From assembly GCA_947469885.1 (NCBI GenBank), contig CANIQT010000007.1:1-64000 (forward strand): a stretch of 64,000 nt of DNA, given 5' to 3'. Within the stretch, counting starts at the first letter, position 1. Each line of letters begins with the position of its first letter. Under the pieces are notes generated by a model that did not search any database, was not told where the DNA came from, and worked only from the letters and a program-made list of their open reading frames with translations. The translations under genes and the position numbers were made by a program. This stretch comes from Bacteroidota bacterium (lineage in GTDB: Bacteria; Bacteroidota; Bacteroidia; 2-12-FULL-35-15). This document shows, piece after piece, positions 1 to 64,000 of this stretch.

Positions 1-392
1 CTTGCACCTAAGTCGTGAATATGAATACTTCCTTTACGTTTCCCTTCAAACCCTCCACTCTGAACCATTTCCAACGCAAGGTTTTCGTCATCCACATCTA
101 TCACCACTCCTTGAACATGCAACACTACTTTCTTCATCTTCTTGTCAAACAACCCTTCTTTTTCTGTTATCACAGAAACTATCCCGGCATCGTTTGCATC
201 TTTCAACGCCACTGTAGCACTGTTCAAAGCAGTCATCACTGTTCCAGCATCGGGGAAGAACGCATTACCCGTCATTTTGGTTTTTATGAAACCTCCATAA
301 GTAACTTTCTCCGAAGCATTTTTGCCTGTTAAACCTTCTAATACGATTATCAATTTAATACACCTCCTCTTTTTTGCCCTAAACCGGTCCAT
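1..392 (-). CDS. Conserved hypothetical protein, N-terminal part
   Basis: The reading frame enters from the left edge on the minus strand, so only the first 130 residues are present. They read MDRFRAKKRR, then LIIVLEGLTGKNASEKV, YGGFIKTKMTGNAFFPD and a helix-like ALNSATVALKDAN segment, with no signal peptide. This resembles a family of uncharacterised Bacteroidota proteins, some of which carry fibronectin type III-like C-termini, but I have no function to offer. The ATG at 392 is preceded by an in-frame stop. A TTG at 353 is an alternative start, because a full AGGAGGTG Shine-Dalgarno sequence lies 7 bases before it, which is unusual in this phylum. A 21-bp repeat array begins 71 bp upstream of the ATG. 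Confidence 0.6.
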   Translation of the reverse strand, partial: MDRFRAKKRRCIKLIIVLEGLTGKNASEKVTYGGFIKTKMTGNAFFPDAGTVMTALNSATVALKDANDAGIVSVITEKEGLFDKKMKKVVLHVQGVVIDVDDENLALEMVQSGGFEGKRKGSIHIHDLGA

Positions 393-463
393 ACCCCGTG
401 TTTCTTGCTTTAGTTACTACTTTTTATGGATTTGTCAATTATATTTTTAAACTGTTTCATGCT

Positions 464-757
464 CTTTTGACACTCTTCGACTGATTCTCTACACTTCACA
501 TCCTGTTCTCTACACTTCTCATCCGGTTCTCTACACTCTTCATCCTATTCTCTACATTCTTCGTCTGAAACTCTACACTTCTCATCCGATTCTCTACACT
601 CTTCATCTAATTCTCTACATTCTTCGTTCGATTCTCAACACTCTTCGTTCGGTTCTTAACACTCTTCATCCAGTTCTCTACATTCTTCATCTAGTTCTCT
701 ACATTCTTCATCCGGTTCTCTACACTTTCAGACCGATTCTCTTTATTTCAATGAACA
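464..757. repeat. Tandem array 1: 14 units of exactly 21 bp
   Basis: Units begin at 464, 485, 506, 527, 548, 569, 590, 611, 632, 653, 674, 695, 716 and 737, every step exactly 21 bp. The core is CTACACTCTTCATCCG and the outer units are more diverged. There are no spacers and no indels, only substitutions, which is unlike a CRISPR or a young microsatellite. It lies between the divergent hypothetical gene (start 392) and the SBBP propeller gene. Its core resembles that of the array at 9496-9788 read on the other strand. Function unknown. Confidence 0.93.
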
Positions 758-1052
758 GGGTTTTAAAAACTGTTTCCCCCTTTTACTTATACAATACACA
801 AAACCTTAAAAATGCCACCACTTTTAGAAAATTTATTTTAATGTTTTGTTTCTTCTTTATTTACATATCGTAAAAACCTTGGAAAACCTTCCGTTTTTTA
901 AAACTATTTTTCAACTTCCTTATTTCTTGTTTTACTCTAATAATGCTGAAATTTGAAAAAGATACAGGTTTTGGAAAACTTTTTTTATGACTCCCTTTAC
1001 AAATAGGTTTACTGTTCCATAGTTTTGGGGAGTTTATGTTGATGGAAATAAT
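758..1052. other. Intergenic stretch without recognisable gene
   Basis: AT-rich sequence between array 1 and the promoter of the propeller gene. A 67-codon minus-strand frame (861-1064) has no family resemblance and covers the promoter of the next gene, so I do not call it. No hairpin or RNA gene was recognised. Confidence 0.6.
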
Positions 1053-1060
1053 TATCTTTG
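1053..1060 (+). promoter_or_regulatory. TAnnTTTG -7 promoter element (TATCTTTG)
   Basis: The element matches the Bacteroidota sigma-A -7 consensus. Its final G is 5 bases before the first ATG (1065), so transcription would begin at about that codon. The second in-frame ATG at 1080 would leave a leader of about 15 nt and is the more likely start. Confidence 0.55.
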
Positions 1061-1079
1061 ACAAATGGAAAATAAAAAC

Positions 1080-2759
1080 ATGAAAACAAACATATTAATT
1101 TTAATTGCATTATTTCTTACAATAAATGCTTTTTCACAGGCACCAAACTGGCAGTGGGCAAAATCTGCTGGAGGGAGTCGTTATGAATATGGTCAAAACA
1201 ATGCTGTAGATATTACTGGAAACACCTACGTTACTGGCACATTTTCTAGTCCTTCAATTACCTTTGGAAGCATTACGTTAATCAATTCAGATAGCATAGG
1301 TTATTATGATATGTATATTACGAAATATGATGTAAGCGGCAATGTCGTTTGGGCAAGAACTGCCGGAGGAACAGCTAAAAATGAAGAAGGTAAAAGTGTT
1401 TCCACTGATGCAAGTGGTAATGTATATGTAACTGGTGTATTTGAAAGTCCATCAATTACCTTTGGAAGCATTACGTTAATTAATGCAGATAGTACAGGTT
1501 ATTATGATATGTTTGTTGTTAAATACGATGTAAACGGTAATGTGATTTGGGCGAAAAGAGCCGGAGGAATCAAAGATGATTATGGGTACGCAATAGCTGT
1601 GGATGGGAATGGGAATAGTTATATCACTGGTACTTTCTTTAATTCAACCATTACTTTTGGAAGCATTACTTTAACAAACAATGGCACGAATACTAGTTCT
1701 GATATGTTTATTGTGAAATACGATACAAATGGCAACGTGGTTTGGGCAAAATCTGCTGGGGGGAGTGTCACAGCTGATTATGGTTACGGCATTGCTCTGG
1801 ATGCAAATGGGAATAGCTACGTTACCGGAGATTTCGGTAGTCCCTCGATTACCTTTGGAGGCACTACTTTAATCAATGCAAATCCAATTTCCCCTGATAT
1901 GTTTATTGTGAAATATGATTCAATCGGTACTGTGATTTGGGCAAAATCAGCTGGAGGAAATTCTTATGATCATGGCAATGGCATCGCTGTGGATGGAAGC
2001 GGGAATAGTTATGTTACGGGCTCTTTCCAAAGTACATCAATTACCTTTGGAGGCACCACTTTAATCAATGATAGTATAGGAGGAGGAACTTATGATATGT
2101 ATGTTGCAAAATACGATGCAAGCGGCAATTTCGTTTGGGCAAACTCTGCAGGAGGAAGCAATGTAGACCATGGTTATGGCATCGCTGTTGACGGAAGCGG
2201 GAACAGCTATGTTGTCGGATATTTTCATAGTTTATCAATTACTTTTGGAAATACTGTTTTAACCAAGACAGGGGCTTATAACATGTTCATTGTGAAATAT
2301 GATGCAAGTGGCAATGTGGTTTGGGCAAAATCTGTGGGGGGGAATGCTCCTAATTGTGCCAATGGCATTGCTTTGGATGGAAGCGGGAATAGTTATATTA
2401 CAGGCTATTTTGGTCCTTCATCGCTCACCTTTGGAACAACAACCTTAACCTTTGCGGGCAATTGTGATATTTTTGTTGTAAAACTAAACAATCTAATTGG
2501 CATTGAAGAAATGCCAGAGATTGCAGGATTTACCATCTCCCCCAACCCCTTCACCTTCGCGACCACCTTAACCTTTAACGAGCCACAAAAAAACACCATC
2601 ATAAAAATTACAGATGTATTAGGCAAAGAAATAAAAACCATCAACTTTACAGGAAAAGAATGTGTAATAGAAAAAGGAGAAATGAAAACAGGGGTTTATT
2701 TTGTGGAAGTAATAGACGAAAATAAAAATGTGGTGAACAGGAAACTGGTGGTGCAATAG
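1080..2759 (+). CDS. Secreted SBBP seven-blade beta-propeller protein with T9SS type A signal
   Basis: A signal peptide (MKTNILILIALFLTINAFS) is followed by seven repeats of about 65 residues. Each starts with a WAKSAGG-like strand, then GNSYVTGSF, SITFG and DMFIVKYD blocks: this is the SBBP (seven-bladed beta-propeller) repeat. The last 80 or so residues form a T9SS type A sorting domain (ISPNPF, ITDVLGKEI, GVYFVEV). The protein should therefore be exported by Sec, passed through the type IX system and attached to or released from the cell surface. Ligand or enzymatic role is unknown; these propellers are usually binding scaffolds. The upstream ATG at 1065 adds MENKN and coincides with the predicted transcription start. 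The gene stands alone. Confidence 0.88.
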   Translation: MKTNILILIALFLTINAFSQAPNWQWAKSAGGSRYEYGQNNAVDITGNTYVTGTFSSPSITFGSITLINSDSIGYYDMYITKYDVSGNVVWARTAGGTAKNEEGKSVSTDASGNVYVTGVFESPSITFGSITLINADSTGYYDMFVVKYDVNGNVIWAKRAGGIKDDYGYAIAVDGNGNSYITGTFFNSTITFGSITLTNNGTNTSSDMFIVKYDTNGNVVWAKSAGGSVTADYGYGIALDANGNSYVTGDFGSPSITFGGTTLINANPISPDMFIVKYDSIGTVIWAKSAGGNSYDHGNGIAVDGSGNSYVTGSFQSTSITFGGTTLINDSIGGGTYDMYVAKYDASGNFVWANSAGGSNVDHGYGIAVDGSGNSYVVGYFHSLSITFGNTVLTKTGAYNMFIVKYDASGNVVWAKSVGGNAPNCANGIALDGSGNSYITGYFGPSSLTFGTTTLTFAGNCDIFVVKLNNLIGIEEMPEIAGFTISPNPFTFATTLTFNEPQKNTIIKITDVLGKEIKTINFTGKECVIEKGEMKTGVYFVEVIDENKNVVNRKLVVQ

Positions 2760-2771
2760 AAAATTTTAAAC

Positions 2772-2850
2772 ACAGAGCACACAAAGAAAAAAGAGTTTTA
2801 TGGAGTTCATTCTCTGTGAAACTCTCTTCAACTCTGCGAACACTGTGTTG
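2772..2850. repeat. CACAGAG-type dispersed intergenic repeat
   Basis: The stretch carries CACAGAG, ACACAAAG and GAGTT words followed by their approximate complements CTCTGTG and AACTCT, so it can fold imperfectly. Similar intergenic sequences are common in Bacteroidota. A shorter relative lies at 63860-63888 in this window. Confidence 0.5.
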
Positions 2851-2863
2851 AAAAGAAAATAAT

Positions 2864-2871
2864 TATCTTTG
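2864..2871 (+). promoter_or_regulatory. TAnnTTTG promoter element of mntA/hepT
   Basis: TATCTTTG lies 15 bp upstream of the mntA ATG, the spacing expected for a Bacteroidota -7 element with a short leader. Confidence 0.5.
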
Positions 2872-2886
2872 TAAAAAATAAAAACA

Positions 2887-3189
2887 ATGCACCCTTCCAT
2901 TGCCAGTAATATAAACGAAATAAAAACTTTATTTAAACAAAATGGAGTTGTATCTGCATATTTGTTTGGTAGTGCAACAGGAACAAACCATTCTGCAAAA
3001 AGTGATTTTGATTTTTTAGTGAAGTTTAATCCTTCTTTAGATTATGAAATGTATGCCAATAATTATTTTAACCTTCTACATGGTTTACAACATATTCTCA
3101 AATCTGAAATAGATATTGTTGCTGAAGAAACTATTACCAATCCTTATTTTGCCCAAACAATAAATGAAAATAAAATTTTACTGTTATGA
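2887..3189 (+). CDS. mntA: MntA-type minimal nucleotidyltransferase, antitoxin of a HepT/MntA pair
   Basis: A 100-residue MNT-family nucleotidyltransferase. The active-site motif is G28-S29 followed by D40-x-D42 (GS-x10-DxD), with the third metal-binding acid at D76 (SEIDIV). In characterised HepT/MntA pairs the antitoxin adds AMP to the tyrosine of the RxxxxHxY motif of the HepT RNase and so silences it. Its TGA overlaps the ATG of the downstream hepT frame by the ATGA arrangement typical of translational coupling. Length and motifs are normal, so this half of the pair looks intact. What makes the locus odd is the partner. Confidence 0.85.
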   Translation: MHPSIASNINEIKTLFKQNGVVSAYLFGSATGTNHSAKSDFDFLVKFNPSLDYEMYANNYFNLLHGLQHILKSEIDIVAEETITNPYFAQTINENKILLL

Positions 3190-3521
3190 GTACCTAAGAA
3201 TTAAAACTCTTAACAGATATTCTAACTTCTATTGAAAGCATTGACGAGCATTTACAGAACAAGCGGGATTTTGCTTTATACCTTCAGAATAAAACAATGA
3301 GAAGGGCTGTGGAAAGAGAACTTGAAATTATAGGAGAAGCGGTTAGCAAATTAGATAAAATAAATTCGAACATTCCCATCACCTACAAAAGATTAATTGT
3401 TGATTTGCGTAATAAAGTAATTCACTCTTACGATAATGTAAATAATACAATTATCTGGAAAGTTATTATGAAAGACATTCCTGTTTTATTGGAAGAGGTG
3501 AAAGTTTTAATAGCTTCTTAG
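3186..3521 (+). pseudogene. hepT: HepT-type RNase toxin with an in-frame stop at codon 4
   Basis: Read from the ATG that overlaps the mntA stop, the frame is ATG AGT ACC TAA, then stays open to the stop at 3519-3521. The residues after the TAA (ELKLLTDILTSIESIDEHL, then KRDFALYLQ and VERELEIIGEAV) are the normal N-terminus of HepT (DUF86). The RNase motif is present as R75-NKVI-H80-S-Y82, where Y82 is the AMPylation target. The only later ATG is at 3297, which would give 74 residues without the first helical segment. The toxin is therefore probably unexpressed or made at low level by readthrough or reinitiation. A sequencing error at 3195 is the alternative. Confidence 0.8.
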
Positions 3522-3561
3522 TGTTTTAAATAATAATAGACGGAGTAACCAATTGCTTCTT

Positions 3562-6500
3562 CTACTTCGCTAGCATAAAAAATCCTTTTTCGCTGTGTTC
3601 TATGTTATGAACATCTGTTGCAGTGATAACATAATAGTAAGTGCCATCCACAGATTTTAGTCCGCTGCCAGTGCGCCCGTCCCAACTACCTGAAAGGTTA
3701 TTCCATTCATAAATTTTGAGGCCTGTGCGGTCAAATATTTCTACATCTATTTGTGCAACTCCTTTGCTAATTATTGTAAAAACATCATTTACTCCATCAC
3801 CGTTTGGTGTAAATACGTTTGGAATAATTAACGTGTAATCATCGTAAACCACAACAGTAACTTCAGAAGTAGAAGGACACATGCCGCTGTTGGATGCAGT
3901 TAATATTACTACATAGGTTCCGGCAGCAGTAAAAATGTGGCTGGTGTCAACACCATTGTAGGTGCTGCCATCTCCAAAGTTCCATTGATAGATATTCGCA
4001 TTGGTGGTAGTGTTTGTGAATTGTATATTCAATGGTACAAAACCAACTGCAGGGTTAGGCGAAGTCGTGAAAGAAGCCGCTGCACCTGTGCCACCAATGG
4101 CAGAAGTGGTGTCGGAAGCACTGCATCCGTAAGTAGAGTTGGTTACTGTAAGTGTATAAACTCCCTGCTGATTTACAACAGGCTGTGTGGTAGTTGCTCC
4201 TGAAACAATGTTTCCGTTGGCGGTAGTCCAGTTGTAAGTTATTCCGCTTCCGCTGTCAGAGCCTGTTCCGTCAAGTGTTATTGTGCCGTTTCCGTTGCAG
4301 GCAATGGTCATCACAGCACCCGCATTGGCAACAGGATTTGGATTTACAGTAATGGTAAAAGTGGATAAAATACCTAAACACCCGTTAGTGGTTGGACTAA
4401 CAGTAATGGTGGCAGTAAGAGGATTGGAGGTAGGATTATTGGTAACAAAGGAAGGAAGGTTTCCAGCTCCATTTGCACCAAGACCTATTGACGGGTCGGA
4501 GTTAGACCATATAAATGTAGCCCCTGCCAAAGGTGAAGTAAAAGTAATTGGAGCAATGGTAGCCCCTTCACACACCGTTTGATTGGCAACCAAATCAACT
4601 GTAGGAGTTGGATATACTGTAATGGTAAACGACATAGGAGTTCCTGTACAACTTCCATTAACAGGAGTTACTGTAATGGTGGCAGTAACGGTGGTGGTGC
4701 CTGTATTAGTTACTGGAAACAAACCAATATTGCCAACACCATTTGCTGCAAGTCCAATAGAGGTAGCGGTGTTTGTCCAGTTAAAGGATGTGCCTGCCAC
4801 AGGACTGGTAAAGTTTACAGGAAGGGAAGAAACACCATTACATAAACTCTGGTTGGTAACAATATCAACCGTAGGACTTGGATTAACAGTAATTGTAAAT
4901 GTAATAGGAGTTCCCGAACAAGTACCAATAACAGGTGTTACGGTGATGGTAGCCGTTATATCCGAAGTTGAGGTGTTGGTTGTATTAAAAGAAGGAATGT
5001 TGCCAATACCGTTTGCAGCAAGTCCTATTGCAGTGTTGCTGTTGGTCCAGTTGAAAATAGTACCGGGCACGCTTCCTGAAAACACTAAAGCAGCAGTTGA
5101 TGAGGCATTACATAAAGTCTGGTCGGTTTGTGCAGTTACATCAGGTGATGGGTTGATGGTAACGGTAGCGGTTGCTGAATTACCGGCACATCCGTTGGTT
5201 GTTCCTGTAACCGTATAACTTGTAGTTACCGCAGGAGAAACAGTTATGGAATCAGTAGTTTCGGTGGTTGACCACAAATAAGAACCTGCACCCGAAGCGG
5301 TAAGAGTAGCCGATTGTCCGCTGCATATGGATGGAGAATTAACAGTAATTACCGGAATGGATGCAACGGAAACCATAATGGTATCAGTACTTAAACATAT
5401 TCCTGCGCCAACAGAATAAGTAAGAACAAAATTTCCTGCACCTGACGCAGTAGGGTCGAATGAATTGCCTGTGACTCCTGTACCAGTCCACACACCGTTT
5501 GCCGGCAAGCCAGATAAGGAAACAACAGCAGCATTTCCACAGACATTGAAACCTGTTCCTGCATCAGCAACAGCAGAAGCCACCACCAAAACCGTCATGG
5601 TATCGGCATTAGAACATCCTGAAATTGCATCCTGATAAGAAAAAGTAAGCACATAATTTCCAACTCCTGGAGGAGTGAAATCGCCAGAAGTGGTTACTCC
5701 ACTGCCAGTCCATGTTCCGCCAGCGGGAGAGAATCCTGTTAAGGTAGTTGCTATTGGTTGGTTACATAATGTTTGTGTTGCTCCTGCATCAACAACAGGC
5801 AGAGAATTTACAGTTACAGTTGAACTGCCAACGCTTGAACATCCCGTTGTTCCGTCTGTTCCTGTTACAGTATAGTTAGTAGTAATCAAAGGGGAAACAT
5901 CAATAGTACTAGTTATTTCGGTGGTTGACCACAAATAAGAAGTACCACCTAATGCAGTGAGTGTAACTGTTGATCCTGCACATACTGCAGGAGAATTGAC
6001 AGCAACTATAGGAGCAGCAACAACCGAAACCATAATGGTATCGGTACTTAAACAATTGCCCGAACCAAAGGAATAAGTCAGAACAAAATTGCCAAGTCCA
6101 GCAATGCTAGGGTCGAAGTCAGTGCCCGAAACCCCTGCACCTGACCATACACCACCTAAAGCGGGTAAACCGGATAATGTGATTGGTGTACCGTTTGCAC
6201 AAGTATTAAATCCTGTACCGGCATCAGCAAGTTGTGAATTGACTACTGTTACTAAAACCGTATCTGAATTGGTACAAGTTGTAAAAGCATCTTGATAAGT
6301 ATAAGTTAGCGTAAACTGACCTGCACCCGGAGGAGTGAAATCACCGGAAGTCGTCACCCCACTGCCTGTCCATGTTCCACCAGCAGGGGAATATCCTGTT
6401 AAGGTAGTTGTAACTGGCACATTGCACAGCACCATACCTGTGCCTGCATTAACCACAGGTAAAGAATTAACATTTACTGTTGAGCTTGCTGTATTGGCAC

Positions 6501-9378
6501 AACCGGTGGAAGTATTGGTTCCGGTTACTGTGTAGGAAGTAGTAACTAAAGGAGAAACATTAATTGAACTTGTTATTGCAGTGGTTGACCATACAAAAGA
6601 ATTACCTCCTGTAGCAGTAAGGGTAGTGCTTTGTCCGGGACAGGTGGTTGGTGAATTAACAGAAATGGTTGGCAGTGAATTAACGGTTACCATTATCGTA
6701 TCGCTTCCTGAACAAGTGCCCTGATTATAAGAATAAGTTAGTATATAGTTTCCAATGCCAGCTACAACAGGGTTGAACGTATTGCCCGCCACACCGGTAC
6801 CCGACCACACACCGCCAGATGGAGCCCCTCCTAGTGAAACAATCGAACTATTGGGACAGGTATGAAAGCCTGCACCTGCATTGACTACTGCATTGTTTGC
6901 AACAGTGACAACCATTGTATCTGAATTGGAACAAGTGGTAATGGAATTGGTGTAAGTATAAGTAAGAACAAAATTACCAGGTGCCGAAGGAGTGAACACT
7001 CCACCTGTGGTTACTCCTGCTCCGGTCCAAGTTCCTCCCGAAGGAGAAAACCCTGTTAATGTAGTTGGAACAGGTACATTACATAAGATAATGCTTGCAC
7101 CAGCATTTACAACAGGTAAAGCATTTACAGTTACTGTTGAAACAGCAGTATTTATACATCCGGTGGCGGTGTTGGTTCCTGTAACAGTATAAGAAGTAGT
7201 AACGGATGGACTAACACTTATTGGATTGGTAATGGCGGTGGTGGACCATAAATACGTATTGGCACCACTTCCGGTAAGAGTTGCAGGTTGTCCGATGCAA
7301 AGGCTAGGTGAATTTACTGTAACAGAAGGTAGAGCATTAACTGTAATATAACTAGTCATAGTAACGGGCGCACCTGTTCCGCCCGGATTGGTGGCAGTAA
7401 GTGTAACGCTGTAAACTCCAGGAGTAGTGTATAATATCTTAGGATTCTGCAAAGTAGATGTGGAAGGCGAACCTCCAGGAAAACTCCACGACCAAGAAGT
7501 TGGATAAAGCGTACTATTATCGTGAAACTTGACCGAATCGCCAGCACAAACAGACGGTGTATTGGTATAGAAAGCGGCTACAGAAGGAGTACATGTTCCC
7601 GGCAAGTTAGCATCCATCCATGTGGTACGTGCCACAATCCAGTCTTTGAGTGCCTGAATTTCTCCAGCAAATGTTGTTGGAATAGGTGTAGGATTGGGCC
7701 AGGTATAAACTCCCAAAATGGGCCAACGGGTAAAATGTCGGACTTGCGATTCAGCTAAAAGTGCAGCTACCGAATCAATGTAATGATTCATGGTGGCAAC
7801 GCTTAACGTAGTTTGGCGTAGCTGATTCCAACGACATCTTAACTCGGTACAATAAGCGGGGTCCTGCAAAAACTTTGCCCACCAAAACGGGTTTTGCAGC
7901 CCATCGCCCGGGCAAACTACATTAAAATTATATTCCCAACCAGTGGATACGCTTCCACTACAATAGTTAGCATTCCACCAGGCAAGGTTGTAGTCCCATG
8001 CCGGACCTGCTTTCAACTTTCCGCCCTTGCTGTTTTTATCTTTATGTAAATAGGAACTTATACGATAACCATCCACATTTTTGCTCAGCTCATCCAAAAT
8101 AAAATAATCTATAAACGAGCCCGTGCTGGCATACTTTCGATAACCAATATTAGGGTCGGCAAAGTTGGGACCATTGAGTGCTGTTTCGAAACTATCTACA
8201 TAGCTTTTAATGTAAGCACTTTGAGCCGGAAGAATATTGAATTCGGAAGGATAATGGTATTGAATAAAAATGGAAGAGCCGGTGGCAGAAGGAACAGCAG
8301 ATGTCCAACCGGCACCACCGTTTCCGGTTGTTTTATCTACTTTGATAATATATCCCCCTGTGAGGGAATCACCTGCTAAATCGTTTGAGTCGAGTTTGGC
8401 AACATCGCAACGCATACTGTCCCGCTTTATTTTTTCCATCACCACATAAATGCCTTGATATTGCCCATCTACCACCAGTTCGCACAATTTGGTTCGCGAA
8501 GCATAATGACCGGTTTTGTTGGCAATTTCGTAACTCAGCAAATTTCGCATACAGGTTTTATCATCGTAAGGGGCATACAAAATCCAATCGGATTGTGCGG
8601 GCATTCCCAAAATCATGGTATCGTGTGGCAAGCCATTAATATCTCTTGTTTCAAAACCATAGGGTTTTTGAGGAAAGGATTGAGAACTGGAACCACGTAA
8701 CTCTATTCCTATTTTATTGTTGTAATTATTAAAAGGGTCGGTAAAGTAGTTTCTTACTCCGGGTCCATTGTAAATAATACCCATTTGAGCAGGCACTTTG
8801 GGCTCGTCAGGTATGGTAACTCCTCCGGTATTGATAACCACAATAGGTAAATTACTACTTGTGAACGTTAACCCACCCGAAGGATGAGAACCAAACGTAA
8901 TGCTCCAATTTTGAACACTTCCAACGTTAGTAGTTACTTGGTCTTTTACTTCCAAGGTCCAAGTTCCATTAGGGTTTTGCCCGTTGTTAAAGTTCACCAA
9001 ATTGTCAACAGGTTTAAAAAAACCTGTAAAAGGAGGAGTTCCGCTATTGATGGAAATGGCAGCCGTATCTGTAAAAGTAGTGTTGGTATAATTGTCGCCT
9101 GTGCCACCAATGAGTGAAGTTAGCACATACAAAGAACCTGTGGGGGAGCGAAGTTTTATTCTTAAATCAGAATCGTTTGGATGAATGATATTGAATTTTA
9201 CTGATTCCAGTCCAAAAGTGGAAGTGTTGATGGCAGTGGGCAAACCACTTACCACAATAGGAAAAATGATATACGTATTATTATCAGCTATGGCACCACC
9301 TACAGCATTTGTAAAAGTTTGAGCATTTACTAAAAGAACGGAAAAAAAGCATAAAATAGAAAGTACTGTTTTCTTCAT
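3562..9378 (-). CDS. Giant secreted CotH-like protein with PKD/Ig repeats and T9SS type B domain
   Basis: 1938 residues. Order: signal peptide (1-19, ending LVNAQ); a P/Homo-B-type beta domain (about 22-165, NGTWTLEVKD); a CotH-kinase-like domain (about 175-600, with ELRGSSSQSFPQKPYG, LYAPYDDKTCMRN, LDELSKNVDGY and AGPAWDYNLAWWN); a PKD domain (about 607-690, TPGVYSVTLTATNPGG); a long run of Ig/PKD-like modules (about 690-1740); a second PKD domain (WNFGDGS); and a C-terminal gliding-motility (CHU_C) type B sorting domain starting at IIPNVFTPNGDGVND. CotH proteins are atypical secreted kinases known from spore coats; substrate here is unknown. The N-terminal 600 residues are closely related to the protein at 9851-11923. 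The repeat region contains DNA repeats of about 660 bp. A TATCTTTA promoter-like element sits at 9415-9408. Confidence 0.87.
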   Translation of the reverse strand: MKKTVLSILCFFSVLLVNAQTFTNAVGGAIADNNTYIIFPIVVSGLPTAINTSTFGLESVKFNIIHPNDSDLRIKLRSPTGSLYVLTSLIGGTGDNYTNTTFTDTAAISINSGTPPFTGFFKPVDNLVNFNNGQNPNGTWTLEVKDQVTTNVGSVQNWSITFGSHPSGGLTFTSSNLPIVVINTGGVTIPDEPKVPAQMGIIYNGPGVRNYFTDPFNNYNNKIGIELRGSSSQSFPQKPYGFETRDINGLPHDTMILGMPAQSDWILYAPYDDKTCMRNLLSYEIANKTGHYASRTKLCELVVDGQYQGIYVVMEKIKRDSMRCDVAKLDSNDLAGDSLTGGYIIKVDKTTGNGGAGWTSAVPSATGSSIFIQYHYPSEFNILPAQSAYIKSYVDSFETALNGPNFADPNIGYRKYASTGSFIDYFILDELSKNVDGYRISSYLHKDKNSKGGKLKAGPAWDYNLAWWNANYCSGSVSTGWEYNFNVVCPGDGLQNPFWWAKFLQDPAYCTELRCRWNQLRQTTLSVATMNHYIDSVAALLAESQVRHFTRWPILGVYTWPNPTPIPTTFAGEIQALKDWIVARTTWMDANLPGTCTPSVAAFYTNTPSVCAGDSVKFHDNSTLYPTSWSWSFPGGSPSTSTLQNPKILYTTPGVYSVTLTATNPGGTGAPVTMTSYITVNALPSVTVNSPSLCIGQPATLTGSGANTYLWSTTAITNPISVSPSVTTSYTVTGTNTATGCINTAVSTVTVNALPVVNAGASIILCNVPVPTTLTGFSPSGGTWTGAGVTTGGVFTPSAPGNFVLTYTYTNSITTCSNSDTMVVTVANNAVVNAGAGFHTCPNSSIVSLGGAPSGGVWSGTGVAGNTFNPVVAGIGNYILTYSYNQGTCSGSDTIMVTVNSLPTISVNSPTTCPGQSTTLTATGGNSFVWSTTAITSSINVSPLVTTSYTVTGTNTSTGCANTASSTVNVNSLPVVNAGTGMVLCNVPVTTTLTGYSPAGGTWTGSGVTTSGDFTPPGAGQFTLTYTYQDAFTTCTNSDTVLVTVVNSQLADAGTGFNTCANGTPITLSGLPALGGVWSGAGVSGTDFDPSIAGLGNFVLTYSFGSGNCLSTDTIMVSVVAAPIVAVNSPAVCAGSTVTLTALGGTSYLWSTTEITSTIDVSPLITTNYTVTGTDGTTGCSSVGSSTVTVNSLPVVDAGATQTLCNQPIATTLTGFSPAGGTWTGSGVTTSGDFTPPGVGNYVLTFSYQDAISGCSNADTMTVLVVASAVADAGTGFNVCGNAAVVSLSGLPANGVWTGTGVTGNSFDPTASGAGNFVLTYSVGAGICLSTDTIMVSVASIPVITVNSPSICSGQSATLTASGAGSYLWSTTETTDSITVSPAVTTSYTVTGTTNGCAGNSATATVTINPSPDVTAQTDQTLCNASSTAALVFSGSVPGTIFNWTNSNTAIGLAANGIGNIPSFNTTNTSTSDITATITVTPVIGTCSGTPITFTITVNPSPTVDIVTNQSLCNGVSSLPVNFTSPVAGTSFNWTNTATSIGLAANGVGNIGLFPVTNTGTTTVTATITVTPVNGSCTGTPMSFTITVYPTPTVDLVANQTVCEGATIAPITFTSPLAGATFIWSNSDPSIGLGANGAGNLPSFVTNNPTSNPLTATITVSPTTNGCLGILSTFTITVNPNPVANAGAVMTIACNGNGTITLDGTGSDSGSGITYNWTTANGNIVSGATTTQPVVNQQGVYTLTVTNSTYGCSASDTTSAIGGTGAAASFTTSPNPAVGFVPLNIQFTNTTTNANIYQWNFGDGSTYNGVDTSHIFTAAGTYVVILTASNSGMCPSTSEVTVVVYDDYTLIIPNVFTPNGDGVNDVFTIISKGVAQIDVEIFDRTGLKIYEWNNLSGSWDGRTGSGLKSVDGTYYYVITATDVHNIEHSEKGFFMLAK

Positions 9379-9495
9379 TTGATAAGGAATTATTAATTTT
9401 TAGGTTGTAAAGATATAATAATAAAGTGAATATACCAATAAAATCTGACGAACTTATACAGAATGTGGTTGAAAACATATAGAAAAAAGAGGACT

Positions 9496-9788
9496 ATTTC
9501 GGAAGGGGTAACCCAATTTCGGACAGAGTGTTAACAATTTCGGAAAGAGTGTTAAGAATTTCCGAAAGAGTGTTAACTATTACGGAAAGAGTGTTAACTA
9601 TTTCCGGCAGAGTGTTAACTATTCCAGACAGAGTGTTAACTATTTCCGGCAGAGTGTTAACTATTACGGACAGAGTGTTAAGAATTTCCGAAAGAGTGTT
9701 AACTATTTCGGAAAGAGTGTTAACTATTCCAGACAAAGTGTTAAGAATTTCCGAAAGAGTGTTAACTATTTCCGAAATTCTTACCCCT
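9496..9788. repeat. Tandem array 2: 14 units of 21 bp bounded by a 9-bp inverted repeat
   Basis: Units start at 9496 (20 bp), then 9516, 9537 and every 21 bp to 9768. The core is GAAAGAGTGTTAACT. The first and last units carry a perfect inverted pair, AAGGGGTAA (9503-9511) and TTACCCCTT (9781-9789), absent from the inner units. Because 21 is a multiple of three and the unit lacks stops, both strands are open across it (heptads such as VLTISER and IVNTLSE). This looks like a by-product: substitutions fall at all codon positions. The array lies 117 bp upstream of the giant CotH gene and downstream of its paralogue. Confidence 0.93.
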
Positions 9789-9850
9789 TTAACATTTTCT
9801 GTTTAGTTATCAGCAAGTTGTATTTTTAAACACCAAAAGCTTGCCGTTTT

Positions 9851-11923
9851 TTATTCCGTTTTAGTGAGTTTTTTAACAATTGTGCCCGATGTTGTATTTA
9901 TTTTTAAGAAATAAATACCCGGTGTTACTTCATCTCCCAACATCAATTCTAAATTATTTTCTCCCTCTCTAAATTCTTTTTGGTCTATAATCGTAATCGT
10001 TTTTCCTAACACATCGGTGATTTCTATTTTTAATTGCTCATGGTTGGGCAAATAAAAATTCAAATGAAAATTAGAAGTAAATGGATTGGGGTAGATATTA
10101 ATTGAACTTGCAGAAAGTGTGTTTTCTGTAATCGCAGTATTACAATTTCCGGGCATATTGGCATCCATCCAGGTAATTCGGTTGTAAATCCAGGTTTTCA
10201 TTGCTGAAATTTCGCCTGCATAGCTGGTCGGGATGGGACTTGGATTGGGCCAAGTGTAAGTACCAATGATGGGCCATACTTGAAAATGCCGTTGCTGAGA
10301 TTCGTCCAGCACCAATGCAATAGAATCAATGTAATTATTTAAACGAGTAATGCTCAATACGGATTGACGCAACTCCAGCCAGCGGCATTTTAATTCATAA
10401 GTGTAGGTTTGGTCGTGCAGCAATTTTTCCCACCAAAACGTGCTTTGCCATCCACTGCTGCAAATATTATTTTGTTCGTAAATCCATCCGGTATCTAAAC
10501 TGGCATTGCAATAATCAGCATTCCAAAAGGCAAGGTTATAATCCCAGGCAGGTCCGGCTTTTAGTTTGCCTCCTTTGCTGTTTTTATCTTTATGCAAAAA
10601 AGTACTCAATCTGTAGCCATCCACATTTTTGCTCAATTCGGTTAAAATAAAATAATCAATAAACGAACCCGTGCTCATGTATTTTCGGTAGCCCAACAAA
10701 GGGTCGGCAAAATTGGGTCCGTTCAATGCCACTTCAAACGAATCAACAAAATGTTGAATGTATGTTTTTTGTATGGGAGGCATGGTGGTAAAGTTAGGAT
10801 ACACATACACAAAATTAATGGGCTGTGCAGTATTCGATAAAAAGTTGGATGTCCAGTAACTACCCGCACCATCGTCTCTGTCTATTTTTATAATATACCC
10901 CCCCGTTAAATCATCACCGCTGATGGAAGTGGGCAACAACCTGGCAACCGATACTCTGTTGCTATCACGTTTCACTTTTTCCATCATCACATATATTCCT
11001 TTGTATTGGTCGTCAATTATCAATTCGCAAAAACGTGTTCGCGAAGCGTAATGTCCTGTTTGATTAGCAATATCGTAAGCAAGCACATTTCGCATACAGG
11101 TTTTATCATCATACGGAGCGTACAAAATCCAATCGCTTTGGGCAGGCATTCCCATCACAATGGTATCCTTTATAACAGCGTTTATATCCAATGTGGTGAG
11201 TCCGTACGATTTTTGCGGAAACCCAAGCGAACTGCTACCGCGAAGCTGAATGGCTATCTTATTGTTATAGGTATTAAAGGTATCGTTTACATAATTTCTA
11301 ATTCCTGCACCATTGTCAATTATGCCCATGTGAGCTAATATGTTTGGATAATCAACAATGCTTTGCCCATTTGTATTGACTTTGACAATAGGCAGATTGC
11401 TGGAAGTAAACAAAAAGGGATGAGCAGGCGCATTGCCAAAAGTGATGCTCCAATTGTTTACCGTTCCTGTATCAATAGCCCATTGGTCTTGCACCAGGAG
11501 TGTCCAGGTCCCGTTCCCAACTTGTCCGTTGTTGAATGCGCCAATAAATTCCTGCGGGCGATAAGTGCCTGTAAACGGTGCGCTACCAATTACCACAGAA
11601 GTGGCTGCACTTTGGTTTAAACAAGTGGCCGTGTAATTATGTCCACCTCCACCGTTGCCTTCCGACAAAGCAGCAATGGTTCCATCGGGAGCTTGTAGCC
11701 AAATGTGTAAATCGGCAGTGTAAGTATGAGTAATATCGAAACAAACAGTTTCAATTCCAAAAATGGTATCAATAGTTGTTGGAGTTAACCCCGAAACAAC
11801 AATGGGGATAGACATAACAGGTCCTGCATCGGGAATAGAAGTGACAACAGTACTTGTAAATGTTTGTGCAGAAATAATTAATGCGGTAAGTATATTTAAT
11901 GTTAACAGTAGTGATTTTTTCAT
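9851..11923 (-). CDS. Secreted CotH-like protein with T9SS type A signal
   Basis: 690 residues: signal peptide (1-19, ending IISAQ), a P/Homo-B-like domain (about 22-165, NGTWTLLVQD), a CotH-like domain (about 175-600, with QLRGSSSLGFPQKSYG, LYAPYDDKTCMRNVLAY, LSKNVDGYR and AGPAWDYNLAFWN), then a T9SS type A domain (IYPNPFTSNF, EITDVLGKTI, GIYFLKI). It matches the first 600 residues of the neighbouring 1938-residue protein almost block for block, so the two arose by tandem duplication, but this copy has no PKD/Ig modules and the other sorting-domain class. It is transcribed toward array 2 and its paralogue. The substrate of the kinase-like domain is unknown. Confidence 0.86.
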   Translation of the reverse strand: MKKSLLLTLNILTALIISAQTFTSTVVTSIPDAGPVMSIPIVVSGLTPTTIDTIFGIETVCFDITHTYTADLHIWLQAPDGTIAALSEGNGGGGHNYTATCLNQSAATSVVIGSAPFTGTYRPQEFIGAFNNGQVGNGTWTLLVQDQWAIDTGTVNNWSITFGNAPAHPFLFTSSNLPIVKVNTNGQSIVDYPNILAHMGIIDNGAGIRNYVNDTFNTYNNKIAIQLRGSSSLGFPQKSYGLTTLDINAVIKDTIVMGMPAQSDWILYAPYDDKTCMRNVLAYDIANQTGHYASRTRFCELIIDDQYKGIYVMMEKVKRDSNRVSVARLLPTSISGDDLTGGYIIKIDRDDGAGSYWTSNFLSNTAQPINFVYVYPNFTTMPPIQKTYIQHFVDSFEVALNGPNFADPLLGYRKYMSTGSFIDYFILTELSKNVDGYRLSTFLHKDKNSKGGKLKAGPAWDYNLAFWNADYCNASLDTGWIYEQNNICSSGWQSTFWWEKLLHDQTYTYELKCRWLELRQSVLSITRLNNYIDSIALVLDESQQRHFQVWPIIGTYTWPNPSPIPTSYAGEISAMKTWIYNRITWMDANMPGNCNTAITENTLSASSINIYPNPFTSNFHLNFYLPNHEQLKIEITDVLGKTITIIDQKEFREGENNLELMLGDEVTPGIYFLKINTTSGTIVKKLTKTE

Positions 11924-12026
11924 AAAATAAATTTTGATAAAAGTAAGATAAATTGTTGATAAGCGGATTTATTTTGCGTTTTGAAAATGCAACAACTATT
12001 TTATTTATTTTTGACAATTAAAATTA

Positions 12027-12034
12027 TATTTTTG
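12027..12034 (+). promoter_or_regulatory. TAnnTTTG promoter element of the NYN cassette
   Basis: TATTTTTG ends 5 bases before the first ATG (12040) of the cassette. Transcription would start at or next to that ATG, so the first gene is either leaderless or starts at the second ATG (12049). Confidence 0.5.
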
Positions 12035-12039
12035 TTGAA

Positions 12040-13209
12040 ATGAATTTGATGAACATAAGTGTAAGCACATCGAACGTATTTGGTGCTTTTGATGGAACAG
12101 CCATCCGGTTGGGGTTGTTGATAAGCGATGTAACTTTTACAGCCGGAGATTTGCACAACATGATAAGGGCTGCCGGAAGAATGACGGATGAAAAAGAAAG
12201 CATGAAAATGAAAATGGCAGTAATTGCCGCTCATGCCGAAAGCAAGCCGGAAGATTTGGGAATAACCGCTCAGGACTTTGAACACATCCGGTTGAATTAT
12301 ACGTTTTTGAAAAACATAAAGTATAAAACTTCGGAACAGTTGCGGCATTATAAAACGATTGAGAAAATGATAAGCGATGCTTACAATTCGCTTAATCAGG
12401 CGTACTCGGCAGGGTTGGACACTAGCGGAATGACACAGTTGGGGAAATTTGCACACAAAGAATTAGAATTTAATGCCGTTCATACCGACCGACCTGAGTT
12501 TAGAAATGAAATTGATGACGGGTATTTGAGAATGAGTGAAGTGTTGCTCGACCGATATGACAAGGCAACACCAAACGATATTTATTTGGTGACAGGACAT
12601 TTTGGGGAATACTTAAAACTTGCGCAAGTGGAGATGGGAGAGTTGGGCAACAGCACCGACAAACATTTGAAAGTGTTGTGTGCCAAAGACGTTTTGACGC
12701 TTCCAAATTTGATACAGCTTACTGCAAACGAAATAGAATTGGTGAGGGAACATTTGATGAGCACCAATCAAACCTTTAGAACCAACATAACCAACTGGAA
12801 CAATGATTTGATTACAACTGAATTTGCTCGAGACAATTTTAAAATGATAAACAAGCGTTACATTTCAGACATTGAGCCTTATGTAAAAATGTTGCAAACC
12901 GAAATAAACAAAAACGAAAGGCTAAAACTATTGTATGCTAACACGCATAAAAATCATGTGTTTGAAGTGAGTTTGTATGTTACCAGCATTGACGTGTATT
13001 GGAGCTATTTATTTTACAACAATTCGATAGGTGAAGAAACCATGGATGCGTTGAAAAATTATCCTAATTATGAAAAACTAAAAAATTATTCGTGCCTGAT
13101 TATAGAAGGCGCTTTGATTACACTAAACCAAGACCTTTTGGAAGACACCGCCCAAAAGAAAAATAACGAACCAATAGTATTAACAAAACGTAAAACCTTA
13201 GATTTTTAA
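12040..13209 (+). CDS. Cassette gene 1: unrecognised protein, paralogue of the gene at 14656
   Basis: 389 residues, soluble, no signal peptide or membrane segment. I do not recognise the family. It aligns end to end with the protein at 14656-15831. Shared blocks are AIRLGLL, a GDLH motif, YKYLKNIKYK-like, IEKMISDAYNS, LMSEVLLDRYD-like, DIYLVTGHF, LPNLIQLTANEIELVRE, ETFRTN-like, and a C-terminal tail TKRKTLDF. Predicted character is mainly helical. It is followed after 20 bp by the NYN ribonuclease gene and then by its paralogue, all on the plus strand, so the three are probably one transcription unit. The ATG at 12049 is an alternative start. Confidence 0.8.
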   Translation: MNLMNISVSTSNVFGAFDGTAIRLGLLISDVTFTAGDLHNMIRAAGRMTDEKESMKMKMAVIAAHAESKPEDLGITAQDFEHIRLNYTFLKNIKYKTSEQLRHYKTIEKMISDAYNSLNQAYSAGLDTSGMTQLGKFAHKELEFNAVHTDRPEFRNEIDDGYLRMSEVLLDRYDKATPNDIYLVTGHFGEYLKLAQVEMGELGNSTDKHLKVLCAKDVLTLPNLIQLTANEIELVREHLMSTNQTFRTNITNWNNDLITTEFARDNFKMINKRYISDIEPYVKMLQTEINKNERLKLLYANTHKNHVFEVSLYVTSIDVYWSYLFYNNSIGEETMDALKNYPNYEKLKNYSCLIIEGALITLNQDLLEDTAQKKNNEPIVLTKRKTLDF

Positions 13210-13229
13210 ACCAATTAAACAAAAACAAA

Positions 13230-14615
13230 ATGAAACCAATTCCAAAATTACACGAGTATTACCGTATCAAAATGGTGCAGTCAGAATTTATTATTGAATT
13301 TGAAACCTTGAAAGAAATGGCAAGGTATGCCGAAAAAAACAGCATTAAAAGTGTATTTATTTTGACCGAAGAAGATGGCAAAACCGAAAGCTTTGCTTTT
13401 TCGAACAAAGGCGGATTGCTGAAACACACCACTAATGGCTACCAAACACTGGAAGACTTTAGAAATGCCGACCTCAACTGTTTTCCGGATGCAACGGTAT
13501 ATTATGCTGCTATGCAATTAGGGTTTAATAAATATGACGAATATAAAATGAGCTCCGAAACAGGAATAACAGATGCGAAGGAATACGAAGAAATAAAAAA
13601 AGCAGGTTATATACAGGCATACAGTCAGTTTGATGAATTCAGGAAATCGAATGCGGAAAGTTTGCAGTTTGCAGAAATAAAAAACCCGTACGACCTAAAA
13701 GAATGGGTAGGCAAAAAGAAGTTTCAAAACATAGCGGAGTTTATGCAAGCTTTTCAAGGCGGATTTGCCGACCCTTTAAATTATCGAGCGGCTATTGAAA
13801 AAGGGTATAAAACGGCTGCCGACTCTCAAAAAGGAACTGCTAAAGGATTTTTGATGGGTGAAAATTATTATTACGCCCAGCAACGAGGCATCGAAACATT
13901 TGAAGAAATGGTTTTGTATAACGATTTGCAACAGTTGCCATTACCCGATCTTACTTTCGACCAGCGGATAATTTGTGTGTTGTTGAGCAAAGCCACGGAC
14001 GGTAAAAAAACATCAGTTAACAAATTGTATGAAGGACTGGAAGAAACAAAAAAAATATACGTAAAAAAAGATGGCACCATACCACAGTGGTTCACCATGG
14101 CTATACAATCGGTGAAAGACCTTGTTGCATTTTTGTTGCAAAACGAGCTCATAAAACATTATGGACACTATGACGCTGATGGCGAATTTTTTCAAAAGAA
14201 AAAAATGCAGGAGCGCACAGTAATATTGGATGGTAGCAATGTGGCGTATGGTGTAACAGGCGACAAAAACCGCAAACCTACCATGAAAAATATTTTGATT
14301 ATGGTTCAGTTTCTCAAAGAAAAAGGATTTTTGGATATTAGCGTATATACCGATGCTTCACTGAAACATAGAATGGCAGATATGTCGTTGTTGCCTGAAG
14401 TTGAAAAGCTGTGTAAGTACAGATACACCCCTGCCGAAAAACCTGCCGACCTTTTCTTGCTTTCGCATGTAAAACAAAATCATTGTTTACTTGTGAGCAA
14501 CGACATGTTTCGCGATTGGAAACTGGCTGACCCTTGGATTGCTGTAAACATTGATTATTACCTCCTCAAGTTTATGATTGAAGACGACAAAGTAAACATG
14601 CCAGACCTTGTATAA
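13230..14615 (+). CDS. Cassette gene 2: Regnase/Zc3h12a-like NYN ribonuclease with N-terminal repeats
   Basis: 461 residues. The C-terminal part (about 328-440) is a NYN/PIN-like RNase of the Zc3h12a (Regnase-1) type: ILDGSNVAYG, SVYTDAS, KPADLFLL, CLLVSNDMFRDW. D334, N337, D407, D425 and D429 fit the spacing of the human MCPIP1 catalytic set (D141, N144, D226, D244, D248); the position of D225 is alanine. A single-strand RNA endonuclease activity follows from family knowledge. The N-terminal 90-240 region has loose repeats of about 20 residues with aromatic-Gly endings (YYAAMQLGF, YEEIKKAGY, YRAAIEKGY, YYYAQQRGI). It sits between two paralogues of an unknown family, 20 bp after the first and 40 bp before the second. 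Target RNA is unknown. Confidence 0.8.
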   Translation: MKPIPKLHEYYRIKMVQSEFIIEFETLKEMARYAEKNSIKSVFILTEEDGKTESFAFSNKGGLLKHTTNGYQTLEDFRNADLNCFPDATVYYAAMQLGFNKYDEYKMSSETGITDAKEYEEIKKAGYIQAYSQFDEFRKSNAESLQFAEIKNPYDLKEWVGKKKFQNIAEFMQAFQGGFADPLNYRAAIEKGYKTAADSQKGTAKGFLMGENYYYAQQRGIETFEEMVLYNDLQQLPLPDLTFDQRIICVLLSKATDGKKTSVNKLYEGLEETKKIYVKKDGTIPQWFTMAIQSVKDLVAFLLQNELIKHYGHYDADGEFFQKKKMQERTVILDGSNVAYGVTGDKNRKPTMKNILIMVQFLKEKGFLDISVYTDASLKHRMADMSLLPEVEKLCKYRYTPAEKPADLFLLSHVKQNHCLLVSNDMFRDWKLADPWIAVNIDYYLLKFMIEDDKVNMPDLV

Positions 14616-14655
14616 CTTATAGTTCTTTTTTTTATTTTAATCTAACGCTGAGCCC

Positions 14656-15831
14656 ATGTCGCTGCCAATGAATACTGCAAATATAAGTTTGAGTAACGGA
14701 GAAGTGTTTTCGGACTATGATATTATGGCTATTCGTTTGGGCTTGTTGGTAGGTGATACCACTTATTCGATAGGCGATTTGCACATCGGCATTATGGTCG
14801 AAAATTCGACTAACGAAAAACGAACTCACTACGAAAAACTAGATGCCATCTATAGTTACATTGTAAATTTTCCGGAACAAGCGGGTATTGAAATGGAAAA
14901 TTTTGAAAACACTGCATCTACCTATAAATATTTAAAAAACATAAAATACAAATCGCCTAATCAAATTAAAGAGATGAAGGGGATAGAAAAATTAATTGAT
15001 GGTGCTTATAATTCGCGAAACGAATTTTATTCGAACAGATACCAAAATGCAGGTATGCCGCAACTAAAAAAATTTGTTGACCGAAGTTTAAAATTGCTGG
15101 CAACACATCCTACCTCTGCCGAAGTAAGAATAAACGAGCGGTATTACCTGATGAGTGAAATTGTGACCGACCGATTTGATACAACTACCGGTGACGATAT
15201 TTTTTTGGTGACCGGAAATTTTACAGAGTATCTCCAAGATAAAAAAATAATAACCTCAGCATTTGGACCCAATGCGGATGTGAATGCCCAACTTCTTTGC
15301 AAAAAAAATATGTTTGTGTTGCCCAACTTAAATTTGTTGACCCAAAACGAATTGGAAATGGTGAGAGAAGAGCTGACAAGTAAAAACGAAACCTTTAGAA
15401 CCAACATGGCAAACTGGAATAAAGCACTTATTAACATTCCGTTTGCACACCCGAATTTTGAAATGATTTCGCAAACATATATAAACGAAATAGAACCATT
15501 TGCAAAATTGCTAAAAACAGAAATGGATAACAACGAGCGGCTAAAAGTGCAGCAAGCACATTCGGGGACGGTACATACTTTTGCCGTTCATTTGTATGTT
15601 ACCAGTGTCGGATTTTATTGGGACTATCTACACCACATCAATAACGTTGGGGAAGATACCATGAAGGTATTACAACAAAAACCAGATTATGAAGCATGGC
15701 GAAAATCTTCGTGTATTATTATTGCAGGTTGCCTGTTGGACCATACCGGAGCAATAGTGGAGAATGATAAAAGAAAACGAGCGTTGAATAATGTTCCGGA
15801 ATTAACCAAACGAAAAACATTGGATATTTAG
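14656..15831 (+). CDS. Cassette gene 3: unrecognised protein, paralogue of the gene at 12040
   Basis: 391 residues, soluble, no signal peptide. It matches the first cassette protein over its full length (IMAIRLGLLVGDTTY, GDLHIGI, YLKNIKYKS, GIEKLIDGAYNSRNEF, YYLMSEIVTDRFD, DDIFLVTGNFTEYL, LPNLNLLTQNELEMVRE, ETFRTNMANWN, HLYVTSVGFYWDYL) and ends TKRKTLDI. The two paralogues have clearly diverged, so both have been kept under selection rather than being a recent copy. An adaptor, sensor or antidote role around the NYN ribonuclease is an inference from position only. Start at the ATG 14656; a second ATG at 14668 is possible. Confidence 0.8.
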   Translation: MSLPMNTANISLSNGEVFSDYDIMAIRLGLLVGDTTYSIGDLHIGIMVENSTNEKRTHYEKLDAIYSYIVNFPEQAGIEMENFENTASTYKYLKNIKYKSPNQIKEMKGIEKLIDGAYNSRNEFYSNRYQNAGMPQLKKFVDRSLKLLATHPTSAEVRINERYYLMSEIVTDRFDTTTGDDIFLVTGNFTEYLQDKKIITSAFGPNADVNAQLLCKKNMFVLPNLNLLTQNELEMVREELTSKNETFRTNMANWNKALINIPFAHPNFEMISQTYINEIEPFAKLLKTEMDNNERLKVQQAHSGTVHTFAVHLYVTSVGFYWDYLHHINNVGEDTMKVLQQKPDYEAWRKSSCIIIAGCLLDHTGAIVENDKRKRALNNVPELTKRKTLDI

Positions 15832-15929
15832 TTGGAGTGATTGGAAGGGAATTTTGTTTTGCGGGTTTGTTGGCGAAAAGAGCAACAAACAAAAAAATCC
15901 TGCTCTTTACAAAGCAGAATTCGTGTACG

Positions 15930-16117
15930 TCATAAATTCCCCTCTAGAGAGAAAATAACATCTCCTGCTCTGCAAATGACAAGCTTTGGTCCGCAATTAA
16001 TACTTTACGCTCCACTATTGGCACTTCATGCTACGAAAACGACATAACACCTCCGTAACTGACATTTCACATTCCTCAATTGACATTGAACGCTCCGCAA
16101 TTGACGTTAGTGTAATA
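15930..16117. repeat. Tandem array 3: about 9 units of 21 bp
   Basis: Units can be followed at 15930, 15951, 15972, 15993, 16014, 16035, 16055, 16076 and 16097, one step being 20 bp and the rest 21. The core, clearest in the last two units, is AATTGACATTGAACGCTCC; the first two units are heavily decayed. No spacers. It fills most of the 427-bp gap between the NYN cassette and sixA and ends 141 bp before the sixA start. Sequence is unrelated to arrays 1, 2 and 4. Confidence 0.8.
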
Positions 16118-16238
16118 TGTGGTGTGATTTTTTTCCAGACCACTACCCCAGAGTCTTCTGTTTTTTAATTGTTTTATTTTATTGATTCGAATCAATAAAA
16201 ATAAAACAGAGATTTGATGTGGAATCTATATTAAGACG

Positions 16239-16246
16239 TATTTTTG
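16239..16246 (+). promoter_or_regulatory. TAnnTTTG promoter element of sixA
   Basis: TATTTTTG, 12 bp upstream of the sixA ATG. Confidence 0.5.
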
Positions 16247-16258
16247 CAGTAAAAAAAA

Positions 16259-16750
16259 ATGAAAACCCTTTACCTTATACGTCATGCCAAATCGGATTGG
16301 GCTAATATAACCCTTGCCGATATTGACCGTCCGCTCAACACAAGAGGATATACCGATGCTCATAAAATGAGCGCGATGATGAAACAGAAAAACATACAGC
16401 CGGATGCCATTGTTACCAGTCCGGCTGTGCGAGCCATTACCACCGCGTTGATATTTGCCCGCAATTGTAATTTTAATGCTTCACGAATTCATATTCAACC
16501 TATGTTGTATCATTCCAACACAGAAAACTATATTGATATTGTTGCCGAAACGGATGATAGAATTAACACTTTGTTTTTGTTTGCACACAATCCGGTGATA
16601 AGCGATTGTGCAAATAAGTTGTTAAGAATGCAACGCGAAGAAATGCCTACCTGCGGAATAACAGGAGTATCAAGCAACTGCACCAACTGGGACGAATTTG
16701 CAAATTCGGATTGTAAATTAATTTTGTTCGATTTCCCAAAAAATCAGTAA
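16259..16750 (+). CDS. sixA: Phosphohistidine phosphatase SixA
   Basis: 163 residues of the histidine phosphatase (phosphoglycerate mutase-like) superfamily in its minimal SixA form. The catalytic loop is LIRHAKSDW with the phospho-accepting histidine at residue 9; R20-P21-L22 follows, and FLFAHNPVIS carries the second catalytic histidine. SixA dephosphorylates phosphohistidine on signalling or phosphotransfer proteins in the cytoplasm. Here it heads a group with ppk1 and ppx, a pairing common in Bacteroidota. Its partner phosphoprotein cannot be deduced. It has its own TAnnTTTG element and a 21-bp repeat array upstream. Confidence 0.85.
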   Translation: MKTLYLIRHAKSDWANITLADIDRPLNTRGYTDAHKMSAMMKQKNIQPDAIVTSPAVRAITTALIFARNCNFNASRIHIQPMLYHSNTENYIDIVAETDDRINTLFLFAHNPVISDCANKLLRMQREEMPTCGITGVSSNCTNWDEFANSDCKLILFDFPKNQ

Positions 16751-16813
16751 GCCCTAAACCCTGTTTCTGACTTTAATCATTGTGTTAAGTTTCCGTTATC
16801 ATTTTAATTCAGA

Positions 16814-16821
16814 TACCTTTG
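16814..16821 (+). promoter_or_regulatory. TAnnTTTG promoter element upstream of the Lys-rich protein
   Basis: TACCTTTG, 42 bp before the ATG at 16864. Confidence 0.5.
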
Positions 16822-16863
16822 TATTAAAATATTCCTCACTTTTAAATTCTAAAACTTTAAGCT

Positions 16864-17169
16864 ATGAATAAAAAACAACAACGAAAAGAACTGGAAGCAG
16901 CCTTGTTTAAAACCATTGAAGATTTGCTTATCAGCATTAATCCTGAATCAGCAAGCCAGATAAGCGATATTACTTACGGGGCATCTAGAATACTTGCCAA
17001 AAAGTTTTATAAATCAGTGAAACATAAGGAAGAAAAAAAAGCACAGCCTGCTAAGCAAAAACCGGAAGTAAAAAAAGTAGTTGCACCAAACAAAAAGGCA
17101 GCAAAAAAGGTTGCGCCACCTGCTGCTAAAAAACCTGCAAAACCTGCAAAGGCAAAATCGAAAAAATAA
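16864..17169 (+). CDS. Small protein with histone-H1-like Lys/Ala/Pro tail
   Basis: 101 residues. The first 55 or so form a helical head (ELEAALFKTIEDLLISI). The remainder is a low-complexity basic tail made almost only of Lys, Ala and Pro with some Val (KKAAKKVAPPAAKKPAKPA), like eukaryotic H1 tails and bacterial histone-like proteins. No enzymatic motif. The head has no family I recognise. It lies directly upstream of ppk1, which has its own promoter element in the 34-bp gap. A DNA- or polyphosphate-binding role is plausible from the charge and the neighbourhood, but is inference. Confidence 0.75.
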   Translation: MNKKQQRKELEAALFKTIEDLLISINPESASQISDITYGASRILAKKFYKSVKHKEEKKAQPAKQKPEVKKVVAPNKKAAKKVAPPAAKKPAKPAKAKSKK

Positions 17170-17174
17170 TTTAA

Positions 17175-17182
17175 TACTTTTG
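17175..17182 (+). promoter_or_regulatory. TAnnTTTG promoter element of ppk1
   Basis: TACTTTTG lies 21 bp before the ppk1 ATG, within the short gap after the Lys-rich gene. Confidence 0.5.
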
Positions 17183-17203
17183 TTGCGCTAGTGTTAGTGA
17201 TGT

Positions 17204-19264
17204 ATGAAGAAGCAAAAAAGTATTTTAATTAATCGTGAGTTAAGCTGGTTGTCGTTTAACGACCGTGTGTTGCAGGAAGCACAAGATGCAAGAGTGCCCC
17301 TGATTGAACGGCTGAAATTTCTAGGAATATTTTCGAACAATAGGGACGAGTTTTTTCGAGTGCGTGTGGCTACTCTTACCCGTGTGGTAAAACATCAGAA
17401 AAAAGCAGAAGAGCTGATGGGCGAAAATCCGGAGAGGCTGTTGAGTGTCATCCAAAAAACAGTGATTGAGCAGCAAATAAAGTTTGAACACATTTATCAG
17501 ACCTTGCGCAAAGAACTGGAACAAAACAATATTTTTATTGTCAACGAAAAACAATTGACCCGCGAACAAGGAGTGTTTACAAAAACATTTTTCAGAGATA
17601 AAGTGTTGCCTTCCATTTTTCCCATCATGTTGGACACTACTTCTAAGTTCCCTTATCTGAAAGACAAATCGGGGTATCTGATAATTAAGTTGGGAAGAAA
17701 TGAAAAAGCAAAAAAAAGTAAGTATGCGCTCATAGAAGTGCCTACTGATGTGCTTTCGCGCTTTGTGGTGTTGCCCAAAGACAAAGAAAAAAGTTATATT
17801 GTTTTGCTGGATGATGTAATAAGATATTGTTTGGAAGATGTGTTCACCAATTTTGAACACGATTACATACAAGCCTATAACATAAAGCTGACAAGGGATG
17901 CAGAGATAGACATGGACAATGATTTATCGAAATCGTTTGTAGAAAAAATAACAAAAGGACTGAAAGACCGGAAAAAGGGTCAACCGGTGAGATTGGTGTA
18001 CGACAGCGAAATTGCTCCTGATGTACTTCAGTATATTATGAAGAAAATAAAACTCGGCAAAGAAGAAAATCCGATTCCAGGAGGCAGGTATCACAACTTT
18101 AAAGACTTTATTAATTTTCCCAATGTGGGCGCACACGAACTGAGTTACAAAAAAACTCCACCACTCAAACACCCTGATTTTAAAGACCAAACTAGCCTTC
18201 TGAAAATTATTAAAAAGAAAGATGTGCTGTTAACATATCCCTACCAGTCGTTCGACCATCTGATTGATTTGCTTCGCGAGGCTTCTATCGACCCGAAAGT
18301 ACTGAGTATAAAAATTACCTTGTACCGGGTGGCAGAAAATTCGAACATTGTGAAAGCATTGATTAATGCATTGAAGAACGGGAAAACGGTGTTAGCTGTA
18401 ATCGAACTTCAGGCACGGTTTGACGAAGAAGCCAATATTTATTGGGCAAACAAGCTAACAGAAGAAGGAGCAAAAGTGATTTACGGAGTGCCCAATTTAA
18501 AAGTGCATACCAAATTATTTTTGATAACCAGGAAAGAAGGAGGAACAATAAATCACTATGCCCATGTGGGGACAGGAAACTTTAATGGTGTTACTGCCCG
18601 TATCTATACCGACCACAGTTTGCTTACCTGCGACAAAAGAATAACCGATGAAGCAGATAAATTATTTCAATTTTATACCGATAATCTAAAGATTGGAACG
18701 TATAAGCATTTGCTTGTTTCTCCCTTCACCATGCGCAAACAAGTGTATCAGCTTATCAACAAAGAAATTCAGAATGCACGAAAAAATATTCCAGCTTCTA
18801 TCACTTTAAAATTAAATAACTTGGTGGATATTGAAGTGATAAAAAAACTATACGAAGCAAGTATGGAAGGGGTGAAAATAAAATTAATAATCCGTGGTAT
18901 TTGCTCGCTGGTGGCTGGTGTTAAAGGATTAAGTGATAATATTGAAGCCATAAGTATAGTGGACAAATTTTTGGAACACAGCCGTGTGTTCATATTTTAT
19001 AATGGGGGAGATGAAAAATACTTTTTATCTTCGGCAGATTGGATGGCTCGTAATTTCGACCATCGGTCGGAAGTAGCAGTGCCGGTGTATGATAAAAATA
19101 TTCAGCAACAATTGAAAAAAATAATAGATACCCAATTGGCAGATAATACCAAAGCAAGAGTGTTGGGAAGTTTGCAAAACAATGAATACCGAAAAACAGG
19201 AAACCCAAATAAGATGCGGGCGCAAGAAGAAATTTATAATTCATTTAAACTAAAAAAGAATTAA
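17204..19264 (+). CDS. ppk1: Polyphosphate kinase 1
   Basis: 686 residues, normal length for PPK1. The N-terminal domain begins INRELSWLSFNDRVLQEA. The head domain follows, and then two phospholipase-D-like C-terminal domains with the catalytic histidine segments LKVHTKLFLI and ADWMARNFDHRSE. The enzyme polymerises the gamma-phosphate of ATP into inorganic polyphosphate, reversibly, at the inner face of the membrane. The next gene, ppx, is 6 bp downstream and encodes the degrading enzyme, so synthesis and hydrolysis are co-transcribed. Confidence 0.95.
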   Translation: MKKQKSILINRELSWLSFNDRVLQEAQDARVPLIERLKFLGIFSNNRDEFFRVRVATLTRVVKHQKKAEELMGENPERLLSVIQKTVIEQQIKFEHIYQTLRKELEQNNIFIVNEKQLTREQGVFTKTFFRDKVLPSIFPIMLDTTSKFPYLKDKSGYLIIKLGRNEKAKKSKYALIEVPTDVLSRFVVLPKDKEKSYIVLLDDVIRYCLEDVFTNFEHDYIQAYNIKLTRDAEIDMDNDLSKSFVEKITKGLKDRKKGQPVRLVYDSEIAPDVLQYIMKKIKLGKEENPIPGGRYHNFKDFINFPNVGAHELSYKKTPPLKHPDFKDQTSLLKIIKKKDVLLTYPYQSFDHLIDLLREASIDPKVLSIKITLYRVAENSNIVKALINALKNGKTVLAVIELQARFDEEANIYWANKLTEEGAKVIYGVPNLKVHTKLFLITRKEGGTINHYAHVGTGNFNGVTARIYTDHSLLTCDKRITDEADKLFQFYTDNLKIGTYKHLLVSPFTMRKQVYQLINKEIQNARKNIPASITLKLNNLVDIEVIKKLYEASMEGVKIKLIIRGICSLVAGVKGLSDNIEAISIVDKFLEHSRVFIFYNGGDEKYFLSSADWMARNFDHRSEVAVPVYDKNIQQQLKKIIDTQLADNTKARVLGSLQNNEYRKTGNPNKMRAQEEIYNSFKLKKN

Positions 19265-19270
19265 CCGCAT

Positions 19271-20173
19271 TTGAAATTTGCAGCAATTGATATAGGCTCC
19301 AATGCAGTGAGGTTGCTATTTTGCAACGTGTATGACGAGGATGGAGTGATTACCTATAAAAAAGCAGAACTCATCCGTGTGCCCATCCGATTGGGAGAAG
19401 ATTCGTTTCTCAACGGAAAAATTTCATCTCAAAAAGAAGAAAAATTAATTACTGCTATGAAAGCTTTTAAACATCTGATAGATGTTTATGATGCTGTGGA
19501 TTACCGTGCCTGCGCTACTTCTGCCATGCGTGATGCCGAAAACCGTTACGACATTGTGGACAGGGTGAGAAAAGAAGCAGGTATAAAAATTGAAATAATA
19601 GATGGAAAAACCGAAGCGGATATTATTTTTTCGAACCACATTGAAGAGCATCTGGATAAAAGCAATAACTACCTGTACATTGATATTGGCGGGGGAAGTA
19701 CAGAGATTACCCTGTTCTCTAAAAACAAAGCAATCGTTTCGCAATCGTTTAATATCGGTACCATCCGTATGTTGCACAATCAGATTGATAAAGAGTTTTG
19801 GGGCTATTTTAAAAACTGGATAGTGGAAATTACAAAAGGATACAAGCCACTGATGGCAATTGGTTCGGGAGGCAACATCAATAAACTATTTAAAATGTCG
19901 GGCAGAAGATTGGATAAACCGATTGCAACAGCCAAACTTAAAAATCTCTACGAAGTGCTCGAATCTTATACTTACGAAGAGCGAGTGCATACACTTGGCT
20001 TGAACCCTGACCGGGCAGATGTTATAATTCCTGCTTCCAAAATATTACTCACTGTTTTGAAAAAAGCAGAAATAGAAAAAATTATTATTCCCCAAATTGG
20101 TTTGTCGGATGGCATCGTTCATCAGTTGTACGAAAAACACAAGGAAAATAAAAATGCAGTGAAAGTAGATTAG
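19271..20173 (+). CDS. ppx: Exopolyphosphatase Ppx/GppA family
   Basis: 300 residues of the sugar kinase/Hsp70/actin fold. The phosphate-1 motif AAIDIGSNAVRLL is at the N-terminus and the phosphate-2 motif YIDIGGGSTEITLF in the middle. The glycine-rich AIGSGGNINKLF follows. It has the short form without the C-terminal HD-like domain found in E. coli Ppx (about 510 residues). Family members release phosphate from polyphosphate or pppGpp. It starts at a TTG 6 bp after the ppk1 stop, so it is almost certainly translated from the same message. Confidence 0.88.
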   Translation: MKFAAIDIGSNAVRLLFCNVYDEDGVITYKKAELIRVPIRLGEDSFLNGKISSQKEEKLITAMKAFKHLIDVYDAVDYRACATSAMRDAENRYDIVDRVRKEAGIKIEIIDGKTEADIIFSNHIEEHLDKSNNYLYIDIGGGSTEITLFSKNKAIVSQSFNIGTIRMLHNQIDKEFWGYFKNWIVEITKGYKPLMAIGSGGNINKLFKMSGRRLDKPIATAKLKNLYEVLESYTYEERVHTLGLNPDRADVIIPASKILLTVLKKAEIEKIIIPQIGLSDGIVHQLYEKHKENKNAVKVD

Positions 20174-20256
20174 TCATTTCTTTTTTTTCCTTTTTTCACC
20201 CTTCTTTATTTTAATTTCCATACTGCTATCTAATCCTTCAATCAAAATAAATTCCT

Positions 20257-20264
20257 TAGTTTTG
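20257..20264 (+). promoter_or_regulatory. TAnnTTTG promoter element of panD
   Basis: TAGTTTTG, 8 bp upstream of the panD ATG, giving a very short leader. Confidence 0.5.
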
Positions 20265-20272
20265 CAGTCATT

Positions 20273-20623
20273 ATGAATATAGAAGTTTTAAAATCGAAAA
20301 TACACAGGGTTACTGTTACACAGGCTGACCTGGATTATATAGGAAGTGTTACCATTGACGAAGATTTAATGGATGCCGCCAATTTAATTGAAAACGAAAA
20401 AGTGGATGTATTTAATTACAACAATGGCGAGCGGCTTTCTACTTATGTAATTAAAGGAGAGCGAGGTTCAGGAGTAATTTGCCTGAACGGACCAGCATCA
20501 TTAAAAGTGAGCATAGGACATCAGATAATAATTGTGTCGTATGCTTCCATGAGTTTTGAAGAAGCAAAAAAATTCCAGCCTAGTGTCGTCTTCCCCGACT
20601 CTCTTACCAACAAGCTTAGATAA
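20273..20623 (+). CDS. panD: Aspartate 1-decarboxylase proenzyme
   Basis: 116 residues. The self-cleavage site Y22-I23-G24-S25 matches the family, in which Ser25 becomes the pyruvoyl cofactor. [17 protein letters not shown] and GPASLKV are also family blocks. The enzyme makes beta-alanine from aspartate for pantothenate and coenzyme A synthesis, in the cytosol as a tetramer. The next gene starts 4 bp after its stop, an operon arrangement, although that membrane protein has no evident link to pantothenate. Confidence 0.93.
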
Positions 20624-20626
20624 GTT

Positions 20627-21649
20627 TTGAAAAAGAAAGCACTCAACGTTTTAAAAATTCTGTTCTTTTTAGGATTAGGACTCACGTTGGCATGGATGGC
20701 TTTGCCTAAAACAGAAAAGGAAAGGAGTGATATCATTACTTCTATAGAAAAGGCAAATTATTTATGGTTACTGCTTTCAGTCTTTATCAGTGGCATGAGT
20801 CATTACTTCAGAGCTGTACGTTGGAAATTATTATTGGAACCACTTCATCATAAACCAAAAACATCGAATACTTTTTTTGCAGTAATGGTGGGTTATTTAG
20901 CCAATTTTGCTATTCACCGTATTGGAGAAGTAACCCGTTGCGGATTGCTTAGTAAGTATGAAAATGTACCATTCACTGAAGGTTTTGGGTCGGTAATAGC
21001 CGAGCGAGCATTTGATATGGTATGTCTGATTATTATCTTTTTTCTAGTATTTTCTTTCGAGTTTGGAAAAATATCGGGTATTGCAAACGATTTAATTTTT
21101 ACAACGGTTACAAACAAATGGCATTCGTTAATGGAGCATCACACACTTTTAATTATTCTTGGAGTTATAGCATTAATGGCGGTTGCTGGATTTTTTTATT
21201 TCAGGAAAAAAATTCAAAACTTGCTTTCAGGAAAAATAAAAGGATTTATCGTTGGCATTTGGGAAGGATTAATAAGTATTAAAAATGTTAACAAACCATT
21301 ATTGTTTATTGTTTATACCATCCTTATATGGATTATGTACATACTTCAGGTTTACGTTTGTTTTTTTGCATTCCCCGAAACCTCAGGATTGTCTGTTACT
21401 GTGGCCATGGTAATTATGGTGTTTGGAAGTATTGGAATAATAGCTGTTCCGGGAGGCACGGGAGCTTATCAGATTATTGTTATTCAAATATTAACCACCG
21501 TTTATTTTATTTCCGAAACACCAGCAAAAGCATTTGCGTGGTCGGTTTGGGTATCGCAATTTATACTCATCGTTTCAGTAGGTTTTATTTCTTTAATTTT
21601 ATTAGGTGTGTTAAATAAAGAAAAGCAAGCACAAAAATCTGCCGTCTAA
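20627..21649 (+). CDS. Flippase-like membrane protein, lysylphosphatidylglycerol synthase TM family
   Basis: 340 residues with about eight hydrophobic segments. It has the characteristic block SHYFRAVRWKLLLEP near residues 46-60, then NFAIHRIGEVTRCGLL, ERAFDM, and PGGTGAYQ near the C-terminus. This is the integral membrane half of the MprF/UPF0104 superfamily without the soluble aminoacyl-transferase domain. Such proteins are thought to move lipids or lipid-linked molecules. Start at TTG 20627, 3 nt after the panD stop codon, so translation is probably coupled. Substrate unknown. Confidence 0.8.
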   Translation: MKKKALNVLKILFFLGLGLTLAWMALPKTEKERSDIITSIEKANYLWLLLSVFISGMSHYFRAVRWKLLLEPLHHKPKTSNTFFAVMVGYLANFAIHRIGEVTRCGLLSKYENVPFTEGFGSVIAERAFDMVCLIIIFFLVFSFEFGKISGIANDLIFTTVTNKWHSLMEHHTLLIILGVIALMAVAGFFYFRKKIQNLLSGKIKGFIVGIWEGLISIKNVNKPLLFIVYTILIWIMYILQVYVCFFAFPETSGLSVTVAMVIMVFGSIGIIAVPGGTGAYQIIVIQILTTVYFISETPAKAFAWSVWVSQFILIVSVGFISLILLGVLNKEKQAQKSAV

Positions 21650-21699
21650 ATTCTATCATTAAATATAAATAATCAATCTTAATTTCAAAACACTCCCAA

Positions 21700-22239
21700 A
21701 TGGTTCCTTACACACATAAATTACCAGCATTAGAAGTTCTTCAATCGAAAATACTAACGCAAGAAGAATTAATTAAACCCTTAATATTCTGGAGATTTAA
21801 AAGTCAGAAAATTGTTTTTACCAATGGCTGCTTCGATATTCTTCATCGCGGGCATATTGATTATCTTGCTAAAGCAAGTGACATGGGTGCTAAATTAATT
21901 GTTGGTGTAAACTCAGATGCTTCTGTAAAGCGTTTGGGAAAAGCCAATTCGCGCCCATTGCAGGATGAAGTAACACGTGCCATGATTATTGCCTCGTTAC
22001 ATTTTGTTAGTGCTGTGATTTTATTTGATGAAGATACTCCTTTAGAATTAATAAGTTTCGTTAAGCCGGAAGTACTTGTAAAAGGTGCTGATTACGATGC
22101 AAACGATACAAATCCGCAAAGCAAAAAATACATTGTTGGTTCTGATATTGTAAGAGCAAGCGGAGGAGAAGTGAGAACTCTAGAATATCTTGAAGGGTTT
22201 TCAACTACAAATATTGAACAAAAAATAAGTAAAAGTTAA
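21700..22239 (+). CDS. rfaE2: D-glycero-beta-D-manno-heptose 1-phosphate adenylyltransferase
   Basis: 179 residues, nucleotidyltransferase fold. The HxGH motif occurs in FTNGCFDILHRGHIDYL, and the ISSTxxR-like substrate region appears as VGSDIVRASGG. It activates heptose-1-phosphate with ATP to ADP-heptose for lipopolysaccharide core synthesis. It is the stand-alone C-terminal half of E. coli HldE; the kinase half is not in this window. Gene order panD-flippase-like-rfaE2-radA is on one strand with gaps of 3, 50 and 43 bp. Confidence 0.88.
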   Translation: MVPYTHKLPALEVLQSKILTQEELIKPLIFWRFKSQKIVFTNGCFDILHRGHIDYLAKASDMGAKLIVGVNSDASVKRLGKANSRPLQDEVTRAMIIASLHFVSAVILFDEDTPLELISFVKPEVLVKGADYDANDTNPQSKKYIVGSDIVRASGGEVRTLEYLEGFSTTNIEQKISKS

Positions 22240-22282
22240 GTAATTTTACTTTCATTCTTCAATAGGTTTTCTTTAAAAAAAA

Positions 22283-23656
22283 ATGGCAAAAACAAGAACT
22301 ACATTTTTCTGTCAAAACTGCGGAGCACAATCGGGCAAATGGATTGGTAAATGTCCCTCTTGCAACGAATGGAATACGTATGTGGAAGAAGTTGTTTCGA
22401 AGGGGGAAGATGCAAAAACTCCAGGCATAGCAAGTACAAGCACCCAACGTGCTGCAAAGCCACAATTGATAACTGAAATAAGTTTATCGGAGCACAATCG
22501 CATTTCTGTTTATGATAAAGAACTTTCGAGAGTATTGGGTGGTGGCTTGGTTCCGGGGTCGTTAATATTATTTGGTGGCGAACCAGGTATCGGTAAATCT
22601 ACATTGATGTTGCAAGTGGCTGTAAACATGAAGAACCTGAAGGTGCTTTATGTATCAGGTGAAGAAAGCGAACAGCAGATACGAATGCGAGCCGAGCGTA
22701 TAGGGATGAATAATGCTCAATGTTATATTTTAACTGAAACATCTACTCAGAACATATTCAAACAAATAGAACTTCTTGAACCTAATTTATTAATCATAGA
22801 TTCTATTCAGACGTTACATTCTGCTCATATCGAATCTTCTCCTGGTAGTGTTTCACAAATTAGAGAATGTACTTCCGAATTGATGCGGTATGCAAAGGAA
22901 AGCGGTACAGCAGTTTTTCTGATTGGTCACATCACAAAAGATGGAAGCCTTGCTGGACCAAAAGTATTGGAGCACATGGTGGATACTGTATTGCAATTTG
23001 AAGGAGACAGAAATCATGTGTATCGTTTGTTGCGCACCACCAAAAATCGTTTTGGATCTACTAACGAATTAGGCATTTATGAAATGCAGGGAAGTGGATT
23101 ACGCGAAGTAAGTAATCCGTCAGAAATATTAATTACAGCGAGAGAAGAATTAGTGAGCGGTGTTGCTATTGCTGCAACAATGGAGGGCTTACGACCGATG
23201 TTAATAGAAACACAGGCATTGGTAAGCACTGCTGCTTATGGTACTCCGCAACGTTCTTCCACAGGATTCGATTTAAGAAGACTGGCAATGTTATTGGCTG
23301 TATTAGAAAAGCGTTGTGGTTTTCGTTTAGGGATAAAAGATGTTTTCTTAAATATTGCTGGTGGAATAAAAGTGGAAGACCCTGGAATTGATTTAGCTTT
23401 AGTTTGTGCTGTACTGTCTAGTAACGAAGATATGCCTATATCTCCAAAAACTTGTTTTGCGGGCGAAGTTGGTTTGAGTGGAGAGATAAGGCCAGTAAAT
23501 AGAATTGACCAGCGAATATCAGAAGCAGAAAAACTCGGCTTCGAGCATATTTTTATTTCCAAATATAACAAGAAGGGCCTTGACCTAAAAAGCTATTCGA
23601 TTAAAATAACTATGGTTGGAAAAATAGAAGAAGTATTTAGTTTGTTGTTTGGATAA
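22283..23656 (+). CDS. radA: DNA repair protein RadA (Sms)
   Basis: 457 residues, usual length. A C4 zinc finger is formed by C10, C13, C24 and C27. The RecA-like ATPase has Walker A GGEPGIGKST at 98-107, Walker B LLIIDS, and the RadA-specific KNRFG motif. The C-terminal Lon-protease-like domain (LNIAGGIKVEDPGIDLAL) lacks protease function in this family. RadA is a DNA-B-like helicase that extends D-loops during recombination. It is convergent with tsaB, the two stop codons being 2 bp apart. Confidence 0.95.
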   Translation: MAKTRTTFFCQNCGAQSGKWIGKCPSCNEWNTYVEEVVSKGEDAKTPGIASTSTQRAAKPQLITEISLSEHNRISVYDKELSRVLGGGLVPGSLILFGGEPGIGKSTLMLQVAVNMKNLKVLYVSGEESEQQIRMRAERIGMNNAQCYILTETSTQNIFKQIELLEPNLLIIDSIQTLHSAHIESSPGSVSQIRECTSELMRYAKESGTAVFLIGHITKDGSLAGPKVLEHMVDTVLQFEGDRNHVYRLLRTTKNRFGSTNELGIYEMQGSGLREVSNPSEILITAREELVSGVAIAATMEGLRPMLIETQALVSTAAYGTPQRSSTGFDLRRLAMLLAVLEKRCGFRLGIKDVFLNIAGGIKVEDPGIDLALVCAVLSSNEDMPISPKTCFAGEVGLSGEIRPVNRIDQRISEAEKLGFEHIFISKYNKKGLDLKSYSIKITMVGKIEEVFSLLFG

Positions 23657-23658
23657 AA

Positions 23659-24357
23659 TTATTTCTCCCCCTTTTTCTTCCCAATCATAAAGTCTTTCAG
23701 ATAAAATGGCTCGAAGTAAGCCACATCCTCAAACAGATTGTTGTTAAATGCCTTTTCTGAAAGAGTAATCATGTTTTTTGCAGAAGGAAAAATATCAGCA
23801 ATATAAAACATTTCCTTGCCCCGAATAATTTTTGCACACTTAGCAGCACCATCGCCAAAGTAATAAACAACCTTCCCTTTCAAAAAATAAGAAAACGAAT
23901 CTTCTTCAACAATAAAAGCTAATGTTGGCACCGCACAAATATTATCTTTATCGTATATAGCACAATACACTTCCATTCTTCGTGCGTCAAGCATGGGGCA
24001 ATAGAGGGATTGTTCATAGTTGTTGCTTGTTTGAAGATTGGATGAAACAGAAAGTGCCATGTGTTGCAACGTATCAATAGCAATCAATGGTTTGTTCAAC
24101 GAATAACATAAACCTTTGGCTGTGCTCACTCCAATTCGCAAACCAGTGTAAGAGCCGGGACCTTTGCTTACCGCTATTGCTTCAACATCAGTAAGTTTAA
24201 GATTTGCCTGTTTGAAAACATGTTCAATAAATAGTGTTAGATTTTCGGCATGGGAATAATCGCCATTAATTTCTTTGAGTGCTATTAACTTACCATCTTT
24301 TGCAAGGCAAACACTGCAAACGGTGGTTGCTGTTTCAATATTAAGAATGAGTGCCAT
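23659..24357 (-). CDS. tsaB: tRNA threonylcarbamoyladenosine biosynthesis protein TsaB
   Basis: 232 residues of the ASKHA fold. The N-terminus LILNIETATTVCSVCL is followed by the diagnostic VSKGPGSYTGLRIGVSTAKGL. TsaB is the non-catalytic partner of TsaD in making t6A37 in ANN-decoding tRNAs. It follows the periplasmic adaptor gene by 3 bp and so may ride on the efflux transcript, though it has no functional tie to it. Confidence 0.93.
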   Translation of the reverse strand: MALILNIETATTVCSVCLAKDGKLIALKEINGDYSHAENLTLFIEHVFKQANLKLTDVEAIAVSKGPGSYTGLRIGVSTAKGLCYSLNKPLIAIDTLQHMALSVSSNLQTSNNYEQSLYCPMLDARRMEVYCAIYDKDNICAVPTLAFIVEEDSFSYFLKGKVVYYFGDGAAKCAKIIRGKEMFYIADIFPSAKNMITLSEKAFNNNLFEDVAYFEPFYLKDFMIGKKKGEK

Positions 24358-24360
24358 TCT

Positions 24361-25737
24361 TTACTTTTTCTGAACAGTAAACAATTCCGTTTTCTCCACT
24401 TTTTTTACTTCACTTCCTTCTTTCAACACCCTTGATACTGCACCATACGGACCAGAAATTATTTCATCTCCTTCTTTCAATCCTTCTTTTATTTCAATAT
24501 AATTATTGTCCTGAATTCCTGCTTTTACTTTTATCATTTTTGCTTTCCCATCTAGAAATACAAATACACACTCTTCCACTTTTATCACATCCTTAACTTC
24601 ATCTTTACTTTTATTTTTCTCGTCTTTTATTACTATTCCGTCAGGACCGTTTTCTTCTTTGTTATCCATATTCTTTTCGTTCTTTTTTAATGCACTACTA
24701 TCCGAACGAGTGGTTACTGCCTGAATTGGAACACTAAGCACGTTCCTTGCCTTCTTGGTTTGCACATCCACTGTAGCACTCATTCCGGGACGGAACGGAG
24801 CATTTGTTTTTTCTGCATTAAACAAATCCATATACGACTCTTGCAAAATCCGAATCTTCACTGTAAAGTTAGTTACCTGTTCAGCGGTTACTCCTGTTGT
24901 GTTTGCGGAGTTTGCTATTTCCGTAACTATGCCTTTAAACTTTCTATCCATATACGCATCCACTTCAATCAAGGAGGTATCGCCATTGTGAACACGAACT
25001 ATATCATTTTCGTTTACATCCACATTCACCTCCATTTCGTTTAGATTTGCTAACCGCATTATTTCTGTTCCTTCCATTTGTGCAGTACCAACCACTCGCT
25101 CTCCTTTTTCTTTATTTAGCTTGGAAACAGTACCGTTTACGGGCGAATAAATATTTGTTTTGGCAAGATTATCGTTTGCTTCTTTCAACGATGCCTCTGT
25201 ACTTTTTACATTAAAATCGGAAGCATCCACATTATCCATTGCTCCTTTTACATCTGCTTTTGCGCCTTCGTAAGCCGCTTTGGCAGCGTCAAAATCGGAT
25301 TGAGAAATTGCTTTTTGTTCAAACAATTTTCGGTTGCGCTCGTATGTTGCTTCAATATTGGCAGTAGAAGCTTTTACCTGTTCTGCTCTTGCTTTCGAGT
25401 TGGCAAGATTTGCTTTTGCTCCATTCAATGTTGCCTGCATACGATTCAAATTCGATTCGTAAATCAACGGATTTATTTTACACAACAAATCTCCTTTCTT
25501 TACTTGGTCGCCTTCTTTAACATAAAGTTCCACTATCTCGCCCGACACATCCGAACTTATTTTTACTTCTACTTCGGGCTGAATTTTTCCGTTGGCAGAA
25601 ACAGTTTCGATAATACTTCTTCGCTGAACTTTTTCGGTAGTTACAGGCATTGCCTTACTGCCCGAACAGTTTTTTAGCATTATTACTGCAACAAGTACAG
25701 CTACTCCGGAAAGTATTATAAGAATTATTTTTTTCAT
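24361..25737 (-). CDS. Periplasmic adaptor of a tripartite efflux pump (MacA/HlyD type)
   Basis: 458 residues. An N-terminal membrane anchor (4-25) is followed by a lipoyl/barrel-sandwich half (VSGEIVELYVKEGDQVKKGD). An alpha-hairpin with heptads lies at about 95-190, then the second lipoyl half (NIYSPVNGTVSKLNKEKGERV) and a beta-barrel. A charged insert of about 40 residues (rich in Lys, Asp, Glu, Asn, around 345-385) interrupts the membrane-proximal region and is unusual for the family. It pairs with the TolC-type gene one base upstream. No inner-membrane pump gene is adjacent; the MacB-type genes of the window are 34 kb away. Confidence 0.85.
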   Translation of the reverse strand: MKKIILIILSGVAVLVAVIMLKNCSGSKAMPVTTEKVQRRSIIETVSANGKIQPEVEVKISSDVSGEIVELYVKEGDQVKKGDLLCKINPLIYESNLNRMQATLNGAKANLANSKARAEQVKASTANIEATYERNRKLFEQKAISQSDFDAAKAAYEGAKADVKGAMDNVDASDFNVKSTEASLKEANDNLAKTNIYSPVNGTVSKLNKEKGERVVGTAQMEGTEIMRLANLNEMEVNVDVNENDIVRVHNGDTSLIEVDAYMDRKFKGIVTEIANSANTTGVTAEQVTNFTVKIRILQESYMDLFNAEKTNAPFRPGMSATVDVQTKKARNVLSVPIQAVTTRSDSSALKKNEKNMDNKEENGPDGIVIKDEKNKSKDEVKDVIKVEECVFVFLDGKAKMIKVKAGIQDNNYIEIKEGLKEGDEIISGPYGAVSRVLKEGSEVKKVEKTELFTVQKK

Positions 25738-25738
25738 T

Positions 25739-27184
25739 TTAAAATTTCAACGGTTTACCCTGATAAAAATCAAGCACTTTTGTTTTAAATACAAACTCAT
25801 ATTTTGCCTGCAACAATTGACTTTGTGTAGCAGTCAATTTATTTTTTGCTGTATTGTAATCGGTAGTGTTTACCATGCCTACATTAAATTTTTGCTCGGT
25901 GTATTTAAATGATTCTTCCATTGCCACCAATGCCTTTTGAGTAGAAGCATATTTTTTTAATGCTCCATTTGCATCGGCATACGCCTGCTGAATGTTTTTT
26001 TGTATGGTTAATTTGGTTGATTCTACAGTAAGTTCGGCACTTTGTTTTTGAATTTTTGCCCTATCAATAGTTGATTTGGTTTGAAAACGATTGAAGATGG
26101 GAATGGTTAGAAAAAATCCAAACGACTTGTTCACGTTATCTTTATACTGGTCCGCAAATGGTATTTTTTCGTAACTCGGACTTGAAAAATAAGGAGAATA
26201 AACATAACCGCCACTCGAAGTAGTATCTCCATTCAATGCGTAACCTTGGAATTGAGGTGGAGAGGAAACCCTTTCACTTGCGCCTGAATAACCTGTTCCG
26301 TAAGATGCACTGAACGATAACTTAGGACTTAAGCCTCCCCAAGCCACATCCACCGCCTTATCAGCACTCAATACTTTTGTGTCTGCACTTTTTATTTCGG
26401 GCAAATTACTTACGGCCGAATTATAAATTTGCGTTGGTGTGGTAGTAAGCAGTGCTTCGGTTGCCACTGTTAGTTCGGGTTTTACAATAGTAAATCCTTC
26501 TGCTGATTTCATATTCAATAATTGCGCAAGCGTTAAATACGAAATATCTAAATTATTTTGTGCATTGGTAACGTTCAGTTCTTCAGTTGCCATTTGCGCC
26601 TGTATGTCGAGCAAAGTACCTTTGGCAGCCGCCCCAGCATCCACTAATTTTTGAGTTCTATCCACCTGCCCACCTGTTATTCCCATTTGGTTAGTCGCAT
26701 TTTCCAATGCTTCTATGTTATATAATATTTGCAAATAAGCACTGGCAATGCTTAACGAAATATCGTTTTTCATTTTGTCCACATCGTATTTGCTTGCCTC
26801 ATAATTAAATTTATTTTCTTTTATCGAATTGATGTTTTGCAAACCGCTGAACAAGGTAATATCGCTGCTGAGCGAAAGGTTTTGAGAAAGTACCTGTTGA
26901 GTGGCAAACTGGTTGGTGAAACGGTCGATAGTGCGCCCGTAGTTATAACTGTGAGATGCGTTGGCATTTAAATTAGGGAGTAAATTTACCTGGCTTTGGG
27001 TTAAATTTACTTTCGACAATTCAATGTTAAGTTCTGATTGTTTAATAGAGTTATTGTTTTTCAAAGCATAGTCAATGCATTGTTCCAGACTCCAGGCTTT
27101 GCCTGCTGCCGGTTCCTGCGCATTGGCAGAAAGTGTGAAAACAAAAAGTAATAGGATTAGGTGTTTTATTTTTTTCAAAAGCAT
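25739..27184 (-). CDS. TolC-family outer-membrane efflux protein
   Basis: 481 residues. A signal peptide (ending LSANAQ) precedes two OEP repeats of long helices and short beta segments: WSLEQCIDYALKNNNSIKQSELNIEL at the start of the first, and a second ending FKTKVLDFYQGKPL. A trimer of such proteins forms the outer-membrane channel of type I secretion or RND/MacB pumps. The adaptor gene follows immediately. Cargo is not predictable. Confidence 0.88.
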   Translation of the reverse strand: MLLKKIKHLILLLFVFTLSANAQEPAAGKAWSLEQCIDYALKNNNSIKQSELNIELSKVNLTQSQVNLLPNLNANASHSYNYGRTIDRFTNQFATQQVLSQNLSLSSDITLFSGLQNINSIKENKFNYEASKYDVDKMKNDISLSIASAYLQILYNIEALENATNQMGITGGQVDRTQKLVDAGAAAKGTLLDIQAQMATEELNVTNAQNNLDISYLTLAQLLNMKSAEGFTIVKPELTVATEALLTTTPTQIYNSAVSNLPEIKSADTKVLSADKAVDVAWGGLSPKLSFSASYGTGYSGASERVSSPPQFQGYALNGDTTSSGGYVYSPYFSSPSYEKIPFADQYKDNVNKSFGFFLTIPIFNRFQTKSTIDRAKIQKQSAELTVESTKLTIQKNIQQAYADANGALKKYASTQKALVAMEESFKYTEQKFNVGMVNTTDYNTAKNKLTATQSQLLQAKYEFVFKTKVLDFYQGKPLKF

Positions 27185-27344
27185 GGGCGCAAATTTAGAA
27201 ATAAATTTGGTTCGCCCTGCTATTAGTATAAGGGATAATAAATGTGCACTACATTATCAATTTTCTTTTATCAACTATCAATTAATTACCAGTTTTCTGT
27301 TCATCACATTTTTATTTCCATGTTTTAAAAGAAGGGGAAGTCAC

Positions 27345-27381
27345 AAAAAAATCCCGCCCTTTTTCAAGAACGGGATTTTTT
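27345..27381 (-). terminator. Hairpin terminator
   Basis: ATCCCG pairs with CGGGAT, flanked by A- and T-runs on both sides, so it can terminate in either direction. On the minus strand it follows the hypothetical gene ending at 27410. Confidence 0.75.
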
Positions 27382-27409
27382 ATTTTCGCTAGCGCGGAAG
27401 AATTTTATT

Positions 27410-28114
27410 TTAAAGAGTAGATTTATATAAAAAAGCAATAATATCAGAAGGCAAAGGTGTTTCAACATTATTAATAACTCCTTTCAACATTATTTCAAGA
27501 TTTTCGGTGATGTCTGCTCCTGTTCTGCGAAGGTCGAAATTGGCACCGTTGAACATTACAGGCGCATCCCAAGTGGCTGTTCCTGCTTTGCGAATGTAAA
27601 CATGATGACCATGCACATGTTTGGTTGATACATGAATGTGGATATATCCTACAAACGGGTTAACCGAAAAATGAGGCACATATTCTGCCGGAATAAAACT
27701 ACCATCAGTGCCATACAGTTGCAGGTCTTTGGCTATATTGTCCGTCCATGCAGGGTTTCTTACCAGCAATCCTCTCAAGTTGCTTACAAAACTCATGATG
27801 CCGGCTGCTGCTACAGCAGGTGTTGTGCCATACACAGCAGGCGTAGGCACATTGGTCATACTTGTATTTGCTGGTCCGTCAAACAGGTGACCTTTGTAAC
27901 CATTAATTGTCAGCTTAGCTTCATCGGCTCTCAAACTGCCTGTTAGCAGCCAGTCGCCCATTACGTACGCCTTGTGAACAATGGTAATAACATCGTTCGT
28001 AATTTCAGCAGGAAATGTGGTTTGATAGCCTGCCAGTTTTTCGTCCAGGGTTTTTAATAATGCCACTCTGCCTCCTTCGGTTCGTGGGTCCCAGTTAATA
28101 ATAAATGTACTCAT
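27410..28114 (-). CDS. Hypothetical protein, no signal peptide
   Basis: 234 residues, unrecognised. It begins MSTFIINWDPRTEGGRVALLKTL and has an Ala/Pro/Thr-rich middle (VPTPAVYGTTPAVAAAG). A block VRNPAWTDNIAKDLQLYG follows, then a His-rich beta stretch (HIHVSTKHVHGHHVYIRK) that looks like an immunoglobulin or fibronectin strand pair, and a C-terminus with VETPLPSDIIAFLYK. The NPAWTDNIA-DLQLYG block recalls conserved hypothetical proteins of environmental bacteria. It is a single-gene unit: a terminator follows and array 4 lies 111 bp upstream. Confidence 0.72.
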   Translation of the reverse strand: MSTFIINWDPRTEGGRVALLKTLDEKLAGYQTTFPAEITNDVITIVHKAYVMGDWLLTGSLRADEAKLTINGYKGHLFDGPANTSMTNVPTPAVYGTTPAVAAAGIMSFVSNLRGLLVRNPAWTDNIAKDLQLYGTDGSFIPAEYVPHFSVNPFVGYIHIHVSTKHVHGHHVYIRKAGTATWDAPVMFNGANFDLRRTGADITENLEIMLKGVINNVETPLPSDIIAFLYKSTL

Positions 28115-28225
28115 GCTTTTTTTGGTTTTTAGGTTAATTTAATTGATTTTAGGTTTTGCAAAGATTTATTTAATTGTTTTTCAATATGTTATGGATATTT
28201 TCAAATCTATTACCGTGGCAATGTG

Positions 28226-28423
28226 AGTCTAACATTATAGCGATGTGAGTCTGTCATCTTGTCGATGCGAGTCTATCATTGTATTATCCTTAGCCTATCA
28301 TTGTGTCATTGTTAGTCTATCTTTGTTTCATTTTGAGCCTCTCCTTGTATTATCCTTAGCCTATCATTGTGTCATTGTTAGTCTATCATTGTCTCATTTC
28401 GAGCCTCTCCTTGTCTCCAACTT
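28226..28423. repeat. Tandem array 4: 9 units of exactly 22 bp
   Basis: Units start at 28226, 28248, 28270, 28292, 28314, 28336, 28358, 28380 and 28402, with no indel. The core is CTATCATTGTGTCATTGTT. Units 3-5 and 6-8 also match as a 66-bp block of three. The 22-bp step is not a multiple of three, which argues against a coding repeat. It lies between the divergent starts of the hypothetical gene (28114, 111 bp) and the TetR gene (28545, 121 bp). Confidence 0.92.
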
Positions 28424-28544
28424 AAACTCAGATTTTAAAGAATGTTATTTACTCTTTTGATTTTTGTCTTCTCCTTTTTACCTTTCGCGGAGCAAATATA
28501 AATAATTTACTCACGCTGTGAGTATTTTTCAAAAAATATTTTTT

Positions 28545-29108
28545 ATGAAGAGAAAACAGGAAATTTTAGAAAAAGTACTTGTGTCATATAATATTCATGG
28601 AATTGAATATATCGGAGTGCGCGACATTGCCCGTGATATGAATTTTGACCCCGGAAACATTACCACCCATTATGCCAAAAAAGAAGATTTGATAAATGCC
28701 ATTGCTTTGCAATTTTCAGAAAAAAATAAGTTGCTTTGGGTAAATGAAATTAATAATAGAAAAGATTTTTTTGATTTATTAAAATCTCACTTTCAGCAAC
28801 AAGTGGAATACCGCTGTTTGTTTATCAATTTTGCAAATCTTCAAACACAGCATTCACAAATTGCAGAACGAAATAAAAAGGAAGAAAAAATCAGGAAAGA
28901 AATTATTTCTGCTTCTATTTTATCAATGTGTAAAAACGGAGAACTCAAAAAATTATCTCCCAAAGAAATTGATTTTTTAACCAGTAACATTTTGATGATA
29001 ATAAAATTCTGGATTTCGGAAGCCACTATTTCTCATCTCAAAGAAAAAACCGAAACACAAATAAATTATTTTTTGAAGATGATTGGCTTGTTAGTCATTG
29101 GGCATTAG
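28545..29108 (+). CDS. TetR-family transcriptional regulator
   Basis: 187 residues from the ATG at 28545; an upstream start would only add MSIFQKIFF. The N-terminal helix-turn-helix is IEYIGVRDIARDMNFDPGNITTHYAKKEDLINAIA, a TetR-like DNA-binding domain, followed by an all-helical ligand domain with no recognisable effector site. It lies 119 bp upstream of a head-GIN/beta-barrel protein gene on the same strand, a possible target. The last five residues (LVIGH) are encoded by a dispersed TAGTCATT repeat, so the native C-terminus has been altered or shortened. Confidence 0.8.
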   Translation: MKRKQEILEKVLVSYNIHGIEYIGVRDIARDMNFDPGNITTHYAKKEDLINAIALQFSEKNKLLWVNEINNRKDFFDLLKSHFQQQVEYRCLFINFANLQTQHSQIAERNKKEEKIRKEIISASILSMCKNGELKKLSPKEIDFLTSNILMIIKFWISEATISHLKEKTETQINYFLKMIGLLVIGH

Positions 29109-29146
29109 TCATTGGTTTGAGTTTAATACTAATGACTAATGACTAT
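29091..29146. repeat. TAGTCATT dispersed inverted repeat
   Basis: The left part has TAGTCATT then ATTAGTCATT; the right part, about 30 bp later, has the complement AATGACTAATGACTA. Repeats of this kind are scattered in many Bacteroidota genomes. This copy overlaps the last codons and stop of the TetR gene and ends upstream of the head-GIN gene. Confidence 0.65.
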
Positions 29147-29227
29147 TTTAAAAAATATTTTCCCCACCCTGTAACTTATTTGTTACCTCAATCGTCTTAC
29201 TATCAAAATCAACAAAAACGAATGATT

Positions 29228-30682
29228 ATGAAATCGAAAATGAAAACTATTGTTGCAGTACTTTTTACAAGTGTAACTGCATTTACCGCCTCCGCTCAAC
29301 AAACAAGAACGGTGGGTGATTTTACAGGAATAAAAGCCGGAGATGCTTTTAACGTGTTGGTGTCGCAAGGGCAAACCAACAGTGTAAGTGTAACTGCTCC
29401 TGACAATGTGCAAGGGCAAATTAAAACGGAAGTAAAAGATGGTGTGCTATCTATCACTGCCGATGGTACAATTAAAACAGACAAACCTATTACTGTTTCG
29501 GTAGGGGTAAAAACACTGAACAGCATTGAAGTTTCGGGCTCTGCCGATTTGAAATCGGAAAACCAACTGGTGTGCGAAAAGTTGGTAGTAAAATCAAATG
29601 GTGCCGGAGATGTGCATCTGGAGGTGAAGGCAACAGAACTGAAAACCGACATAAGCGGAGCAGGCGATGTGTCGTTGAAAGGAAGCGCGCAACAACTCAC
29701 TGCTGATGTTTCGGGTGCTGGTGATTTGAAAGCAAGCAATCTGGAAACCGACAAAGCAACTGTAAAAGTTTCGGGAGCAGGCGATGCAAAAGTAAATGTG
29801 AAACAAAGTCTGAATGCCGATGTTTCGGGGGCAGGCTCAGTGATTTACAAAGGCGACCCAACAGACAGAAATGTAACAATTTCGGGAGCAGGCTCGGTGC
29901 GAGAAAGCAAAAGCGGCAACGGTGATGAAACGGCAAACGACACCACTAAATTCAAATTAGGAAAACGGAAATACATGATTATTGGTGATAATGAAGACGA
30001 GCATCATTCAGGCAGTCATCATCATTCCAAAAAAGATTCGTTGCGAGATTACAACGAAGATTTTAAAAACTGGAATGGATTTGAGTTTGGGGTAAATGGG
30101 TTGATGGATTACAAAAACTCGCTGGATGTGGCTCAAGGGGCAACATTTATGGAATTGAATTATGCAAAATCATATCAATTCGGAATCAATATTTTTGAAA
30201 AAGATTTTCATATTTATAAAAACTATTTAAATGTAGTTACTGGCTTGGGTTTCGATTTTAATCATTATGCTTTTAAAAACAACACTTCGCTATACACTGA
30301 TACCACTGGTTATTTGTGGGGTGTAAGCGATTCGATGAAATACAAAAAAAATGTTTTAAACGTTAGTTACTTAAAAGTGCCACTGATGCTGGAGTTTAAC
30401 ATGAGTAAAAATGCACACAACAATTTTCACATTGCAGCAGGAGTGGAAGTGGCGTATAGAATACACTCTGTAACCAAACAAAAATTTGATGTGGACGACC
30501 ACCATTATAAAGTTAAACAACGTGATGATTTTAATATTGAGCCGTTCCGCTATAGTGCAGTGGTTAGAATTGGGTACAACAATGTTTCGGTATTTGCCGA
30601 CTACGGATTAAATCGTTTGTTTCAAAAAGATAAAGGACCTCAGGAATATCCGTTTACTGTGGGAGTAACTATAAGTATGTAA
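29228..30682 (+). CDS. Head-GIN domain protein fused to an outer-membrane beta-barrel
   Basis: About 484 residues from the ATG at 29228. A signal peptide (ending FTASAQ) precedes a DUF2807 head-GIN beta-helix at about 25-210. It contains six evenly spaced SGAGD or SGAGS turns (for example SGAGDVSLKG, SGAGDLKASN, SGAGSVIYKG). A short charged, His-rich linker (DEHHSGSHHHSKKDS) follows. The C-terminal 200 residues are amphipathic beta strands of a PorT-like outer-membrane barrel. DUF2807 domains usually stand alone or follow a lipoprotein signal, so this fusion would present a beta-helix on a barrel. Function unknown. A strong terminator follows. Confidence 0.8.
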   Translation: MKSKMKTIVAVLFTSVTAFTASAQQTRTVGDFTGIKAGDAFNVLVSQGQTNSVSVTAPDNVQGQIKTEVKDGVLSITADGTIKTDKPITVSVGVKTLNSIEVSGSADLKSENQLVCEKLVVKSNGAGDVHLEVKATELKTDISGAGDVSLKGSAQQLTADVSGAGDLKASNLETDKATVKVSGAGDAKVNVKQSLNADVSGAGSVIYKGDPTDRNVTISGAGSVRESKSGNGDETANDTTKFKLGKRKYMIIGDNEDEHHSGSHHHSKKDSLRDYNEDFKNWNGFEFGVNGLMDYKNSLDVAQGATFMELNYAKSYQFGINIFEKDFHIYKNYLNVVTGLGFDFNHYAFKNNTSLYTDTTGYLWGVSDSMKYKKNVLNVSYLKVPLMLEFNMSKNAHNNFHIAAGVEVAYRIHSVTKQKFDVDDHHYKVKQRDDFNIEPFRYSAVVRIGYNNVSVFADYGLNRLFQKDKGPQEYPFTVGVTISM

Positions 30683-30705
30683 TGATTGTTTTTGTTTAGT
30701 TTGTG

Positions 30706-30740
30706 CCGCCCGATGAATTTTCATCGGGCGGTTTTGTTTT
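30706..30740 (+). terminator. Strong intrinsic terminator
   Basis: CCGCCCGATGA pairs perfectly with TCATCGGGCGG (11 bp, 4-base loop), followed by a T-rich tail. It ends the head-GIN transcript. Confidence 0.92.
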
Positions 30741-30750
30741 TATCACCTCC

Positions 30751-30781
30751 CCCCTGTCAGGGTTTAGAACCCTGACAGGGG
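30751..30781. repeat. Perfect 14-bp inverted repeat (CCCTGTCAGGG family)
   Basis: CCCCTGTCAGGGTT and AACCCTGACAGGGG are separated by TAG. This dispersed palindrome is frequent between Bacteroidota genes. Here it lies directly downstream of the terminator, between convergent genes. Confidence 0.85.
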
Positions 30782-30795
30782 TAACACGAAAAAAT

Positions 30796-31551
30796 TTACA
30801 AAGCTACATTCAATTGAAACAACAAAGGTTTACTTGGTGAAGCATCATTTTCAAAACTAGCAATCTGGATATTTAAAAGATACGTTCCGTCAAATACATT
30901 ATTAGGAACATAAATCATTTCGGTGATAGTCCGCTCCAGCTTGGTGTTGTGAGGGTATTGCCAAAAAGAATGATGAGCCAATAGTTTTCCTTCATCCACT
31001 TCTTTATCCACGGAAGGCAAATCAATTAACAAATGGTCAATGCCTAAAGCATCAATTAATTCAGCTGCTTCGTGATGTAAGTAAGGAGGGTTGGTATTGG
31101 AATATTGTTTATTTATTTTTGAAATATGATTGTCTAACGTACGAATAACAATTGCTTCAGGGCGTTTATCACCTAAACAATTTTCGATGTGTTGCTTGGT
31201 AATTATTTTATCTCCATCCTTTTCATCCGGCAACACTGTAATTAATTCCGCCATGAAAAAGAATTTTTTTAATGATTGATTTATCGTATAATCTTCTTTA
31301 GATATATGTCCCACACATTCGGTATGTGTTCCGTTTCCGTGAGGATTAAACATAATGTCCCTGAAATTTACATAGCCGCCTTGCTTTACATCACCTATCC
31401 AGTCGCCCATGCGCACAGGTTCAATAGAAACAGGTTTAGAGTACCAGGCGTTTACATTTTCTTTTCCTACACGCAATGGAATGGAAATATCAATGGGTTT
31501 ATCTAAATCCAGATTGTAGGATTTTCCTTTATGTGTAATTTTTGCAATCAT
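30796..31551 (-). CDS. Cyclase-family protein (kynurenine formamidase-like metal hydrolase)
   Basis: 251 residues. The metal-site motif is HGNGTHTECVGHI, corresponding to the family's HxGTHxDxPxH with Glu-Cys in place of Asp-x-Pro. DLPSVDKEVDEGKLLAHHSFW carries the second conserved region. Family members hydrolyse N-formylkynurenine, isatin or arylformamides with manganese or zinc; this variant occurs in Bacteroidota and its substrate is not known. It lies 3 bp after hemW on the same strand. No tryptophan-degradation genes are nearby, so a kynurenine role is not supported by context. Confidence 0.78.
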   Translation of the reverse strand: MIAKITHKGKSYNLDLDKPIDISIPLRVGKENVNAWYSKPVSIEPVRMGDWIGDVKQGGYVNFRDIMFNPHGNGTHTECVGHISKEDYTINQSLKKFFFMAELITVLPDEKDGDKIITKQHIENCLGDKRPEAIVIRTLDNHISKINKQYSNTNPPYLHHEAAELIDALGIDHLLIDLPSVDKEVDEGKLLAHHSFWQYPHNTKLERTITEMIYVPNNVFDGTYLLNIQIASFENDASPSKPLLFQLNVAL

Positions 31552-31554
31552 TAT

Positions 31555-32709
31555 TTATTGAGTTATAAAAAGGTCACTTGCTATTTTATCCGCAAACAAT
31601 TTTCCTTCATCAGATAAAATTAATTTATTTTCCTGATGTAGCACTTTCTTTGTTTCCAAATATTTTTCTGCTTCGTGCAAACAATGAGTTAAGTAATCTT
31701 TTCCGAATGTTTGTGAAAGGTAGTTTAAATCTGTTCCCCACATTGTTCTCAGGGAGGTTAATATATATTCATTATAACGCTGGTCAATGGTTAGTTCTTC
31801 TTTTTCAAAATTTAATTCTCCTTTTTCTATTGATTGAATGTAGAGTATATTGTTTGAAATATTCCATTGCCTGCTACTGCCGTTATACGAATGAGCAGAA
31901 GGTCCAAGTCCCAAATAATTTTCTTTTAGCCAGTAATTACTATTGTGTTTGGAATAAAAATCCTCTTTACAAAAATTAGAAATTTCGTATTGAATAAAAT
32001 TATTTTTATTCATTGCTTCCAGCATTATTTCAAACTGTTCCGCACTTTGTTGATCATCCACGTTTTTTATTTGCCCGGTTTTTATTTGATGTGCCAATGC
32101 TGTTTTAGGTTCTACTGTCAGGCAATAAGAAGAAATATGTTTTACATCCAAACCGAATGCAGTTGCTAAATTATTTTTCCAATTAGAATTAGATAGTGTT
32201 TGAATTCCATAAATTAAATCAATGGTAATGTTTTCAAATCCGCTGTCCTGTGCAGCTTTTACAGCGGTAGTTGCTTCGATTGAATTATGCGCCCGGTTCA
32301 TCATTTTTAAATCTTCATCATAAAAACTTTGAATGCCTATGCTCAATCGATTGATGGGTGTAGCTTTCAGTTGTTTCATTTTTTCTTTTAAAAAATCATC
32401 TGGGTTAGCTTCCAAAGTAATTTCTGCATCAGGAGAAATAATAAAATGCTTGTCAAGTGTTTCAAAGATAGTCATCAACTCCCCTTCTGACAATAAAGAT
32501 GGGGTGCCCCCTCCAAAGTAAATAGTAGAGACCTCACCCCGACCCTCTCCAAAGGAGAGGGAGTTTGAAAGATAATCTTTCTGCATTTCAATTTCCTGTT
32601 TCAAGGCAATTAAAAAAGTATCCTTATTATTTAAAGAAGTAGAAAAATGGAAATCACAATAATTACAGGCTTGTTTGCAAAAGGGAATATGAATGTAAAT
32701 GCCGGGCAT
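31555..32709 (-). CDS. hemW: Radical SAM heme chaperone HemW, with an in-frame palindromic insertion
   Basis: 384 residues. The radical-SAM cluster is CKQACNYCDF (CxxxCxxC), followed by YFGGGTPSLL, EANPDDF and RLSIGIQSF. HemW binds heme and delivers it to respiratory enzymes; it was once annotated as oxygen-independent coproporphyrinogen oxidase, but it lacks that enzyme's extra N-terminal residues. Between the first helix (QKDYL) and the strand before GGGTPS is an insertion SNSLSFGEGRGE, encoded by a palindrome at 32529-32570 that is a dispersed repeat. The frame is kept, so the protein is probably functional. It is followed 3 bp later by the cyclase-family gene. Confidence 0.9.
   Translation of the reverse strand: MPGIYIHIPFCKQACNYCDFHFSTSLNNKDTFLIALKQEIEMQKDYLSNSLSFGEGRGEVSTIYFGGGTPSLLSEGELMTIFETLDKHFIISPDAEITLEANPDDFLKEKMKQLKATPINRLSIGIQSFYDEDLKMMNRAHNSIEATTAVKAAQDSGFENITIDLIYGIQTLSNSNWKNNLATAFGLDVKHISSYCLTVEPKTALAHQIKTGQIKNVDDQQSAEQFEIMLEAMNKNNFIQYEISNFCKEDFYSKHNSNYWLKENYLGLGPSAHSYNGSSRQWNISNNILYIQSIEKGELNFEKEELTIDQRYNEYILTSLRTMWGTDLNYLSQTFGKDYLTHCLHEAEKYLETKKVLHQENKLILSDEGKLFADKIASDLFITQ
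32529..32570. repeat. Palindromic dispersed repeat inside hemW
   Basis: CCCTCTCC, AAA, GGAGAGGG is a perfect hairpin, with GACCTCACCCCGA on the left. The same start (GACCTCACCC) and GGAGAGGGT occur in the intergenic copy at 62599-62680. Insertion in the minus-strand reading frame adds about 12 residues without frameshift. Confidence 0.75.
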
Positions 32710-32712
32710 TAT

Positions 32713-34215
32713 TTATTTGTTCAGCACAATGCGGAAGGTGGTGCCTTTATCAGCTTCAGAGCTTTTCACAAATATTTTTCCTGAATGATAATTTTCAATG
32801 ATTCGTTTGGTAAGCGATAAACCTAATCCCCATCCTCTTTGTTTGGTAGTATATCCCGGTTCGAAAACAGTTTTGTATTTCGATTTGGGAATTCCTTTTC
32901 CAGTATCAGTAACATCAATGTAAACAAACTGAGTTTGGTCAGCAAGAGTAATGGTGATTGAACCATTGCCGTTCATTGCATCCACTGCATTGCGAATTAA
33001 ATTTTCAATCACCCATTCAAACAACGGCACATTCAATTGTGCCATCACTTCATGTTGATTACCCGAATGTATTGTAAAAGCAACATGTTTGGAGGTTCTC
33101 GATTTCATGTAAGCAACTGAATCTTCGAGCACTTTCACCAAATCAACATAATCCAGTTTAGGAACAGAGCCAATTTTAGAAAAACGTTCTGTAATTGTTT
33201 CCAATCGTTTCACATCTTTTTCTATTTCCGAAGAAGTTTCAATATCCAATCCTTTTGATTTTAAATATTCCAACCACGCAATGAGTGATGATAATGGAGT
33301 TCCTAACTGATGTGCTGTTTCCTTTGCCATACCCACCCATACCTGGTTTTGTTCCACTCTTCGTGCGGTGCTGAACAATAAATAAGCAACCAATAAAAAC
33401 AAACCAATGATACCAAACATTACATAAGGATAATATTTCAACTGAGTAAGCAACATGGATTCCTGATAGAAAATAAAACTCTTACTTCCATCTCCAAACT
33501 CCACCTCGATAGGCTGATTTTGCGAAGCCATTTCAGCAAGTGTAGATTTCAAATAAGCAACATCAATTATTTTTAATGAATCAACATTGCCATAAGCAAG
33601 CACATTTGTTTTTGTGGAGTCGGTATAAATAACGGGTACAGATGCTGAATTTACAGCTACTTCTGAAATAAATGATTTAATTAAATCATCCATCGTATTT
33701 TTTAATTCTGAAAAAAGTTTAGAATCTTTATAGTATAAATAATTCTTTTGCCCTTTATATATATTGATTTCAATGGGCTCCTGAAAAGCACGCATAGCGT
33801 TCATCTGAGCTTTCAAATAGGTTTTATCATTCTCCTTATCCTTATCTAGATTTCGGGAAGTAATCGGAGTACCATTTTCATCAGCCAATATTACAGGCAC
33901 AGTGGTGTTGTCAGAAACAACTTTCAACACAAAGCCGTAATCTTTTAAATCCTGAGACAATTGCCGTGTTGCTTCTGCCCATAATTCCACTTTCTTTCGC
34001 TCATCAATTTGCATTTTATCAAAAAGCTGATGCGTATATTTTACAAGATTCGCTTTCTTTTGAATTGCATCTGCCCACAACTTTACTTTCCTCCGCTCTT
34101 CCTGCGCTATTTTACTCACAAGTGTGTTGGTGTACCATAGCGACACACCAACGATAACTACAGCTGAAATAAACAGCCCTAATTTCCACTTCTGCTTCTT
34201 TGAATAAATGTTCAC
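32713..34215 (-). CDS. Membrane-bound sensor histidine kinase
   Basis: 500 residues. The first membrane segment is at about 11-30, followed by an extracytoplasmic or coiled domain of about 230 residues and a second segment at about 268-288 (FGIIGLFLLVAYLLF). The kinase core has H302 in ETAHQLGTPLS, N box NLIRNAVDAM, G1 DTGKGIP, F box FEPGYTTK and G2 GWGLGLSL. The sensor region has an internal duplication of a helix (RRKVKLWADAIQKKA and RKKVELWAEATRQLS). No response regulator gene is adjacent, so it is an orphan kinase. Signal unknown. Confidence 0.88.
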   Translation of the reverse strand: MNIYSKKQKWKLGLFISAVVIVGVSLWYTNTLVSKIAQEERRKVKLWADAIQKKANLVKYTHQLFDKMQIDERKKVELWAEATRQLSQDLKDYGFVLKVVSDNTTVPVILADENGTPITSRNLDKDKENDKTYLKAQMNAMRAFQEPIEINIYKGQKNYLYYKDSKLFSELKNTMDDLIKSFISEVAVNSASVPVIYTDSTKTNVLAYGNVDSLKIIDVAYLKSTLAEMASQNQPIEVEFGDGSKSFIFYQESMLLTQLKYYPYVMFGIIGLFLLVAYLLFSTARRVEQNQVWVGMAKETAHQLGTPLSSLIAWLEYLKSKGLDIETSSEIEKDVKRLETITERFSKIGSVPKLDYVDLVKVLEDSVAYMKSRTSKHVAFTIHSGNQHEVMAQLNVPLFEWVIENLIRNAVDAMNGNGSITITLADQTQFVYIDVTDTGKGIPKSKYKTVFEPGYTTKQRGWGLGLSLTKRIIENYHSGKIFVKSSEADKGTTFRIVLNK

Positions 34216-34293
34216 TTATTTTGTTTTTTCAATTTTGGAATACGAATGTAGTACTTTTTGTTGAATTGGGTGTTTCCCGCAAAAGCCTGTTAC

Positions 34294-36948
34294 TTAAAAA
34301 TCATCCCCCTCTTCTTTCTTTGGCTTTTTCAATTCTTTCTTTTCTTCTTTCTTATCTGCCTCTTCCCAGTTGATTTTGAATTTTGTTTCTTCTGCTTTTT
34401 GCTTTTTGTTAGAAAGCGTTGAATCTTTTTTAAATAATCCAAACTCTTCTTTCAAAATTGTTTTCAAAGTTTGTTTCTCCACTTTCAAATCTTGTTTTAC
34501 ATTCTGAATCGCGCTCTTCGAATCATATTTAATAATTGGATGTTCAGGTGTTCCTGTCATGGATAAAAAAATATTGGTTCTTCCCAACCCATCATCGGCC
34601 ACTTCACCAAACTCATCATTTTCTTTTTTTGCTTTTTTCGCTTTTTTCGCAAGCAATTCGTTTAACGACAATTTAAATTTGTAGTTAATTTCATTATTAA
34701 ATGTATGTGTGCCCGATGCAGTGATATTAATAGCAGTTGATTTTACTTCCATTTTTGGAATAGATACTACCTGATTTTTTATTTCAATCTGATTTTTAAG
34801 CGTAGCAAACCGAATACTCTCTAAATCTTTTAATTCAATAAACTTCGACATGCTTTTCATTGCATCCACATTATTCAGTTCTCCGTTTTCAATGGTCATA
34901 TCAATAGCTGAATACAATTTGTCCACATTTATTTTTAATTCGGGTGAAAGTTCTGAAGCAAAATTAACTTTGGCAGAAGCAATGCCTTTTACCTTTGTAT
35001 CGGTGATGGCAGATTGCCCAAAGTTTTCGAATTGATAAAACAATTTTGAAATGTTGATAGTATTCATATCCGAAAAGCAGGTAACTAAAAGTTTGGTAGT
35101 GTCTGTTCCGTCCACCATACCGCTGGTGGTAATGGTTCCACCCATTGTTGAAAGTGTAACTGGGTCGGCATACAGTTTTTTGTCTTTTAGTTTTATTACA
35201 CCCTGAATATTGGTTGCATCAAATTTTCTAAAAACCAAATGTTGTATTTCGCTGTTTAGATTTACATTAATATGTTCCGAAAAACGAAGTTTGTAGTTGC
35301 TGTTTGATTCCTTGGTTTTGTCTTTATTGGCAAGCAGTTCATTCAAATCAATGTTTTTAGAAATAAATGTAGCATCTATTGTTATATCCTGATTTTCTTT
35401 TAAAATAAAACCAATCATATTCTTAAAAGTACCTTTCATATCAAAATCGCTATTGCTGGCATTTCCTGTAAATGTGTTTATCACCAAATCATTATTATCA
35501 AATTTAAAATCACCATTAATACCTGTAAAAGGCAATGAATTGTTTTTTAGTTTCATATTCATGTTGGTAACCGACAAATCACCGAATGTAGTTACTGCAT
35601 CATAATTTACTGTAGAAATATTTTTACCATCGCCTGTAAAATGTGCATCTATCTTTAAATCCCCGGTAATGGTTTCTATGGTATCTATCTTTATAAATTT
35701 CTGTAATTCTTCTAAACTCAATACCCCTTTTATTTTTCCATCAAAAGAAAGATTGTCTAAATTGGTTAATGAAATTTCTCCTTCCAGAGAACCCTGATTA
35801 ATAGTTGCGGAAAAAGGAATAAGAGTCAAAACAGATGCTTGTTTTTTATCTTTGTTCCCATTGGTATAATGCCCAATAAGATTTACCTTCTTTAATATTA
35901 TATTATCCTTTACCTGAGTAATGTCTGCATTTTTAATTCCAAAATCTGCTACCACTTGTGGCGTTTGTCTATTTGCAAAACTGCCCTGAATAGTGGCATC
36001 AAAATAAAACTCTCCATCGCTTTCGTAATCATTTATTTTGCCTTTATACTTTTCGGGTATCAACGATAACACCGATTTTATATCCATGTCTTTTCCTTTT
36101 ATACCAAGGTTTAAAATAGGCTCATCGTTTGCAGCAATAATATTACCTTCTATATCAAACAATAAATTTTCTAACTTTAATTTTCCTTTTTTAATTTTAT
36201 AGGATGGTATTTCTGTATCCACCATCAATTCTACTTGCGAATGAAGATTTTTATTTTTCAGGTAAGTGATACTATCTGCTTTAAGATAGTTGACATATAA
36301 ATCATTCACCGTTTCGAGAGAATATTGTTTGTCAGAAAAATTTCCGGATAAATTACTTTTCATAATCGTTACATCTGCACTTATTTTTGTTTTACTGTTT
36401 TTAAAAGTAAAACTAACATTGTTCAATACAATATCTTCCAATGCAAATGAAAAGCTTGTTTTTGCAGTATCGGCCGATGGTTTCCAGAAATGGTAGTTAT
36501 CGTTTCCATTTTTATCAATTCGTATTTTAAAATTGGCATCATTCACTTCCATTTTTTTGATGTGATAATTCTTTTTGAACACATCCACAATATTAAACTG
36601 CAGTGAAATTTCTCCGGCATAAAACAATGTATCCTTGTTTTTGCGTTTCACTGCTTCCAGCACTTTCACATTTTTAAAATCAATAGAAGCATGCGGGAAA
36701 TTTTTGATTACAGTAAAGTCAATGTCTTTTCCGTCCACAATTATTTCGGTGTTCAGTTGTTTGTTCAGTTCCTTTATCACATATTCTTTTACTTCATTTT
36801 GATAATAGATACCAATGATAAAACCTTCACCAATCATCAGAAACAAAACAATAAAAAAGAAAGTGATTACCCGCAAAAGAATGCGAAATATCAGTGGTGA
36901 TTTTTTTGGTGGAAGTATATGAGGAGTGCTAATTGGTTCTGTATCCAT
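34294..36948 (-). CDS. AsmA-family outer-membrane biogenesis protein
   Basis: 884 residues with one N-terminal membrane segment at about 21-45. It continues as the AsmA chorein-like N-terminal block (VDGKDIDFTVIKNFPHASIDFKNVKVLEA) and a long series of beta strands ending in an AsmA_2-type region (DVTIMKSNLSG, TITTSGMVDGTD, NGELNNVDAM). The last 70 residues are a Lys/Glu tail (KKEEKKELKKPKKEEGDDF). AsmA proteins form periplasm-spanning hydrophobic grooves thought to carry phospholipids to the outer membrane. It is a single-gene unit between the kinase and queD. Confidence 0.85.
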   Translation of the reverse strand: MDTEPISTPHILPPKKSPLIFRILLRVITFFFIVLFLMIGEGFIIGIYYQNEVKEYVIKELNKQLNTEIIVDGKDIDFTVIKNFPHASIDFKNVKVLEAVKRKNKDTLFYAGEISLQFNIVDVFKKNYHIKKMEVNDANFKIRIDKNGNDNYHFWKPSADTAKTSFSFALEDIVLNNVSFTFKNSKTKISADVTIMKSNLSGNFSDKQYSLETVNDLYVNYLKADSITYLKNKNLHSQVELMVDTEIPSYKIKKGKLKLENLLFDIEGNIIAANDEPILNLGIKGKDMDIKSVLSLIPEKYKGKINDYESDGEFYFDATIQGSFANRQTPQVVADFGIKNADITQVKDNIILKKVNLIGHYTNGNKDKKQASVLTLIPFSATINQGSLEGEISLTNLDNLSFDGKIKGVLSLEELQKFIKIDTIETITGDLKIDAHFTGDGKNISTVNYDAVTTFGDLSVTNMNMKLKNNSLPFTGINGDFKFDNNDLVINTFTGNASNSDFDMKGTFKNMIGFILKENQDITIDATFISKNIDLNELLANKDKTKESNSNYKLRFSEHINVNLNSEIQHLVFRKFDATNIQGVIKLKDKKLYADPVTLSTMGGTITTSGMVDGTDTTKLLVTCFSDMNTINISKLFYQFENFGQSAITDTKVKGIASAKVNFASELSPELKINVDKLYSAIDMTIENGELNNVDAMKSMSKFIELKDLESIRFATLKNQIEIKNQVVSIPKMEVKSTAINITASGTHTFNNEINYKFKLSLNELLAKKAKKAKKENDEFGEVADDGLGRTNIFLSMTGTPEHPIIKYDSKSAIQNVKQDLKVEKQTLKTILKEEFGLFKKDSTLSNKKQKAEETKFKINWEEADKKEEKKELKKPKKEEGDDF

Positions 36949-37007
36949 TGTGGAGCAAAGATAAAGAAAAAATGGAAGGTTGTAAAATGTAGATTAAAGG
37001 AATAGCA

Positions 37008-37454
37008 TTAACTATTATCTTCTGCAAACCAATCCGCATAACTGGTTGGGGTTTCCTGCAATTTCAAATGATGTAACTGAATTGTTGATGGTAAACGAAG
37101 CTGAATGTACTCCGCCATATCAATCAATATATTTTCGCAGGTTGGCTGATAATTAACAAGGACTAATTTTTCGAATAAAAGATTTTTCTCAGCTAATTGT
37201 TTATGAGGAGATTTGGTATTAAGCATGGTAGCGTGATCAAGTTCGTCAATGATGGGTTTCACAATATTTTTTAATTCGGTGAAATCCATTACCATTCCTA
37301 ATTTAGGATTCTTTTCATCTTCAACTGGTTTTCCTTTTATAGTCACAGAAAGTTGATAGGAATGTCCATGAATATTTTTACAGGGACCATCATATCCAAA
37401 CAGGGCATGTGCCATTTCGAAATAAAATTCTTTTGTTATCCTTATGATGCTCAT
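37008..37454 (-). CDS. queD: 6-carboxytetrahydropterin synthase QueD
   Basis: 148 residues from the ATG at 37454, which follows the previous stop by 7 bp; a longer start would overlap that gene. The zinc ligands are H in FEMAHALFG and HGH in CKNIHGHSYQ, the cysteine of that motif being the catalytic one. Glu in PTCENILI is conserved. It converts 7,8-dihydroneopterin triphosphate to 6-carboxytetrahydropterin in queuosine synthesis. It lies at the end of the cbb3 oxidase operon, with which it shares no function. Confidence 0.88.
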   Translation of the reverse strand: MSIIRITKEFYFEMAHALFGYDGPCKNIHGHSYQLSVTIKGKPVEDEKNPKLGMVMDFTELKNIVKPIIDELDHATMLNTKSPHKQLAEKNLLFEKLVLVNYQPTCENILIDMAEYIQLRLPSTIQLHHLKLQETPTSYADWFAEDNS

Positions 37455-37461
37455 TTTATTT

Positions 37462-38172
37462 TTATTTATGACAACATTTATCACATACAGCCTTGGTAGC
37501 ACTCATCTGCGGACTAACATAAGGTATCCCCAGATTCATTCCTCTAAGAATTAATAGTAACGCCATCACCACCACAAATGCTGGAACAGCTTTTCGTATT
37601 TTACGTCTAAAATTAATACTGATGGTATTTCCTAAAAAAGACAAAACAATCATAGCCGGAAAAGTTCCCAATCCAAACAACGCCATAAATAAACCTCCTT
37701 GCAAACTACTGCCTGTAGCTATCGCTCCTGCAATGCCTAAGTAAACCAATCCGCAAGGCAATAAGCCGTTTAGCGTGCCGATGAAAAATAAAGAAGAATA
37801 ACTTTTCTTTTTAAATAGAGAACCAAGTTGTTGTTTTATTTTTCCGATAAAAGAATAAATGGAAGAAGTAATTTTGAAACGTGCAATTATTTGATTGGGC
37901 AACAAAACCATTATCAAAAGTGCAACTCCAAGAGTAATGGATAATGCCTGCTGATAACCTGCAATCACAAAACTTTGTCCCACCAAGCCAAACAGCCCAC
38001 CAAACAAAACGTAAGTAAACATTCGCCCGAAGTTATAAAGTAATACCCCAGTTACTTTTGACAAAAGTGAATTTTGATTTAAGGGCAAAGCAAGAGCAAT
38101 GGGTCCGCACATTCCAACACAATGGAAACTACCCAGAAAACCTAATGCTATTGCAGTCCAGGCAATGTTCAT
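37462..38172 (-). CDS. Sulfite exporter TauE/SafE-like membrane protein of the cbb3 cluster
   Basis: 236 residues with six or seven membrane segments. The paired Cys-Gly motifs CVGMCGPIALALP (segment 1) and LLPCGLVYL (segment 4) mark the DsbD-like/TauE subgroup found beside ccoGHS genes. It may transport copper or reductant for oxidase assembly; this is inference from its genomic context. The C-terminus ends CDKCCHK, a possible metal-binding tail. It starts 3 bp after the ccoH stop. Confidence 0.8.
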   Translation of the reverse strand: MNIAWTAIALGFLGSFHCVGMCGPIALALPLNQNSLLSKVTGVLLYNFGRMFTYVLFGGLFGLVGQSFVIAGYQQALSITLGVALLIMVLLPNQIIARFKITSSIYSFIGKIKQQLGSLFKKKSYSSLFFIGTLNGLLPCGLVYLGIAGAIATGSSLQGGLFMALFGLGTFPAMIVLSFLGNTISINFRRKIRKAVPAFVVVMALLLILRGMNLGIPYVSPQMSATKAVCDKCCHK

Positions 38173-38175
38173 TGA

Positions 38176-38622
38176 TTAGGGTATTACAATCGTTTCTTCA
38201 GCAAAGTATGCTTTGCTCTCGTCTTTCCACGAAATCTGCATTTTATACATTCCTTTACTTAATGTGCTCAAGCTAATTTTTTGTTGTGCATTTTCATCCA
38301 AAGAAACAACAGTTTTGAAATCTCTTGAAGCATCAGCTGGACAGAAAAATAATATTTCACCAGTTACTTTTCTTGTTTTAAATTCAGGTTGAAACTGCAA
38401 TTCAATATCTGTATTTGTAATTGTATGAGTGATGGTTCCTGATAATGAATTGTTGTTTTTCATTTCATTTATTTTATCCTGAAACATTAATTCTTTGTTG
38501 TAATAATCTTCGCTCACCAAATCAATTTTTTGGCGCATGCTCATTACCACCATTACGACAATCAGCCCTACAAAGCCAATGTAAAGCACAGCTATTTTTG
38601 TTCCCCAGTTTATTTTTAACAT
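38176..38622 (-). CDS. ccoH: cbb3 oxidase assembly protein CcoH/FixH
   Basis: 148 residues. One membrane segment (KIAVLYIGFVGLIVVMVVMSM) is followed by the FixH periplasmic domain beginning with the typical VSEDYYNKELMFQDKI. CcoH stays bound to the assembling oxidase and is required for its stability. Gene order ccoG-ccoH with a 5-bp gap is the standard one. Confidence 0.87.
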   Translation of the reverse strand: MLKINWGTKIAVLYIGFVGLIVVMVVMSMRQKIDLVSEDYYNKELMFQDKINEMKNNNSLSGTITHTITNTDIELQFQPEFKTRKVTGEILFFCPADASRDFKTVVSLDENAQQKISLSTLSKGMYKMQISWKDESKAYFAEETIVIP

Positions 38623-38627
38623 GATGT

Positions 38628-40037
38628 TTATTTTTTTATAGAAATCGGTCCCAGAAAACTAGTCTCCACTGTTTCAATTTTTTTACCCTCCGAATATAAC
38701 CCCACTTTAAATTTTGTTTTTCGTTTTGTAATTTCAGTTCTATTCACATAAATAAAGAACTCCGAGCTTGCAATACTTTCTTTTTCCACATTTATTATTT
38801 CATTCCCCACCATTTTTATTACTCCCGATTCCGACTCCAGTTTCAATGTAATAGGTAATTTGGTATGTGTTTTATTTACCATTTTTATATTATACAAATT
38901 ACTGATTTGATTATTCGGCTGCTCCTGAAACAATAAACCCGGTGTTCGCAATATAGTGGTTGCAACATCTGTCCGACTCAACAGCAATGTAATAAGCACA
39001 CCAATCAACAGCAACAAAACAACAGAATACGCTTTTATTCTTCCTGTTATTTTTAATTTTTGTTTGTTCGCAATTCCATTTTCAGAATCAAACCGTATCA
39101 GCCCATTTGGTAATCCCACACTATCCATCATGTGATTACATGCATCAATACAAGCAGTACAGTTAATACATTCAAGTTGCGTTCCGTTGCGTATATCAAT
39201 TCCGGTAGGACAAACCTTCACACATTGTGCGCAATCAATGCAATCGCCATTCGTGCGCACTTCATTCTTTTTAAATTTCCCTCTGCTCTCTCCTCTAATA
39301 TAATCATACGCTACGATGATTGAGTTTCTGTCTAGCAAAACACCTTGTAATCTTCCATATGGACAAACTACTAAACACACCTGCTCTCTGAACCACAAAT
39401 AAACAAAAAAGAAAATAGAAGTGAAAATTAATAACGCAACAAATGTTCCTGCATTTTTTGATAACCCTTCGGTATATAGCGCAAACACATCATCTACACC
39501 TATTATATATGCCAGAAAAGTATTTGCAATAATAAATGAAACCAAAAAAAAAGATGAAATTTTAGAGGTCTTCTTAATTACTTTTTCCGCGTTCCATGGT
39601 TGTTTGTTCAATGCTTTCTGCCTGCTTGCATCACCCTCAATCCAGTATTCTATTTTACGAAAAATCATTTCCATAAAAATAGTTTGCGGACAAGCCCATC
39701 CGCAAAACAATCTTCCAAATACTACCGTGAAAAGGATAACAAACACAATAAATGTAAGCATACCTAACACAAATATAAACGTGTCCTGGGGCCAGAATAT
39801 TGCTGAAAACAAAATGAATTTTCTGTCAGGTATATCTATGAGAAAGAACGGCTCACCACCAACTTTAATAAATGGAAGTGTAAAAAATACAACTAAATAA
39901 ACAAGGCTTAATACTGAACGTTTGTTATATAATTTTCCTTTTGGTTTCTGTGCATAAATCCACGCTCGTTTTCCATCTTTTATTGTTGCTGTCGAATCCC
40001 TAAACGAATCATCTTTCTTTTCTTCCTTGTTTTCCAT
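38628..40037 (-). CDS. ccoG: cbb3 oxidase maturation protein CcoG (FixG/RdxA)
   Basis: 469 residues. Several membrane segments carry CGWACPQT and CLVVCPYGRLQG. These are followed by two 4Fe-4S ferredoxin motifs: CIDCAQCVKVCP and CINCTACIDAC. An Ig-like C-terminal domain completes it. CcoG is a copper(II) reductase that supplies Cu(I) for the CuB site of the oxidase. It lies 2 bp after ccoP. Confidence 0.93.
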   Translation of the reverse strand: MENKEEKKDDSFRDSTATIKDGKRAWIYAQKPKGKLYNKRSVLSLVYLVVFFTLPFIKVGGEPFFLIDIPDRKFILFSAIFWPQDTFIFVLGMLTFIVFVILFTVVFGRLFCGWACPQTIFMEMIFRKIEYWIEGDASRQKALNKQPWNAEKVIKKTSKISSFFLVSFIIANTFLAYIIGVDDVFALYTEGLSKNAGTFVALLIFTSIFFFVYLWFREQVCLVVCPYGRLQGVLLDRNSIIVAYDYIRGESRGKFKKNEVRTNGDCIDCAQCVKVCPTGIDIRNGTQLECINCTACIDACNHMMDSVGLPNGLIRFDSENGIANKQKLKITGRIKAYSVVLLLLIGVLITLLLSRTDVATTILRTPGLLFQEQPNNQISNLYNIKMVNKTHTKLPITLKLESESGVIKMVGNEIINVEKESIASSEFFIYVNRTEITKRKTKFKVGLYSEGKKIETVETSFLGPISIKK

Positions 40038-40039
40038 TC

Positions 40040-41251
40040 TTATTTTTTCTTCCCGACTTTTGTGCTGTCTATTGCAGGCGCAATCACTTTTGTACTATCT
40101 GTTTTTGTTGAATCGCTTTTTGCAGTTCCTTCTTCTTTATACACATCTCCCTGTGGTGCTTTCCCGTTTGGCGGTCTTGTTCCACTTATCGATTTAATAT
40201 AACTAGCAAGTTCATCAATCTTAAGAGGAGAAAAATCTGCTTGCCATGATTTCATTCCCTTATCAGGCCATCCATTTGTAATGGTATGAAAAATATCTTT
40301 TAGACTTCCTCCATGGATCCAATATTCATCTGTTAAGTTTGGGCCAACAACTCCTTCCCCCAATTTCCCATGACAGACTGCACAATTGTCTTTAAATAAA
40401 TTGGCAGCATCATCCAAATGCGTTTTATCAGTATATAATTTAACAGTGTTTTCAGTAACATTGTTTGCATCCTTTTTCTGAAATTCTTCTTTTGCAATTC
40501 TACCTGCTTCCATCGATTTTTCATATTGAGCAATTTGCAAATCGCTTGTTTTTGTAACGTGATGAATAGTTAAATAAATTACGGCAAAAACAATGGTAAC
40601 ATAAAAACCATATTTCCACCATGTTGGCAAATCGTTATCTAACTCCCGAATGCCATCATAATTATGATCAAGCATTATTGATTCTTCCTCTTCAATAGGA
40701 ACCATACCACTTAGTTTGTCAATAAATGTTGGCTCTGTTTTTTTAGCTTTAACAGTTTCCGTAACTATAGTTTCTCTTTTCACAAACGACTGTATCATGC
40801 TTATCAATACCCAAATAATAATGATTTCAAGTACAATAAATGCAATCATGAGAAAAAACATTCCTGCTCCCAAGCCCATGTAATTATTTACAGATGCAAC
40901 TGCCGGAGTTGTCGTTTGAGCACTGACAGTGTGAGCGGATGAAAGAAAAATGATGAACGCAATTACAGTGGCAACGTTACCACCATTCTTGTTTTTTCTA
41001 TCTGTTGTAAATCGTGCAACATTTTTTAATACTCCACCCAATACAGTAATAATGATAATTAAGAAAACAATTATTCCAAGTAAAGTGATAAACAATCCGT
41101 TTCCGAACAACCACATCCAGCCATCTGCTGATGCAGGTTTATCTCCCTGTGCAAATAAATTTATACTTAATAACAAAGCTGACATGGTGATAAGAAATTT
41201 TCTTGCCGTTGCTTTAGTTGTCTCAAACTTATTGTTAATACTCTTTTTCAT
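40040..41251 (-). CDS. ccoP: cbb3 oxidase subunit CcoP, mono-heme form
   Basis: 403 residues. It has a long hydrophobic N-terminus with extra membrane segments, then the FixP N-terminal segment (LDHNYDGIRELDNDLPTWW, followed by a membrane helix), and one cytochrome c domain with C290-AVCH. Its heme-ligand methionine is probably in GMKSW. Proteobacterial CcoP has two heme c sites, so this is a mono-heme version. The final 45 residues are a Ser/Thr/Lys/Pro-rich tail. CcoP brings electrons to CcoO. Confidence 0.87.
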   Translation of the reverse strand: MKKSINNKFETTKATARKFLITMSALLLSINLFAQGDKPASADGWMWLFGNGLFITLLGIIVFLIIIITVLGGVLKNVARFTTDRKNKNGGNVATVIAFIIFLSSAHTVSAQTTTPAVASVNNYMGLGAGMFFLMIAFIVLEIIIIWVLISMIQSFVKRETIVTETVKAKKTEPTFIDKLSGMVPIEEEESIMLDHNYDGIRELDNDLPTWWKYGFYVTIVFAVIYLTIHHVTKTSDLQIAQYEKSMEAGRIAKEEFQKKDANNVTENTVKLYTDKTHLDDAANLFKDNCAVCHGKLGEGVVGPNLTDEYWIHGGSLKDIFHTITNGWPDKGMKSWQADFSPLKIDELASYIKSISGTRPPNGKAPQGDVYKEEGTAKSDSTKTDSTKVIAPAIDSTKVGKKK

Positions 41252-41261
41252 ACGCTCAATT

Positions 41262-41444
41262 TTAAAGTTGTGTTGTTTCGTTTACTTTTTCCAGTGGAAT
41301 ATTTTTCATGTCATTGATATACTCTTTGTTTACCCTCAGTGCCCATACAACAAGTACAAGAAAAAGGGTAAAGAAAATAGTTAATCCTATCATCGGGAAA
41401 ACACCCACTCCCGCTATTGATTGCAAATAATAGATGAATTTCAT
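41262..41444 (-). CDS. ccoQ: cbb3 oxidase small subunit CcoQ
   Basis: 60 residues with one membrane helix (GLTIFFTLFLVLVVWAL) and a charged C-terminus (VNKEYINDMKNIPLE). Position between ccoNO and ccoP, size and topology fit CcoQ/FixQ, which stabilises CcoP in the complex. Sequence in this family is poorly conserved, so the call relies on context. Confidence 0.75.
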   Translation of the reverse strand: MKFIYYLQSIAGVGVFPMIGLTIFFTLFLVLVVWALRVNKEYINDMKNIPLEKVNETTQL

Positions 41445-41446
41445 AA

Positions 41447-43579
41447 TTATGGTTTTTTGTCGTTAATTAAATGATATACTTTTAAATCTCTTCCTAATTT
41501 TTGTAAATAAGCAATTACTGCAATAATTTCTCTGTCGTTTAATGTTTCAATTTTATCCGTTTTCAAGTTATCTGCAATTGTTGTTGCCTGCGCCATCAAA
41601 TCTTTATTTGCTATCTTATCATAATCTTTTGGATATGGAACGCCCAATTTTATCATCGCCCTTATTTTTCCAGGTGTGCTTACAGTATCAATAGGATTGT
41701 CCAAAAGGAAAGGATACGTTGGCATAATAGAACCTGGTGACATAGTAGTAGGGTCCATCATATGATTGTAATGCCAGGAGTTTGGATACTTACCTCCAAC
41801 TCTTGCCAAATCGGGTCCTGTACGTTTGGAGCCCCATTGAAACGGATGGTCATAAACAAATTCTCCTGCTTTTGAATACTCGCCATATCGCTCTGTTTCG
41901 AAACGTAACGGACGTACCATTTGCGAGTGACACAAATAACACCCTTCTCTTACATAAATATCTCTACCCTGCAATTCGAGTGGAGAGTAAGGTTTTACAC
42001 TGGATATGGTCGGTATATTTGATTTGATTAAGAATGTTGGAACCATCTCTACCAACCCACCAATAAGGATTACAACCAATGCTACTAACATTAACTGAAT
42101 TGGTCTGCGTTCAATCCAACGGTGCCAGTGGTCTTTTGCATGTCCAACATATACTTTGGTTAATGCCGGTGCCTCTGCATCTTCGTTTTCAAGCAGGTTA
42201 CCAACTTTTATTGTCTTGATTAAATTATATGTCATCATTATGAAACCAACCAAATACATCGTTCCTCCTAATGAACGCATCATATACATAGGACGTAATT
42301 GAGTAACAGTTTCAAGGAAGTTTGGATATCTTAAATAACCAGCCGGAGTAAATTCCTGCCACATTAAATATTGTGTAAATCCGGCCCAATACATTGGAAT
42401 TGCATAAAACAATATACCTAACGAACCTAACCAAAAATGCCAATTAGCTAATTTAGTTGACCACAAGGAGGTGCGGAAAATTTTTGGGATTAGCCAATAT
42501 AAAACTCCAAAAGTTAAGAAACCATTCCATCCCAATGCACCCACGTGAACGTGAGCAATAATCCAATCTGTGAAGTGCGCAATAGAGTTTACTTTTTTAA
42601 TGGAAAGCATCGGTCCTTCGAAAGTAGCCATACCATAAGCAGTTACAGCTACCACCATAAATTTCAACACCACACTTTCTCTTACTTTATCCCAAGCACC
42701 ACGCAAGGTAAGTAACCCGTTTATCATACCTCCCCATGATGGAGCAATTAACATAACTGAAAATGCAACACCAACTGATTGTGCCCAATCAGGAAGTGCT
42801 GTATATAATAAATGGTGAGGACCTGCCCAGATGTATAAAAAGATTAATGCCCAAAAGTGAATAATGGATAAACGATAAGAATAAACAGGACGGTCGGCTA
42901 CTTTAGGAATAAAATAATACATCAATCCTAAATATGGAGTAGTTAGGAAAAATGCAACTGCATTATGTCCGTACCACCATTGTACCAAAGCATCCTGGAC
43001 ACCTGCATACACCGGGTAACTTTTTAAGAATGAAACAGGAAGTTCGATGGAATTTACAATATGTAATACTGCAACAGTAACAAATGTGGCAATATAAAAC
43101 CAAATAGCAACATACAAGTGGCGTTCTCTTCTTTTCAAAATAGTTCCAAACATGTTCCATCCAAACACTACCCATATTGCTGCAATAGCAATGTCAATTG
43201 GCCATTCCAATTCTGCGTATTCTTTACCAGTAGTAATTCCAAATGGTAAAGTAAGAGCAGCTGCAACAATAATTAATTGCCACCCCCAGAAATGTATTTT
43301 GCTTAATTTATCACTAAACATACGGGCTTTACACAACCGCTGCAACGAATAATACACACCCATGAAAATACCATTACCAACAAAGGCAAAAATTACAGCG
43401 TTGGTATGTAAGGGTCGCAATCTACCAAATGATGTTATTGGAAAGATGTTTAAAGTTGGATAAATAAGTTGCAATGAAACCCATAACCCTACCAGCATAC
43501 CTACCAAGCCCCATAAAATGGTTGCGTAAGCAAAATTTTTCACAATCTTGTTGTCGTACTGAAATTTTTCTATTTCCAT
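41447..43579 (-). CDS. ccoNO: Fused cbb3 oxidase subunits I and II (CcoNO)
   Basis: 710 residues. The N-terminal 470 are the 12-helix heme-copper oxidase subunit CcoN, with heme and CuB ligands in PLHTNAVIFAF, WWYGHNAV, HHLLYTALP and HVHVGALGWNG. After a linker, the CcoO domain begins near EMVPTFLIKSN and has the heme c site CYLCHSQMVRP. In most Proteobacteria ccoN and ccoO are separate genes; the fusion is known in Bacteroidota. This is the catalytic core of a high-affinity oxygen reductase. Confidence 0.95.
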   Translation of the reverse strand: MEIEKFQYDNKIVKNFAYATILWGLVGMLVGLWVSLQLIYPTLNIFPITSFGRLRPLHTNAVIFAFVGNGIFMGVYYSLQRLCKARMFSDKLSKIHFWGWQLIIVAAALTLPFGITTGKEYAELEWPIDIAIAAIWVVFGWNMFGTILKRRERHLYVAIWFYIATFVTVAVLHIVNSIELPVSFLKSYPVYAGVQDALVQWWYGHNAVAFFLTTPYLGLMYYFIPKVADRPVYSYRLSIIHFWALIFLYIWAGPHHLLYTALPDWAQSVGVAFSVMLIAPSWGGMINGLLTLRGAWDKVRESVVLKFMVVAVTAYGMATFEGPMLSIKKVNSIAHFTDWIIAHVHVGALGWNGFLTFGVLYWLIPKIFRTSLWSTKLANWHFWLGSLGILFYAIPMYWAGFTQYLMWQEFTPAGYLRYPNFLETVTQLRPMYMMRSLGGTMYLVGFIMMTYNLIKTIKVGNLLENEDAEAPALTKVYVGHAKDHWHRWIERRPIQLMLVALVVILIGGLVEMVPTFLIKSNIPTISSVKPYSPLELQGRDIYVREGCYLCHSQMVRPLRFETERYGEYSKAGEFVYDHPFQWGSKRTGPDLARVGGKYPNSWHYNHMMDPTTMSPGSIMPTYPFLLDNPIDTVSTPGKIRAMIKLGVPYPKDYDKIANKDLMAQATTIADNLKTDKIETLNDREIIAVIAYLQKLGRDLKVYHLINDKKP

Positions 43580-43600
43580 AATCTTATTCTTTGTTGTTTG

Positions 43601-43780
43601 TTATTTATTAGTTATTGTGTCTTTGTTTTTATTTGATTCCATTTCATTTTCAAAAAGTATTCTTACAGCTGGTGTATAATCATCCTCATACTGTCCGCTC
43701 CTCACACTCCATATAAATGCAATCAGAAAACCCAATGCTACAATTATACTTGCTCCTATTAATATGAATAATACACTCAT
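43601..43780 (-). CDS. ccoS: cbb3 oxidase assembly protein CcoS
   Basis: 59 residues: MSVLFILIGASIIVALGF is a single membrane helix, followed by the conserved AFIWSVRSGQYED of CcoS and a short Asn/Lys-rich tail. CcoS is needed for heme and copper insertion into CcoN. It is the first gene of the main oxidase operon, 21 bp upstream of ccoNO, downstream of a promoter with two Fnr-like dyads. Confidence 0.88.
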   Translation of the reverse strand: MSVLFILIGASIIVALGFLIAFIWSVRSGQYEDDYTPAVRILFENEMESNKNKDTITNK

Positions 43781-43802
43781 TGTTTTATTAATTTTTACGG
43801 TG

Positions 43803-43870
43803 CAAAAATAGTATGTGTAGACAAGACCATTTATGACGAATGTCAGAAGCGGATATGATTAAAATCATAT
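43803..43870 (-). promoter_or_regulatory. ccoS operon promoter with two Fnr-like dyads
   Basis: On the minus strand the -7 element TATTTTTG is at 43810-43803. Upstream are two dyads: TGAC-N4-GTCA (43834-43845, centre 43839.5) and ATATGAT-N4-ATCATAT (43853-43870, centre 43861.5). The second resembles the Crp/Fnr half-site pair TTGAT-N4-ATCAA. The first centre lies 36.5 bp from the G of TTTG, about -41.5 if transcription starts 5 bases further on, which is a class II activator position. The same layout occurs at 46616-46682. Confidence 0.75.
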
Positions 43871-43912
43871 TATTGTTTTTGGTTTTTGAAATTAAATTGT
43901 CTCGCATATACT

Positions 43913-46324
43913 TTACAACCCCTTACTTTTTGCAATCAATGAACTCGAAATGGTAGTTAGCAATACTATAGAGATGGAACTAATAGGCATTAGAATAGCA
44001 GCTATTACAGGAGAAAGTGTTCCCTGCACTGCAAACGATAACCCGATTACATTATAAATAAGTGATAGAATAAAGCTAGCAACGATTATTTTCTTTCCAC
44101 TCTTTGCGAAATCTAAAAACAGTTTTAATTTTTCGAATGAAGAACCATCAAGAATAGCATCGCACGAAGGAGAAAAATTATTAGTGTCGTCCGAAACTGC
44201 TATTCCTGCATCACTTTGCATCAGTGCTCCTGCATCGTTCAACCCGTCACCAATCATTATTACTTTATGTCCTTTGTTTTGTAATGATTTAATAAATTGT
44301 AATTTTTCTTCCGGTTGCTGATTAAAATGCAAATCACTTTCGTTATCAAAAATTTGTTTCAATGTTTCTGTTTCAGCATTATTATCACCTGATAATAATT
44401 GTATGTCATATTCCTTTTTCAATTCATTTGTTATTGGCAAAATTCCTTTTCTGTAAAAACTATCAATACTATAAAAACCATATATCACATTTTCTATTGA
44501 TAAAAACACCTTACTTGACGTTGACCCCTTATCAGTATTATGTCCGGTAATAAAATGTGCCGAACCCATCATTACGGATTTATTATTTATCACTCCTTTT
44601 ATTCCCTGTCCTTTTATTTCCTTAAAATCAGCTACAGTTAATTTTTTTACTTCCGGATTATTCTCATAAATTTTTCTGCTAAGCGGATGTGATGAATTAA
44701 ATGCAAGAGATACTGCCATTCTTATTTCTTCTTCACTTAATTCTTTACCAACAAATTTTACGGACGATCCATGAGTGATGGTTCCTGTTTTGTCAAATAC
44801 GATGGTGTCAATGTTTGTGAGGCTCTCAATTACAGCTGCGTTCTTTATGTAGAATTTGTTTCTTCCGAATATTCGCAACATATTACCATTCGTAAACGTG
44901 GCAGATAATAATAACGCACAGGGGCAAGCTATTATTAAAACGGACGTCACTGCATTTAATCCTCGGCTGCTATCTCCCATAAATACCCAGAATAACAATG
45001 CAGACAAGGCAACTATGAGCAATGAAAAAACAAAATATTTATTTATTTTTAAAACAAAATTCTGACTCTCTTTCTTTTTTGTGTTGCTTTCTTTATCATT
45101 GTTCCACAGCCCTGTCAGGTAACTTTGTGATACTTCTTTCTCCGTGTCTAATTGTATTGCTCCATCTAATTGCTTCCCTCCTGCATAAATTAATTCTCCA
45201 GCATATTTTTTTACCGGCTTCGATTCTCCGGTTACAAAACTGTAATCAATATGTGTGCTTTCGCTTACTAAAATAGAATCTGCTGGAACAATTTCACTAT
45301 TACGAATAATTATCCGGTCTCCTCTTTTTAGTTTTGTAACCGGAAGGCTTATTTCCTTTTTATCTTTAATTACTGTTACAGCAACCGGAAAATACGATTT
45401 GTAATCCCGCTCAAAAGAAAGTGTTTCGTAGGTTTTATCCTGAAAGTATCTTCCTATCAGCATAAAAAATACAATACCTGTCATGGAATCTAGGTAGCCC
45501 ACTCCGGTGCCACTTATTATTTCATAAAGACTTCTTATAAAAATTACAAGAATGGAAATAGCAATCGGGGCATCTATGTTAAGGTACTTGTTTCTTATAC
45601 TTTTGAAGGCGGATATAAAAAACTCTGAGGCTGAATAAAAGAAAACTGGAATAGAAAGGAATAAATTAAGTACACCAAAAAATGTTTTTAAATCGGCCCT
45701 GTCATAAAAATTTCCTACTGAAAAATATTCCGGAAAACTCATCATCATAATGTTTCCAAAACAAAATCCGGCAACTCCGATTTTAATTATTCGTTGTTTA
45801 TTATTTGGCAACACTTTTTTGTTCTCCAAATCATTCAGATTAATTAGAGGCTCATATCCTATATCAGCAAGGAGTTCTACAAGTGACGATAATTTTAATT
45901 CTTTGTTTAAGAAAGTAATAACAACTTCCTTTTTCAAGAAGTTAACCCTTGCACTTATAACACCTGTATTTAATTTGTGAAGATTTTCCAACAACCAGAT
46001 GCACGAACTGCAATGCATTTTAGGAATGTAAAAAGTTATTCGGGCTTGTGTTTCGTCCGAAAAACTTAGCAGAGCATTTTTAATGTCTGCATTATCGAGG
46101 TAAAAATACTTTCCGGAATAAGCACTCTTTTGTGTGTTTCCGGGGGTTTGATTTAAGGAGTAATAGGTGCATAAGTTATTTTCACTTAATAACTCATACA
46201 CCAACTTACATCCTTCGCAACAAAAATCTTTATTGTCGAAACGAACCAACCTATAATTCGTTTCTCCGCAATGATAACACTTTGTCTTATCTAAAACTCC
46301 TTTTGTGGACTCAGCGTATTTCAT
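43913..46324 (-). CDS. ccoI: Copper-translocating P1B-type ATPase CcoI
   Basis: 803 residues. An N-terminal cysteine domain (CYHCGE, CCEGCKLVY) precedes an HMA metal-binding fold (KMHCSSCIWLLENL). Membrane helices follow, with the CPx motif CPCALLLS, phosphorylation site FDKTGTITHG, HP motif SSHPLSRK and hinge GDGLNDAGAL. The double metal-binding N-terminus and the location next to ccoNOQP identify it as CcoI, which exports copper for the oxidase CuB centre. It ends 43 bp before the upstream dyad of the ccoS promoter, so the oxidase operon has its own start. Confidence 0.92.
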   Translation of the reverse strand: MKYAESTKGVLDKTKCYHCGETNYRLVRFDNKDFCCEGCKLVYELLSENNLCTYYSLNQTPGNTQKSAYSGKYFYLDNADIKNALLSFSDETQARITFYIPKMHCSSCIWLLENLHKLNTGVISARVNFLKKEVVITFLNKELKLSSLVELLADIGYEPLINLNDLENKKVLPNNKQRIIKIGVAGFCFGNIMMMSFPEYFSVGNFYDRADLKTFFGVLNLFLSIPVFFYSASEFFISAFKSIRNKYLNIDAPIAISILVIFIRSLYEIISGTGVGYLDSMTGIVFFMLIGRYFQDKTYETLSFERDYKSYFPVAVTVIKDKKEISLPVTKLKRGDRIIIRNSEIVPADSILVSESTHIDYSFVTGESKPVKKYAGELIYAGGKQLDGAIQLDTEKEVSQSYLTGLWNNDKESNTKKKESQNFVLKINKYFVFSLLIVALSALLFWVFMGDSSRGLNAVTSVLIIACPCALLLSATFTNGNMLRIFGRNKFYIKNAAVIESLTNIDTIVFDKTGTITHGSSVKFVGKELSEEEIRMAVSLAFNSSHPLSRKIYENNPEVKKLTVADFKEIKGQGIKGVINNKSVMMGSAHFITGHNTDKGSTSSKVFLSIENVIYGFYSIDSFYRKGILPITNELKKEYDIQLLSGDNNAETETLKQIFDNESDLHFNQQPEEKLQFIKSLQNKGHKVIMIGDGLNDAGALMQSDAGIAVSDDTNNFSPSCDAILDGSSFEKLKLFLDFAKSGKKIIVASFILSLIYNVIGLSFAVQGTLSPVIAAILMPISSISIVLLTTISSSLIAKSKGL

Positions 46325-46347
46325 TCGATTTTGTTGTTTGTCATTAA

Positions 46348-46575
46348 TTACGCTGCTTGTTTGTAATCTTCTTTTTCTTTTTTCTCAACTGCTTCAGCAT
46401 GGTTAGCTTTACCATCTGTAATGGTTAAAAGCATAAATACAATGAAGCCAAGTACAGTTGCTAAAAAGCAAACAAGATTTACCACGTTTGACGAAGTAGG
46501 TGTCAACACAGCATAGCGGAAAGGGAATAGAAATACTAAAGCTATTAGTACAATTCCAAATGTTTTTTTGTTCAT
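46348..46575 (-). CDS. Small two-helix membrane protein upstream of ccoI
   Basis: 75 residues. Two membrane helices (FGIVLIALVFLFPFRYAV and VVNLVCFLATVLGFIVFMLL) are joined by a short loop and followed by a charged tail (EKKEKEDYKQAA). No family recognised. It is the first gene of the unit with ccoI (23-bp gap) and is preceded by the same dyad promoter as the oxidase operon, so an accessory role in cbb3 assembly is likely but unproven. Confidence 0.7.
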   Translation of the reverse strand: MNKKTFGIVLIALVFLFPFRYAVLTPTSSNVVNLVCFLATVLGFIVFMLLTITDGKANHAEAVEKKEKEDYKQAA

Positions 46576-46615
46576 GATTTTTTATTTAAAGTTTATGTCT
46601 AAATATTTAACGGCA

Positions 46616-46682
46616 CAAAAGTGGGAAGTGCCTGGAATATTAAATATGACAAATGTCAGATTGCAATATGATGTAAATCATA
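46616..46682 (-). promoter_or_regulatory. Promoter of the ccoI unit with two Fnr-like dyads
   Basis: On the minus strand a -7-like CACTTTTG lies at 46623-46616. Upstream are TGAC-N4-GTCA (46647-46658, centre 46652.5) and TATGAT-N4-ATCATA (46667-46682, centre 46674.5). Dyad spacing (22 bp) and distance from the TTTG (36.5 bp) are identical to the ccoS promoter, while the surrounding sequence is different. Confidence 0.75.
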
Positions 46683-46777
46683 AAGTGCTATCTAATGACT
46701 ATTTGTTTAGGAAATGTGCAGGCGGTATTGCCTTGGGAATAAGGATAAATAATAATGGTTTCTAACGAAACTTTAAA

Positions 46778-49261
46778 TTACTCCTGATAATAAACTCTCT
46801 TCACTCTTCTGGAAACGTTAGTTAGTATTTCATAAGGAATAGTTCCTACATCTTTTGCCACATCCGAAATTGAATACCCTTCACCAAAAATAATTACTTC
46901 ATCACTTTCGTTTGCTTTAATGTCTGTAATATCAATCATACACATATCCATGCACACATTGCCAATGATAGGTGCAGGTTTTCCTTTCACCATCATCTTT
47001 CCTTTTCCATTACTTAGCTTACGACTCAACCCGTCAGCATATCCAATCGGTACTGTTGCTATTTGTATGTCGCGTGTGGCAACACCTTTTCTGCTATAAC
47101 CAATCGTTTCGTTGGCTGCAATATTTTTGATTTGAGAAATACTTGTTTTTAGTGTACTTACATTTTGTAATTGTTGTTGTTCAGTTACATTAGCACCAAT
47201 GCCGTACAAACCAATTCCTAAACGAACCATTTCAAACTGTGCATCTGGGAAACGGGAAATCCCTGCTGAATTCAAAATGTGTTTTAATATTGGATAATCA
47301 AAATGCGATTTGATATTATCACTCATAACATTTAATTGCTTTATTTGTTTCCATGTAAATTCATCATGCTCGTGTTCATCGCTAGCAGCAAGGTGAGAGA
47401 AAATAGATTTAATTATTAGATGTTTGTTGTTTTTTATTTTTACAATTAATTCATTTAGGTCTTTTTCATCAAATCCTAAACGATGCATTCCTGTATCAAC
47501 TTTAATATGAATAGAAACCGATTGCGAACCATTGTGTACACTTCGTTTAACCGCTTCTTCAAATAAACCAAATACTCTGAAACTATAAATTTCAGGCTCC
47601 AAATTATATTGAATCATTGCATCATAACTTTGTTCTTCAGGATTCATTACCATTATAGGCATGGTGATTCCTGCTTTACGTAATTCTATTCCCTCGTCAG
47701 CATAGGCAACTGCTAAATAATCTACTCTTTGAAACTGAAGTATATTGGCTATTTCAAAGCTTCCACTTCCATACGAAAACGCTTTTACCATAGCCATTAT
47801 TTTTGTTTCTGCTTTTAATTTTGAACGGTAATAATTCAAATTATGCACAAACGAATTTAAATTTATTTCTAAAACTGTTTCATGTGCCTTTTGCTGAATC
47901 ACTTTACTGATAGCTTCGAAACCAAACATACGCGCCCCTTTCAGAAGTATAGTTTCATCCTTGATAAATGAATTATTAAACTGTTTTAAAAAATCTTCTG
48001 TTGATTTATAAAATCTTTTTTCAATTGCGAATAAATTCTCCTGACTCGAAATACCCTCTCCGATTCCTATTATTCTTGAAACCCCTTTTTTATGAATTAG
48101 CTCTGCCACTTCTTTGTAAAGGGTTTCGTTGGTTTGTCCACTTTGCAAAATATCCGAAAGGATAATTGTTTTTTTAGGATGTTGTTTCTGCTGATTTAAA
48201 AAATCTAATGCAATTGACAGTGAACTTAAATCAGAATTGTAAGTATCATTAATAATAGAACAATTATTAATTCCTTCTTTCAACTCAAGCCTCATTGCAA
48301 CAGGACTCAAAAATTTTATCCGTTTGGAAATGATTTCATTTTCATATCCCAGATAAAGCAACATTGCCCAGCAATGTATAGCATTTTCAATACTAGCTTC
48401 ATCTATAAAAGGAATGGTTACGGTAATAAAATGATTTTTATAAACTGCTTGAATCTCTGCATCAGTATCTGTCTTAGTAATTCGTCCAATCAATAAATCA
48501 GATCGTAATCGTCTCGACCATGTAAATGTTTTTATTTCGCGAAGCGTATGATTGTTTGTAATTTCATCATTGAGCAATAAATAATCTTTGCAATAAATAA
48601 GTATTTCAGAATTGTAAAACAGTTTTAATTTTTCATCTGCTTTTTGTTTTTGGTTCTCAAAGTTTTCATCATGCGCTTGCCCAATATTGGTAATCAATCC
48701 GATGGTTGGATTAATAATAGCAGAGAGCATTTTCATTTCATTAGGTTTGGAAATACCTGCTTCAAATATTCCCAAATCATGATCTTCATTCAGTTGCCAA
48801 ACAGACAAAGGAACTCCCACTTGTGAGTTAAAACTTTTGGGACTACGAACAATGTTTTTATCTTCTCGCATCAATTGAAATAACCATTCTTTTACAATTG
48901 TTTTTCCGTTGCTACCTGTAATTCCAATAACAGGAATTTTATATTGATTTCGATGATAAGAACACAATAGTTGCAAAGCTAGCAATGTGTCTTTAACTAA
49001 TACAAAATTTGTATCAGAAAAAGAAGAATGATTTTTTGGCAAAACAGAAACAACAAAATTGCGATTCCCTTTTTCGAACAAATCATTTATGTAAGTATGT
49101 CCGTCATGTCGCTCCCCTACAATAGCGAAAAACAAAGATGTTTCGGCATTGGTTAATTGACGACTATCTATCAAAAGATTTTTAATTATCGTTTTTTGAT
49201 TATCGTTCCCGATAAGTTCTCCTTTAATGATTGATGAAATATTAGAAATGGTATAATCCAT
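46778..49261 (-). CDS. murF-alr: Bifunctional MurF ligase / alanine racemase fusion
   Basis: 827 residues from the ATG at 49261, one base after the tdk stop; the longer alternative start overlaps tdk. The first half (1-450) is a Mur ligase: the ATP loop is GITGSNGKTIVKEWL and NDTYNSD is the MurF motif. The second half (about 455-827) is alanine racemase with the PLP lysine in MAMVKAFSYGSG and the conserved VRLGIGLYGIG. The fusion couples D-Ala production to D-Ala-D-Ala ligation onto UDP-MurNAc-tripeptide and is characteristic of Bacteroidota. Confidence 0.95.
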   Translation of the reverse strand: MDYTISNISSIIKGELIGNDNQKTIIKNLLIDSRQLTNAETSLFFAIVGERHDGHTYINDLFEKGNRNFVVSVLPKNHSSFSDTNFVLVKDTLLALQLLCSYHRNQYKIPVIGITGSNGKTIVKEWLFQLMREDKNIVRSPKSFNSQVGVPLSVWQLNEDHDLGIFEAGISKPNEMKMLSAIINPTIGLITNIGQAHDENFENQKQKADEKLKLFYNSEILIYCKDYLLLNDEITNNHTLREIKTFTWSRRLRSDLLIGRITKTDTDAEIQAVYKNHFITVTIPFIDEASIENAIHCWAMLLYLGYENEIISKRIKFLSPVAMRLELKEGINNCSIINDTYNSDLSSLSIALDFLNQQKQHPKKTIILSDILQSGQTNETLYKEVAELIHKKGVSRIIGIGEGISSQENLFAIEKRFYKSTEDFLKQFNNSFIKDETILLKGARMFGFEAISKVIQQKAHETVLEINLNSFVHNLNYYRSKLKAETKIMAMVKAFSYGSGSFEIANILQFQRVDYLAVAYADEGIELRKAGITMPIMVMNPEEQSYDAMIQYNLEPEIYSFRVFGLFEEAVKRSVHNGSQSVSIHIKVDTGMHRLGFDEKDLNELIVKIKNNKHLIIKSIFSHLAASDEHEHDEFTWKQIKQLNVMSDNIKSHFDYPILKHILNSAGISRFPDAQFEMVRLGIGLYGIGANVTEQQQLQNVSTLKTSISQIKNIAANETIGYSRKGVATRDIQIATVPIGYADGLSRKLSNGKGKMMVKGKPAPIIGNVCMDMCMIDITDIKANESDEVIIFGEGYSISDVAKDVGTIPYEILTNVSRRVKRVYYQE

Positions 49262-49262
49262 A

Positions 49263-49838
49263 TTATTTTCTTGCTTCTGTAAAGCAGTCTCTGCAAAGAG
49301 GTTCATAGTTATTTGTTTCACCTAATAATACTAATGATGATTCATCTGTCATTCGGTGAGAATGATTTGCAAGATTGCCACATCGCATACATATAGCATG
49401 TACTTTGGTAACATATTCTGCAATAGCTAATAAGGAAGGCATTGGTCCAAAGGGTTTGCCCAGATAATCCATGTCCAATCCTGCAACTATCACACGGACA
49501 CCAGAGTTTGCAAGCTGATTACAAACATCAGTAAGTCCAGAATCAAAAAATTGTGCTTCATCAATTCCTACAACTTGAATATCGTCAGCAAGTAATAAAA
49601 TATTAGAAGAAGAAGGGACAGGTGTAGAATGTATAGAATTACCTTCATGTGAAACTACTTTCACTTCATCATAACGATTGTCGATAGCGGGTTTAAAGAT
49701 TTCTACTTTTTGTTTTGCAAACTGAGCACGTTTCATTCTCCGAATTAGTTCTTCCGTTTTTCCAGAAAACATGGAGCCACAAATAATTTCTATTGAACCT
49801 TTTCTTTTGTTAGAATGAATGGTGTTTTCTAAAAACAT
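49263..49838 (-). CDS. tdk: Thymidine kinase (type II)
   Basis: 191 residues. The P-loop is [15 protein letters not shown], Walker [12 protein letters not shown], and the catalytic Glu lies in that segment. The zinc-binding lasso domain has CMRCG and CRDC. It phosphorylates thymidine in the salvage of dTMP. It directly precedes murF-alr in one unit. Confidence 0.94.
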
Positions 49839-49941
49839 TTTTTATTACTGAAAAATTTGTTGTAATTTTATTGCAAATAAATGAGCAACGAAATTACTCA
49901 AAAAAGCAGTATGAAAATTTAACACTAAAAATATAATTATT

Positions 49942-50574
49942 ATGTCGAAATACCTGGTTAGAAAAGAAATTGCTTCATTGATAAATAGCATTAAAGAACA
50001 CTCTGATAATATAGGATACAACAAATATGTTCCTCAGCTGGAACTGGAATCTATTCTCCATAAAATTGAAAAGTTGTATCAAAAATCAATTGTTTTTAAT
50101 TATTTAAATTCTTTGCCGGAGGAAAAGGAAGAACCAATTTTGGCTGAGCCTGAAAAACAAGAGGGTGTTAAGGAGGAAGAAATTAGTGTTAAGAATGAAA
50201 TAAACGAATCCGCAGTTTCAATCTCTACTCCTCCTCCAACTGATTTATTTGGAGGCGAATTGCCTCCTGCTGTTGAAAAACCAAAACCCGAAATAAAGGA
50301 AGAGAAAAAGTTTGAAAAGATTACGAAGGTTTCAAAAACAGCTATTTCGGATATAAAATCTGCTATAGGAATAAATGATAAGTTTCAGTTTACTAATGAA
50401 TTATTTCAAGGCAATGCAGAGGAATATCTAATTGCGATTCAGCAATTAAATAGTTCAGACAACTTTGAATCGGCAATGACTTATTTTTTGAGTTTAAAAT
50501 TATTGTATAACTGGAATATGGAAAATGAAACGGTAATTCGTTTACTCGATTTGGTAAACAGAAGGTTTAGTTAG
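49942..50574 (+). CDS. Conserved hypothetical protein with acidic linker
   Basis: 210 residues. It has an N-terminal helical segment (residues 1-60), a Glu/Lys/Pro-rich linker (about 62-130) and a conserved C-terminal helical domain from DIKSAIGINDKFQFTNELFQGN to the end, with a tetratricopeptide-like look (EEYLIAIQQLN, FESAMTYFLSL). I know this C-terminal block from hypothetical proteins throughout Bacteroidota, but not a function. No signal peptide or membrane segment. It is divergent from tdk, with 103 bp between starts, and array 5 lies downstream. Confidence 0.75.
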   Translation: MSKYLVRKEIASLINSIKEHSDNIGYNKYVPQLELESILHKIEKLYQKSIVFNYLNSLPEEKEEPILAEPEKQEGVKEEEISVKNEINESAVSISTPPPTDLFGGELPPAVEKPKPEIKEEKKFEKITKVSKTAISDIKSAIGINDKFQFTNELFQGNAEEYLIAIQQLNSSDNFESAMTYFLSLKLLYNWNMENETVIRLLDLVNRRFS

Positions 50575-50608
50575 GTAGATTTTTGTCAAAACTAACCGGT
50601 TTGTTTCC

Positions 50609-50734
50609 AAAGTTCTTTCTATTTTTATCAAAGTTCAAAACTAATTAACCATTGTTCGGAACATTTTCATCATTGTTCGGGACTTTTCGTCAATTGTTCC
50701 TGAACTTTGAGCGAAAAGTCCTGAACTTTAATGA
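50609..50734. repeat. Tandem array 5: 6 units of 21 bp
   Basis: Units start at 50609, 50630, 50651, 50672, 50693 and 50714, all 21 bp. The clearest three share ATTGTTC and a following AAC or GAC core. Flanks at 50588 and 50735 look like further decayed units. It lies between the hypothetical gene ending at 50574 and the M28 peptidase, ending 94 bp before the ATG. Confidence 0.75.
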
Positions 50735-50828
50735 AACCCTTGTAAACATTGATAAACTAAGATTGATTTTTACGTCAATTTAAGGTGATTTTTAAAATTT
50801 AAGAGTTTAAACCACATTTTATTAAGTA

Positions 50829-52112
50829 ATGATAATTTCAAGACGGGCAATTTTTACTGTTTTTTTCCAGTTTATTTCAATCTTCATTTTCTCCCAAGAA
50901 ATAAAAAAAGGGGATGCTTATTATTATGCTCGCAAAATCTTGGACACCATGACTTCCGTTAGTATGCACGGAAGAGGTTATGTAAATGGAGGAGATAGTA
51001 TTGCTGCAAATTATATAAAAACAGAATATCAAAAGTTGGGATTAAAAACTTTTGGTGAGGACTATTATCAGCGATTTAGTTTTGCGGTTAATACCTTTCC
51101 GAATACTATTTCAGTTGAAGCGGATAATAAAAAAATTTTTCCGGGAAAAGACTTTATAGTTTTTGCGCATTCTCAAACTTCCTCAGGAAAATATTTTACA
51201 ACTATTGCAGATGATGAACTTGTTCAGAACAAGAAAAAATTTAGAAAATTTCTTAAACAGGATTTGTCTAAAAAAATATTGATTGTAGATGATACAGGAA
51301 AACAAACCAAAGAACTTCGAGACCTTCCTTCGGTTAATAATCCACCGAAAGCTTTGGTTTATTTAAGAGATAAATTAACTATGGAAGTTGCTCAGAATGT
51401 AAATGACTTTCCGATAATTGAAATACTAAGAACATCAGTAAATAAACCGAAAGAAATAGGTTATGAAATACAAAACAAATTCCTTCCTGCTCACCCTTCC
51501 CAAAATGTAATTGGCTACATTAAAGGTTCCGAACACCCCGATTCTTTTATTGTTTATACTGCACATTACGACCACTTAGGACAAATGGGAAAAGATGTTT
51601 ATTTCCCCGGAGCAAATGATAATGCAAGTGGTTGCGCCATGTTACTTAACCTTGCAAAATACTATTCCATGCCCGAACATCAACCAAAATGTTCGATTGC
51701 TTTCATTGCTTTTTGTGCTGAGGAAGTAGGTTTATTGGGTTCAAAGTATTATACCGAGCATCCTTTGTTTCCTTTAAAACAAATAAAATTTTTATTGAAC
51801 ATGGATATTATGGGAACAGGCGAAGATGGCATAACTGTTGTGAATGGAAGTGTTTTTAAAAAAGAATTTGATTTGTTAAAACAAATAAATTCGGAAAATA
51901 ATTTTATTAAAGAGGTGAAAATACGAGGCAAAGCAGCCAACAGCGACCATTATTATTTTTCTGAAAATGGAGTACATGCCTGTTTTATTTATACTATGGG
52001 AGGAATAAAAGCCTACCATGATATTTATGATAAAGCAGAAACATTACCTTTGAACGAATTTCAGAATTTGTTTAATTTGATAACTAAATTTTGTGAAGAC
52101 CTCAACGAATAA
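50829..52112 (+). CDS. M28-family zinc aminopeptidase, secreted
   Basis: 427 residues. A signal peptide (ending FIFSQE) precedes a PA-like insert and the M28 peptidase domain. The zinc ligands are H in YTAHYDHLG, D in PGANDNASG, E in CAEEVGLLG, D in LLNMDIMG and H in GIKAYHDIYD. These are periplasmic or secreted aminopeptidases or glutaminyl-cyclase-like enzymes; the presence of all five ligands favours peptidase. Its final two codons before the stop fall in the left arm of a 32-bp inverted repeat. Confidence 0.88.
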   Translation: MIISRRAIFTVFFQFISIFIFSQEIKKGDAYYYARKILDTMTSVSMHGRGYVNGGDSIAANYIKTEYQKLGLKTFGEDYYQRFSFAVNTFPNTISVEADNKKIFPGKDFIVFAHSQTSSGKYFTTIADDELVQNKKKFRKFLKQDLSKKILIVDDTGKQTKELRDLPSVNNPPKALVYLRDKLTMEVAQNVNDFPIIEILRTSVNKPKEIGYEIQNKFLPAHPSQNVIGYIKGSEHPDSFIVYTAHYDHLGQMGKDVYFPGANDNASGCAMLLNLAKYYSMPEHQPKCSIAFIAFCAEEVGLLGSKYYTEHPLFPLKQIKFLLNMDIMGTGEDGITVVNGSVFKKEFDLLKQINSENNFIKEVKIRGKAANSDHYYFSENGVHACFIYTMGGIKAYHDIYDKAETLPLNEFQNLFNLITKFCEDLNE

Positions 52113-52175
52113 CGAATCTTCACGAATAACGAATTACGAAACCATTCGTTATTCGTGAAGATTCGTTATTCGTTG
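52103..52175. repeat. Perfect 32-bp inverted repeat across a stop codon
   Basis: Left arm 52103-52134 and right arm 52144-52175 are perfect complements, separated by 9 bases. Each arm contains the direct repeat CGAATAACGAAT twice around CTTCA. The M28 peptidase TAA (52110-52112) lies inside the left arm and rsmI starts 10 bp after the right arm. It can form a very stable hairpin in the transcript or cruciform DNA. Confidence 0.95.
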
Positions 52176-52184
52176 GAAAATATT

Positions 52185-52895
52185 ATGAAACTATACATCG
52201 TCCCTACCCCCATCGGAAACCTTGAAGACATCACGCTTCGGGCTATTCGTATTTTAAATGAAGTGGATTTGATATTGGCAGAAGATACACGCAAATCAGG
52301 TATCTTATTAAAGCATTTAAACATTGATAAAAAAATGTTTGCACATCATCAACACAACGAACACAAAACAGTAGAGATGATTGCTGAACGTATTGAAAAT
52401 GGCGAAAAGATAGCATTGATAACCGATGCAGGTACTCCCGGAATATCCGACCCAGGATTTTTATTAATCAGAGAGTGTATTGCAAAAGGAATAGAAGTAG
52501 AATGTTTGCCCGGTGCCACAGCCTTTGTACCTGCATTAGTTAACTCCGGATTACCTTGCGATGAATTTGTTTTTGTTGGTTTTCTTCCACAAAAAAAAGG
52601 AAGACAAACAAAAATTAAATCATTAATAAATGAACAACGAACAATTGTTTTTTATGAATCACCTCATCGCTTAATAAAAGCATTAGAACAGTTTATTGAA
52701 TTTTTGGGAGAAGATAGAAAGGCTTCTGTATCGCGGGAATTAACAAAAATGTTTGAAGAAAATAAAAGAGGAACTTTAAAAGAATTATCAGATTATTTTA
52801 AAACTAAAACAGTGAAAGGAGAGATAGTAATAGTCGTGGAGGGTAATAAAAATAAAAAAACAAAAGGGGAAGAGGGTGAAGATGAAAACGAATAA
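52185..52895 (+). CDS. rsmI: 16S rRNA cytidine-1402 2'-O-methyltransferase RsmI
   Basis: 236 residues from the ATG at 52185, where the family's typical start MKLYIVPTPIGNLEDIT begins; the upstream in-frame start (52155) lies inside the inverted repeat and is improbable. Conserved blocks are ILAEDTRKSGILLKH, LITDAGTPGISDPGF and LPGATAFVPALVNSGL. It 2'-O-methylates C1402 of 16S rRNA. The C-terminus has a Lys/Glu-rich tail (NKKTKGEEGEDENE). Confidence 0.93.
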   Translation: MKLYIVPTPIGNLEDITLRAIRILNEVDLILAEDTRKSGILLKHLNIDKKMFAHHQHNEHKTVEMIAERIENGEKIALITDAGTPGISDPGFLLIRECIAKGIEVECLPGATAFVPALVNSGLPCDEFVFVGFLPQKKGRQTKIKSLINEQRTIVFYESPHRLIKALEQFIEFLGEDRKASVSRELTKMFEENKRGTLKELSDYFKTKTVKGEIVIVVEGNKNKKTKGEEGEDENE

Positions 52896-52910
52896 TTCAA
52901 ATCAATAAGC

Positions 52911-53957
52911 ATGCACGATTTACAAAATAAAGTAGGCGCACCTCCAGGAACAGTTATTTATTACGGTGAAGACCATAAGGAGAAAGTGAAAATTACACTT
53001 ATCGAATACAACGAAACCGAAGTAGTCGAAAAAGATTTTTATGATTTGGATGAATGTATGAATCACATTAATCCGATATTGGTAAAATGGATTAATGTAG
53101 ATGGAATACATAAAGTAGATTTGATTGAACGCATTGGAAAACAATTTAATATACATCCTCTTACACTCGAAGACATTGTAAACACAAGCCAGAGAGCCAA
53201 GTTCGAAGACTTTGATAATTATGTGGTTTCGATGATGAAGATGATTTATTATGATACTGAACTTCGATCCGAGCAATTGAGTGTTGTTTTAATGGAAGGA
53301 ATGGTAATTTCTTTTCAGGAGGTTCATGGAGGTGATGCTTTTGATATGATTCGAAATCGTATAAGAACAGGAAAGGGACGAATCAGAAAAATGGGAGCCG
53401 ATTATTTGGCGTATGCTCTAATTGATGCGGTGGTGGATTGTTATTTTGGTATCCTTGAAAAAATTGGTGATAAAATAGAATTGCTTGAAGATGATTTAAT
53501 TTCTAATCCAACAAAGGAAACCATGCAGCAATTGCACTTCATGAAACGCGAAATGATATTTGTTCGAAAGGCAGTCTGGCCCATGCGTGAATTAATTAAT
53601 AATTTAGAAAGAAGCGAAACCGAATTAATAAAACCAAGTACAGATATTTATTTACGAGACGTTCACGACCATACCGTAAGGGTGATTGATACCGTTGAAA
53701 CTTATCGCGATTTACTTTCAGGCATGATGGATATTTATCTTTCGAGTGTGAGCAACAAAATGAATGAAATAATGAAAGTGTTAACCATCATTACCACTAT
53801 ATTTGTTCCGGTAACTTTTATAGCCGGAGTATATGGAATGAACTTTAAGTATATGCCCGAACTGGAAAGTGCCTGGGGTTATATCATCGTTTGGTTAGTG
53901 ATGTTAGCCATTATTGGGTCTCTTCTGATTTATTTCAGAAAACGAAAATGGCTTTAA
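52911..53957 (+). CDS. corA: CorA-type magnesium/cobalt channel
   Basis: 348 residues. A cytoplasmic alpha/beta funnel (1-285) is followed by two C-terminal membrane helices, with the selectivity motif YGMNFKYMPE between them. The pentamer passes Mg2+ and Co2+ and closes when its cytoplasmic sites are filled. It follows rsmI by 15 bp and may be co-transcribed with it. Confidence 0.93.
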   Translation: MHDLQNKVGAPPGTVIYYGEDHKEKVKITLIEYNETEVVEKDFYDLDECMNHINPILVKWINVDGIHKVDLIERIGKQFNIHPLTLEDIVNTSQRAKFEDFDNYVVSMMKMIYYDTELRSEQLSVVLMEGMVISFQEVHGGDAFDMIRNRIRTGKGRIRKMGADYLAYALIDAVVDCYFGILEKIGDKIELLEDDLISNPTKETMQQLHFMKREMIFVRKAVWPMRELINNLERSETELIKPSTDIYLRDVHDHTVRVIDTVETYRDLLSGMMDIYLSSVSNKMNEIMKVLTIITTIFVPVTFIAGVYGMNFKYMPELESAWGYIIVWLVMLAIIGSLLIYFRKRKWL

Positions 53958-54040
53958 TCTGTTTAACAAATTTTAATATTATTTTAAACATATCAATTTT
54001 TAAAACGAATAATTTTGCAAAAAAACAAAACCAAATAACT

Positions 54041-54802
54041 ATGAAAAAAACAATTTTATTACTCATTGCTCTTTTATCTATAAGCTATCCCATATCTGCT
54101 TTTACTCCTGTCGCATCTGATACAAATAAAACTGATTCGTCCGGAAAAAAAACAGGTTTCTGGAAAGAAAAAGACAAACAAATAGATTTTTATGGTAATT
54201 ATCAGAATGATAAAAAGGAAGGGTTGTGGACGGGATACTATACTAATGGTGCTATTAGTAATATGGATGAATATAAAAACGGAAAGAGAAATGGAATTAG
54301 TCTTTCTTTTGAAAAAGCAGGATTTTATAATAAAAAAGACAATTATGTAAACGATACATTGAATGGAAAATGTTATACTTACATGAATGGCGCTCGGGTT
54401 ACTTCAGAGATTGAATATAAAATGGGAATGCTTAATGGTGTAAAAAATCTTTATTACAATGATGGAAAAATTCAGGAGAAAGGAAGATTTGCAAATGGAA
54501 TTAGAGATGGAAAAACAGAATGGTTTTTTCCAGATGGGAAAATAAGCATGGAGTATAATTATAAAATGGGGGTTATAGATGGTCCTGAAAAATCATTTTT
54601 CAAAAATGGAAATGTAAATACGGAAGTAAATATGGTTAACAATAAAGAAGAGGGAGATTATCATGAGTATTTTGAAAGTGGGAAAATAAAAGTTTCGGGC
54701 AAATATGTTCATGGAGCAAAAGATGGCATTTGGAAAGAAACAGATGAAGAGGGGAAAGTTATTAAAACAGAAAATTATAAAGCAGGTGTGTTGAAGAAAT
54801 AG
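54041..54802 (+). CDS. Secreted MORN/YwqK-type repeat protein
   Basis: 253 residues from the ATG at 54041, where a signal peptide begins (MKKTILLLIALLSISYPISAF); the longer frame starting at 53891 overlaps corA. Eight or so repeats of 20-23 residues follow: GFWKEKDK, GLWTGYYTNG, NGISLSFEK, NGVKNLYYNDGKI, DGKTEWFFPDGKI and DGIWKETDEEGK. These MORN-like modules also occur in YwqK-type proteins. They are structural and may mediate binding; no enzymatic residues. Downstream is the SAM riboswitch of metH. Confidence 0.82.
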   Translation: MKKTILLLIALLSISYPISAFTPVASDTNKTDSSGKKTGFWKEKDKQIDFYGNYQNDKKEGLWTGYYTNGAISNMDEYKNGKRNGISLSFEKAGFYNKKDNYVNDTLNGKCYTYMNGARVTSEIEYKMGMLNGVKNLYYNDGKIQEKGRFANGIRDGKTEWFFPDGKISMEYNYKMGVIDGPEKSFFKNGNVNTEVNMVNNKEEGDYHEYFESGKIKVSGKYVHGAKDGIWKETDEEGKVIKTENYKAGVLKK

Positions 54803-54851
54803 GTAAATCTTCTTAGCCAAATAGATTTGCTCTTTGTATTCATTTCTTCAT

Positions 54852-54859
54852 TACCTTTG
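54852..54859 (+). promoter_or_regulatory. TAnnTTTG promoter element of the metH leader
   Basis: TACCTTTG, about 17 bp upstream of the riboswitch P1 helix, the right distance for transcription to start just ahead of the aptamer. Confidence 0.55.
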
Positions 54860-54875
54860 ACCTGTGTTCTTTAAA

Positions 54876-54990
54876 TACTTATCAAGAAAGGTGGAGGGAT
54901 TGGCCCTGCGAAACCTTAGCAACCGTTAACGATTAATTTCAATAAGAGGTGCTAATTCCAATTCCATAGAAATATGGGAACAGATAAGAC
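54876..54990 (+). ncRNA. SAM-I (S-box) riboswitch
   Basis: P1 pairs CTTATC (54878-54883) with GATAAG (54983-54988). Between lie the conserved blocks AGAAAGGTGGAGGGATTGGC, GCAACC and GGTGCTAATTCC of the S-box, plus a P4 hairpin (CCATAGAAATATGG). S-adenosylmethionine binding would favour the terminator at 55024-55060 and switch off metH when methionine/SAM is plentiful. Confidence 0.92.
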
Positions 54991-55023
54991 GAATTAGATT
55001 TAAAAATAATATTTATACTTTAT

Positions 55024-55060
55024 AAAATCTCTTCGGCTTAGGCTGAGGAGATTTTTTTTT
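55024..55060 (+). terminator. Riboswitch expression-platform terminator
   Basis: AAAATCTC (55024-55031) pairs with GAGATTTT (55048-55055), with extra pairing inside the loop (TC/GA, GC/GC), then a run of T. It lies between the S-box and the metH ATG, the classical arrangement for transcription attenuation. Confidence 0.85.
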
Positions 55061-55091
55061 GATACCTATTGAACTGAAAACAAAATAGATT

Positions 55092-58000
55092 ATGACTGAT
55101 ATTAGAAAAGAATTAGAAAAAAGAGTTTTAGTTATTGATGGTGCAATGGGCACTATGATTCAGCAATACAAGCTGGAGGAAAAAGATTATCGTGGAAAAC
55201 GTTTTGCTGATTGGCCCAAAGATTTAAAAGGAAATAATGATTTATTGTCCATCACTCAACCCGAAATTATTAAAACTATTCATAAAGAATATTTGAAGGC
55301 GGGCGCAGACATTATTGAAACTAATACTTTCAGCGGAACCACAATTGCTATGGCTGATTATGGAATGGAAGAGCTGGTGTATGAATTAAATTACGAATCT
55401 GCGAAAATTGCGAAGGAAGCAATAAAAGAATTTCAAAGTGAATTAACTAGCTCCGCTCCACATGCTCCACTTTTCGTTGCGGGTGCAATTGGCCCAACCA
55501 ACAGAACATTAAGCTTAAGTCCGAATGTAAACGACCCCGGATACCGTGCTGTTACATTTGATGAAATGGTTACAGCATACACCGAACAAGTGCGTGGACT
55601 GATAGATGGGGGTGCAGATCTACTTTTGATAGAAACTATTTTTGATACACTAAATGCAAAAGCTGCATTGTTTGCCATTCAGAATTATTGTGAAAAGATA
55701 AACAGAAAAATGCCAATGATGATTTCCGGAACCATTACCGATGCCAGTGGAAGAACCCTTTCGGGACAAACCGTTGAAGCATTTTTAAATTCTGTTTCGC
55801 ATGTTGATTTATTAAGTGTAGGTTTGAACTGTGCTTTGGGTGCTAAAGAGATGAGACCATATCTGGAAGAACTTTCGGATAAAGCACCTTTTTATATTTC
55901 AGCCTATCCTAATGCCGGTTTGCCAAACCAGTTTGGAGAATACGATGAGGATGCCCATACCATGGGGCACCAGATAGAAGATTTTCTTCAGTCAGGATTT
56001 TTAAATATTGTAGGAGGATGCTGCGGTACCACTCCTTCACATATCAAACGCATTGCTGAACTTGCAAAAGTGGCGACACCAAGAAAAAAGCCACAACCCG
56101 ATACATTAATGCACCTGAGCGGGTTGGAACCGGTTACGCTTCGTCCTGAAAGTAATTTTATGAATGTGGGTGAACGTACAAATGTTACAGGTTCAAAAAA
56201 GTTTCTTCGTTTAATTAAGGATAATAATTATGATGAAGCTCTCTCTGTTGCCCTCGAACAGGTGCAGGAAGGAGCACAGGTGATTGATGTAAACATGGAT
56301 GAAGGGATGCTTGACAGCGAAGCTGCAATGACAAAATTCTTAAATTTTATTGCATCTGAACCTGATATCTCAAGAGTTCCTATAATGATTGATTCTTCCA
56401 AATGGTCAGTAATAGAGGCAGGTTTGAAGTGTGTGCAGGGAAAAGCAATCGTTAATTCCATATCATTAAAAGAAGGAGAAGAGAAATTTATTGAGTATGC
56501 ACATAAAGTAAAACAATACGGTGCTGCGGTTATAGTAATGGCTTTTGATGAAGTAGGGCAGGCAGATACATTACAACGAAGGAAGGATATTTGCAAACGG
56601 GCTTATGATATATTAGTAAATAAAGTAGAATTCCCTCCACAGGATATTATTTTCGACCCGAATATATTCCCTGTTGCTACAGGTATGGAAGAGCATCGGT
56701 TGAATGCTCTTGACTTTTTTAATTCCACCAAATGGATAAAAGAAAACCTGCCTTATGCAAAAGTAAGCGGAGGTGTAAGTAATGTTTCGTTTTCGTTCAG
56801 GGGAAATGATACCGTGCGTGAAGCCATTCACAGCGCGTTTTTATATCATGCGATAAAAGCCGGAATGGATATGGGAATTGTAAATCCTGCGCAGTTGGTG
56901 GTTTATGATGATATTGATAAAACATTGCTGGAATTAGTAGAAGATGTTTTACTAAACCGAAGAGACGATGGAACAGAACGATTAGTAGAACATGCGGAAT
57001 CATTGAAAGGAATTACAAAAGAGAAAATAGAAAAGGATGAATTGTGGCGAAGAGGTACTGTGGAAGAACGCTTGAGCCATGCTTTAGTAAAGGGAATTGT
57101 TGAACATATTGATGCAGACACAGAAGAAGCAAGATTGAAATTAGGCAGGCCATTGCATGTTATCGAAGGACCATTGATGGATGGAATGAATGTAGTGGGA
57201 GATCTATTTGGAAGCGGAAAAATGTTTTTACCACAAGTGGTAAAGAGCGCAAGGGTGATGAAAAAAGCGGTTGCTTACTTAGAACCATATTTGCAGGCTG
57301 AAAAAGATGCAAACAAATTAGCAGGGATAGTTGGCAATGGAAGAACCAACGCGGGGAAGATATTGATGGCTACTGTTAAAGGAGATGTGCATGATATTGG
57401 AAAAAATATTGTGGGTGTGGTATTGGCTTGCAATAATTATGAAATCATTGATTTGGGGGTAATGGTTTCCTGCGATAAAATTTTGGAAGAAGCAAAAAAA
57501 CACAATGTAGATGTTATTGGTTTGAGCGGATTGATTACTCCTTCACTTGATGAAATGGTGCATGTTGCAAAAGAAATGGAACGCTTAGGATTTAAAACTC
57601 CTTTATTAATTGGTGGTGCAACCACTTCTAAAGTTCACACTGCGGTAAAGATTGCACAAAATTATTCAGGACCTGTGGTACATGTAAATGATGCAAGTAA
57701 ATCGGTACCTGTAGCGAGTAGCCTTATTTCAGAAGAGTTGCGGGATGCATTTATGATTGATGTAACAAAAGATTATAGCCGTTTGAGAGAGCAAAACAAA
57801 AACGCTCAATCTCAAAATAAATATATTTCACTGGCAGAAGCAAGGCAAAATAAATTCTCAATTGATTGGAATAAAACTGAAATTGTAAAACCTACATTTA
57901 TTGGTAAAAAAGCATTTAATGATTATTCATTAGCCGAAATAGCTGAATACATTGACTGGACACCTTTCTTTATTTCATGGGAAATGAAAGGTTCCTATCC

Positions 58001-58793
58001 TAAAATCCTAAAAGACCCGACAAGAGGAGAAGAAGCGAGAAAACTTTTTGCGGATGCACAAAAAATGTTGAATCAAATTATTGATGAGAAATGGCTTTCT
58101 GCAAATTCTGTGATTTGTATTTATCCAGCAAATCAAATTAATGAAGATGACATTGAAGTGTATGAAGATGAAAAAAGAACAAAAGTGAAAACTGTTTTTC
58201 ATTCTATTCGTCAACAGACAAAAAAGCCTGCAGGGCAATATAATATTGCCTTAGCTGACTTTGTTTCTCCGAAAACTTCAGCAGATTACATTGGTGGGTT
58301 TGCAGTAACTACCGGAATCGGCATTGATGAACACGTTGCCCGTTTTGAGAAAGACCACGATGATTACTCTGCAATTATGTTGAAAGCATTGGCGGATAGG
58401 TTGGCAGAAGCGTTTGCTGAGTTGATGCATAAGAAAGTGAGAACAGAGTTGTGGGGTTATTCTAAGGATGAAAAATTTTCTACTGATGATTTAATTAAAG
58501 AAGAATATGCCGGCATTCGCCCTGCACCTGGATATCCTGCACAACCCGACCATACAGAGAAACCGCTTTTGTTTAAGATACTGGATGTAGAGAAAAACAC
58601 GGGAATAACTTTAACGGAGAGCATGGCTATGTTCCCAACTGCTGCGGTCAGCGGCTTGTATTTTGCACACCCCGATTCACATTATTTCGGAATTGGTAAG
58701 ATTGCAAAAGACCAGGTGGAAGATTATGCGAAGAGGAAAGAAATAACTTTGCAGGAAGCTGAAAGATGGCTTGGGCCAAATTTGGCTTATTAA
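55092..58793 (+). CDS. metH: Cobalamin-dependent methionine synthase, full length
   Basis: 1233 residues, the four-module MetH. The homocysteine module (1-325) has zinc ligands C247 (LNCALG), C310 and C311 (GGCCGTT), the same numbers as in E. coli. The methyltetrahydrofolate (pterin) module covers about 345-610. The cobalamin module has the axial ligand H767 in [12 protein letters not shown]. The C-terminal activation module (about 910-1233) contains [15 protein letters not shown], the SAM-binding region. It transfers a methyl group from methyl-THF to homocysteine and requires B12. Regulation by the upstream SAM-I riboswitch is feedback by its own downstream product. No metF or cobalamin gene is in the window. 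Confidence 0.96.
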
Positions 58794-58826
58794 TTGTAAT
58801 TTTGCATCACAAAACTTAACGTGATT

Positions 58827-59291
58827 ATGAGACGCAACCTTATTTATATTTCTTTTTTATTTGTTTTTTTATTTACCACTTCCCTTTCATTTGCACAAAA
58901 AGAAACGAAGACCAAACAACCTGCAAAAAAAGAAACTACAAAAGCCAAAACAACAACCGAAAAAACTACAAAATCATCAAAATATGAAATCCAGGGACCT
59001 TTTTGTAATGGTCTCGCGAGGGTGAGGATGAATAAAAAATGGGGTTACATTGATACCAATGGTGTTGAAGTTGTAAAGCCGAAATATATACAGGTGGAAA
59101 ATTTTAATGAAGGTCTGGCAAGGGTGAGAGGCCAGAAAGGATGGGGATTAATAGACACGACCGGCACCATCATACTAGTTGCAGAATTCAACTATATATC
59201 TGATTTTACGGATGGAAAAGCATTGGTAAGAATGATTGGAGGACAAGAAACTTACATCAATAAAAAGGGCCAGAATATTGGCGGCAGATAG
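58827..59291 (+). CDS. WG-repeat secreted protein
   Basis: 154 residues from the ATG at 58827; a GTG at 58821 adds two residues. A signal peptide (ending LSFAQ) is followed by a Lys/Thr-rich linker (TKTKQPAKKETTKAKTT) and two to three WG repeats (NGLARVRMNKKWGYIDTNG, NEGLARVRGQKGWGLIDTTG, then FTDGKALVRM). WG repeats are beta modules of unclear function. It lies 33 bp after metH on the same strand and could be read from its transcript. Confidence 0.82.
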   Translation: MRRNLIYISFLFVFLFTTSLSFAQKETKTKQPAKKETTKAKTTTEKTTKSSKYEIQGPFCNGLARVRMNKKWGYIDTNGVEVVKPKYIQVENFNEGLARVRGQKGWGLIDTTGTIILVAEFNYISDFTDGKALVRMIGGQETYINKKGQNIGGR

Positions 59292-59384
59292 TTTTCACAT
59301 TACTAACGGTTGTATAACTACACCAACGGTAGCCTTCACGTCACTTTTTTCAATTACTTTTATCTTCTAAATAAAACCATTCCT

Positions 59385-60050
59385 GTGATTCGTTTAAACC
59401 AACTAAATAAATCGTATTCCATCGGTAATAATAAAATGCACGTTCTGAAAGGAATAGAAATGCACATTGCCCCAGGGGAACTGGTATCTATCATGGGTTC
59501 ATCAGGTTCGGGAAAATCTACCCTCTTAAATATTCTCGGGCTACTTGATAATTACGATTCTGGCGAATATCTGTTAAACAATTTACTAATAAAGGATTTG
59601 TCTCAAACAAAAGCAGCTCAATTAAGAAATAAGTTTCTCGGTTTTGTGTTTCAATCTTTCAATTTACTCGCCTTTAAAAATGCAGTAGAGAATGTTGCAT
59701 TGCCTTTGTATTATCAAAAGGTAAGCAGGAAGGAGAGAAACAAGTTAGCCCTCGAATACCTTGACAGGATGGGATTAAAGGATTGGGCAAATCATTTGCC
59801 GAGTGAAATGAGCGGTGGACAAAAACAACGTGTTGCAATTGCACGTGCGTTAATATCACAGCCGAAAGTAATTTTTGCTGATGAACCTACTGGTGCATTG
59901 GATTCACAAACTTCATTGGAAGTAATGAATGTTTTCAAAGAAGTAAACAAGCAGGGAATCACCGTGGTTATTGTTACTCACGAGGATGATATTAGTAAAA
60001 TGACCGACAGGATTATTCGCCTAAAAGACGGTTTAATCATTAATCAATAA
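59385..60050 (+). CDS. ABC transporter ATPase, MacB/LolD type
   Basis: 221 residues from the GTG at 59385 (VIRLNQLNKSYS), which matches the usual start of the family; earlier in-frame codons give a non-homologous stretch. Walker A is MGSSGSGKSTLL, the Q-loop region VFQSFNLL, signature EMSGGQKQRVAIARAL, Walker B VIFADEPTGALD, and the H-loop VIVTHEDD. It energises the two MacB-type permeases that follow at once. Cargo may be a lipoprotein, peptide or antimicrobial compound. Confidence 0.92.
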   Translation: MIRLNQLNKSYSIGNNKMHVLKGIEMHIAPGELVSIMGSSGSGKSTLLNILGLLDNYDSGEYLLNNLLIKDLSQTKAAQLRNKFLGFVFQSFNLLAFKNAVENVALPLYYQKVSRKERNKLALEYLDRMGLKDWANHLPSEMSGGQKQRVAIARALISQPKVIFADEPTGALDSQTSLEVMNVFKEVNKQGITVVIVTHEDDISKMTDRIIRLKDGLIINQ

Positions 60051-60059
60051 ATTTCCATT

Positions 60060-61283
60060 ATGTTCGACAGCGATAAATGGCAGGAAATATTTGCAACAAT
60101 AAGTAAAAACAAGTTGCGTACTTTTCTCACTGCATTTAGTGTGGCCTGGGGAATTTTTATTCTCATTGTTTTACTTGGTGCCGGTAAGGGTTTGAGCAAT
60201 GGTGCAGAAAAAGAATTTGTGCATGATGCTGTAAATAGCCTGAACATTGAGGGAGGGCAGACTGTTGTGCCTTATAAAGGAATCAAACCTGGACGAAGCA
60301 TACTGCTTACAAACGAAGACTACGATTTAGTAAGTAGTGAAATTGCCCATATCGATCACTCAACTGCCGCCCGATTCCAAAGAAATTCCAACATATTAAG
60401 TTATGGCAATCAACATGCAGGTTTTATGGTGCGCGCTTGTATGCCTGAACATAACTACCTCGAAAATGCCACCACCATTGAAGGACGTTTTCTGAATCAA
60501 ATGGATATTCGGGAATTCAGAAAAGTATGTGCTATTGGAGTACCTGTAAAGAAAGCTCTTTTCAAAGATGAGAGTCCAATTGGTAAATTTATTGATGTAA
60601 GCGGAACACCTTATAAAGTTGTAGGTGTGTTCACAGACCCCGGCAATGGCGATAACGAACGTATCTATATACCTATTACTACTGACCAAAAGGCTATGAA
60701 TGCAAATAATAGAATTGATAATATCTGGTCAAGTCTGGATAGAGTGGCACTTGATAACAGTGATGCGATTGTAAAGCAGGTGCGTGATTTACTTGCCACC
60801 AAACATAATTTCAGTCCTGCTGATGTGAATGCAGTAAGAATAGAAAACTGGTCGGAAGATTATAAACGTATGTTGAGCATGCTCGATGGGATAAAAATAT
60901 TTATTTGGATAATTGGTATTTTTACTTTATTTGCAGGCATTGTAGGGGTAAGTAATATCATGATGATAATAGTAAAAGAGCGCACCAAAGAAATTGGAGT
61001 ACGCAAAGCAATTGGTGCAACTCCTGTTTCCATCGTCATGTTAATTGTTCAGGAAGCTATATTTATTACTGCCATTGCAGGATACACAGGGTTGGTGTTG
61101 GGAGTTGGTTTGTTACAATTATTCAGTGACACAGAGAGTGATTTTTTCCAACATCCTTCTGTTGACTTTAATGTAGCGGTTGCAGCCACATTACTTATTA
61201 TTCTTTCAGGAGCATTAGCAGGTCTCTTTCCTGCTCTGAAAGCATCAAGAGTTCAACCAGTAGAGGCATTGAGGACCGAATAA
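60060..61283 (+). CDS. MacB-type ABC permease (first copy)
   Basis: 407 residues. Membrane helix 1 (about 22-42) begins after a short cytoplasmic start (WQEIFATISKNKLRTFLTAF). A MacB periplasmic core domain follows (about 45-270). Three C-terminal helices contain the coupling motif VKERTKEIGVRKAIGATP. It pairs with the ATPase 9 bp upstream and with a second permease downstream. Two related permease genes in tandem suggest a heterodimer. Confidence 0.9.
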   Translation: MFDSDKWQEIFATISKNKLRTFLTAFSVAWGIFILIVLLGAGKGLSNGAEKEFVHDAVNSLNIEGGQTVVPYKGIKPGRSILLTNEDYDLVSSEIAHIDHSTAARFQRNSNILSYGNQHAGFMVRACMPEHNYLENATTIEGRFLNQMDIREFRKVCAIGVPVKKALFKDESPIGKFIDVSGTPYKVVGVFTDPGNGDNERIYIPITTDQKAMNANNRIDNIWSSLDRVALDNSDAIVKQVRDLLATKHNFSPADVNAVRIENWSEDYKRMLSMLDGIKIFIWIIGIFTLFAGIVGVSNIMMIIVKERTKEIGVRKAIGATPVSIVMLIVQEAIFITAIAGYTGLVLGVGLLQLFSDTESDFFQHPSVDFNVAVAATLLIILSGALAGLFPALKASRVQPVEALRTE

Positions 61284-61342
61284 ATATTTAGAAATTAGTC
61301 TTTCGACAAGGTCATGTTGACATAAATTAGAAATTATTATAG

Positions 61343-62593
61343 ATGTTTGATTTAGATAACTGGCAAGAAATATTTGCAACCATTAAAAAAAACAAGTTGC
61401 GTACTTTTCTTACATCATTGGGTGTGGGCTGGGGAATTTTTATGCTTGTAATTATGTTGGGTGCAGGCAATGGCTTAAAGAATGGCGTGATGAGTGACTT
61501 TAAAGGAAGTGCAACCAATAGCTTTTTTATGTGGACACAACAAACAACCAAACCTTTTAAAGGAATGAAACCGGGAAGGAATTATGAATTCAATAATAGT
61601 GATGTCATTGCTATTTCTCAACTAAAGGAACTCGCCATAGTGTCTCCGCAAAATCAACTGGGAGGTTATAGGGGAAATAACAATGCTATAAGAGGATTAA
61701 AAACAGGGAGTTTCGAGGTAGGTGGTGTTTACCCTAATATTGCAGAAATACAAGAAATAAAAATTGCGCAAGGACGCTTTCTGAATGAAAATGATATTGG
61801 TGAAAAAAGAAAAGTGTGTGTGATTGGTTCACGAGTAAAAGAAGTTTTGTTTCGGCCTGATGAAAATCCGATAGGAGATTACATACAGATTAGCGGTGTG
61901 TATTTTAAAGTGATTGGTGTTACCACTCCAATGGGGAGTGGTGGAGATGCGCGTCAACAGGCACAACGAATTCAAGTCCCGTTTTCTACTTTTCAGAATG
62001 CCTTTAATTATGGTGATATTGTTGGTTGGTTTGCAATTGCTGCTGTAAAAAATCTTCCTGCTTCTGAAGCAGAGAAAAAAGTAAAAGCATTAGTTAAAGA
62101 ACGTCATAAGATAGCACCTGATGATGATTTAGCAGTGGGTAGCTGGAACATGGAAAAACAGTTCAACAAAATAAATGGTTTGTTTACGGGCATCACCTGG
62201 CTCATTTGGATTGTTGGCATTGGCACTTTGATAGCTGGAGTAATCGGAATAAGTAATATTATGCTTATTATTGTAAAAGAAAGAACAAAAGAAATAGGTG
62301 TGAAACGTGCGTTGGGGGCCACACCAGCAACTGTTGTCGGGCAAATAATTTTAGAGTCGGTGTTTCTTACTTTGATGGCAGGGTACTTTGGATTAGTAAT
62401 AGGAATAGGTCTTTTGGAAGGAATTAACACCATGCTTGGTGAAAATGTTCCAATGTTTAAAAACCCAACAGTTGATTTGTTTGTTGCATTGGTGTCGCTA
62501 ACTGCATTGGTAGTTTCGGGTGCGTTAGCAGGATTAATTCCTGCACGAAGAGCGGTGGCAGTTCTTCCGGTGGAGGCATTAAGAGCGGAGTAA
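61343..62593 (+). CDS. MacB-type ABC permease (second copy)
   Basis: 416 residues with the same architecture as the preceding gene: WQEIFATIKKNKLRTFLTSL, helix 1, MacB periplasmic core, then three helices with VKERTKEIGVKRALGATP. Start regions match almost exactly at DNA level with the first copy, so the two permeases stem from duplication. The periplasmic parts have diverged. Followed by a dispersed repeat and the adaptor. Confidence 0.9.
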   Translation: MFDLDNWQEIFATIKKNKLRTFLTSLGVGWGIFMLVIMLGAGNGLKNGVMSDFKGSATNSFFMWTQQTTKPFKGMKPGRNYEFNNSDVIAISQLKELAIVSPQNQLGGYRGNNNAIRGLKTGSFEVGGVYPNIAEIQEIKIAQGRFLNENDIGEKRKVCVIGSRVKEVLFRPDENPIGDYIQISGVYFKVIGVTTPMGSGGDARQQAQRIQVPFSTFQNAFNYGDIVGWFAIAAVKNLPASEAEKKVKALVKERHKIAPDDDLAVGSWNMEKQFNKINGLFTGITWLIWIVGIGTLIAGVIGISNIMLIIVKERTKEIGVKRALGATPATVVGQIILESVFLTLMAGYFGLVIGIGLLEGINTMLGENVPMFKNPTVDLFVALVSLTALVVSGALAGLIPARRAVAVLPVEALRAE

Positions 62594-62598
62594 ATTAG

Positions 62599-62680
62599 AC
62601 CTCACCCTGCCGCTGTCGCACCTACTGGCTCAAACATCCAGTGGATGTTTGCCCTTTGAAAAAAGGAGAGGGTGACGGAA
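62599..62680. repeat. Second copy of the GACCTCACCC palindromic repeat
   Basis: It begins GACCTCACCC and ends GGAGAGGGT, as in hemW at 32529-32570, but the interior is longer, with a hairpin AAACATCC/GGATGTTT and CCTACTGG. It lies between the second permease and the adaptor gene. Confidence 0.65.
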
Positions 62681-62726
62681 CCTGAAGTACAGAGTTTGAA
62701 ATAGATTATACATTAAAAAGAATTAT

Positions 62727-63836
62727 ATGATAAAAAGAATTTTAAAAATTAGTTTGCTTGTTATTTTGTTAGGCATATTTGCCTGGACCATTTACTTTTT
62801 GTATTCCAAATCAGAACAACCCCCTGTGGTGTATCAAACCATATCTCCTTTTGATACTACTATCGTAAAGAAAACTGTTGCAACCGGAAGTGTGATTCCT
62901 CGCAAGGAAGTGAATATGAAATCGCAAGTATCAGGTATTATTGAAAAACTTTATGTGATAGCTGGACAGGAAATAAAACAAGGAGATGTGTTAGCTAAAA
63001 TTAAAATTATTCCAAACATGATTAATCTTGCAAATGCCGAAAGCAGAGTGAATCAGGCACAGATTAGTTTTGATAATGCAAAACAGGAGTATGAAAGAAA
63101 TGACATTTTGTATAAACAAAAAGTAATTTCTGCTTCAGATTTTCAACCTTCCGAATTGAAACTGAAATCAACAAAAGAAGAAGTGAATGCTGCAGAAGAT
63201 AATTTGCAATTGATAAAAGAAGGGGTTACCAAATCTGCTGGAACTGCCACAAACACGCTTATCCGTTCTACCATTTCGGGGATGGTGTTGGATGTTCCTA
63301 TTAAAGAAGGAAGCAATGTTATTGAAAGCAACACCTTTAACGAAGGCACTACGATTGCTTCTGTAGCAAACATGGGCGAAATGATTTTTGAAGGAAAAGT
63401 GGATGAAAGCGAAGTGGGGAAAATAAAAGAAGGGATGGATTTGGTTTTAACTATAGGAGCAATTGATAAAGAAAGTTTTGCTGCAAAGTTAGAATACATT
63501 GCTCCTAAAGGAGTAACGGAGAATGGTGCAATTCAATTTATGATTCGCGCTGCTTTGGCTAAAAATAAAGGAACCATGCTACGTGCAGGGTATAGCGCCA
63601 ATGCTGATATTATATTAGATAAGAAGGAAAAAACATTAGCTATTCCGGAAAGTGTTTTGAATTTTGAAAAAGAAAAAACGTATGTGGAAGTGGAAACAGG
63701 GAAAGACAAATATGAAAAACGATTTATAAAAACTGGTTTGTCGGATGGGATAAATATAGAAGTACTAGAAGGGTTGAAAAAAACAGATAAAATAAAAGTG
63801 CCGCAGATGGAGAGTATGCAGGGTCCTCAGGGGTAA
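62727..63836 (+). CDS. Periplasmic adaptor of the MacB-type exporter (MacA-like)
   Basis: 369 residues. An N-terminal membrane anchor (5-28) precedes the lipoyl half VSGIIEKLYVIAGQEIKQGD and an alpha hairpin (about 105-170). The second lipoyl half (IRSTISGMVLDVPIKEGSNVIE) and a beta-barrel follow. With the ATPase and two permeases it forms the inner part of a tripartite pump; the outer-membrane channel may be the TolC-family protein encoded at 25739-27184. Gene order ATPase-permease-permease-adaptor is less usual than adaptor first. Confidence 0.87.
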   Translation: MIKRILKISLLVILLGIFAWTIYFLYSKSEQPPVVYQTISPFDTTIVKKTVATGSVIPRKEVNMKSQVSGIIEKLYVIAGQEIKQGDVLAKIKIIPNMINLANAESRVNQAQISFDNAKQEYERNDILYKQKVISASDFQPSELKLKSTKEEVNAAEDNLQLIKEGVTKSAGTATNTLIRSTISGMVLDVPIKEGSNVIESNTFNEGTTIASVANMGEMIFEGKVDESEVGKIKEGMDLVLTIGAIDKESFAAKLEYIAPKGVTENGAIQFMIRAALAKNKGTMLRAGYSANADIILDKKEKTLAIPESVLNFEKEKTYVEVETGKDKYEKRFIKTGLSDGINIEVLEGLKKTDKIKVPQMESMQGPQG

Positions 63837-63859
63837 TTAATTTTTGTTACATAAGTTGC

Positions 63860-63888
63860 ACAGAGAAGACACAGAGTTACACGGAGTA
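63860..63888. repeat. CACAGAG-type repeat, partial copy
   Basis: CACAGAGAAGACACAGAG and ACACGGAG words, resembling the repeat at 2772-2850. It directly precedes the last, truncated gene. Confidence 0.45.
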
Positions 63889-63891
63889 AAA

Positions 63892-64000
63892 ATGACAAAG
63901 AAAGATAAAGGATTGGAGCGGCTTAAAGATTTAAGGCAACTATTAAAGATAGAACGTGAAGAAGATTTTGAGCAATACAAAGCACACTTTGCACGAAACA
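63892..64000 (+). CDS. N-terminus of an unidentified protein, cut by the window end
   Basis: An open frame from the ATG at 63892 runs off the right edge: MTKKDKGLERLKDLRQLLKI then EREEDFEQYKAHFARN. The charged helical start with LLKxEREED is reminiscent of the N-terminus of large Bacteroidota UPF1/IGHMBP2-like helicases, but 36 residues are too few to assign it. Confidence 0.45.
   Translation, partial: MTKKDKGLERLKDLRQLLKIEREEDFEQYKAHFARN

Follow-up and report, generated by a model that had tools for sequence, protein, structure and literature searches.

Organisation of the locus

Within the window, i.e., the whole 64,000-nucleotide stretch of DNA that was analysed, three open reading frames follow one another on the forward strand with gaps of 20 and 40 bp, exactly as the original prediction had described them (Table 1). 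The outer two encode paralogous proteins, here called A1 and A2 and collectively A, which can be aligned over their full length with 45% identity (E=1e-114), and both end in TKRKTLD followed by one further residue each. The gene between them encodes a multidomain protein called NYN. The true start of A2 may be the ATG at position 14668, which is in line with the relatives of A2. The genome of the window (G000) has no additional full-length copy of A, and a third A is present as a broken fragment on contig C1 (L061:6338-6679). Downstream of A2 lie genes for a histidine phosphatase, ppk and a ppx-like gene. The locus had been described as next to a toxin-antitoxin (TA) pair, which overstates the proximity: the nearest TA-like gene is a nucleotidyltransferase gene at 2887-3189, ~9 kb upstream of A1, with two large secreted-protein genes in between. 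At such a distance it is weak evidence for the function of the module. A search of window positions 9000-20000 against Rfam gave no match, and the counts of promoters and terminators at the locus were close to chance.

Table 1. Features of the A1-NYN-A2 locus, in window positions.
Feature	Positions	Strand	Basis
A1, partner protein of an unnamed family, 389 aa	12040-13209	+	ORF; 45% identity to A2; AlphaFold model
A1 C-terminal tail, TKRKTLDF	13183-13206	+	Tail conserved on clade I A proteins of five genomes
NYN, predicted multidomain RNase, 461 aa	13230-14615	+	ORF; full-length homologues in 12 other genomes; AlphaFold model
NYN N-terminal beta domain	13230-13439	+	Secondary structure of model; alignment
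NYN run of short helices (helical repeats)	13449-13931	+	Model; no Pfam match
NYN winged-helix-like region (residues 243-323)	13956-14198	+	Helix/strand order in model; fold assignment putative
NYN Zc3h12a-like nuclease domain (residues 328-459)	14211-14606	+	PF11977; PDB sequence and fold matches; invariance
A2, paralogue of A1, 391 aa	14656-15831	+	ORF; 45% identity over full length; tree
A2 C-terminal tail, TKRKTLDI	15805-15828	+	Tail pattern as in clade I A proteins

NYN is a putative Zc3h12a-like ribonuclease

The C-terminal domain of NYN matches the Pfam family RNase_Zc3h12a (PF11977) with E=1.2e-16 and 61.2 bits, against a gathering cut-off of 23, and all 13 NYN homologues match the same family. 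The middle protein had been proposed to carry a complete Zc3h12a-type site, and the alignment bears this out: D334, N337, D407 and D425 are invariant in the 13 homologues, and position 429 is either D or E. The nuclease domain also matches human ZC3H12A, ZC3H12B and ZC3H12C, by sequence and by predicted fold, as well as KHNYN, and its metal site aligns with that of ZC3H12B. On profile, site and modelled fold, NYN is assigned to the Zc3h12a-like NYN family as a putative RNase; the RNase site and, by prediction, the nuclease fold are strongly supported. The part of the protein in front of the nuclease is conserved as well.

The AlphaFold model of the whole protein has a pLDDT of 88.7 and a pTM of 0.56, so that the individual domains can be taken as sound, but not the packing between them. 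In order, the model comprises a small beta domain, short helices (spaced by ~14 residues over much of the helical region), the winged-helix-like region and the nuclease. In the clade in which tailed A proteins occur, the N-terminal beta domain contains a KGGL motif. No Pfam family was matched outside the nuclease domain in the 13 NYN members. Two further candidates were discarded: the open reading frame of a supposed NYN in G367 reads as a flavoprotein, and the G476 protein has the nuclease domain alone in common with NYN.

A has no detectable relative in the libraries searched

When A1, NYN and A2 were compared with Pfam, NCBIfam, PHROGs and PADLOC, the nuclease domain alone was recognised; in PADLOC-DB 2.0.0, neither these three proteins nor any of the 13 NYN homologues had a match. 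Weak matches of A to bCoV_NS6 and FapA fell below the cut-offs of those families and were discarded, and a comparison with PDB sequences returned only coiled-coil-like noise. The A proteins are large (~350-390 aa) and, in the model, folded except at the C-terminus. The structure of A1 is predicted with confidence (pLDDT 85.8, pTM 0.79) as a mixed alpha/beta protein, disordered from residue 366, and this fold found no match at E < 0.001 in the PDB or in the viral models of BFVD. A matches no known enzyme, and none of the sequence or structure libraries searched yielded a relative; the model likely represents a new fold, as compared with PDB and viral models only. Profile searches recognised no DNA-binding domain in A. 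Conserved positions are few, including K94, E108, L134, P222, L227 and R236.

A and NYN are linked across Bacteroidota

In all, 14 full-length NYN genes were found in 13 Bacteroidota genomes. A adjoins NYN at 13 of the 14, and in each case one or more copies of A precede NYN in the same orientation; the pairing recurs in 11 genomes besides that of the window. The original proposal of an undescribed module that joins a Regnase-like RNase to an uncharacterised partner family is supported, and the module is conserved. The arrangement in which NYN is flanked by A on both sides stands for the window but was found in no other genome; in other genomes, NYN is as a rule preceded by one to four tandem copies of A. 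A single A accompanies NYN in G034, G020 (contig C304), G021, G019, G119, G087, G619 and G050, with an internal stop in the A of G050 beside an intact NYN. There are two copies in G023 and in G092 (one of them broken), three in G153 and four in G020 (contig C300). The exception is G281, in which NYN has no A beside it and two A genes lie on two other contigs. Relatives include the Bacteroidetes MAGs RH-23may17-974 and Umea3_bin-1094.

Among 36 genomes of the window's order, all from one genus, six carry A, each time beside NYN. Of 396 genomes drawn from across the class, 11 carry A, 10 carry full-length NYN (after removal of G367) and 10 carry both (Fisher p = 5e-19, kinship ignored). The sole A without NYN in this draw is a fragment (G212), so that A hardly occurs without the nuclease. 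A draw across the phylum for NYN added G619, which lies outside the window's class and has A 14 bp upstream of NYN. Broken copies of A occur in G050, G092, G212 and the genome of the window. NYN was absent from phages, plasmids and viral contigs, and A from plasmids and viral contigs.

TA, restriction-modification (RM) or STAND genes lie near four of the 14 NYN loci, namely AbiEii and HipA in G050, a zeta toxin and a type I RM system in G092, MazF in G619 and NACHT in G019. As a sign of a defence or TA role these neighbours are suggestive only. No Cas genes were recognised in the reading-frame lists beside module loci. A recurring third gene of the module was considered and rejected: an RHS-repeat/AAA ATPase gene accompanies two clade II loci only.

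A diverges faster than NYN and its duplicates are old

The trees of A and NYN resolve the same two main clades and agree in their main splits, with the subgroups window/G034/G020/G021, G153/G087 and G092/G281 common to both, and G020 holds two modules, one from each clade. A and NYN are shown to be linked and co-inherited. A was less conserved than NYN in 55 of 55 locus pairs, with a mean identity of 20% against 36%. As far as a measurement is possible, both genes are under purifying selection: between G020 and G021, dN/dS was ~0.16-0.39 for A, depending on the method, and 0.08-0.14 for NYN. A is the faster-evolving and often duplicated partner. In clade II, the NYN-proximal A copies of G023 and G020 cluster together in the tree, and so do the distal copies. 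This grouping by position indicates that the paralogues are old and have been kept apart, and old, distinct paralogues are more readily explained by partners that each recognise something different than by redundant antidotes.

A C-terminal tail is common to some A proteins and to small proteins encoded elsewhere

The tail carries greater weight than the original prediction supposed. Beyond the two A proteins of the window, clade I A proteins end in QKRKTLDL (G034), TRKTLDID (G119) and HKRKTLDLD (G087), and the three copies of G153 end in HRRKTISLD, HRRKTISLD and YRRKTISLD. In all, tailed A proteins occur in five genomes, every one of clade I, and the tail is preceded by a variable linker, which is modelled as disordered in A1. 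The tail is missing from the A proteins of G020 (C304) and G021, both of clade I, and from those of clade II. Since it is absent throughout clade II and from two genomes of clade I, the tail is not essential to the core mechanism.

We ran the pattern [KR]RKT(L/F)(D/E)-hydrophobic-stop over 42 genomes, with the reversed pattern as a control. Matches were confined to G000, G034 and G119, all of which have tailed A, and the 37 genomes that lack a tailed A had no exact match. Eight matches were observed where about one is expected under a mononucleotide model, and the reversed control gave one in total. Companions in G087 and G153 may have gone undetected, since the longer tails of these genomes fall outside the pattern and TAG stops are not covered; a broader pattern was rejected as noisy, with matches equal to those of its control. 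In G000, every KRKTLD found is the C-terminus of a protein.

Besides A, the tail is carried by six small proteins in three of the five genomes with tailed A (p=0.0009 for all three falling among the five, kinship ignored). G000 has one of 100 aa and two of 55 aa, G034 has two of 55 aa that end in QKRKTLEL, and G119 has one of 252 aa, with the end TKRKTLEV. The two 55-aa genes of G000 look real because their dN/dS is near 0.1-0.2. That the tail-bearing genes form one family was rejected, as three unrelated small families carry it. Within a genome, A and the 55-aa proteins agree in the residue before KRK, which is Q in G034 and T or S in G000. In G012, where no A was found, a 55-aa homologue has the degenerate end TRRKVRYLF. 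All six companions lie far from the operon, and each is upstream of a gene for a ~200-220-aa protein; one family of these neighbours weakly matches fn3, and the others are similar to it at the C-terminus by eye. No open-access paper containing the string KRKTLD was found. No other feature of the module is as novel or as poorly explained as this common tail.

Relation to known systems

The Regnase/MCPIP proteins (ZC3H12A, B and C) and KHNYN of animals resemble NYN in nuclease sequence, fold and catalytic residues. NYN differs from them in having neither a CCCH zinc finger nor a KH domain; the nuclease is instead preceded by the beta domain, helical repeats and winged-helix-like region, and has A as its operon partner. 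An NYN ribonuclease is known from the type III CRISPR system of Bacteroides fragilis (PMC11346440). It is likewise an NYN nuclease of Bacteroidota for which RNA is the presumed substrate, but the recurrent partner of the present module is A, not Cmr/Cas10. The bacterial LK-nuclease (DUF88) with OST-HTH (PMC2848206) also joins an RNase of the PIN/NYN superfamily to a winged-helix-like, possibly RNA-binding region. In NYN, however, the helical region and the nuclease come in the opposite order, and neither OST-HTH nor DUF88 Pfam models matched the 13 NYN homologues at E up to 0.01. The LK-nuclease family is also reported to be without a conserved gene neighbourhood (PMC2848206), whereas here A is conserved. 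Protein-only RNase P (PRORP) has weak profile and fold similarity to the nuclease domain, but for the NYN of the window the match lies below the Pfam cut-off and the global TM-score is ~0.24.

Like the module, VapBC type II TA systems, with their PIN-fold toxins, combine a PIN-like RNase with a variable partner in one operon. Here, by contrast, the partner is large, folded, present in one to four copies and without a recognised DNA-binding domain, and the effector is multidomain; the type II definition, a compact pair of genes of which one encodes a small DNA-binding antitoxin, does not describe the module. We found no description of this module in the open-access literature, and no described system was found in which a Zc3h12a-type NYN RNase has a member of the A family as its partner.

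Proposed mechanism and alternatives

We propose, at about an even chance of being right, that A and NYN form a two-component, regulated RNase module in which A restrains, senses or targets, NYN cuts RNA and the tail docks. NYN would act as the effector, cutting RNA in a metal-dependent manner and doing harm when unrestrained. The A proteins would bind NYN, serving either as restraint and sensor or as a targeting adaptor, and their copies may have multiplied and diverged through recognition by each of a different trigger or substrate. On a trigger, most likely phage infection, NYN would cut RNA, leading to growth arrest or to the destruction of invader transcripts. The purpose of such a module is probably defence or TA-like, and the sparse distribution, the broken A copies and the TA, RM or STAND genes near four loci fit a conflict system. 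Points against this proposal are that PADLOC recognised no component, that no copy was found in phages, plasmids or viral contigs, that defence genes lie near only four of 14 loci, and that the NYN of G281 has no A beside it. In its mode of action the module would most resemble a regulated RNase that is served by several sensors or adaptors.

Two other readings of the operon seem improbable to us. A plain TA pair, with A as the antidote of a toxic NYN RNase and neither phage sensing nor targeting, would explain a PIN-like RNase sharing an operon with a variable partner encoded upstream, and the other TA genes near some loci. It sits poorly with a partner so large, well folded in the model and devoid of a recognised DNA-binding domain, with a multidomain effector, and with up to four ancient, distinct A copies per nuclease; the broken A beside the intact NYN of G050 is a state that a strict antidote would forbid. 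The low probability given to this reading applies also to RNA processing or mRNA decay outside any conflict, in which NYN would mature or degrade particular cellular RNAs and A would supply substrate adaptors, in analogy to the trimming of crRNA by the CRISPR-associated NYN. Multiple adaptors would account for the A copies, and K94 and neighbouring conserved positions of A are basic, yet A diverges fast, and an occurrence in few genomes (10/396) that is patchy even within one genus (6/36) is unlike a housekeeping function.

For the tail, a general C-terminal signal (a degron, chaperone or localisation motif) unrelated to NYN has a substantial claim, though on balance we doubt it. In its favour, the genes of the small tailed proteins are distant from the operon, and each precedes a gene for a ~200-220-aa protein. 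A general signal accounts less well for the restriction of the exact tail to genomes with tailed A, three of five of which also bear it on small proteins, for its degenerate form on the 55-aa protein of G012, and for the residue before KRK, in which A and the 55-aa proteins of one genome agree.

Under the regulated-RNase proposal, the KRKTLD-like peptide of A in the tailed clade would dock on a receptor, possibly the N-terminal region of NYN, and the small tailed proteins would use the same docking site for competition, recruitment or signalling. A third partner is an equally likely owner of the tail's function. If the module serves defence or growth control, a Regnase-like nuclease would be the effector of a bacterial conflict system, in parallel to the immune roles of animal NYN nucleases, and the module hints at an undescribed way to control or target RNA destruction. 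The common tail could also reveal a small network of proteins wired to one nuclease. A bolder and unlikely version is a new bacterial immune or RNA-control system with a Regnase-like nuclease under the control of a partner family of unassigned fold. Here the peptide [KR]RKT(L/I)[DES]-hydrophobic, present at the C-terminus of partners and of scattered small proteins, would serve as a code that docks different inputs on one nuclease. The docking tail at the C-terminus of bacterial SSB is comparable in logic.

Other features of A-NYN and tailed-protein loci

The KRKTL(D/E)-hydrophobic tail of the A proteins was also found at the end of six small proteins from three unrelated families, and downstream of each of the six lies an FN3-like protein of ~200–220 aa. 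Intergenic minisatellites with a period of ~21 bp are present in the window and in the extracted stretches L067, L068, L126, L129, and L127; in related genomes, similar arrays separate the 55-aa gene from the FN3-like gene.

Two clade II A-NYN loci are directly adjoined by a gene for a protein that combines RHS repeats with an AAA ATPase domain at its C-terminus and may be a third component. One A-NYN locus (L021) is adjoined by a small SpoIIAA-like protein, with a match to DUF7793, and relatives of this protein are located near two tailed-protein loci. The own genome and G212 each contain an orphan fragment from the N-terminal part of an A gene; both appear to be decayed copies.

Upstream of the module is a tandem pair of large secreted proteins, which look homologous in their N-terminal parts; the module-proximal one combines CotH kinase and P-proprotein domains with a T9SS sorting tail.

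Coordinates of features in the window and in stretches extracted around loci (L)
Feature	Position	Genome or setting
Tailed small protein	L064:1219-1521	own genome C2
Tailed small protein	L067:1354-1521	own genome C8
Tailed small protein	L068:1354-1521	own genome C18
Tailed small proteins	L126, L129	G034
Tailed small protein	L131:766-1524	G119
RHS-repeat/AAA ATPase, intact	L019:4236-6710	
RHS-repeat/AAA ATPase, split	L018:2-1797	
SpoIIAA-like, DUF7793	L021:6635-7024	beside A-NYN locus
SpoIIAA-like relative	L109:9469-9861	near tailed-protein locus
SpoIIAA-like relative	L134:5776-6219	near tailed-protein locus
Orphan N-terminal A fragment	L061:6338-6679	own genome C1
Orphan N-terminal A fragment	L060:7262-7744	G212
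Minisatellite	485-742	window
Minisatellite	9516-9777	window
Minisatellite	16046-16105	window
Minisatellite	50650-50708	window
Secreted protein	3562-9378	window
Secreted protein, module-proximal	9851-11923	window
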